Source: a virus. From it: a stretch of 34,709 nucleotides of DNA. Position numbers and translations under genes: made by a program. The notes beneath the pieces were generated by a model. The model was not told the DNA's origin, did no database searches, and worked only from the letters and a program-made list of their open reading frames with translations. Where the stretch lies: IMG/VR virus record IMGVR_UViG_3300024264_000097, positions 1-34,709 of that record; one strand, 5' to 3'. This document shows, one piece after another, positions 1-34,709 of this stretch (positions within the stretch are counted from its first letter, which is position 1; the number at the start of each line of letters is the position of its first letter).

Positions 1-1068
1 AATAATAAAGAAATTGAATTTGTTGTTGCACATGAAATTTTACATATGGTATTTGATCACTTAGGACGCAGAGATGATCGTAATCCTATGTTATACAATA
101 TTGCTGCCGACTACAAAGTAAACAACTTATTAGTCCGTGACCGTATTGGCGAAAAGCCTAAAATTGTAGATTGCTTTCAAGACTTTCAATATGATGCAGA
201 TACGTCAGAAGAGATCTATGACAAATTGTTTGAAAAAGCAAAACAAAATATGGAAGATTTTTTAGAGCAACTTGCTAGTGAAGGTGAAATGCTCGACGAA
301 CATTTAGATGATGGAAGCGACACCGACGGCGAACAAGGCGAAGAAGAAAAAGATGTAAACGGTAATAATGTTTCTAAAAAACGTCCTAAATTTAGCAAAG
401 AAGAAATGGCTAAGATCAAAGACGAAATTAAAGAAGGAATGATGACTGCCGCACAGGCCGCTGGTGCTGGAAATACACCAGGTGAAATTACTCGAATGAT
501 CCAAGAACTCACAGAGCCTAAAATGAACTGGCGTGAGATTTTACAGCAACAAATACAGTCAACTATTAAGAATGATTTTACATTTAGTCGTCCAAATCGT
601 AAAGGTTGGCATACAGGTGCTATACTACCAGGACAAGACTTTGACGAGACAATTGATATATCTGTTGGTATTGATATGTCAGGTTCAATTGGTAACTCAC
701 AAGCAACAGACTTTTTAAGTGAAGTACAAGGTATTATGGATCAGTATCAAGACTATAATATAAAAGTATGGTGCTTCGATACTAAAGTTTACAACGAACA
801 AGATTTTACTTCTGACAATGGCGAAATATTACAAGACTATGAAATTGTTGGCGGTGGTGGCACTGACTTTATGGCTAACTGGACGTATATGAAGGAAAAC
901 GATATTGTTCCTAAAAAGTTTATTATGTTTACAGACGGTTATGCGTGGGATAGTTGGGGTGAAGAAGATTACTGTGATACTATCTTTCTTATTCATTCAC
1001 ATCATGATAAGAATATACAGGCACCATTTGGCACCACACTAAGATATGAGGAAGCTCTTGCCGCATAA
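1..1068 (+). CDS. HExxH metallopeptidase-like / VWA-domain protein (5' partial)
   Basis: The reading frame is open from base 1, so the true start lies outside the window; an in-frame ATG at 46 would cut off the first motif and is not the start. In window numbering, residues 11-15 read HEILH, a zinc-binding HExxH motif, with a further His at 20. A strongly acidic, low-complexity stretch follows at about 90-117. The C-terminal part is a von Willebrand A-like domain: D225-M-S-G-S is the MIDAS DxSxS motif, T288 lies in a GGGGTD loop and TDGY is at 311-314. This order matches the DUF2201 family (metallopeptidase-like N-terminus plus VWA-like C-terminus). In bacteria such proteins often work with a MoxR-type AAA+ ATPase, which would lie upstream of the window if present. 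Its role in the phage is unknown; a chaperone or assembly function is inference. The C-terminus overlaps the next gene by 23 bases. Confidence 0.85.
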   Translation, partial: NNKEIEFVVAHEILHMVFDHLGRRDDRNPMLYNIAADYKVNNLLVRDRIGEKPKIVDCFQDFQYDADTSEEIYDKLFEKAKQNMEDFLEQLASEGEMLDEHLDDGSDTDGEQGEEEKDVNGNNVSKKRPKFSKEEMAKIKDEIKEGMMTAAQAAGAGNTPGEITRMIQELTEPKMNWREILQQQIQSTIKNDFTFSRPNRKGWHTGAILPGQDFDETIDISVGIDMSGSIGNSQATDFLSEVQGIMDQYQDYNIKVWCFDTKVYNEQDFTSDNGEILQDYEIVGGGGTDFMANWTYMKENDIVPKKFIMFTDGYAWDSWGEEDYCDTIFLIHSHHDKNIQAPFGTTLRYEEALAA

Positions 1069-1345
1069 ACTAAAAGAGCCAAATGTATTAAATTTATTTG
1101 ATGCACGTAAGTCGAATACTATTGTTCCGTACTTTGAATACATAGCCATTCCTTACACCTATAACATCGAAGAATCATTAAATAAATGGATACTAAAGCA
1201 TTTAAAAGGTCGATACTTTGTAGGAACTACTATTGATATTTCAACAAATTCTAACAAAGTAGAAACACTAATAAAAGTGGGCTTTGAAGACTCAAAAGAA
1301 ATGAGTTATTTCATGTTAGCCTGTCCACTTTTAAAGTACAAATAA
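1046..1345 (+). CDS. Small conserved-type hypothetical protein (99 aa)
   Basis: This 99-residue protein is not one I can name. The ATG start lies inside the end of the VWA-domain gene (23-base overlap in another frame), which suggests translational coupling; no clear Shine-Dalgarno sequence is visible because the region is coding. The protein is mixed alpha/beta in character, with no signal peptide, membrane segment or metal motif. Its two aromatic-rich patches (YFEYIAIPYTY near 29-39 and SYFMLACPLL near 87-96) look like core strands of a small soluble domain. A start further downstream cannot be excluded, but the frame is open, its codon use resembles its neighbours, and it fills the space between two genes. 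It is probably co-expressed with the VWA-domain protein. Confidence 0.6.
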   Translation: MRKLLPHKLKEPNVLNLFDARKSNTIVPYFEYIAIPYTYNIEESLNKWILKHLKGRYFVGTTIDISTNSNKVETLIKVGFEDSKEMSYFMLACPLLKYK

Positions 1346-1384
1346 CAAAGTACATATAATTAATTATACACAAGGAGAAAACTT

Positions 1385-1630
1385 ATGGCTGATGAACAAA
1401 AAAACGTAGAACAAGAAGCACCACAATCGCAAGCACCAGAGGCGCAGGCGGCTGAACTAACAGTGCAAGACTTGACTGCAATTAAACAGATTATTGATGT
1501 TGCAAGCTCGCGTGGAGCGTTTAAAGCAAACGAAATGGCTGTTGTAGGTACAACATATAACAAATTGGAATCTTTCTTAGGTGCTGTGGCAGCGCAACAG
1601 GAACCCCAGGAAGAACCTAAAGGAGAGTAA
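1385..1630 (+). CDS. Small acidic conserved phage protein, unknown function (81 aa)
   Basis: This protein starts at an ATG with an excellent Shine-Dalgarno sequence, AAGGAG at 1372-1377. The first ~25 residues are Gln/Glu/Ala/Pro-rich and probably disordered, and so are the last ~12. The middle (about 26-68) looks like two amphipathic helices, with the patch VQDLTAIKQIIDVA followed by FKANEMAVVGTTYNKLESFL. I associate this helical core with small conserved proteins of marine T4-like phages, but no function is established that I can cite. The stop codon is only two bases before the start of the next gene, so the two are translated from the same message. A TATAAT box at 1355-1360 in the 39-base spacer upstream could be a host-type -10 element, but no convincing -35 accompanies it. 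Confidence 0.75.
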   Translation: MADEQKNVEQEAPQSQAPEAQAAELTVQDLTAIKQIIDVASSRGAFKANEMAVVGTTYNKLESFLGAVAAQQEPQEEPKGE

Positions 1631-1632
1631 TT

Positions 1633-2250
1633 ATGGCTCTAAAACACGTAGGAAGAGTTGCCAACACAGGCAAAAAAGTATTAGTTGCATATAGAGTGGT
1701 TCCTGGAGAACCTGACTCATGCTTAGTAATACCAACACAAGCACTTGATGCGGCACAACACGACTCTGCTATTAAAGTAGTAGAATCAAACGCAGGTCAA
1801 AATGCATACGAACTAGCAGAAGCAATGTCTCGTACTACATTACCAGACGGCATGAATATGTTAGTAGGAATGCAAAAGTATGGTAAGATGGTTAAAGCAA
1901 AAACTGACACAATTGAAATGACTCCTGACAGTAAAAGCATTGTTAACTTAGCAGAACTTAACAAAATGATTGCTGAACAAAAAGGTGTAACAGTTGCAGA
2001 CTTAGCATTAAAAGGCGGAGATGGTAAAACTGTACAACCTAAAGATTCAGGTCCAGCAATTAACCCATTAGACACTTATAGTTCAAATACACCCACATCA
2101 GACGGTGTCTTAACTGACGAAGATTTGGCAGCACAATATCGTTCACAAGCTGATGCTCTATTTAAAGAAGCAAAGGTATTAAGAGAACAAGCAGAGGAAC
2201 TGGTTCCCACAAAGAAAAAGTCCAAAGCCAGTGCCAAAACCGCCCAATAA
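1633..2250 (+). CDS. Conserved T4-like marine phage protein, unknown function (205 aa)
   Basis: The ATG is preceded by AGGAG at 1621-1625, inside the end of the upstream gene, and lies two bases after that gene's stop. The N-terminal ~95 residues form a compact domain beginning MALKHVGRVANTGKKV and containing VVPGEPDSCLVIPT, a pattern I associate with a conserved protein of T4-like marine phages. The central part (about 95-140) looks helical. The C-terminus is a predicted coiled-coil-like helix (LAAQYRSQADALFKEAKVLR) ending in a Lys/Ser/Ala-rich basic tail. There is no transmembrane segment or catalytic motif. Its position before structural genes suggests a virion or assembly role, but that is inference. 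The last 20 bases overlap the following gene, which starts with GTG. Confidence 0.75.
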   Translation: MALKHVGRVANTGKKVLVAYRVVPGEPDSCLVIPTQALDAAQHDSAIKVVESNAGQNAYELAEAMSRTTLPDGMNMLVGMQKYGKMVKAKTDTIEMTPDSKSIVNLAELNKMIAEQKGVTVADLALKGGDGKTVQPKDSGPAINPLDTYSSNTPTSDGVLTDEDLAAQYRSQADALFKEAKVLREQAEELVPTKKKSKASAKTAQ

Positions 2251-2545
2251 GAAACTTCCACAAGAAGTAATTAATCATTGGCCCGAGGTATTCGAAGATG
2301 TTGACATAGACGTTGTCCCTCTCGAATACCTCGAATCAGTACGAGTTGAATTTAAAGACGGCAAGATTTGGGATATAGATATTAATACCCAAAAGAACAA
2401 AGTTGAGGATTTAGAAAAATCTTTAGATGATTTGTTTGATCAGTATCAAGATCACATCAAAAATGTTGATTTTAGACTCAATACCAAACGAGTCAAACAA
2501 GACATTACAACAAGAACAAGAAAATTTCTAAAGCTGAGAAGATAG
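2231..2545 (+). CDS. Conserved phage protein, unknown function (104 aa), GTG start
   Basis: The start chosen is GTG at 2231, giving an N-terminus MPKPPNKKLPQEV. It overlaps the previous gene by 20 bases and has no strong Shine-Dalgarno sequence, so it probably depends on translational coupling. Residues ~30-55 read as beta strands (VPLEYLESVRVEF, then GKIWDIDI). The second half is a charged helix rich in Asp, Lys and Gln, and the C-terminus is basic (TRTRKFLKLRR). The PKPP...LPQEV..HWPEVF pattern is one I associate with a small conserved protein of T4-like marine phages, of unknown function. The basic tail could bind nucleic acid or a capsid/tail partner, but this is a guess. It is the last gene before the late-type promoter of the fibre gene. 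Confidence 0.7.
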   Translation: MPKPPNKKLPQEVINHWPEVFEDVDIDVVPLEYLESVRVEFKDGKIWDIDINTQKNKVEDLEKSLDDLFDQYQDHIKNVDFRLNTKRVKQDITTRTRKFLKLRR

Positions 2546-2553
2546 TTCAGATG

Positions 2554-2562
2554 GATAAATAC
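2554..2562 (+). promoter_or_regulatory. T4-like late promoter upstream of the Mtd-like fibre gene
   Basis: GATAAATAC lies in the 54-base spacer before the fibre gene, about 38 bases from its ATG. It resembles the T4 late promoter consensus TATAAATA and is identical over ten bases (GATAAATACT) to the element before the fibre gene that starts at 7204 on the other strand. A Shine-Dalgarno sequence, AGGAG, follows at 2586-2590. Assignment rests on the repeated occurrence of the motif at gene starts. Confidence 0.65.
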
Positions 2563-2599
2563 TAATAACAAATAAACATGTTATCAGGAGTTAACTAGA

Positions 2600-4528
2600 A
2601 TGGCATTACAGATCAGACGTGGCACAGATGCTGAACGTACCGCAGGTGGCGGTGTAGTATTCGCAAACGGCGAGTTGGTGTATGTAACAGATACCGACAA
2701 ATTATTTATAGGTGACGGAGCAACGCCTGGTGGTATGCCACTAGCTGGTTCAGCTATAGCAACATTAGGCGAATATATTACCGCAGACACAATAAATTCA
2801 ACATTAGACTTACAACAAAATTTAGACCTTAATGGCAAAGACATAATTGGTACAGGTAATATTAATATTGCTGGTACTATTAATGCTACTGGCAATGTAA
2901 ACATTGGTGACGATGTTAACACGGACACGGTAGACTTTGCAGCAAAAATAACAAGTTCATTAACTCCGAACGCAGACGCTACATACGACTTAGGTACAAC
3001 TTTACTAAAATGGAATAACATACACGCAGTAAGACTTGACGGTGACGTAGAAGGTAGTGTGTTTGGAGATGATAGTACATTACTAGTAGATGGAGTTAGC
3101 AATAAGATTGTTGGCGCAGTAGATACCGCAAGTTTAAGAACAAGTGAATCAAAAATTGCACTTGGTGAAGAAGCTGGAAATGATACACAAGGCAGTAATG
3201 CAATCGCAATAGGGTATAAGACAGGTCGGCTCCAACAAAGTGCAGCGGCCGTTGCAGTTGGTGATCAAGCAGGTAATCTGTATCAAGGTGCCGGCAGTGT
3301 TGCAGTTGGTCAAACCGCAGGTAAAACAAGCCAAGGCGCATCAGCAATAGCAATTGGATCAGCCGCAGGACAAGTTAATCAAGGTCAAGCTGCAATAGCA
3401 ATTGGAGAGTATGCAGGTCAGTCAGACCAAGCCGCAAACTCAATTATAATTAACGCATCAGGTAATTCTGTAACAGACGGTCCAACAGGTAGTTTAGTAA
3501 TTAAGCCAATTAGAGATGCAGTTGGTACAACCGTAGTAATGTACGATAACTCAACAAACGAAGTAACACATACAGCAAGCCCTGCATTTGACTTAACTGG
3601 TAACTTAAAGGGTGACGTTGTTGCAACAAACGGTACTATAATTTTACAGAACGGTAGTGACGGCACAGACGCTACATTTACTGGAGCAGTAGTAGGTGTT
3701 GTAGACGGTGTTCTTGGCGGAAATACACCATATGCAATAACAGGTACAACAATAGTTGCAAACACAGGCTTTACTGGTAACTTAACTGGTAATGTAGTAG
3801 GTAACTTAACTGGTGATTTAACTGGATCTGTATTTGCAGACAACAGTACTTTACTAGTAGACGCAGTTGCAGGATCTATTCCAGGTGCTAATATTACTGG
3901 CACACTAACAAATAATTTAACCGGTAATGCTACTGGTGATCATTCAGGAACTTTTACAGGTAATGTGTTTACTACACTAATTGATTCAGATGATTCAAGT
4001 CCAATTACAGTTACTCCAAGAATGGACTTTAGTTCAGACGTTATAGTAAACAATAGTATACGTTTAACTACAACAGGGTTTCCAGGAAGTGAAACTGTTA
4101 TAATAGATAACACAGGAACTGTTAATTGTGCAAGATTAGAAACACAATCTATTGCTCATATAGGCGGCGGTGAAATAAACTTTAGCAATCGAGTAGGGTT
4201 TGATAAAGATGCAACATTTGCAGGACAATCTACATTTATAGATAAAGTAAGTGTTCAAACTATTACTGGCGTAGTTGAAGGTAAATTTGCTGTAGAAACA
4301 TTTACTGGTGATCCAGATGATGATGCTTCAGTTGCAGATCTTGCAAATTATAATAAACATTTTGAAGCTACTATAGAAAAAGCAACATTTGGTGTGCCGG
4401 CACAATTTGCTAATATGACAACTGGTGTTCGAAATGCACTAACACCGGCAGCTGGTATGGTTGTGTTTAATACTACAGAGACAAAATTACAAGTATACAC
4501 AGGTTCAGCCTGGGCAGACTTACACTAA
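2600..4528 (+). CDS. Tail-fibre/adhesin-like protein with Mtd-like N-terminus and YadA-like head repeats
   Basis: Residues 1-45 (MALQIRRGTDAER..., then LVYVTDTDKLFIGDG) match the N-terminal domain type found in the phage major tropism determinant (Mtd) and many marine phage fibres; this domain usually anchors the fibre to the virion. Residues 183-278 are six 16-residue repeats of the type xxAIAIGxxAGxxxQG, the pattern of YadA-like trimeric adhesin heads. A second region (about 390-460) carries short GNLTG-type repeats. The motif GSVFxDxSTLLVD occurs twice (about 153-165 and 409-421), a sign of internal duplication. The C-terminus ends with a MVVFNTTETKLQVYTG pattern common at the tips of marine phage fibres. 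The protein is probably a trimer and a host-contact structure. The start is supported by AGGAG at 2586-2590 and a late-type promoter. It is transcribed convergently to the main fibre cluster. Confidence 0.85.
   Translation: MALQIRRGTDAERTAGGGVVFANGELVYVTDTDKLFIGDGATPGGMPLAGSAIATLGEYITADTINSTLDLQQNLDLNGKDIIGTGNINIAGTINATGNVNIGDDVNTDTVDFAAKITSSLTPNADATYDLGTTLLKWNNIHAVRLDGDVEGSVFGDDSTLLVDGVSNKIVGAVDTASLRTSESKIALGEEAGNDTQGSNAIAIGYKTGRLQQSAAAVAVGDQAGNLYQGAGSVAVGQTAGKTSQGASAIAIGSAAGQVNQGQAAIAIGEYAGQSDQAANSIIINASGNSVTDGPTGSLVIKPIRDAVGTTVVMYDNSTNEVTHTASPAFDLTGNLKGDVVATNGTIILQNGSDGTDATFTGAVVGVVDGVLGGNTPYAITGTTIVANTGFTGNLTGNVVGNLTGDLTGSVFADNSTLLVDAVAGSIPGANITGTLTNNLTGNATGDHSGTFTGNVFTTLIDSDDSSPITVTPRMDFSSDVIVNNSIRLTTTGFPGSETVIIDNTGTVNCARLETQSIAHIGGGEINFSNRVGFDKDATFAGQSTFIDKVSVQTITGVVEGKFAVETFTGDPDDDASVADLANYNKHFEATIEKATFGVPAQFANMTTGVRNALTPAAGMVVFNTTETKLQVYTGSAWADLH
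3146..3433 (+). repeat. Six 48-base coding repeats (YadA-like head repeats)
   Basis: Six consecutive 16-codon units encode variants of xSAIAIGxxAGxxxQG (for example SNAIAIGYKTGRLQQS and ASAIAIGSAAGQVNQG), with a degenerate seventh (ANSIIINASG) after them. In trimeric autotransporter heads such repeats form a left-handed parallel beta-roll. The DNA copies have diverged, so the expansion is not recent. Confidence 0.85.
3773..3826 (+). repeat. Short GNLTG-type coding repeats
   Basis: Tandem near-copies of an ACTGGTAACTTA-type unit encode TGNLTGNVVGNLTGDLTG inside the fibre gene. Related single units occur at about 3597 and 3913. Short glycine-rich turns of this type are common in phage fibre shafts, and the direct repeats are plausible sites for in-frame length change. 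Confidence 0.6.
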
Positions 4529-4551
4529 TACTTAAATAAAATTTAGTCACA

Positions 4552-4579
4552 AAAAAAGGAGCGTTATTGCTCCTTTTTT
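4552..4579. terminator. Bidirectional intrinsic terminator between convergent blocks
   Basis: AAAAAAGGAGC (4552-4562) pairs with GCTCCTTTTTT (4569-4579) around the loop GTTATT. Read on either strand, the GGAGC/GCTCC stem is followed by a T run. It lies in the 66-base gap between the stop of the + strand fibre gene (4528) and the stop of the - strand fibre gene (4595), exactly where a shared terminator is expected. Confidence 0.9.
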
Positions 4580-4594
4580 ATTCTTTAATTTACC

Positions 4595-7204
4595 TTATAC
4601 TTTAAGTATACATTCAACTAATTTTTCTTCTTCTGAACTGTTAGATTCTAGCGCAACACCTACCATGCTTCCGCCATTAATTGCGGTACTTGCAGTTCCA
4701 TTATCGAAAATGTATACTGCTTGTCCTTTCTTAACGGCACCCATTATGCGAGTTGGTACACGACCTTTAAGTGCTACTGCTACGCCACCTTCTAATCCAT
4801 CGTTCATTAATAATGCAGGATCAGTTGATATAACACCTACTGCAATACGTCCTTGTGAACTAGGTTCAACTTCGTATTCTTCGCTACTGCTAATACAAAC
4901 AACAGTACCAGGTATTAAGTCTTCTTGTGCTGTGTATTTCTCTGCCAAGTCAGCATAGTTAGCAGTTACAGCATTACCTGTCAAATTGCCTATAAAATTG
5001 CCTTGGCTTAAAGTAATACCGTCGGATGTAAATGTACTATGTGCTGACCCATCTCGTACCACTGTCATTGCTGACGCTGTAACTGTAGCACTTGTGCCTC
5101 CACTAACAATAGAATTAGTTGAAACTCCGCCAACTGCATTAGTAACAGCAGTGTCAACTTCTGATGTACTATAAACATCTAAGTTAGTTCTTGCAGTTGA
5201 TGCTGTAGTAGCACCAGTGCCGCCTGCTGTTATAGGTAATGTTGATCCCGATGATCCAAAACTAATATTTTCAGCGTATAAATTATCAAAGTAGCCGTCT
5301 TTATCAGTACCTACGTCATTTACTTGTCCTACAAATTTTGTTGATGCAGTAATAGTTGTACCGCCAATAAGTGATGCTGATATATCAGATACAAAAATAT
5401 CACCGCTTGCGTCTCTAGCAACTAAGTTATTTGCTGAATTAGTAGTAGTGGCGTCAATACCTAATTGTATGGCGGCAGTTTCTCTTTCTGTGCCATCTAA
5501 AGTAGTGTTTACATATACATTTAAATATGGATCTTCATTCCAAACACTAACATGTTTTACATAACTGCCTGTAGTATCTGTTCCTAATGCAATTGAATTT
5601 CCAACTGTACTTAATGTTAAAGTTACATTCTCAGATCCATCTAATGACACAACACCACTGGCGTCACCGTCTACAGTAATTGTTCTTGCAGTGGTCCATT
5701 GTGCTGCCGATGCTGCTTGTCCATTTAAACTGCCTACAAATTCTGTAGCATAAATTTTTGAATTTTCGTCTCTAACTACAATAGTACTAGCTGAATTAGA
5801 TATACTAGCTAATCTGTGTTCATAAGTATCAGGTACACCTGTAGGAACTTGTAAGGTTGCAGATCGTGTTGCTAATCCATTAAATTGTGTAGCAAATAAT
5901 TCGCCATTTGAATCTCTTAATGCAAGTTTGTTTGCTGTGCTTGCAATTGTAGCATTAACGTATGTACTACTGTCAGCTACTTGTACACCATCAGCTGTAG
6001 TAACTCGTGCTGTAAGGGCTGCTGTAGCGTCTGTGCTGTTGTATAAGTGCGTTCCGCGGAATGCAGTACCAAATATGTCACCTACACTATCTCGTGTTAC
6101 AATAGTGTTTACAGTGTTATTTTTGTCAGCAATTTTATACGTACCGTTACTTAATAATGAATCAGCTTCGTCTGCAATGCCTCTAAATTTGGTAGCAAAT
6201 ACTTCGTTCCATCTTAAACCAGTACTACCAATATCAAAGTTATTATCTGAAATTGGCATCGGACCATTATGTGTAAGAGTAAGCGGAGTAACTGTACTTC
6301 CGCCAGTGTCTTTAACTTTGAAGTTTAGTTTAGCATTAGTAATTGTAGATTCAACAATTGCTTCGTTACCGACAACTTTTAATATTAATTCGTTATTTGG
6401 TCCAATTAATAAACCGTCATTGTCTTCTATATTAACTTCTGTAGCAAAAACCGGATTAGTACGTTGTACAAACTCAGTTCCTAAAACACCATTTAATCTT
6501 AGTGCATTAGAAGCACTACCATGGAAACTATAATTACCCGAAGTTACACCGTCGTTTGCATTTTCAGTATTGACTAATGTAATACCTTTTTTAATTCTAT
6601 CAAATCCGCTAATTGCATTTGAATCATCTAATGTAAATTCATCGTTACTTGCAACAAAAACTACTACATCATCCATAAATCCTTTAAGTATTCTATGTTG
6701 ATAAGGAGTAGGATCTGGTTGATTTGCAAATAAACTATCATATACTAAAGCATCTATAACATCAGTTCTAACATCTTGTGCTCCTTTTGGTCCAACTAAT
6801 ACAAAAGGATCGCCTGTTGATGCGCCAGTATGAGCATAGAGTTGACTAGTTACATCATCCCACCATAAGTCGCCTTTGCTAACATTTGCTGCTGTAATTG
6901 CTGCGCCTGTTGGTTTTGCTCCAATGTGAACGTTTCCGAGGGGAACAAAAACTTTTTCATCATTGCCGTCATATGCTTTTACTTTGCCATCGTCTGTATC
7001 AAACCATAACTGACCTGTAATTGGTCTTGGTGGTTGATTTGCTCCTGCAAAGTTTTCTAAAAGATAAACAAAATTTTCATTTTGTATTTCGCCATAACCA
7101 GCATAGTTTTTACCTATTAGCTTTAGATCGGTAGTATTATCAATTGTACCGTCTTCGACTATTGCAAGCTCGTTATTTCTAGTATTAAATATTGTGTATG
7201 CCAT
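4595..7204 (-). CDS. Tail-fibre-like protein C (869 aa), paralogue with shared N-terminus
   Basis: The N-terminal ~215 residues match those of the two upstream fibre genes: a short variable start, a GKNYAGYGEIQNENFVYLLE-like helix, P-I-T-G-Q-L-W-F-D, a KAYDG turn, a GDLWWDD turn, then VLVGP and KKGITLV. This suggests a common attachment domain. The middle is long and repetitive, with several units of the type VVRDSxGxIFATxFxG near 360-500, typical of fibre shafts. The last ~120 residues begin with ADLAEKY and P-G-T-V-V, then have GVISTDPALLMN. This is a conserved fibre C-terminal domain that loosely resembles the Peptidase_G2-type autoprocessing domains; whether it is cleaved is not known. 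The ATG has AGGGGA about 12 bases upstream and a late-type promoter at 7235-7242. It is the last gene of the - strand block and runs into the shared terminator. Confidence 0.85.
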   Translation of the reverse strand: MAYTIFNTRNNELAIVEDGTIDNTTDLKLIGKNYAGYGEIQNENFVYLLENFAGANQPPRPITGQLWFDTDDGKVKAYDGNDEKVFVPLGNVHIGAKPTGAAITAANVSKGDLWWDDVTSQLYAHTGASTGDPFVLVGPKGAQDVRTDVIDALVYDSLFANQPDPTPYQHRILKGFMDDVVVFVASNDEFTLDDSNAISGFDRIKKGITLVNTENANDGVTSGNYSFHGSASNALRLNGVLGTEFVQRTNPVFATEVNIEDNDGLLIGPNNELILKVVGNEAIVESTITNAKLNFKVKDTGGSTVTPLTLTHNGPMPISDNNFDIGSTGLRWNEVFATKFRGIADEADSLLSNGTYKIADKNNTVNTIVTRDSVGDIFGTAFRGTHLYNSTDATAALTARVTTADGVQVADSSTYVNATIASTANKLALRDSNGELFATQFNGLATRSATLQVPTGVPDTYEHRLASISNSASTIVVRDENSKIYATEFVGSLNGQAASAAQWTTARTITVDGDASGVVSLDGSENVTLTLSTVGNSIALGTDTTGSYVKHVSVWNEDPYLNVYVNTTLDGTERETAAIQLGIDATTTNSANNLVARDASGDIFVSDISASLIGGTTITASTKFVGQVNDVGTDKDGYFDNLYAENISFGSSGSTLPITAGGTGATTASTARTNLDVYSTSEVDTAVTNAVGGVSTNSIVSGGTSATVTASAMTVVRDGSAHSTFTSDGITLSQGNFIGNLTGNAVTANYADLAEKYTAQEDLIPGTVVCISSSEEYEVEPSSQGRIAVGVISTDPALLMNDGLEGGVAVALKGRVPTRIMGAVKKGQAVYIFDNGTASTAINGGSMVGVALESNSSEEEKLVECILKV

Positions 7205-7232
7205 ATTCGTTAATATCCCCTATTACGATAAT

Positions 7233-7242
7233 AGTATTTATC
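7233..7242 (-). promoter_or_regulatory. T4-like late promoter before fibre gene C
   Basis: Read on the - strand this is GATAAATACT, identical to the + strand element at 2554. It sits in the 58-base gap between the two fibre genes, about 30 bases before the ATG at 7204. It lets this last fibre gene be transcribed separately from the upstream operon. Confidence 0.7.
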
Positions 7243-7262
7243 GTATTTGCGTGTTTCTCTAT

Positions 7263-9518
7263 TTACGGAGACTCTCCGTTTGGTCCTGTAGCTGTTACTT
7301 GCCATTCATTTACGCCCAAAACTTCAACTACTTTAAAAAATCTTTTTACCCTTGTTGACGTTGCAGTTGGTGTTGCACCGTCATCTGCTTTTAATACTAC
7401 ATCGCCATCTGACGACCCTGTAAAACCAATGTTAGTTACTACTTGTTGATTCGGTGAACCACCACTTGTTGGTGTTACTCCGTAAGGTTCAACTGTATTT
7501 AGGTCTGAAAAGTCAACGCCAATATCAGTATAATCAATAGTGTCTTCAACATTAATATTAGATACTTCACCTCTTAACTTAGTAGTATGTACTCTTGCAT
7601 ATGTGTTTGCACGTTTTTCTACTGCTGGATGTAAAAAATTAATTATATCAAGTAACTGTGCATCAACTGAGCCAAAACCTGGTTGCGGCATGTCTGTTAT
7701 ATCTAGTGCAAGTGCTACGGTTGCACTTTCCATTTGTGTATCTACATAATTTTTATTTGCTGCATCACTTAATGCACCTGTAGTATAATCAGTAGTAGCA
7801 ACACCTGTAATTTTTACATCAGAACCACCATTCTTAACTGTAATAGTACCAGAACTATCAAGCACAAGTCCTGAGCTAGTTACAATGCTTGGACTTCCAC
7901 TAAGTTCATCTATTAACATTGAATTATGCACACGAAGTCTGTCCATAATACCAACGTCTCTAATGCCTAACGCTGTTTCAATTGCAGTTCCTAATTCATG
8001 ATATGTTTGACCACTATTTTCTTGAATCATAGTAACATCATTAATCTTATATGCTTTACCATCTACAAGATTTACGTTATCATTAAACTCCCAGTTAGTT
8101 CCGTATGACTGATCATTAATCCATAAAATTGTTTTATCATTACCTGTCCCGCCGTCGGCTAGACCTTTTACTCTAATTCCTGCACCGTCTGCTGTAGTAT
8201 TGTTACGCTGTGATACACTAACAGCATTAACTGCTGTTACGCCGTCATTTTGGATTAGTACTGTTGTATCAGGTAATGTAAACGCATATCCGCCCGTTAT
8301 AAACGATCCATTAGTAGGTTCTAATTTAATTGTTAATCTATCTTCTGAAATTGATTTAAACGTACCTGTTGCGTTTGACGTACCTTGAGTAATTACGGTT
8401 CCAACTGCTATTGATAATGCCTGTGCAGGATCAATTGCTGAATTAAGTGTTATAATAGTATCAGCATGACCTAATTCAATGTTGAAATCATCTACTGATA
8501 GTGTAGTTGATTCGATTACTGTATTACTACCTAAAACAGTAAGATTACCTTTAATTAATGCATCGCCGTTTACATCAAGAGTAGCTTCAGGCAGTGCGTC
8601 AGTATCTAAATTAATTCCAAAACTTTTATTTTGAGGATTAATTACTAATGCATCATAGTCTGTATCACCAAATAGTCTAACTCTAAACTGATCGTTTGAT
8701 TGTGTATTTTGTAAGATTGTACTAGTAGCAGATATAGTCATTCTAAATTCGCCGGAATTACCAATCGTTAATCCGCCACTATTGTTAATTTGCAAAGTTC
8801 CAGTTGTTTTATCGTTTTGGTCGTTCTTTAAAAATTGTCCTGCTGTTTTCTTAACTCTTAACCCTGTATCTGGATCAATTTCGTCTGTAACTAATGCTTC
8901 AGTTGATTCTGATATACCGTAAAATAAGAAGTTATTTCTATCAACAACATTAATACCTTGTTTAACTTCGCCAACTATTTGTAATAACGATTGTTCTTCA
9001 ATTGTAGGAGTATATGTTTCATTACTAATAAATGCAACTAAGGCTTCGCCAACATACATTTTTAGAATAGTATGGTCAACAGCTGATTTATCAGTTACTG
9101 TATCTACTTGCCAACCTGATAATCCTTGACTATTTTCAAAAACTGGACCAACTAATACTAAATCAGTGCCGTCATAAAAGTAAAGTTGATTACTTCCGTT
9201 GTTAATCCAGATATCACCAGCTACCATGTCTGGACGTTGACTTGCAACTATAGCACCATTTGATTTAAAACCTGTACCGTCATAAACTTTTAATCTACCT
9301 TCACTTCGATCATACCAAAGTTGTCCTGTAATTGGTGTAGTTGGCGCTCCTGCAGATGAAAAGTTTTCAAGCAGTTTAATTAAATTTTCATTAAACGCTT
9401 CGCCAAAGCCTACATAGTTTCTTCCTATAAGTGTTAAATCACAAGAAGTAGTATCTATTTGGCCATCAACTAATTCAGTAAGCAGTGTTCCGTCTGTTTT
9501 ATTAAGTTTGTAAGCCAT
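7263..9518 (-). CDS. Tail-fibre-like protein B (751 aa), paralogue with shared N-terminus
   Basis: Residues 1-~205 are paralogous to the N-termini of the neighbouring fibre proteins: LTLIGRNYVGFGEAFNENL, PITGQLWYD, LKVYDG, GDIWINN, LVLVGP and VKQGINVV appear in the same order. Around 290-350 there is a FGINLDT...EATLDVNGDALIKGNL segment, a shaft motif also present in fibre A. The remainder is beta-rich with no recognised enzymatic domain. The last ~60 residues form a distinct tip containing a YGVTPTSGGSP stretch. The ATG overlaps the stop of fibre A (TAATG, one shared base) and AGGAG lies about 10 bases upstream, so coupled translation is likely. It is followed by a 58-base gap with a promoter for fibre C. 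It is likely a structural fibre; its specific location on the baseplate is unknown. Confidence 0.8.
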   Translation of the reverse strand: MAYKLNKTDGTLLTELVDGQIDTTSCDLTLIGRNYVGFGEAFNENLIKLLENFSSAGAPTTPITGQLWYDRSEGRLKVYDGTGFKSNGAIVASQRPDMVAGDIWINNGSNQLYFYDGTDLVLVGPVFENSQGLSGWQVDTVTDKSAVDHTILKMYVGEALVAFISNETYTPTIEEQSLLQIVGEVKQGINVVDRNNFLFYGISESTEALVTDEIDPDTGLRVKKTAGQFLKNDQNDKTTGTLQINNSGGLTIGNSGEFRMTISATSTILQNTQSNDQFRVRLFGDTDYDALVINPQNKSFGINLDTDALPEATLDVNGDALIKGNLTVLGSNTVIESTTLSVDDFNIELGHADTIITLNSAIDPAQALSIAVGTVITQGTSNATGTFKSISEDRLTIKLEPTNGSFITGGYAFTLPDTTVLIQNDGVTAVNAVSVSQRNNTTADGAGIRVKGLADGGTGNDKTILWINDQSYGTNWEFNDNVNLVDGKAYKINDVTMIQENSGQTYHELGTAIETALGIRDVGIMDRLRVHNSMLIDELSGSPSIVTSSGLVLDSSGTITVKNGGSDVKITGVATTDYTTGALSDAANKNYVDTQMESATVALALDITDMPQPGFGSVDAQLLDIINFLHPAVEKRANTYARVHTTKLRGEVSNINVEDTIDYTDIGVDFSDLNTVEPYGVTPTSGGSPNQQVVTNIGFTGSSDGDVVLKADDGATPTATSTRVKRFFKVVEVLGVNEWQVTATGPNGESP

Positions 9519-11677
9519 TACTCTTGTTCTCCTGCGTAGATTATATAGTTAAGCGTCAAGAATGGATTTAAAATATCAATTTGTTGCCCAATTGATGTGC
9601 CGTCTGCTAGTATGCCACCGGATCCTTCATATAATGCACCGGTACCAGTACCAGTTAAATCTTCGACGCCAATAGTATGTGTTCTATTTAAATTCTCAAC
9701 TGCTGCTGTTGGACTTATTGCATAAAATTGAGAACCAGTAGGATCATTTCTATCATTTATTAAGTCATGTTCGTGTTCCGGCAAGTGTCTTAGTTCAATA
9801 GTAGTTTTGTCTACACCAGCCGAGCCGCCATGCAAGTCAGCAGCACTATCTGTTGTAACATTAGCTGCGCCAGCTCTGCCCATACTATCGTTACCCAACG
9901 GAAATCTACCTCTTAAATCTGGTACAGCAAAAAATTCATCCGGATTATTTGGCTGTAATCCATCTACAACTGCTTTAGATTTAAAGCTATATTGCACACG
10001 TGACCAAAGAGTTGGATAAGATGACTTTAAGTAAGTTGATCCGTCACATATTAACCAACCATCTCCTAACGGACTATCAATTGTAGGGTCATCTAATATA
10101 CCAGCATATGGCATAATTGTACCAATTGGTACAATTGCTTTAATTCCGCCTAATATTCTGTCTCTTGGCATTTTATAAAGACTGCCACTTTTATTAACTA
10201 GAAACTCATCAGTTGCTTCAGAAGCAACCGGAACTCCCGGAGTTCCAACAACACCTGATTGATTACCAATAAAGCCTGGATCAATAGTAGTATTAAATGT
10301 TACAGTGCCTTGCTGTCCGTCAAATTCAACATTATTAGCAGCAATATCACCTGCTACTTGGAATACTGTCGGTGATGAAAGTCTATTTGCTAAGCCTGAA
10401 CGTCCTGAAACGTTACCTTGTACATCTCCACGTAAACTTCCTACAAATTCAGTAGCATACATAGCACTAAACACTTTATCAGGCTGTCCGATTGATCTTA
10501 AATTATGTGAGTCTGGTAACAAAGCTGCCGAAACCGGATTCACTGATCCAGTGTCTGGATTAATAAGATTAGCTTTACCAACAATAAGTGGACCGTCTAT
10601 ATCTGCATGGCCGCCTACATATAAATTTTTAGCAATTCCAGCGCCACCGCTAGTAACAATACTTCCACTACTAACACCGCTGCTGTCTGTAAGACTAGTA
10701 ACTTTTAATTGTGTATCAGTTTGTATTGTTCCAACGACATCTAATTCTTTTTGTGGACTAGGATTGTTAATGCCTACTTTTTCGGTACTATCAACTGTTA
10801 TTACAGTAGTTGTTGTACCTGCATTATTCATTCTTATTTGTAAGTTAGAACCGCTTATATCGTGCTGTAAGACGCCCGCAGTACCGTCTATTTGCAGTTT
10901 TAGTTCATTACTAATACCAACACTAACCCCTGCTACATTCTTAATTTTAAGCGGTGCATTTGCGATATTTTCTGCATCTTTGCGCATCACATTTGCTGCT
11001 GTAATAACAGGTTGTCCTGGAATAAACAAGTTTAATGACTTTTCTGATATTCCGTTAAATTGTGGTATGCCGTCACCTTCAATATTACTCGATGAAAGAT
11101 TAATGCCTGGACGTATTCCGTCTATAAAACCATCTATTGCTGCTTTTGGTGTAAATGCTTCTCCAGATACAACCGCAACTGGTTTTCCTTTTACTTCAAC
11201 AAATATAACATTATAATCGTTATTATCAATTGCTGTTATTGTGCTAGGCCTAGTACCTGTTTCTAATCCTTCTGCAAATTCTGGTCCAACTAATACCCAA
11301 CCCGAACCTGCAAATAAGTATAATTGCTGATTATCTGTATCTACCCAAAGATCACCAATAACTGAATTTGCTGCATCTGGTGCTAAATTAGCTTTCTTTA
11401 ATCCGCCTGCTGCTACCCAAGTTGTTCCGTCCCATAGTTTTAACTGATCTACTCCTGGAGTATTGTCATACCATAGTTGGCCTTCTACAGGATTTACTGG
11501 TTGTACTGAGTTAGCAAAATTTTCTAATAAGTGCAAAAAGTTTTCTGCAATACTAGATCCGTATGCAGTAGTATTTCTACCTGGAATATTTAACGAAGTT
11601 TCTTGGTTAATAGTGTTATCCTCAATAACAATACTACCCTTGTTTACAAAATCTGAATATCTAATAGTATATGCCAT
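9518..11677 (-). CDS. Fibre protein A with phage tail-collar domain (719 aa, gp12-like tip)
   Basis: The N-terminal ~200 residues share the paralogous attachment region of the other two fibres (LNIPGRNTTAYGSSIAENFL, P-V-E-G-Q-L-W-Y-D, GDLWVDT, WVLVGP, RPGINLS). A shaft segment near 300-370 contains VGINNPSPQKELDVVGTI. Residues ~510-640 are a tail-collar domain (PF07484 type): P-I-G-T-I-M-P-Y-A-G, then GWLICDGSTY, PDLRGRFPLG and a histidine pair region LRHLPEHEHDL. In T4 the collar-type fold is found in the short tail fibre gp12, where the HxH motif binds metal. The C-terminus ends FLTLNYIIYAGEQE, also typical. So this is the best candidate for the short-fibre function here. The ATG follows the 206-residue gene by two bases and is preceded by GAGG. 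It overlaps fibre B by one base. Confidence 0.88.
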   Translation of the reverse strand: MAYTIRYSDFVNKGSIVIEDNTINQETSLNIPGRNTTAYGSSIAENFLHLLENFANSVQPVNPVEGQLWYDNTPGVDQLKLWDGTTWVAAGGLKKANLAPDAANSVIGDLWVDTDNQQLYLFAGSGWVLVGPEFAEGLETGTRPSTITAIDNNDYNVIFVEVKGKPVAVVSGEAFTPKAAIDGFIDGIRPGINLSSSNIEGDGIPQFNGISEKSLNLFIPGQPVITAANVMRKDAENIANAPLKIKNVAGVSVGISNELKLQIDGTAGVLQHDISGSNLQIRMNNAGTTTTVITVDSTEKVGINNPSPQKELDVVGTIQTDTQLKVTSLTDSSGVSSGSIVTSGGAGIAKNLYVGGHADIDGPLIVGKANLINPDTGSVNPVSAALLPDSHNLRSIGQPDKVFSAMYATEFVGSLRGDVQGNVSGRSGLANRLSSPTVFQVAGDIAANNVEFDGQQGTVTFNTTIDPGFIGNQSGVVGTPGVPVASEATDEFLVNKSGSLYKMPRDRILGGIKAIVPIGTIMPYAGILDDPTIDSPLGDGWLICDGSTYLKSSYPTLWSRVQYSFKSKAVVDGLQPNNPDEFFAVPDLRGRFPLGNDSMGRAGAANVTTDSAADLHGGSAGVDKTTIELRHLPEHEHDLINDRNDPTGSQFYAISPTAAVENLNRTHTIGVEDLTGTGTGALYEGSGGILADGTSIGQQIDILNPFLTLNYIIYAGEQE

Positions 11678-11679
11678 TG

Positions 11680-12300
11680 TTACGCCTCATTAAATCCAGT
11701 TAAACTTTGGACCCTTACAGTATAATCAATTTGTATAAGTCTATTAAGTGATTTTTGCACAGGGTGGAAAATAACATGTGTTAGTAATCTACCATCAGTG
11801 CCACTTGCTCCAGAACTAATTAATCCTAGCTCGTCAAATACATATAAATTTTCTGTATTTGTAGCGGTATCAAATGCATCTTGGCCACTTGGTTCACCGT
11901 AATCTAACAAACAACTTATAAGTATGTCTGTGTAGTTTGTACCACTTACATGTCGTGTTTCTATTTTATTTCTTACTGGGTCTGTATTATTACTTGCTTG
12001 GTCGTCTACCACTTTAGCAAATGTTTGATTATACAAACTTGCGTTTGTACCAGTACTGTTTGGCGTTAAGTATGTAATAATACCAGTTGGGTCAACTGAT
12101 GTACCTCCATTACCAAATGCCATTTTATATATTGGTCCTTGTCCTGCGTTTCCTAAAGACTCTGCAAGTGCTATACTCATATTTTCATAGTGTATAGCAT
12201 TACGCTTGTCGATAAGAATTTCTCCACTCTCAGGATCATGGATCTTAATATGTCCTTGGAGTAGTACTCCGTTTAAATCATTAAATGTATCTGTTGTCAT
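11680..12300 (-). CDS. Putative virion structural protein (206 aa)
   Basis: The protein begins MTTDTFNDLNGV and is beta-rich, with no signal peptide or membrane segment. The segment GHIKIHDPESGEILIDKRNA (about 16-35) and the following NAIHYENMSIALAESL form a conserved-looking N-terminal unit. A FGNGGTS loop near 68 and a C-terminal segment FHPVQKSLNRLIQIDYTVRV look like strands of a jelly-roll or baseplate accessory fold. I associate it with uncharacterised structural proteins of marine T4-like phages. Its position between the giant protein and the fibres suggests a fibre adaptor (a role taken by gp9/gp11 in T4), but no homology to these is visible by eye. AGGAAG at 12306-12311 precedes the ATG, and a late-type promoter lies just upstream at 12317-12326. 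Confidence 0.75.
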   Translation of the reverse strand: MTTDTFNDLNGVLLQGHIKIHDPESGEILIDKRNAIHYENMSIALAESLGNAGQGPIYKMAFGNGGTSVDPTGIITYLTPNSTGTNASLYNQTFAKVVDDQASNNTDPVRNKIETRHVSGTNYTDILISCLLDYGEPSGQDAFDTATNTENLYVFDELGLISSGASGTDGRLLTHVIFHPVQKSLNRLIQIDYTVRVQSLTGFNEA

Positions 12301-12316
12301 TATATCTTCCTGCTAG

Positions 12317-12326
12317 TGTATTTATT
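12317..12326 (-). promoter_or_regulatory. T4-like late promoter before the 206-aa gene
   Basis: On the - strand this reads AATAAATACA. It overlaps the stop codon of the giant gene (12322-12324) and lies about 18 bases before the ATG at 12300. It is close to the GATAAATACT elements found at 2554 and 7242. It would allow the small protein and fibres A and B to be made independently of the 16.8 kb message. Confidence 0.6.
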
Positions 12327-15300
12327 CGGGTAAGCCAGTTGTTGCTCCGCGGATGAATTGCGCTATTGGATTCTGCGAATACCTCAACTGCTCTCCTGGA
12401 CTTTGCCATGTTTTTCCTAATTTTCTTACTATTAATATTCTACTATTTGCTTCTGGTGTATCTACAAGGCTTACTGTAGCAACATTGTTGTCTATAGTAA
12501 GGGTAAATTCTGCATCTAAAACAATATCGCCACCTGGACTATTTTGATCAATTAGACCAGTTACCAAGTTGCCATCTGCATCAGTTTCTTGGAACTGATA
12601 TGCTGTAATTGCATTTTTACGCAATCTTCTGCCACCTACAAATATTTCTAATTCGTTTACACCATTAGTTGGCATCCAGTCTAGTAATATTTGCGTTGAC
12701 TCGTCATCAAGTGCGATAGTTGAAACCATTTGATCTTTATAAGGAATAGTTTCTTTATCGCTTTGATCCATACACTCAGTCCCTGCTTCGTATATTGTAC
12801 GAGCACCAGTACCCAATGTACTTCTACGTAATTGCGAAAGTACATTACCGTCTACTTGGAAATATTCAATTCTTTCGCCTTCTACAAAAAGCACACCCGG
12901 ATTGTTTTTAGCAACATCAGGAATAGTAATATCTGATGCATCTGCTAATACAATTTCTTTATCAGTTACATTTAAGTCTTGTAACAATGTATAAACATTA
13001 TCTTTATTTAATCGTTTGTAGTGAGTTCTATTTAACATATCTTTAAACATTCTAAATCCAAACTTCTCATTTGATTTAGGTGCTGCAAAATGTATTACTT
13101 GAACTATATCGTTTGCTACTAATGGTCTAGTTATTTGTATATAGCTATCTAATTTAACTAGCTTGTAATCACGATTTGGTGTTAATAATATACCATTTAG
13201 CACTACCCAAACATATGCAGTATCTAACGCCGGTGATCTTAATTTAATTAATCCTTTACCACGCCTATGTGCTTCGTAATAATCATTATCGCCAACAGTT
13301 AGTACACTTCTAGATACTGTAGTTTTTGTTTCCATTTGTATATCTTGTATTTCATGTCTAGAAAATGTAAACACATCAATAGTTGCATCTTGTGCTGGAA
13401 TACTTTCTAGTACAATCGAGTCGCCAGCTTCAATTAGGTCTACATCTTGTATTCTAGTTGAAATTGCATTACTAGTTTGACCTTCAACTGGTATTGTGTC
13501 GTCAGCGTCAGCTAGTTGTTCTAACCCAGGAAGTGTTCCTATAATAGTTAAGACATTCGAACTATAAGATTTTACAGTTGCAGTAAATTGCGTACTGTCA
13601 GGATATCCTATTGTTACTTGTTCGCCTTCAGTAAATGTACCGGTAACTTGTGTTATTACTAATCTAGTATTTTTAGCAAAACTATATTCAGCAGTTGAAG
13701 GAATAACTATTTCTAAATCGTCACCTGTTTCACCTACGTTATCAAATAATACAACTTGACTATTACCAAAATCCCAGTTATAATCTATTAAGAATTTTAA
13801 TTTTCTGCCGTTTATATAAACATCTACTTGATCTGGTGCAAGTGTACTTCCTGGATACTGCGCACGATCTAATGGATATTCTCTAGTTGATGAAATATAC
13901 CATTGCTGTGTGTATCCTGGATATAAAATAGTATCGTCTACCTTAACAATAACATTGTGACTTAACGGTAATCTTGTTGAAGGTTCAGGTGATAAATTAA
14001 ATCCAACTGTACTTCCGTCACCTATATATCTATTTACAGTTGCTTCACTATATCTTTGTACTGTTGACTCATTAGTATCATATAATGCATAATATATGAA
14101 TGCATTTTCTTCTGGTGAAGTTACAAACTCTAGTCCAACTAATCCTTGAAGATCGCCATAAGTGCTGTCTGTTTCAAAAATAGCTACTTGAGACTTTAAT
14201 CCGTTTACTGTTATATACGATTGTAATCCTTCTCTGTACACAGATTTTGTAACAAATATACGAGTAGTTCCGTCACCTGTAAAGTTGTCTATATCAAGTA
14301 TTCTTTCTCCATTTCCAGCCATTGACGAAATATTAACTATATCGCCTGCACTTAATGGAGTATTTAATGTTATAGATTTATTAAAGTAATCAATTTCGTA
14401 CTGAGTTTCAGTTAACAGTGTTCCGTTAATTTTTACAAACAACGAATAAATGTTATGTGGTAGAATACTTAGATCAAACTCTGTTTGTGAATCTGTAGAT
14501 GTATAATTTCGTGTACTAATTAAACTGCCGCCGTCTGCAACTCTGTCATACACTTTTAAGTCCAATGTGTCATGCAGCTGACCTGGAACTAATTCTTCTG
14601 GACCTTTTGATGTTGTTGGTGTAACAAATCCGTCGCCATCAAGGTTTATACTACCTGCATCAAGTCCTGTTGCAGTGCCGTATTGTAAATTTCCGCCTTC
14701 AAGTAAAGTATCAAATCCTGATCCACTTGGTAGGAAACTACCGTCACTTGTTGATTTTCTAATAGTAACTGTTGGATTAATTGATGTTCCTGCTACTGCT
14801 GGGGTTCCGTCTACTACTATATCAACTACATATCCTGATGCTCCTGCTAAACTTGGATCGTCTTGTGCTGGTGTATTACCGTCACCAAATATACTATTAA
14901 TAGTTGCCAACGAAGGCTTACTAATAACCGGAGCAATGTATGTATTAAAGAACGCATAACTTATTGGAAGTGTTGCTTGGATTTGTGCTGGTGTACGTAC
15001 ATCATCTGCCCATTCAGGATCAAGACTGTTGCCGTCCCATAGCCCAGTATAATCAAACATAGCAAAGTTTAACAAATACATATATTCTTTTGCTGCTACT
15101 TCAAATGCATCTGCATCTGTTTTCCAAGCATTTAAAGGAGTTTGATAACCTATTGGTTCCCACTTGCCTGCGTCAAATGCTTCTTCCATTGCTGCATACA
15201 AAGGACCAGTTGCCCAATCTGCACTAATGTATGAATACAGTTTTATATCGTCTGTTAGACCGTGCATATGTAGTGTGTGGAATACGTGTTCAATAACTTC

Positions 15301-18300
15301 TTGTGCGTCAATCTCACCATCGCCGTAGCCATCGCCGGTTGAGTTTAAGTACCAAACCATATCATTAGCAACGTGTGAATCAAACAATGGAGTTAAGTTC
15401 CAACTAATAACACCTGCGTCAGTTAGGAAGTTTGGAGTATACTCTGCTCCTGAGCCTCTTGCTACTCGTTGTAGTGTTGGTAATCCTTCGTGCCAAGTTC
15501 CTGCATCACCACTTAATGTTTTAATTAAGTTTCTTTGGAATGCTTCGTTAATACCTGCGCCATTTGGATCTAAGAATAATTCAAACATACGTGCTACTTT
15601 TTCTAGCCACGCATCTGGAACTGCTGTTTGTCCGCCTACTGTGCCGGCGCCCATAATTCTTACACCGTTAGTTGTAACTTCACGTTTGAAGAAATCACTA
15701 CCATCGCCTGTAACATTACTAATTGCTCCGTTGTTGTATTCTGCATCTGCCGGTAACCCAGCAACTTCTGGTGTTCCTCCTGATTGGAAATAATCTTCCC
15801 ATTCGTCAACATTTTCAATGTTAATTTTGTAAACAGGTAACCCGCTTGCATCTGTAGTTACTTCGTATTCGTCGCTCTCAGTACTAAGTGATTTCATTAT
15901 TGCATTTGGATTACCAAGAGCAAGTACCGTTGAACCATCATCTGCTAGATAAGTTTTTGTACTACCGTCATAATTTATATCGTCAACTCTTGTAGCATTT
16001 AGATATACGTTATAAGTTGTATCTACTTCTAAAGGTTTAGATAATGTAAACGATGTTTGTATGCCAGTAGTAGTAAAACTTTCATCATCAAAGTTTTCAT
16101 CATAGTTATCCCATTCAGTAGTGTACCAAGGACGACTATCGTAACCTAAATCTTGACCAAATTCAAACGAACGTACTTCTACGCCACCGTAATCAACTCC
16201 GTCCATTAACTGTCCTAAGTCTTTACCGTACTGTCCTGTTTCAGGATTATATAATAAATTAATTCTGTCAGCAGCTGAAAGAAGCTCGTAACTCTTATTA
16301 TATGTTACTGCAATAGTAGTGCCAGCAACACGAGACCTTTCAAGAGTTATGTAACCATATTCACTTGTATGCGTTTCTCCAGAAGCCTTTATACTTTCAT
16401 TATTATATGAATATTCACTGTCAAGTGCTTCAACACCATCAATGACTACACTTACATTTGCCTTAGTTAAGTCTAGCGGCCACTTCAATTGGATTTTTAA
16501 TTCAGTACCAGTGCTTATAAATGTTTCGGTTTCTTTTAGATTTAGAGTTTCAAAATTAGGAGTAATTCTGTCAAACTTTTGTTTAACATTAATTGTTCTA
16601 ATTTTCTTATTACCTAAAACAATACTAACTCTTGGTTGTGTTCCGTCTTCTGATTGTGTTCCTTCAATGTTAACAGTAGGAATACTAGTATACCCACTTC
16701 CTTGATTATTTACTAGGATACTTTTTACTTGTCCACTACCTATAAATGCCGTAGCAGTTGCACCAGTGCCACCACCGCCTGAAATTATTACTGACGGAAC
16801 TTCAGTATAGCCGCTTCCGCCGCTTTCAATTAATATTTCAGTAACACTATATGTAAAATTATCAATCCAATTCTTTTGCGGGAATTCATTTACATCAAAA
16901 TTAATATCTGATAATACTCCATCATTGATTGTAACTTTTGGTGAAATAATCTCACCACGTTGCGGATCATAAAATGGTGACAAATCAAAATCTGTTACAA
17001 CACTTTGAGTATTATCTAATTTATCGTATGCTGATAGATATTCTCTAATTTTAGTTTTATAAGGTTTAACTTCTTCAACATATGCTTCGAAACTAGGTAA
17101 ATTATCATTTTGGAATGTAGTTTTTTCTTTTAGTTCGCCAACATTATGTTTTGCTTTTATAAAACTTGTTTTAAATACCCAATCAGCATAATTTTGTTCT
17201 GATAATACGTAACGCAAACTTGCAAATAATAATTGATTATATTCATTTGCTAATTCATCTATGAATAATTCATCTCTAATTGTTTCTAATATTTTACGTA
17301 ATTCAATTGAACAGTCGTTATCAGTATCATAAAGTTTATTTACAATTTCAATAGTTCCGTTTTGTCTACCTATAGTTTTATAACCTGTAGTATAATCCGG
17401 TGTATCAATGTTTACTATTTTTTCTAATAATATCCAGCCGCCGCTACCGACATCACTAACTTTAGATATATCACCGATATTATCATCAATAATATTTAAT
17501 TGGTAAAAATCATCAATTAAGAAATCAATTGCAGTAAGAGAACTAAATCCATCAGCATACCAGTCTACATAATTCCAATAATCTTGTACATTGTATGATT
17601 GCTGACTTGATATTGACCAAGTTCTAGTATTATCGTCCCAAGCATAAATTGACCATGCTCCGCCTATTGTACTATCAGCACGTACTAGCGTACTAAGTGG
17701 TCTAACAGAAAGTGTTAAATCATCTTTATAATAAGTACCGCCGTTAATTACATCAACACTTGTAATAATGCCAAGTGTATTGATATTAGCACGTAATTCT
17801 AATCCACTTCCGGTACCAGTAGATATAATTTTTGGTGGTATTTTATATCCACGTCCTGGATTTATTAAATTTACACCTGTTACTGTGCCATCAACTAATA
17901 CTGGTTCTAGTATTGCTTGTGTTGCTCTAACTGTACCAACTAAACGTAATTCTTCATCAATGTCTATTGCACTATCATATAGTCCAGATAACGTTGACGG
18001 TAAAGGCTCTGAATCAGTTAATTTTGTAAGATTAAGATTATCAACAGCAAGTTCATTTATAAGAACTCTATTCACTCTTTCAATAAATTGTTTTAATGCT
18101 TCCTGTCTATTAATAAACCAACTTTGTCTAGGTCTGTTTTGATTACCATACTTTTGCTTTACACTCAAACTGGAGTCAGGAACTTCTCTACCATATTTGT
18201 CTGCTCCAATTAAACTATCAAACCATTTTTCTTCAATTACATCTTTAGGTCGACTTGTTTCTAACCCATCAGTAATAATTTGATACTCAGTATGAATATT

Positions 18301-21300
18301 GTTATCTTGATTTCCGATAGTCCAATAACGGAAATTAATTGCAACATCTTTGTCATTAGTTAATTTATTTGAATTATGTACTACAAATCTATCATTGCCA
18401 AGAATAGTTACAAACTTTATTTGTTGTCCTGCAGGATCTTGTATTATATTAGAAATATCAAATGCTGTTCTATTTCTTCCTTCAATGTTTGGTACTACTC
18501 TAGTATCTTTGACCCAGAAGTAATAACGTTTACTAAAGCTCTGAGAAATATTATCGTATACATCTTTTTCTACATATCGTGTATCGCTATATTTTGTTTG
18601 CCCGCTGTAACCATCAGCTACGCCTTGATTAGTATTAGCTCTTAGATCCCATTGTGACGGAATTACTCTTGACTCGACCCATTCGTAAATGTCAACACTT
18701 GCACCTTGTGCAAGATTGCCCCAAATATTATTTGAATATGTAATATCACCTTGATGATAATCAACAAATTTTACTGTGCTTAAATCCCACCATAGTTTAC
18801 CAACATTTTTACTATTCCAAGAAGTTAGTGCTTCTTTACTTGAACTGTTGCCAACATTATAGTTTGCAGGGTCAAAATAAGTCTTGTAAGATAATTCTTG
18901 CTCTGCAATGCCTGCAATTTTTCCTAGCACAGGATCAATTATATCTAAACGAGAAAGCATTTTATTTTTACTAGTATCGTATATAAATGACCCTCTCATT
19001 TTAGTAATATCTACAGGTGTAACTGGACTTCTATGTACTGCCCACACTCTTGCTTCGCTATCTTTTATATAAACAGCAACCTTGCCGCCATCTAGTGCCG
19101 GAAGTCCTACTAATATTGTGTTATCTTGAACAATAGCGTTTTTACCAAAGTCTTTAACATTAAAATTATTATACTTTAATCTTTGACCAAATACTAATGT
19201 ATCATTTATATTCTCATATAGATATACAATCCCACTGTCTTGAACAGAACTTACATGAGTTGTAAATCCGTTATCAAATGTAGTTTGTCCTACTGATAGT
19301 TCACGTTGCGGATCATTAACATACTTGCTATTAAATGTAGCTTCCGAATTAGTGTCTCTATTTAAATACCTATCAAATGTAGTTTCTAAAATAATATCAC
19401 TTGTACTACCTGTAACAATTAATTGATCGCCATCAAAATCTAATCTTGCCCCAAACTCTTCAGCAAGTTCTTTATTTGGACTTTCTAATACTTGATGTAA
19501 ATTAAATGTTCCGCTTGTATTTTTGTAAACATATACTTTACCTTGTAGTAAATTTTCTCCAGTTGTACTAGGAGCACTAACTGCAACAAGGTTACCATTA
19601 TTTGAAACTGAAACTTTTGTTCCAAATCCTAAACTATCTTGAGGGGCTGCAAATTCTGTTAGATATTCAAAGTGATTATCTTTTAAGGCGTAAATTATAA
19701 GTTTATTACCAGTTGAGTATTCAGCTATAGTGGCTAATGTGTTGCCACGTTTACTAATATCAAATGTTTTTCCAAATGTACTTGTATTCAAATTAACAAT
19801 GCTGGAATCTTCGCCTGGGAAAACATAACCAGATGTGTTAGGCAAGTACCCTACAAAGTCAATATGATCACTTAACAATCTCCATTTTGTATTATCAAAT
19901 TCTTCATCACCTAGGTTAGTAAGAGCTTTGTAGAATACATCGTTATATATAACAATTTGACCTTCATAATAAGAATCGTTATTACTATAAACTCCTTTAA
20001 AGTTTTGATTTTTTCCTAACTGCCAATTATACTCACCAAATTCGTTTGATCCATGTATAACAAAATAAACTCGTCCACTGCCGCCGATAGCGTCAGTATC
20101 ATTAATATGATTTTCTTCACTGTTTAATACTAGTCTGTAGAAATTATCGTTATTAATTAACTTAACATCAGCTGCAAGTTTTCTATTATTTTCTCTGTTA
20201 GGAAGGATATATCCGTTGACTAAATCATAATTATCTGTTTCAGTATTATAAGAATATACAAAGAATGCACCTTCGTTTATAAAGGAACTTGCATCTCTAC
20301 CAACATTAATAGGAATATTATTAACTTCTTGCCAATCATTATTTTCAGTACTTGGTACTAACGGATTTCTTGGTAAGCCGGGTTTAAACTCTTCAATCCA
20401 AGTTTGATATTCTATACCTGAAATAAATTTAGTTTCATAATCTGCAATTTCATCTGTTTGACTACTAATTGCATATGTAAGTTTTGGTGGAATAACAAAA
20501 TTCTCTGCATGTTGGAATACTGCTAGTTTACCAATATCTTCATCAGCTAGTTGTCTAGACTCTGTTGAACCTATGAGTGTTTGCTGTATACCAACTTCTT
20601 TGTACAAGAACATTGCTTCTGTAACTGTTCCGCTGTAACGTTCGCCAAATGTAAATATTCCTGCAACATCTTTAACATATATTCTACATTTGTTTAAGTC
20701 TCTTTGGTAATACATAACTGTTGCAGTAGCACCAGTTTTTCCTTCACGTACAGTATCACCTACTTGAAAATCAATAAGACTATTATGAGTAAAGTCAATG
20801 TATCCGTCCCACAAATCATACGGTGTTTCAACTGTATTAATAATACTATAAGGATCATTACCAAACCCAGTATCACTTATATCAGGTAAGTTTCCAGATG
20901 CATCTCTAATGTCATTTAAGAATACTCCAACTTTAGTAGTTGGGTTGGACGCTACTTTATCTGAAACATTTTTAGGCATTCTAACAACCCATCGAGGATC
21001 TAAAACATCAACTTCTGTTGCGTCTCCAGCAATACCTTGGCTTTTATGACTTAAAACTCTAATTAGATCAACTTCTTTTTGGAAGGGTTGATCAATTGCG
21101 CCTAAAACTTGTATTGGATTATCTAATGCGTTTTGTGTACTAGAATTATAAGGAAGTCTTGCAGTACTTTCTGTCCAAGTAGCATTAGGGTTAGTAAATG
21201 TATTAGGATTGTAACTGTTTTTAACATCTGATATAACTAAACCGTATGCATTATCAGATGTAGTGTTTCCAGGAATATAAGAGTTATCTGTTGCAATTTC

Positions 21301-24300
21301 CCAGAAGCCGCCTAATACGTTACTTCTATCAATTTCATCATGTAACGGACGATTGTATGTGCCAATTAAGAACTGATCATTAATATAAAGCTCTCCGTTT
21401 TCTTCAAATACTCCATTTTTGTCATTAGCATAAATTACTAATCTGCCTAATTCTTTTCTAGTATATATAACTGTTGCATTACCAGTAGGTGTAGTAATTC
21501 GTGCTCCTGTTTCAATTAACGTAGAAATATCAGTCGGTACTGTGTTTGCACCTAAGTCAGTCCATTCAAGTGCTGTTTGACTTGTTTTGTTAATTAAATT
21601 GCCATCAGTTTTAAATATGCCAGATACATTAATTACTTCTATTACATTATTATTAATTTTATTTACAGTACCAATTACAGTATTATTATCTTGACCAATT
21701 AAATCGCCAACACTAATATTTGCTGTAGGAATTACATCTGTAGTTGTAAGTGTTACCGGAATATTTGGCGTATTTACTGGATCTATAATATAAAATACGT
21801 CTTCAACCTTACGTCTAATAGTATGTACTGTTTCAGTTAAAAATGATTTAGTTATTTCAGACTGAGCATTATTAAAAGGAGAATTAACTCTACGAATAAC
21901 ACCTTGTATTGTGCCGTCACCTAGATTAAAGTTGCTCGGATCTGCTCCAATGGGCTCTCCGCTAAATCCAATTGTACCGTTTAACTTGACTGTTAAACCC
22001 GGATCTCTATATAATTCAACTTGTTGATCTAGTAGTTTTTTAACATAGTATGTAGTACCTTCTAGACCCTTAACACCCTCTTGTCTTATAGTATCAAAAG
22101 GAACATTAATATCACTGTTGTCAAAAGTATCTGATCTAAAAGTTAAGTTATCATTAGTAAAATCTGTTAATATTATTGCGTCACCGTCTTGTAAACCGTG
22201 ATCAGTACGTGTTGTAAGTGTTACAGGTTTAATTATTCCATCTTCTTCAATTTGCATTCCAAGACCAACAATGTCAATACCTGGTTCATTAATATATGCG
22301 TTGGATAAATCATTCCAGTTAAAATAAACTCTATCGCCTACGTTGCTTCCTTCAAACGCATCTGCTGATGCTCGAACAAGCATATGATCTGTTGTTACAT
22401 CTTTTAACGGATAGTCACCTGTAGTAATTATAGGAAAATCTAAATAATTATTATACGTTTTATATAATTCCGAACGCCATCTGCTAACACTATCAAATGT
22501 ACCAAATACAACATTATCAGTTCTTCCAAAAACACGTCTACGTGATTTATATAGTCCGCCGTTATATTGTACAATGGAACCTAATTTATAATCACTTGTA
22601 AAATTAAAGTTATCTTTGAATGCACTTTTTACATAAGTTGCTTCTGGTGCTCCAACAACAATGTGTTTTCCGTCTGGACTCATTGCAACACTATCACCAT
22701 AGCGACTTGATCCGTTATCAAAATTTGTAATAGGTTCTAATGTTTGATGCGGCTGTAAAGTACCAAACACTGTACTTCCGTCTTGCTCTCTTTTGTAAAC
22801 GTGTACTTTACCTTGTCCGTCTGTTGGAGATCCAACAGCAACAAACGTATTATCAGCATCAGTTGCAATACTATCGCCAAATGCATCAGCAGTATTGTTA
22901 GGGTTGATTATATCTTCATCAAAATTATATGCATTTGATGCTTTTAGTACATTCCATGTATTTTTATCATCAACACTGTCAACCCATATTAATTCGTCGT
23001 TACTAATATCTGTTTCAGCATACTTGTTTGCATCTTCAAGTTTTCCTACACGGTTTGATATTAGTGTCGAAACTATACCAGCTAAATTAGTTTCTTCCTC
23101 AGTAAGTACACTTTCACCTAAATTAATAGTAACTCTATTTAAATTTACATTTACTACTTCATAAAATCCGTCAATGTCTACTACATTTTTAAGTCCAATA
23201 TAACTACCTACATCAAAATTAGATATTCTGTCTAAAATAATTTCTGCTTGATTTGATTCTAATGGAACTGCGCCAGTAGCAGTAAATACTGTATCAACAT
23301 GTTTGTACACATTCCATTCTTGACCTTCAAAGGTTACCCAAATATAGTCTCCTTCGGTTACAGTTTCGATATCTAAATTAAGTATATCTTCTTTATTTCT
23401 TACTACGTATCTTACATCAGTTTCTCTAACATATCCAGCAGTCTTAATTGGTGTTTCAGACAAATATGTTGTTGGAAAGGGAGTATGTGTATATTCGTTT
23501 GGTTTTACATATACGTCACTTGTTCGTTGACGATAAATTAAATCAGTTTCGTCACCAGTAATTGTATCTGTTAGTAATACAGGCTGAGGACTTAGATTCA
23601 TGTTTTCTTCGTCTAAAATAAATTCAATTTCATCAAATCCGTCAGCAGCTCCGTACTGTCCTGCACGTATTGCCCATTCTTCGTAAAATTCTAAACTTTC
23701 TTTATCTGCTGCTCCTAATGCATCAAATAATTTAGTTAACGCATTTCGAGTACCTTTATCTTGTATCATACCTTGATAAAATTTATACTGCGATACGTCA
23801 TCATTAATAATATTTGCTAGATAATCTCTTTTTTGGTAACCAATTAAATGTTGTGCTACTTCTTGTTGACCTACATCAAAATTATCAGTATCTAAATCGT
23901 AAAAGTCTGCAAACTGATTTGTTTTATATTCTAAGTTTGTTAATAACCTTGGCGTAGGTTTTTCTGCTAACCTGTACCAATTTGTTGCTATAAAATCTTT
24001 TGTTCCGCCTATTTTAGTAGTAGCAGTATAATAAAATTCTTTAAACTTAACTACGTCTCCAATAGCATAATCTTTATACGGTGTCCATTCTGTTGTTACT
24101 GCTTGGTCGTAAACAAATCCTGGAATATTTAAACCACCTGTCCAGTCAGCAGTTCTATATCCTAGTACACGAATACGTTCTTGTCTATATCCTGCTTCAG
24201 GATCATAAATTACATCTTTAAATTCAGTTACATTATCTAATAGTACAACATGTTCTTTCTGAACTAATGGCAGTTTTAATGAATATATTCCATCGGCTGT

Positions 24301-27300
24301 ATTTTTTAAAGATAATACAAAAGTATTATCATCTTGCCTAAATATATTACAAAATTCTTGTTTTAATTTAGTTCCGTCAGCTTTAACTAGCCCATAATCA
24401 TAAAAAGTATCAAATACATTATCAACTACTAAACTATCTCTTTTAAATTGTATTTTTCCTGCCGACGGACTTACTGTTATTAATGCTCCGCTATCCCAGT
24501 TCTGTAATGTCCAGAACATAAATTCTTTTGAACTTAGTTTCCAGTTTTCAACAGTTTCAAGTTCGTTATTAAAACTATCAAATACAAATCCAAGATCTTT
24601 TAAGTGTTCGCCGTAACCTATTAAAAAATCAACAACTTCTTGTGTGGTTTTTAATAGTGTACCGTATGGTAATTCTTGTGGAAAAACTTTATCAAACTGT
24701 GTTCTAAATATTGCACTACGACCGCCAACTTGTGGTAAACTTGCTAATTTAACAAATTTGCCAGTATCAAATATCTGTGTACTAGTGTGCCCTGTTGTTG
24801 TTTTATAAAACTGTCCGTTGTTTCTAACTACTGAACCTTCAATATAACGTTGATTAGAATCCCATTCAACATAGCTATCACTAACTCCTCCAACATTAAC
24901 TGTAGGATCTTTTTCGTTTGGTTGGAAATTGTAATATGTAAATGAAGGTCTTGTTGAATCATAACCTCTTAGTATATACCCACTAGAGGCTTTTTCAATA
25001 ACAACTCCGCTATATGTAACTAGCTCTACAGGACTACTTGTTTGAAGTATTACTTCATAATTTTCATCTGGAACGAAAACATTGCCTTGACTTAGCGGTG
25101 TTCGTGAATCTAAGATTAAATTAAATTTACTCTTGTCAGTAAATCCGCCAATCTTAAATGCCATTTGATTAGTAATACTTTTGACATTATTTTGATATTC
25201 TTCATAATTTACAAGAATATTACTTGCAAGATAATTAGCAATAAAATTAACAAATCCTGATGTATAAGTTCTTGTTCTAGTTTCTAATGTAGAATTATTT
25301 GGAAAGACTAAATCTTGTAATCTAATGCGTTTACCTGTTTCCGAATAAACAATTTGATCAGCACTATTTCTTTGTACACGTAATCTATCAAATCCTAATC
25401 CAATAATTTTTGCAGGCTGTAATAATATCCATGCTTTAAATAACGAAAATGCATATTCTGAACTTCTGCGCCAAGCTGTTTCAACTGGTGCTTCGTCACC
25501 GAATACAAATGTACTTCGTGTTAGCCTATTAACATAATTTTGTGCATATCCGCTATCTAACGGACTTAGTAAATTACCTTGTTCGTCAACTGGAATATAA
25601 GTTGTAAGATTTGGACGTTTATACTTGTCAATTATTTGTTTTACAACATTAGGTTGTGCTACAATTCCTTTTTCTAAATCTTGCCACATTAATAAATTGT
25701 TACTAGTATAAGGAGCCGGTCCGTACTGTGTTTCCCACCAAGTAGGCTTAATACTAAAGCCTAACATTTCCCAAGGATGTGTATGTGGACGATCGGTATC
25801 AAATGCTTGTTTGTATATTGCTCTCCAATAACCTGGCAATTGTTGACCTGTTGGTGAAACCATACTACTGTAGTTGTATGTAAATTTATTCTCTCTTTCG
25901 TAAAAGCTAAAATCAGTGTAATCAACATCACCAACTACACTCAACCAAGACGCAAAGTCTTTAAGCATGACTGTATCTATTTGGTCTTTAGAAATTGATG
26001 TATTTCTATTTGCTCCGGGCACAAAATCATTTATGTCAATTACATTTTCGTCATAGGATACTTTTAGATTATTGTAAATTCTCTTTTCAAATTCTAATAA
26101 TAAATCATCTCGGTAATCACCATATGCTCTTGTTATAGATCCGTCATGCCCTTGTATAACTTCTGTAGGTTCTATGTAAGATTTGTCAATGAACTTTTGA
26201 GGAATAAATTTTGGATACATTCCTAATTTTGTAGGAGTAGGTGGTACAAACGAACCATCTGTAGTCTCGTACTCATATATAGTTATTTGGTCGTCTTCAG
26301 TTAACGGTACTTCAATTTGGCAAAAGCCGTCTGCGTTAAAGGAGTATTGATCATCATATATTAATTGATCATCGTTAACATAAACCGTTACTGCTTTAAT
26401 ATCTGATTTTGTAATATCATATGCTTCTGATAGTGCATAAAATTTATTATTAGGAATTCCGGTGTACGTAAATACTCTAGCGCCGCCAGTTGGAACCATA
26501 TCACTAAAGTAAAACGGTAATGAACTAGTTTTATTTTTATTTAATTCTTTAAAAATTAAATCAACGTGTGCTTTTGGAGTTCCGTCAAACCCAAGTTGTG
26601 TAGATGTCTGTAAAAATAGTCTTTTAAACTTTGCATATTCTCGTCTTGCAAAATCAACAGACTTAATAATATTAGCACTTTTATCTGTAAGATGGTATAA
26701 CGCTAAATTTATAGGACCAGTATGCTGTAAGAATCTTCGACCATATTGTGAAGGATTAGCAATATCTCGTAAGTTGCCAACACCTGGAAAATTACCAAAG
26801 AAACTATCAGCTTCTTGTACTATACTAGATACATGTTCATTTACTTCACCTAAAGTAAATGTTGTAATATCGTTGTTTAAAGGATTTCTTTCTAAATTAC
26901 CTGCAATTTCATAAACACCGTTTTCATTTTTAGTTGCTGCAGAACGTGTTCTTAGAACTACAATATCATTAGTCGTCAGTACTGAATTAAATTGTACAAC
27001 TGCATTATTGTCAATGTTTACAATACTAAAATCAACACCTTCAAATTTAAAGTCATTATTAACTGTAACTCGAATATTTAGGTCTGTTAAAGAAGCACTA
27101 TCATTATATACATCTACAATAAAATTCTTTTGATTACGAGTTGCAGTATATTGTCTTAGAACTCTTTGTGTGCTTTCGCTACTTGCTTTTGTCCAACCGT
27201 TAACACTAACAAAATTTTCTCTACTACTATGTTTATGTAAAAAGCCGTTGTCAGTACCAAGTGATACTGTTTCTAAATTAGTATCAGTATATGTAAATGT

Positions 27301-29151
27301 TCTTTTTAACAAATCAAAGTTAAACACAACATCGCCAACATTTTCAATACTTCTATATGTTAACGGAAATCCAAGTTGTGCATCATCTGTGCCGGTGCCT
27401 ATAGCATATGAAAAAATCATATTACCTGTAAATGTACTATCAGTATAGTCAGCATAACTTATACCAGTATTATCAAAAAGTTCAAATAACGGTTGCTGGT
27501 TAGCTAATGTTTTTTCTTGTGTTAGATTCCAGTTTGTTCCGTTGTAATAAAACATACGGCCTTGATACTCTTGACCATTTAGTGCTAATACTGTTTCATT
27601 TTCTAAAGGATTAGAGTCTTCTTCCTCTATTAAACTTATTTGTTTACGACCTTTATGAATAAGAAACTTTACTTTAAATATTTTTCCTGCTTCGCGAATG
27701 TCTTCTTCGGCAGTGAATAACACTCTCATGCCGTCAACTAAATCAATACCGTCAATGTTATAACCTATCGATCCTTCAATTGTTGAAAAAATGTCTTTAG
27801 TAAATGTATCAATTAAGTCAACATTTGTTTTATTGACTATACCAAAGTTCATTAACTTTAAATCTGCATTAAATTCAATTATTGGTCTTGTAGCACGTTG
27901 TGCTTGATCAACGCTAATACTTTGTCCATTTGCTAATGCACTTGTTTCAATTACATCTTTATGGAACCAGCGATTATAGCGACTCCACATATTTCTATCT
28001 AAACTACCTCTATTAATAATAATATAATCTTTAGATGCAGGATAACCATTTGCATTAGCAAAAGGTAGTCTATCAAATGCGTTTACATCAAAAGGCACAT
28101 CTTTATTTTCTGAATATTCTCCAGGAATTTCTAAGTCTGTTTCCTTAATTAATCGAATAGAACTGCCTACACCTTCTACATAAAAGTCACCTTGACTATA
28201 AATTTCAGGAGTTACAAATCCTGCAAATGATATTTTCATACCATTAGATAAACTTAATCCATCTTTTGTAGTGTAACTAGTTTTTCCAATTATCTCTCGA
28301 CTAACATCAATTTCAGTATTTTCTTCAATATCTCGGACTTGTATTAATCCAGTATTGTTAATATCATCATTTGCAACATAATATAATACTTCTGGAGTAT
28401 CATTTCTCACAGTGATTGTAATACTACCTTTTTCAACTTCTTGGTCGCTAACACCATCATTATAATTAAAGCTAGATTCTAATGTGCGCTTTGTTTTAAA
28501 TGTTAACGGTGCTCCAGGAGTATCTATATCAAATGTGTATGTTTGTCCTCTATATAAAATTAATGTTGGATTATTTACTAAATCGTCTGTGCTAAAACTA
28601 TAAGTGTTATTATCAACATTATTAATTAAACTTACAGCAATAGTACTTTCAACACCTCGACTCTGTCCTGCAATCCTTACTGTTTGAGGACCATAAGGAA
28701 GCCAATAATATTCACGGAAGTTTGTAAATTTATCCCAATCAATATTTGGATTCCAAGCATAATATTCCTGCGAATTTAATACTTCTTGATTATTAACGTT
28801 TCCGCCGAAACTGTTAATTTGATTTAAGTAATCATTGTAGTCTTTATAAAAAGTAGTATTGTCTAAAGTATCTTTGATTAACGTAACTGGTTCAAACTGA
28901 TAATTTTCTCGCTGTACTGAAACATCGCCTACATAGTTGTCATCAGCGTTGTATGCTTTTGATACTTTTTTACCATAATATCCATTAAGTTTTTCAGCTA
29001 CACCTGGTTGGGTGAGTTGATCTAATGTAGATTGTAAAAACTTTTTGTTAGCGTCAGTTCTAAAAAACTTAGGAAGAAATTTTTCACTTTTTCTATTAGT
29101 ATTACCGTCAGCTGGTAATGGATATTCACTTTGGTCGTTTTCGTAAGCCAT
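12322..29151 (-). CDS. Giant mosaic baseplate/tail-associated structural protein (5609 aa)
   Basis: One uninterrupted 16.8 kb frame, about five times the length of T4 gp7 (1032 aa), whose genomic slot it occupies just after gp6. The ATG shares a base with the gp6 stop (TAATG). The N-terminus (DGNTNRKSEKFLPKFFRTDANKK cut short here; then YYAWNPNIDWDKF and FREYYWLPYG near 125-150) looks like the conserved start of large structural proteins in marine T4-like phages. Modules visible by eye: four CBM5/12-like units (about 1427-1469, 1687-1727, 2178-2229, 3052-3092); FG-GAP-like propeller blades (2088-2178 and 3123-3364); a WWDLSTVKF...YHQGD segment (3451-3494); glycine-rich GxGY repeats (3758-3817, 4103-4164); an inserted domain with an EF-hand-type loop at 4607-4618 (4455-4757); and a conserved C-terminal segment with FVEGERIEYF near 5420. 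Many segments are fibronectin- or fibre-like beta units. Likely role: a large wedge-peripheral or fibre-bearing component; this is inference. No frameshift or stop is seen. Confidence 0.85.
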   Translation of the reverse strand: MAYENDQSEYPLPADGNTNRKSEKFLPKFFRTDANKKFLQSTLDQLTQPGVAEKLNGYYGKKVSKAYNADDNYVGDVSVQRENYQFEPVTLIKDTLDNTTFYKDYNDYLNQINSFGGNVNNQEVLNSQEYYAWNPNIDWDKFTNFREYYWLPYGPQTVRIAGQSRGVESTIAVSLINNVDNNTYSFSTDDLVNNPTLILYRGQTYTFDIDTPGAPLTFKTKRTLESSFNYNDGVSDQEVEKGSITITVRNDTPEVLYYVANDDINNTGLIQVRDIEENTEIDVSREIIGKTSYTTKDGLSLSNGMKISFAGFVTPEIYSQGDFYVEGVGSSIRLIKETDLEIPGEYSENKDVPFDVNAFDRLPFANANGYPASKDYIIINRGSLDRNMWSRYNRWFHKDVIETSALANGQSISVDQAQRATRPIIEFNADLKLMNFGIVNKTNVDLIDTFTKDIFSTIEGSIGYNIDGIDLVDGMRVLFTAEEDIREAGKIFKVKFLIHKGRKQISLIEEEDSNPLENETVLALNGQEYQGRMFYYNGTNWNLTQEKTLANQQPLFELFDNTGISYADYTDSTFTGNMIFSYAIGTGTDDAQLGFPLTYRSIENVGDVVFNFDLLKRTFTYTDTNLETVSLGTDNGFLHKHSSRENFVSVNGWTKASSESTQRVLRQYTATRNQKNFIVDVYNDSASLTDLNIRVTVNNDFKFEGVDFSIVNIDNNAVVQFNSVLTTNDIVVLRTRSAATKNENGVYEIAGNLERNPLNNDITTFTLGEVNEHVSSIVQEADSFFGNFPGVGNLRDIANPSQYGRRFLQHTGPINLALYHLTDKSANIIKSVDFARREYAKFKRLFLQTSTQLGFDGTPKAHVDLIFKELNKNKTSSLPFYFSDMVPTGGARVFTYTGIPNNKFYALSEAYDITKSDIKAVTVYVNDDQLIYDDQYSFNADGFCQIEVPLTEDDQITIYEYETTDGSFVPPTPTKLGMYPKFIPQKFIDKSYIEPTEVIQGHDGSITRAYGDYRDDLLLEFEKRIYNNLKVSYDENVIDINDFVPGANRNTSISKDQIDTVMLKDFASWLSVVGDVDYTDFSFYERENKFTYNYSSMVSPTGQQLPGYWRAIYKQAFDTDRPHTHPWEMLGFSIKPTWWETQYGPAPYTSNNLLMWQDLEKGIVAQPNVVKQIIDKYKRPNLTTYIPVDEQGNLLSPLDSGYAQNYVNRLTRSTFVFGDEAPVETAWRRSSEYAFSLFKAWILLQPAKIIGLGFDRLRVQRNSADQIVYSETGKRIRLQDLVFPNNSTLETRTRTYTSGFVNFIANYLASNILVNYEEYQNNVKSITNQMAFKIGGFTDKSKFNLILDSRTPLSQGNVFVPDENYEVILQTSSPVELVTYSGVVIEKASSGYILRGYDSTRPSFTYYNFQPNEKDPTVNVGGVSDSYVEWDSNQRYIEGSVVRNNGQFYKTTTGHTSTQIFDTGKFVKLASLPQVGGRSAIFRTQFDKVFPQELPYGTLLKTTQEVVDFLIGYGEHLKDLGFVFDSFNNELETVENWKLSSKEFMFWTLQNWDSGALITVSPSAGKIQFKRDSLVVDNVFDTFYDYGLVKADGTKLKQEFCNIFRQDDNTFVLSLKNTADGIYSLKLPLVQKEHVVLLDNVTEFKDVIYDPEAGYRQERIRVLGYRTADWTGGLNIPGFVYDQAVTTEWTPYKDYAIGDVVKFKEFYYTATTKIGGTKDFIATNWYRLAEKPTPRLLTNLEYKTNQFADFYDLDTDNFDVGQQEVAQHLIGYQKRDYLANIINDDVSQYKFYQGMIQDKGTRNALTKLFDALGAADKESLEFYEEWAIRAGQYGAADGFDEIEFILDEENMNLSPQPVLLTDTITGDETDLIYRQRTSDVYVKPNEYTHTPFPTTYLSETPIKTAGYVRETDVRYVVRNKEDILNLDIETVTEGDYIWVTFEGQEWNVYKHVDTVFTATGAVPLESNQAEIILDRISNFDVGSYIGLKNVVDIDGFYEVVNVNLNRVTINLGESVLTEEETNLAGIVSTLISNRVGKLEDANKYAETDISNDELIWVDSVDDKNTWNVLKASNAYNFDEDIINPNNTADAFGDSIATDADNTFVAVGSPTDGQGKVHVYKREQDGSTVFGTLQPHQTLEPITNFDNGSSRYGDSVAMSPDGKHIVVGAPEATYVKSAFKDNFNFTSDYKLGSIVQYNGGLYKSRRRVFGRTDNVVFGTFDSVSRWRSELYKTYNNYLDFPIITTGDYPLKDVTTDHMLVRASADAFEGSNVGDRVYFNWNDLSNAYINEPGIDIVGLGMQIEEDGIIKPVTLTTRTDHGLQDGDAIILTDFTNDNLTFRSDTFDNSDINVPFDTIRQEGVKGLEGTTYYVKKLLDQQVELYRDPGLTVKLNGTIGFSGEPIGADPSNFNLGDGTIQGVIRRVNSPFNNAQSEITKSFLTETVHTIRRKVEDVFYIIDPVNTPNIPVTLTTTDVIPTANISVGDLIGQDNNTVIGTVNKINNNVIEVINVSGIFKTDGNLINKTSQTALEWTDLGANTVPTDISTLIETGARITTPTGNATVIYTRKELGRLVIYANDKNGVFEENGELYINDQFLIGTYNRPLHDEIDRSNVLGGFWEIATDNSYIPGNTTSDNAYGLVISDVKNSYNPNTFTNPNATWTESTARLPYNSSTQNALDNPIQVLGAIDQPFQKEVDLIRVLSHKSQGIAGDATEVDVLDPRWVVRMPKNVSDKVASNPTTKVGVFLNDIRDASGNLPDISDTGFGNDPYSIINTVETPYDLWDGYIDFTHNSLIDFQVGDTVREGKTGATATVMYYQRDLNKCRIYVKDVAGIFTFGERYSGTVTEAMFLYKEVGIQQTLIGSTESRQLADEDIGKLAVFQHAENFVIPPKLTYAISSQTDEIADYETKFISGIEYQTWIEEFKPGLPRNPLVPSTENNDWQEVNNIPINVGRDASSFINEGAFFVYSYNTETDNYDLVNGYILPNRENNRKLAADVKLINNDNFYRLVLNSEENHINDTDAIGGSGRVYFVIHGSNEFGEYNWQLGKNQNFKGVYSNNDSYYEGQIVIYNDVFYKALTNLGDEEFDNTKWRLLSDHIDFVGYLPNTSGYVFPGEDSSIVNLNTSTFGKTFDISKRGNTLATIAEYSTGNKLIIYALKDNHFEYLTEFAAPQDSLGFGTKVSVSNNGNLVAVSAPSTTGENLLQGKVYVYKNTSGTFNLHQVLESPNKELAEEFGARLDFDGDQLIVTGSTSDIILETTFDRYLNRDTNSEATFNSKYVNDPQRELSVGQTTFDNGFTTHVSSVQDSGIVYLYENINDTLVFGQRLKYNNFNVKDFGKNAIVQDNTILVGLPALDGGKVAVYIKDSEARVWAVHRSPVTPVDITKMRGSFIYDTSKNKMLSRLDIIDPVLGKIAGIAEQELSYKTYFDPANYNVGNSSSKEALTSWNSKNVGKLWWDLSTVKFVDYHQGDITYSNNIWGNLAQGASVDIYEWVESRVIPSQWDLRANTNQGVADGYSGQTKYSDTRYVEKDVYDNISQSFSKRYYFWVKDTRVVPNIEGRNRTAFDISNIIQDPAGQQIKFVTILGNDRFVVHNSNKLTNDKDVAINFRYWTIGNQDNNIHTEYQIITDGLETSRPKDVIEEKWFDSLIGADKYGREVPDSSLSVKQKYGNQNRPRQSWFINRQEALKQFIERVNRVLINELAVDNLNLTKLTDSEPLPSTLSGLYDSAIDIDEELRLVGTVRATQAILEPVLVDGTVTGVNLINPGRGYKIPPKIISTGTGSGLELRANINTLGIITSVDVINGGTYYKDDLTLSVRPLSTLVRADSTIGGAWSIYAWDDNTRTWSISSQQSYNVQDYWNYVDWYADGFSSLTAIDFLIDDFYQLNIIDDNIGDISKVSDVGSGGWILLEKIVNIDTPDYTTGYKTIGRQNGTIEIVNKLYDTDNDCSIELRKILETIRDELFIDELANEYNQLLFASLRYVLSEQNYADWVFKTSFIKAKHNVGELKEKTTFQNDNLPSFEAYVEEVKPYKTKIREYLSAYDKLDNTQSVVTDFDLSPFYDPQRGEIISPKVTINDGVLSDINFDVNEFPQKNWIDNFTYSVTEILIESGGSGYTEVPSVIISGGGGTGATATAFIGSGQVKSILVNNQGSGYTSIPTVNIEGTQSEDGTQPRVSIVLGNKKIRTINVKQKFDRITPNFETLNLKETETFISTGTELKIQLKWPLDLTKANVSVVIDGVEALDSEYSYNNESIKASGETHTSEYGYITLERSRVAGTTIAVTYNKSYELLSAADRINLLYNPETGQYGKDLGQLMDGVDYGGVEVRSFEFGQDLGYDSRPWYTTEWDNYDENFDDESFTTTGIQTSFTLSKPLEVDTTYNVYLNATRVDDINYDGSTKTYLADDGSTVLALGNPNAIMKSLSTESDEYEVTTDASGLPVYKINIENVDEWEDYFQSGGTPEVAGLPADAEYNNGAISNVTGDGSDFFKREVTTNGVRIMGAGTVGGQTAVPDAWLEKVARMFELFLDPNGAGINEAFQRNLIKTLSGDAGTWHEGLPTLQRVARGSGAEYTPNFLTDAGVISWNLTPLFDSHVANDMVWYLNSTGDGYGDGEIDAQEVIEHVFHTLHMHGLTDDIKLYSYISADWATGPLYAAMEEAFDAGKWEPIGYQTPLNAWKTDADAFEVAAKEYMYLLNFAMFDYTGLWDGNSLDPEWADDVRTPAQIQATLPISYAFFNTYIAPVISKPSLATINSIFGDGNTPAQDDPSLAGASGYVVDIVVDGTPAVAGTSINPTVTIRKSTSDGSFLPSGSGFDTLLEGGNLQYGTATGLDAGSINLDGDGFVTPTTSKGPEELVPGQLHDTLDLKVYDRVADGGSLISTRNYTSTDSQTEFDLSILPHNIYSLFVKINGTLLTETQYEIDYFNKSITLNTPLSAGDIVNISSMAGNGERILDIDNFTGDGTTRIFVTKSVYREGLQSYITVNGLKSQVAIFETDSTYGDLQGLVGLEFVTSPEENAFIYYALYDTNESTVQRYSEATVNRYIGDGSTVGFNLSPEPSTRLPLSHNVIVKVDDTILYPGYTQQWYISSTREYPLDRAQYPGSTLAPDQVDVYINGRKLKFLIDYNWDFGNSQVVLFDNVGETGDDLEIVIPSTAEYSFAKNTRLVITQVTGTFTEGEQVTIGYPDSTQFTATVKSYSSNVLTIIGTLPGLEQLADADDTIPVEGQTSNAISTRIQDVDLIEAGDSIVLESIPAQDATIDVFTFSRHEIQDIQMETKTTVSRSVLTVGDNDYYEAHRRGKGLIKLRSPALDTAYVWVVLNGILLTPNRDYKLVKLDSYIQITRPLVANDIVQVIHFAAPKSNEKFGFRMFKDMLNRTHYKRLNKDNVYTLLQDLNVTDKEIVLADASDITIPDVAKNNPGVLFVEGERIEYFQVDGNVLSQLRRSTLGTGARTIYEAGTECMDQSDKETIPYKDQMVSTIALDDESTQILLDWMPTNGVNELEIFVGGRRLRKNAITAYQFQETDADGNLVTGLIDQNSPGGDIVLDAEFTLTIDNNVATVSLVDTPEANSRILIVRKLGKTWQSPGEQLRYSQNPIAQFIRGATTGLPE
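14880..15790 (-). other. Inserted ~300-residue domain with EF-hand-type loop and His cluster in the giant protein
   Basis: Residues ~4455-4757 of the giant protein differ from the surrounding beta-repeat sequence: they are helix-rich, Trp-rich and His-rich. Residues 4607-4618 (DGYGDGEIDAQE) fit a calcium EF-hand loop at positions 1, 5, 6, 8, 9 and 12. The loop runs straight into a helix EVIEHVFHTLHMH with His at 4622, 4625, 4628 and 4630. It is not an HExxH zincin motif. A metal-binding role is plausible; a hydrolytic or autoprocessing role is speculation. Confidence 0.55.
19060..19785 (-). other. FG-GAP-like beta-propeller block in the giant protein
   Basis: Residues ~3123-3364 contain successive blades of the form FGxxVSVSNNGNLVAVSAP...GKVYVYK, then EFGARLDFDGDQLIVTG and FGKNAIVQDNTILVGLPA...GKVAVYI. 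This is the FG-GAP (integrin-alpha-like) repeat pattern. A further pair of blades is at residues ~2088-2178 (nt 22620-22890), with FGDSIATDADNTFVAVGSP and YGDSVAMSPDGKHIVVGAP. Such blades form propellers used for protein or ligand binding. Confidence 0.7.
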
Positions 29152-32100
29152 TAGTAACCATAGCCTCCACTTGATGAACTAGATGATCCAGAAGAACTAC
29201 TCGAACTTCCTGAATTTGAATTAGACGAACTACTTGAGCTGCCTGAATATGTCGATGTTGGTATTGATGTTGACACTGTTACTCCTGGAGAGCTTACAAT
29301 ATTTGATTGTACTGTTGTTGTTTCGTCTGCATATATTGCACCAGTAGCTTTTAATTTTGATGCAGTAAGAGATGTTACGACTTCAATATTTTCTACAGTT
29401 GCAGAACTTACAAATATTTCGTCTGCTTCTGATTTGACTTCAAACAAACTACCAAAAGTTAAACCTTCTTGTAAAGGAACAATTACAAAAGCAGATAAAT
29501 TAGGTGCTACTTTACTCATTACATATGTACTAAGCTCAGTAAAGTAAAAAGTATCACCAAACTCCCAATTCTCAATTGCAAAAAATTCATTAATAGCGCC
29601 TATTACAGATGCTTTGAGTTCGTTATCGTTTACAACACGACTAGGGTTTTTAACTATTTTAAATGTTGCTTTCAAATCTTCTGACGAGTCCTTTCCAAAT
29701 AATACTTTGTACTTAACCGGATGATAAATTACCTCGTCACTGATTGACTTAATTGAATTAATATTTTCACCAAAGTTTACAAAAAGTGCATCACTGCTTG
29801 GTGCCAACGGTTTTATAGTTGAACTACTTTGTAAGTATTGCCTAAATGCAGTGTCATACTGTTTTGTCAGCATATACACATCGATTATATTTGAACTACT
29901 AGGATCTATTCTATTACTTTCATCCGCAGCATGTTCGTATTGGAAAATAATATCATCTCTACCTTCGTATGCACGATAATTTACAGTTAATTCTAATGCT
30001 TCAGTAGTTGTATTGTATACTTTAAATATGTCTTTATTAATTATATAAAACACACTGTTGTCAGGATAAGTTGTTACACCATTATCTATGATTTCTTGCT
30101 CGTCTAAAACTGGTGTTATTAGATCACTTGCAGCGTCAACATATCTAAAATCGTCAATATTATCAGTTGTTGTATATTCCTTTAAAAATATAAATTTATT
30201 TTTATCATTAGTAGTAATAAACTTTGTAAAAATTTCTGGATCATCAACTACGCCGTCGTCGTCTGAATCAAGAAATCCAATTTCTACTTTTTTACTATCT
30301 ACGTAGCCTTCTGCATCTCTGTATTCTTTTATAATTTCCCAATTAAAAGGTACAGTAAACGGAGTAAGTGCATAGCCATTTGCAGTTGGTTGTGTATTAA
30401 TACTTAACAAACTGATTTTATCTTTTACAATTTGATTAGTTATTGGATCGTAAACTTTATCCGAACTATCGTAATAAAATCTTATTTCTTTATCACTTTC
30501 AAATACGTATCTTTGTCCTCTAGAAGTGATAGTGTAAGTTTCGCCGTCAGTTTCAAATAATAACAACCAGCTTGAATCAAGATTTTGATTTGTCAAATCT
30601 CCTGTTTTACCTGTACTAAAAGCAGACAGAGTATCGAGATTAGGTTCTAGTACTACACGCCAAGTTGTAGTATTAAAATCATATCTTAGACCAAAAGTTT
30701 TATATGTAAACACTTGGTCAATAATTTGTGTTTGAATTTGAGTTTCAATACCTGTTACAAATACCGGTTTAATTTCGGTAAGTAACGGAGCAGTATTTAA
30801 GTCGCCATTAATTGGACCAGGTATTACATCGTTAAGAACAATAGCACCTAAACCGTCGTTTGTATTATCAACACCTGGACCGTTAACACTTACAACTTTA
30901 GTCCATTTATAAGTTGTTGCATTAGGATGATTTGGAAGTCCTAGCATAAGTGTATGAGAGTTATCTGACATAAAATGATAACCTTCTGGAGCAGTAAATT
31001 TTAACATTGACCCTGGTTCTAAAAATTGTAGTGTTGATCCTGTAAACGATCCTGTCCTCAATTTAGAAGAATCTGCATCTGTCAAATATCCTGTTGAAAT
31101 ATTTTGTGCTTTAGTTACTTGATTCCAACGTGCGCCTAAATCGCCTACTAATATTTTAGAAAACTTCGCATAGTAAAAATTCTTAGTTTTATAATCACTT
31201 AGAATTCTTTCAATTTGATTTTTTATTACACCTTCGATGTCTGTTCTTGTATTAAATGTAAAATTTTCTTTACTAGTAAGATTTTGTGTATAAATTACAC
31301 CGTCTTTACCGTATAAGTTTGTTTTACTATATTTTCCAGTTGCATCAAGTAAGTCATAATATCTACTAATACCACTTGATGTTCTGTTCACACTTTTTAC
31401 TTTTATAATTTCTTGACTAATTGCCAACGGAGCAATATTATAATCTTCACCCGTAACCATTCTATTTTGTGTATAGTATGTTGCAGGAGCATTTGCTTTT
31501 ATTTCATCATTTGTTTCTGATGTAGTGCCGTTGTCAATTGTATATTTTAATTCTAAACCAATAGTAAGTTTTTCACTAGTACCTGATTTGCTTTGATACG
31601 GTATACTAATTGTAATATTAATTAATTCATCTGGTGTAATTACATAGCTTTTATTTTCACTAACTCTATAATAAACTTTAAAGTTACCTTTAGGTAGTTC
31701 ACCAAATGTACCGTCACTAAAAATTAAACTAATTCTATCTTCAACTCTAGTTAAGACACTGTAAATGTTTCTAACGTTTTTACTTAAACTGTTATAAACA
31801 ATGTTGTTGCCTTCAATTGCGTCGACTTTTGTCCACAACTCTGATTCATTGCCTATACTATCTAACTTGTATAGCCAAGTGTCAGTGTTGTTTACATCTA
31901 TTGCATCAAGCGCAACTACTTGGTTAGTAGACGGATTAGAAATATTAAAGTTTCCTTGATCTAACCTACCTTGTCTAAAGTGTGCAAAAAATCCTGTGTT
32001 TGAGCTTCCTGCACCTTGGCCGTCATCTCTATATAAAAAAGCAAAGTTATTACCTGGTAGCGGAGCTTCTTCTGTGATTTCTGTATTTTCTAATCCAGTT

Positions 32101-32747
32101 GACACTATTTCAAAATTTGTATTTCTTCCGTCAACACTTTTACTAAATGCAAATACAGGAATATCTGTATTTGTTCCGTTTACTCTATATTGTTCTGCAC
32201 TTACTCCATTTACTGTTGCTGTTTTTACAGGACGACCGTATACTGAGTTTGCAGGAAGTGACGAATTTAAAACTTTAATAAATTGTTCGTACCAATCTTG
32301 ATTTGAAATATCATTCCAAAGTACAGTTTGTCCTGATAAGTTAGTGCCATTAGAATCATATAATTCTTCAGTAGTGCTTACAGTTTCAAATTTTAGTAAT
32401 CCATTAGCTGCTTGATTACGTTTAGGATTATAGGAAAGCAATCTTGCTAAACGTAATACACTTTCGCGACGTTCTGCTAATTCTAAGAAATTTTCACGAG
32501 CATTTAAATCAATACGATAACTAATATTTTGACCTAGGAAAGCTATAAGGTCAATTAATGCTAGGTATTCGCTTGATTCGATATAGTCATTAAAATCTTC
32601 TGGATAATTTTGACGTATATAATTAATCATAGTTCTACGCAAATTATCAAAGTCATAACTTTGGAAGTCTGCGTTACGGAAAGATTGGTAAATTCGCTTC
32701 CAGTCTTCCGCTAATAATAATCTGTTTTGTCTGTCTGTGCTTGACAT
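29151..32747 (-). CDS. 6: Baseplate wedge protein gp6 (1198 aa), Ser-rich tail
   Basis: The N-terminal ~120 residues carry the hallmark of T4-type gp6 in marine phages: a W-x-R-I-Y-Q-S-F segment, INYIRQNYPEDFNDYI, then ALIDLIAFLGQNISYRIDLNARE and SVLRLARLLSYNPKRNQ. gp6 belongs to the baseplate J-like family and forms the ring that links the six wedges around the hub. At 1198 residues it is close to twice the T4 protein (660 aa); the extra length lies in the beta-rich middle and C-terminal parts. Residues 1168-1198 are a Ser/Gly/Asn low-complexity tail ending GGYGY. The ATG has AAGGAAA at 32754-32760 and a late-type promoter at 32771-32780. The stop overlaps the start of the giant gene, which points to coupled synthesis and probable partnership in the wedge. 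Confidence 0.92.
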   Translation of the reverse strand: MSSTDRQNRLLLAEDWKRIYQSFRNADFQSYDFDNLRRTMINYIRQNYPEDFNDYIESSEYLALIDLIAFLGQNISYRIDLNARENFLELAERRESVLRLARLLSYNPKRNQAANGLLKFETVSTTEELYDSNGTNLSGQTVLWNDISNQDWYEQFIKVLNSSLPANSVYGRPVKTATVNGVSAEQYRVNGTNTDIPVFAFSKSVDGRNTNFEIVSTGLENTEITEEAPLPGNNFAFLYRDDGQGAGSSNTGFFAHFRQGRLDQGNFNISNPSTNQVVALDAIDVNNTDTWLYKLDSIGNESELWTKVDAIEGNNIVYNSLSKNVRNIYSVLTRVEDRISLIFSDGTFGELPKGNFKVYYRVSENKSYVITPDELINITISIPYQSKSGTSEKLTIGLELKYTIDNGTTSETNDEIKANAPATYYTQNRMVTGEDYNIAPLAISQEIIKVKSVNRTSSGISRYYDLLDATGKYSKTNLYGKDGVIYTQNLTSKENFTFNTRTDIEGVIKNQIERILSDYKTKNFYYAKFSKILVGDLGARWNQVTKAQNISTGYLTDADSSKLRTGSFTGSTLQFLEPGSMLKFTAPEGYHFMSDNSHTLMLGLPNHPNATTYKWTKVVSVNGPGVDNTNDGLGAIVLNDVIPGPINGDLNTAPLLTEIKPVFVTGIETQIQTQIIDQVFTYKTFGLRYDFNTTTWRVVLEPNLDTLSAFSTGKTGDLTNQNLDSSWLLLFETDGETYTITSRGQRYVFESDKEIRFYYDSSDKVYDPITNQIVKDKISLLSINTQPTANGYALTPFTVPFNWEIIKEYRDAEGYVDSKKVEIGFLDSDDDGVVDDPEIFTKFITTNDKNKFIFLKEYTTTDNIDDFRYVDAASDLITPVLDEQEIIDNGVTTYPDNSVFYIINKDIFKVYNTTTEALELTVNYRAYEGRDDIIFQYEHAADESNRIDPSSSNIIDVYMLTKQYDTAFRQYLQSSSTIKPLAPSSDALFVNFGENINSIKSISDEVIYHPVKYKVLFGKDSSEDLKATFKIVKNPSRVVNDNELKASVIGAINEFFAIENWEFGDTFYFTELSTYVMSKVAPNLSAFVIVPLQEGLTFGSLFEVKSEADEIFVSSATVENIEVVTSLTASKLKATGAIYADETTTVQSNIVSSPGVTVSTSIPTSTYSGSSSSSSNSNSGSSSSSSGSSSSSSGGYGY
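29154..29246 (-). repeat. Low-complexity Ser-rich tail of gp6
   Basis: The last 31 codons of gp6 encode three runs of six serines separated by Gly and Asn, ending GGYGY. The codons used for Ser vary (TCA, TCT, AGT, TCG, TCC), so the tract is kept at protein level rather than being a pure DNA slippage repeat. Confidence 0.85.
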
Positions 32748-32770
32748 ACTTGCTTTCCTTTATTTGATAC

Positions 32771-32780
32771 AGTATTTATT
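32771..32780 (-). promoter_or_regulatory. T4-like late promoter before gene 6
   Basis: On the - strand the sequence reads AATAAATACT, in the 61-base gap between gp25 and gp6 and about 25 bases before the gp6 ATG at 32747. It matches the elements at 2554, 7242 and 12326 over AATAAATAC or ATAAATAC. It would drive gp6 and the giant gene. Confidence 0.65.
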
Positions 32781-32808
32781 AAGATTAGAAAAGTACGTAT
32801 TTAATTCT

Positions 32809-33255
32809 CTAAACAAGAATTGCATTATCTTCATCAAATTTTAAACGCATACTTTCTGATATATTGTATGGCAAATATGTTAATGTACACTCTATCATTA
32901 TACCACTTTCATAAGTATCTACTGTAACTTGATCTACTTGTACTCTTGGATCATAGTTAATAACTTCTGTGACATTATCAGCTATTGCATTTCTTAATGC
33001 TGCTGTCATTGGTTCAAATAGTACGTCCCATATAATCGTACCAAAAGCAGGATTTTCTAATTTTTCGCCTACTCGTATATGAAAGTGATTGATAATGTCT
33101 TGTTTTATTAGAGCAATGTCGTAAAGATTAAAACTACCGCTTTCGCTGTTTACAGTAGAAACGCCTTTATATGCTCTACTCTCTATCGGAGCCGAAGGAC
33201 GTTTATTAGTTTTTACTTGTATTTCTTTATATAATTTTTTCTCTTGTGTGCTCAT
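32809..33255 (-). CDS. 25: Baseplate wedge subunit gp25
   Basis: At 148 residues it is close to T4 gp25 (132 aa) and fits the GPW/gp25 family, which is conserved through contractile tails and type VI secretion (TssE). The segment RVGEKLENPAFGTIIWD (61-77) is the family signature for a lysozyme-like fold without clear lysozyme activity. Y-D-P-R at 101-104 corresponds to the conserved EPR motif core that bridges gp6 and the sheath initiator. gp25 nucleates sheath polymerisation in T4. The N-terminal ~40 residues are a basic, flexible arm. The ATG lies 15 bases after the stop of the hub/hydrolase gene with only a weak AGGG at 33265-33268, so coupling to the upstream gene is likely. The next gene, gp6, is its direct structural partner. 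Confidence 0.95.
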   Translation of the reverse strand: MSTQEKKLYKEIQVKTNKRPSAPIESRAYKGVSTVNSESGSFNLYDIALIKQDIINHFHIRVGEKLENPAFGTIIWDVLFEPMTAALRNAIADNVTEVINYDPRVQVDQVTVDTYESGIMIECTLTYLPYNISESMRLKFDEDNAILV

Positions 33256-33270
33256 AACGTATTTACCCTA

Positions 33271-34709
33271 TTATTGTGGACCGGCTGCTGGAGAAGCATC
33301 AGGATCAACTCTGTTACCTGCTTCAATATTTGTACCTGCTGGTTCTGTTGTAATGCTTGCTACAGGAGTCAAATCGCCAGTTATAATTTTACTTGCAAAT
33401 CCTCTTCCTAAACCAATACGATTAGCAGTTTCTGCGCCGCCTTGATCAGCATAACCGACTGCTCTACGGAATTGTTCACCTAACGCTCCAAAATCGTAAC
33501 TATCCCAACTCACTGTTTTAGATTGGATATATGCACATGCAATTCTTACAGCAATTTCAGGATCGTTAACTAGATCAGGATTTTCAACAATTTCAGGATG
33601 TCCTGCTTTTGGACCATACGTTTCGTAGTTGCCTTTAAATGTTAGCTGTATAAGCCCACGGCCACGATACTTATATCCTTCGTTTTGTGCATTGCCATAT
33701 CTGTTACCATACAACGTATTACCAATTGCAGCAGGTCCTGCTGCAACAAGCTCTTGAGCAAATGCGTCACTTCTTACACGAGTTGGAAATACTCGTCTTA
33801 GTGTACTAGCTCTGTAATTTAAGTTTTCGCTTCTTGGTTTGAATCCACATTCTGCTTGTATTTGTGCCATTGCCATACCAAGTGCTTCTGCATTACCCGG
33901 AGTTTCACCATCACCAAGTCTATTAGGATCTGCTGTTTTAAGAGCATTTGCAGGATCAAGTCCAATTTTTTTAATAAGTTCACTTAAGAAAAACTGTTGC
34001 AATAGTGTAACTTCAACTGGTTTTGCTGGTTGGTTGCCGCTGACTCCAACTTCTCCTGGAACAACTGTTTGTGAGCCGTTTATGTTAGCTGCTGAAACTG
34101 TTGCACCTGTTGCTGCACCACTACCTGCTAAGTCTGCATCACTACCTAACTGCGGTGAAGTTTCTCTTAATGCAGGACTTGGATTTGGTGCTGCTTGTGT
34201 ATATTGCGGCGTGAATGTGCCAGGATCTAAATGTTCATGTGCATTCCAAGGCTCATGTACAGGAACTCTAACAGGCCATAACGCAGATCCTGCTGTAGTA
34301 GCTACTGAAGCACTTCCCGCACTTACTGCACTAGTTGCTGCTGGACCATTTAAGTGTATATTTGGTGAAGCTGACATTAAGATATCAGCACCCGATGCTA
34401 CTTCTGTTGCGGCACCTGAAGTTACACGATTATAGCCACCGGTATTTAAATCTAAATTTGCTTGTGTGTCTTTTCTATCGCCAACTGTATTAATATCAAA
34501 TGTAGCTTGATTAGTAATCTTATGTGCGCCAGTTACTACTAAGTCTCCTGCTGCTCCAACAAATATTTTTTGCGATGCACCTACATAATGATTTTCATCT
34601 GAGCCAATTTCCATATTATGTTTAGCACCGACTTTATAGTCACTATTTTGACCAACTGTTAATTTATAATCTCTACCTGCATTATAATTAATATCTCTAG
34701 CAGCAGTCA
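33271..34709 (-). CDS. 5: gp5-like baseplate hub/spike protein fused to GH19-type lysozyme/chitinase domain (5' partial)
   Basis: The frame stays open to the right window edge; the in-frame ATG at 34614 is internal, since 31 more residues of the same repeat pattern precede it. The N-terminal part in the window is a run of strands with Gly turns (YKLTVGQ, YKVGAKH, MEIGSDE, HYVGASQ, IFVGAAG), with a VxVG-like ~8-residue period as in the gp5/VgrG spike beta-helix. A WPVRVPVHEPW segment follows at about 140-150 in window numbering. The C-terminal domain (about 235-435) is of the predicted chitinase/lysozyme class (GH19-like, COG3179): ECGF with putative catalytic Glu 286, then SENLNY with Glu 294, then LYGNRYGN and the signature YRGRGLIQLT and NYETYG. 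It should cut peptidoglycan under the tail tip. In T4 gp5 the lysozyme is a different fold placed before the beta-helix. Confidence 0.88.
   Translation of the reverse strand, partial: TAARDINYNAGRDYKLTVGQNSDYKVGAKHNMEIGSDENHYVGASQKIFVGAAGDLVVTGAHKITNQATFDINTVGDRKDTQANLDLNTGGYNRVTSGAATEVASGADILMSASPNIHLNGPAATSAVSAGSASVATTAGSALWPVRVPVHEPWNAHEHLDPGTFTPQYTQAAPNPSPALRETSPQLGSDADLAGSGAATGATVSAANINGSQTVVPGEVGVSGNQPAKPVEVTLLQQFFLSELIKKIGLDPANALKTADPNRLGDGETPGNAEALGMAMAQIQAECGFKPRSENLNYRASTLRRVFPTRVRSDAFAQELVAAGPAAIGNTLYGNRYGNAQNEGYKYRGRGLIQLTFKGNYETYGPKAGHPEIVENPDLVNDPEIAVRIACAYIQSKTVSWDSYDFGALGEQFRRAVGYADQGGAETANRIGLGRGFASKIITGDLTPVASITTEPAGTNIEAGNRVDPDASPAAGPQ

Follow-up and report, generated by a model that had tools for sequence, protein, structure and literature searches.

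A GH19-type hydrolase behind the beta-helix of a putative gp5-type phage spike whose C-terminal enzymes appear to be exchanged between relatives

The minus-strand gene at the end of the viral DNA analysed here (IMG/VR record IMGVR_UViG_3300024264_000097, a 34.7-kb fragment of 34,709 nucleotides, hereafter the window) is best read, with a probability of about 0.8, as encoding the gp5-type central spike of a contractile-tailed phage, a relative of the jumbo phages RaK2 and PA5oct, in which a GH19 domain would occupy an exchangeable C-terminal cassette acting at the cell wall. The complete 827-aa protein consists of an OB fold, a lysozyme-free middle part, a beta-helix, an RxPxHEPWxxHE motif, a linker and the GH19 domain. 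Related spikes carry many other wall-cutting enzymes, or none, at the same spot, so that the spike looks like a mount for swapped cutting heads.

The spike gene and its neighbours

The minus-strand frame at 33271-34707 stays open over 478 codons and continues past the window end. Position 34709, the upper limit of the range in the sequence-only reading, is the window edge and not the end of the gene. A second contig, L001 (IMGVR_UViG_3300024255_000243), overlaps the window over 7436 bases with 0 mismatches and contains the entire spike gene (L001:4954-7437); the data set as a whole consists mostly of metagenomic contigs. The coordinates of all features are given in Table 1.

Table 1. Features of the spike gene and of the downstream baseplate genes (window positions unless marked L001)
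Feature	Position	Strand	Residues	Remarks
Spike gene, 3' part	33271..34707	-	350-827 and stop codon	Part of the 827-aa protein
Spike gene, remaining part	L001:4954-6000		1-349	Outside the window
Beta-helix, C-terminal part	34315..34707	-	350 to about 480 (end estimated)	Gp5_trimer_C, DUF2345
Junction motif RVPVHEPWNAHEHLDP	34222..34269	-	496-511	
Linker	34024..34221	-	512-577	
GH19 domain	33376..34023	-	about 578-793	Matches in Pfam and PHROG, and in PDB by sequence and fold
E635	33850..33852	-	635	First Glu of the catalytic pair
E643	33826..33828	-	643	Second Glu of the catalytic pair
T705	33640..33642	-	705	In the conserved GRGLIQLT segment
gp25-type baseplate wedge gene	32809..33255	-		Next gene downstream of the spike; GPW_gp25 E 1.4e-8
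gp6-type baseplate wedge gene	29151..32747	-		phrog_10646 E 1.2e-297; phrog_219

Upstream of the spike, L001 carries a late sigma factor gene, which lies on the opposite strand, as well as genes for a virion structural protein and a gp53-type protein and, at the hub position, an 865-aa gene whose sole PHROG match is "virion structural protein"; downstream follow the gp25- and gp6-type genes. RaK2-like jumbo phages are annotated with the same gene order, RaK2 itself having extra genes before gp25. Among the related spike clusters described below, a gp53-like gene lies upstream of the spike in 120 of 125 testable clusters, a hub-like gene directly upstream in 107 of 134, and in 90 of 162 a gp25-like gene follows within 1.5 kb. 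The window gene therefore has the baseplate gene context of a gp5-type central spike. Further downstream, the gp6-type protein has a long Ser/Gly-rich C-terminal tail, and positions 12322-29151 (minus strand) hold a single ORF of 5609 aa, at the gp7 position as judged by gene order, which matches the virion structural family phrog_10938 over its first 1600 residues.

OB fold and beta-helix

The N-terminus matches the gp5 family phrog_13211 (whole-protein E 2.4e-48, best stretch residues 20-208). The OB match of the 827-aa protein itself is weak (Phage_base_V E 1e-3; 19.8 bits, below the Pfam cut-off of 23.8), and the cut-off is passed by its homologues L127 (26.5 bits), L214 (26.2), RaK2 (33.1) and XacN1 (46). 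Together these matches place the N-terminal OB fold of a gp5-type spike in the part of the gene beyond the window, where the sequence-only reading had suggested looking for one; the finding that would have refuted that reading, a complete gene lacking such a fold, did not arise. No lysozyme family was matched between OB fold and helix by Pfam or PHROG, so that the lysozyme found at this place in T4-type gp5 proteins is missing.

The beta-helix of gp5C/VgrG type is recognized by Gp5_trimer_C, both in the window frame (E 1.7e-4 at residues 2-71; 22.1 bits, below the Pfam cut-off of 30.9) and in the 827-aa protein (E 9.3e-6 at 346-418), and by DUF2345 (E 5.4e-5 at 319-413 of the 827-aa protein). 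The latter two matches are likewise below the Pfam cut-offs, and DUF2345 exceeds its cut-off in homologues such as L101, L137 and L138. A profile of 15 N-terminal parts gave one row and no usable match against solved structures (E 0.87), and an AlphaFold2 monomer of the full-length spike (pLDDT 51.6) was not taken into the fold search.

On L001, the stretch from the motif to the first Met of the enzyme contains no ATG, no GTG and one TTG, and thus no evident separate start. Taken with the gp5-family N-terminus and the OB fold of the homologues, this indicates that the enzyme belongs to the spike. The order first proposed from the window, with helix repeats in front and a GH19-type hydrolase at the C-terminus, was borne out by Pfam, PHROG and the whole gene on L001, and its reading as a gp5-type spike was upheld by the OB fold, the beta-helix and the position of the gene between the hub-position gene and gp25.

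The GH19 domain

The window frame matches Glyco_hydro_19 at E 9.3e-6 (residues 341-393), with 26 bits against a cut-off of 25.5; the whole 827-aa protein reaches 25.0 bits, just under the same cut-off. The frame also matches the PHROG endolysin family phrog_181 (E 2.1e-33), and the top sequence matches among solved structures are to GH19 endolysins and to 8xcl, a T6SS effector domain (8p8e at E 2e-13, 9ms6, 9eoi, 8xcl and 4ok7). In an AlphaFold2 model built from 25 GH19 tails (pLDDT 86.3), structural alignment gave Z 17.2 with 9eoi (rmsd 2.5 over 184 residues), 16.7 with 8p8e, 16.3 with 4ok7 and 15.5 with 8xcl. Endolysin-type structures scored Z 13.5-17.2 and GH19 chitinases at most 11.3, so the domain is predicted to be nearer in fold to endolysins than to chitinases.

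The two putative catalytic Glu residues named in the sequence-only reading are present as E635 and E643, the Glu pair of the GH19 endolysin subfamily, and, like T705, each is conserved in no fewer than 90% of the aligned GH19 tails (25 of 26 tails, that of L023 being left out). The median dN/dS among 10 homologues was 0.126 in the GH19 domain (45 usable of 45 pairs), 0.164 in the OB region (42 usable pairs) and 0.182 in the helix (45). The motif region gave 0.078 (24), the middle 0.213 (39) and the linker (residues 516-585), the fastest-evolving region tested, 0.274 (44). With synonymous sites close to saturated (median pS 0.56-0.69), these values are rough. The GH19 domain is under purifying selection at least as strong as that on the needle. 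Given catalytic residues, selection and fusion to the spike, it is reasonable to assume that a wall-cutting role at the tail tip was kept.

Relatives of the spike and their C-terminal tails

A scan of IMG/VR yielded 74 relatives from 75 candidate stretches, and further spikes were collected with an N-terminal query and two N-terminal alignments; since the alignment searches gave the best 80 matches each, the sample is large and incomplete. The spike N-terminus was found in 296 of 312 scanned loci (313 minus the window's own), 270 of them with a complete frame, and these were reduced to 169 clusters on shared 4-mers, for which "about 90% identity" is an estimate.

The chain behind the junction motif measures 16-72 residues in 61 clusters and at least 209 in 79. 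The latter and 12 long clusters without the motif provide 91 long C-terminal tails, which fall into 12 groups (Table 2). In a first clustering, 76 of 95 tails had joined one group, which was attributed to the shared linker; the clustering was redone after removal of the 90 residues that follow the motif.

Table 2. Groups of long C-terminal tails
Tail group	Clusters	Pfam results
GH19	26	
M15 peptidase	15	M15_4 E 9.2e-15 (L117)
Dac-like	8	Phage_lysozyme2 also in L107 (4.9e-24) and L157
VgrG3-type	8	VgrG3-like_C E 8.7e-35 (L203)
LysX	7	No recognition in three scanned members
SLT	7	SLT E 8.1e-6 (L146)
T4-type lysozyme of cultured jumbo phages	6	Phage_lysozyme E 4.4e-9 (RaK2)
GH104-like, including Atu_ph07 (trypsin-like)	5	Trypsin_2 E 6.1e-17 (Atu_ph07)
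Hydrolase_2/M15	3	Hydrolase_2 E 5.8e-8 (L199)
GH24	3	
SLT_3	2	SLT_3 E 1.3e-17 (RAS14)
CHAP	1	CHAP E 5.7e-7 (L178)

The names Dac-like, LysX and GH104-like were given by eye, with no firm Pfam identity in scanned members. Pfam also reported Phage_lysozyme in the L182 tail (E 1.1e-17). In XacN1 and RAS14, SLT_3 lies about 240-300 residues short of the protein end. XaC1 was grouped by its lysozyme tail, the lysozyme not being reported by the Pfam scan, and the scan of the SCTP-2 spike protein returned no hydrolase match.

In the remaining 78 clusters, scored "none", no enzyme was detected. They comprise the 61 that end 16-72 residues past the motif and 17 without the motif, of at most 800 aa and left unclustered, some of which may hold an enzyme: when cut at residue 430, three of their tails (L288, L307 and L310; 184-227 aa) had been placed in the SLT group by the first clustering. 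L219 was counted as "none" although a hydrolase is its next gene, the 477-aa PA5oct protein was counted so by length alone, and L170 was counted as GH19.

Inheritance and exchange of tails

The 13 tail states require 25 changes on a FastTree tree built from the N-terminal part (169 rows), against a minimum of 12 and a shuffled mean of 86.7. A mixture-model IQ-TREE tree (155 rows, 11 states), from which 12 cultured and two long-branch rows had been removed, requires 23, against a minimum of 10 and a shuffled mean of 76.3. Being above the minimum and far below the shuffled values, these counts indicate inheritance of tails inside clades and their exchange from one clade to another. Presence or absence of an enzyme requires 13 changes on the FastTree tree and nine on the IQ-TREE tree. 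Part of the tree is poorly supported, and the well-supported branches alone force at least five changes for "none" and at least three for GH19.

When 25 GH19 tails were placed in one tree with three outside GH19s, the window type paired with the GH19 of a long protein encoded on contig L073, and the L101 type is separated from it, with good support, by outside GH19s lying between them. L298 and L306 form a third, less supported lineage, and L170 and PhiW-14 are long branches. On this topology, two or three captures of GH19 are probable.

The junction motif

RxPxHEPWxxHE follows the helix in 140 of 169 spike clusters. The search pattern fixed only EPW..HE-like letters and left the R and the first P free; both free positions are nevertheless occupied at 1.0, and the first His at 0.80. 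Outside spikes the motif occurred in six places, of which four are spike fragments at contig ends and the remaining two are in L219 and XacN1. We tentatively consider that the motif may be a dedicated mount at the spike end for hydrolases of some ten unrelated kinds, which phages would exchange either fused or as motif-bearing neighbours (L219, XacN1). The segment could possibly form a trimer apex that holds a metal, through H506 and, in about 80% of clusters, H500, or else serve to dock a PAAR tip. If the mount reading is true, a large group of aquatic phages would possess its own "evolved VgrG" system, with the cutting enzyme perhaps fitted to the host wall and with domains shared with T6SS effectors.

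Neighbouring hydrolase and PAAR genes

Hydrolases were also found as separate genes beside the spike. A CHAP-type gene lies between spike and gp25 in 15 clusters (that of L101 matches Pfam CHAP at E 1.6e-11), and these free proteins are homologous, down to E 1.2e-92, to the CHAP tail fused on the L178 spike. In L219 the spike is split: the upstream protein (2876-4720) ends after the helix without the motif, and the next gene (L219:4723-6387, 555 aa), which overlaps the spike stop codon, starts before a VPMREPWTQHEHLNP motif and continues with Phage_lysozyme2 and a Dac-like part. Similarly, the spike of Xanthomonas phage XacN1 lacks the motif, and RMPMHEPW is found in a separate gene beside it (L152:6682-7521), which encodes an M23 peptidase. 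The CHAP, L219 and XacN1 cases thus show an enzyme, or even motif and enzyme together, either fused to the spike or as its neighbour, and fusion and fission of adjacent genes are a plausible route of exchange. In five of six cultured RaK2-like records (BF, GAP32, XaC1, PBECO4 and RaK2), a free T4-type lysozyme gene stands beside the fused one.

PAAR genes were found in three of 16 records, the three largest, namely L107 and L163 with hydrolase spikes (L163 being assigned to the M15 group by its cluster) and L259 without a hydrolase; absence from the others says little, because these records are smaller and may be fragments. A PAAR gene (E 6.7e-7) also lies beside the GH19 spike of L065. Such tip genes accompanying hydrolase-bearing spikes speak for the spike reading preferred below. 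In T6SS, PAAR tips coexist with C-terminal effectors.

Comparison with known systems

Cultured jumbo phages provide the closest comparison. RaK2 gp078, CBB_240, GAP32 and BF share with the window spike the homologous N-terminal part and helix (30-36% identity to cultured jumbo phage records), the gene order and a C-terminal hydrolase. In place of GH19, however, they carry a lysozyme of T4 type, frequently accompanied by a weak M23 match, so that the window spike departs from the RaK2-like gp5 in its terminal enzyme. In the available parts of the reports, the RaK2 protein is described as a helix with a C-terminal lysozyme, "a very unusual domain composition" (PMC3622015), and that of CBB as having an N-terminal gp5 domain and a C-terminal lysozyme, unlike T4 (PMC5259590); the domain order of the window spike is thus not new. 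T4 gp5 also shares the OB fold, the triple-stranded beta-helix and the baseplate gene context, but its lysozyme, according to the accessible text, lies between OB fold and helix, is blocked by the helix until the helix dissociates, and is subject to one cleavage at Ser351/Ala352 (PMC3004832), whereas the window protein has its enzyme behind the helix. The sequence-only reading had a GH19-type enzyme replacing the T4 lysozyme, with domain order and fold changed. The hydrolase behind the helix stands; a change of order and fold from a T4-like state in the window lineage is unsupported as worded, because RaK2, GAP32, BF and CBB already have the helix first and a T4-type lysozyme last, and because other relatives have no hydrolase, GH19 being one of many C-terminal occupants.

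Evolved VgrGs, such as VgrG3 variants, resemble the window spike in joining a helix spike to a C-terminal peptidoglycan hydrolase, and Pfam reports T6SS_VgrG3-like_C on the L102 and L203 spikes. In VgrG the hub part is inside the same chain, whereas the window-type spike has its hub-position gene separate (865 aa) in a phage baseplate locus. By analogy, the window-type spike is best read as the phage equivalent of an evolved VgrG of the T6SS. In the portion of the source available, VgrG3cp is described as a muramidase effector (PMC9927483).

The GH19 endolysins SPN1S, PaGH19Lys and KTN6 gp46 and the C-domain of TseP share the fold (Z 15.5-17.2 with the predicted model) and the Glu pair, but are free enzymes or effectors outside phage spikes. 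PaGH19Lys is reported, in the text available, as a muramidase with the putative pair E51/E60 (PMC12329726), and TseP with E655/E663, the first being E654 in another passage (PMC11893102). In Delftia phage PhiW-14, gp82 is a GH19 protein encoded directly before gp25 and called gp5 hub and tail lysozyme in one record; unlike in the window spike, GH19 is N-terminal and followed by what by eye is a gp5-like helix, Pfam reporting GH19 alone. As far as the available excerpts go, wall-cutting enzymes on the puncturing device are also known from phiKZ gp181, a 246-kDa needle-like puncturing protein with glycosidase activity (PMC5380687), and from A-1(L), whose lysozyme, endoglucanase and peptidase domains are on the hub gp15 and not on the spike (PMC10966104), and a jumbo phage survey refers to lysozymes associated with tails and to standalone PAAR proteins (PMC7824862). 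No cyanophage gp5 for comparison was among the matches listed. Neither exchange on one spike scaffold nor the junction motif is described in the titles and abstract beginnings among the matches listed, mostly outside subscription papers. The exchange of tails on one scaffold therefore seems new, the nearest published cases, in the parts available, being single C-terminal lysozymes or general tail enzymes.

Proposed mode of action and alternatives

From these comparisons we infer a trimeric spike at the tail tip with an active enzyme, and the following course of infection. The N-terminal OB fold would seat the spike on the hub, the beta-helix would form the needle, and RxPxHEPWxxHE would close or dock its end, the flexible linker of each chain tethering a muramidase-type GH19 domain. 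The needle would pass through the outer membrane upon tail contraction, and the hydrolases tethered to it would thereby enter the periplasm and open the peptidoglycan for the tail tube. Located behind the helix, the enzyme should escape a block of the T4 type and need no helix release. The C-terminal position would thereby serve as an exchangeable cassette for unrelated hydrolases or none, as in evolved VgrGs, and the related hydrolases encoded by the next gene in some relatives would point to exchange by fusion and fission.

Membership of the GH19 domain in an endolysin family (phrog_181), and the endolysins among its nearest solved structures, might suggest a separate lysis endolysin that happens to carry a beta-helix, but this is highly improbable for a complete gene that joins a gp5-family N-terminus, with an OB fold in its homologues, to the enzyme in a single reading frame and sits between the hub-position gene and gp25. 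It is somewhat less improbable, though still quite unlikely, that the domain is a wall-binding or structural GH19 relic without enzyme activity, as the GH19-like tail of L170, devoid of the Glu pair and of a Pfam GH19 match, could suggest: the conservation of the Glu pair and T705 and the low dN/dS argue against a relic, as do the intact-looking hydrolases of other folds at the same place in relatives.

Release of the enzyme, which would then act as a free lysin or in superinfection and not at the tail tip, is an equally unlikely alternative. The long, fast-evolving linker, the one cleavage known in T4 gp5 (PMC3004832, in part) and the separate neighbouring hydrolases of some relatives would fit it; the fusion is, however, retained in 52 complete GH19 homologues. 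The gp5-type spike with a tethered, exchangeable hydrolase is therefore preferred.

If so, one spike scaffold has seen many enzyme changes (23-25 on two trees) while the needle and, in most clusters, the junction motif stayed constant, a phage-side parallel of effector exchange on T6SS spikes. Such repeated change on a constant needle makes two questions testable, namely the fit of the enzyme to host peptidoglycan and its action without a T4-type helix release. If spike enzymes are fitted to host peptidoglycan, they might link uncultured phages to host types.

Observations on individual spikes

Several individual spikes stand apart. In L170 (4939-8031; 1031 aa), the tail lacking the Glu pair, one of 26 in the GH19 group, is perhaps a degenerate enzyme. 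The GH19 spike of L023 (4954-7812; 952 aa) has an extra Thr/Ser-rich C-terminal extension. The LysX domain (L108:2833-5277, L137:875-3367 and L231:6199-8553), common to seven clusters and marked by a G/RESN motif, is possibly an undescribed lysozyme-like enzyme. Agrobacterium phage Atu_ph07 (L148:3791-6388) has a trypsin-like protease domain (Trypsin_2) C-terminal on a gp5-type protein. Finally, the 477-aa protein of Pseudomonas phage PA5oct (L076:3923-5356) is annotated as "baseplate hub subunit and tail lysozyme" and seems to stop soon after the helix, and its lysozyme label looks inherited.
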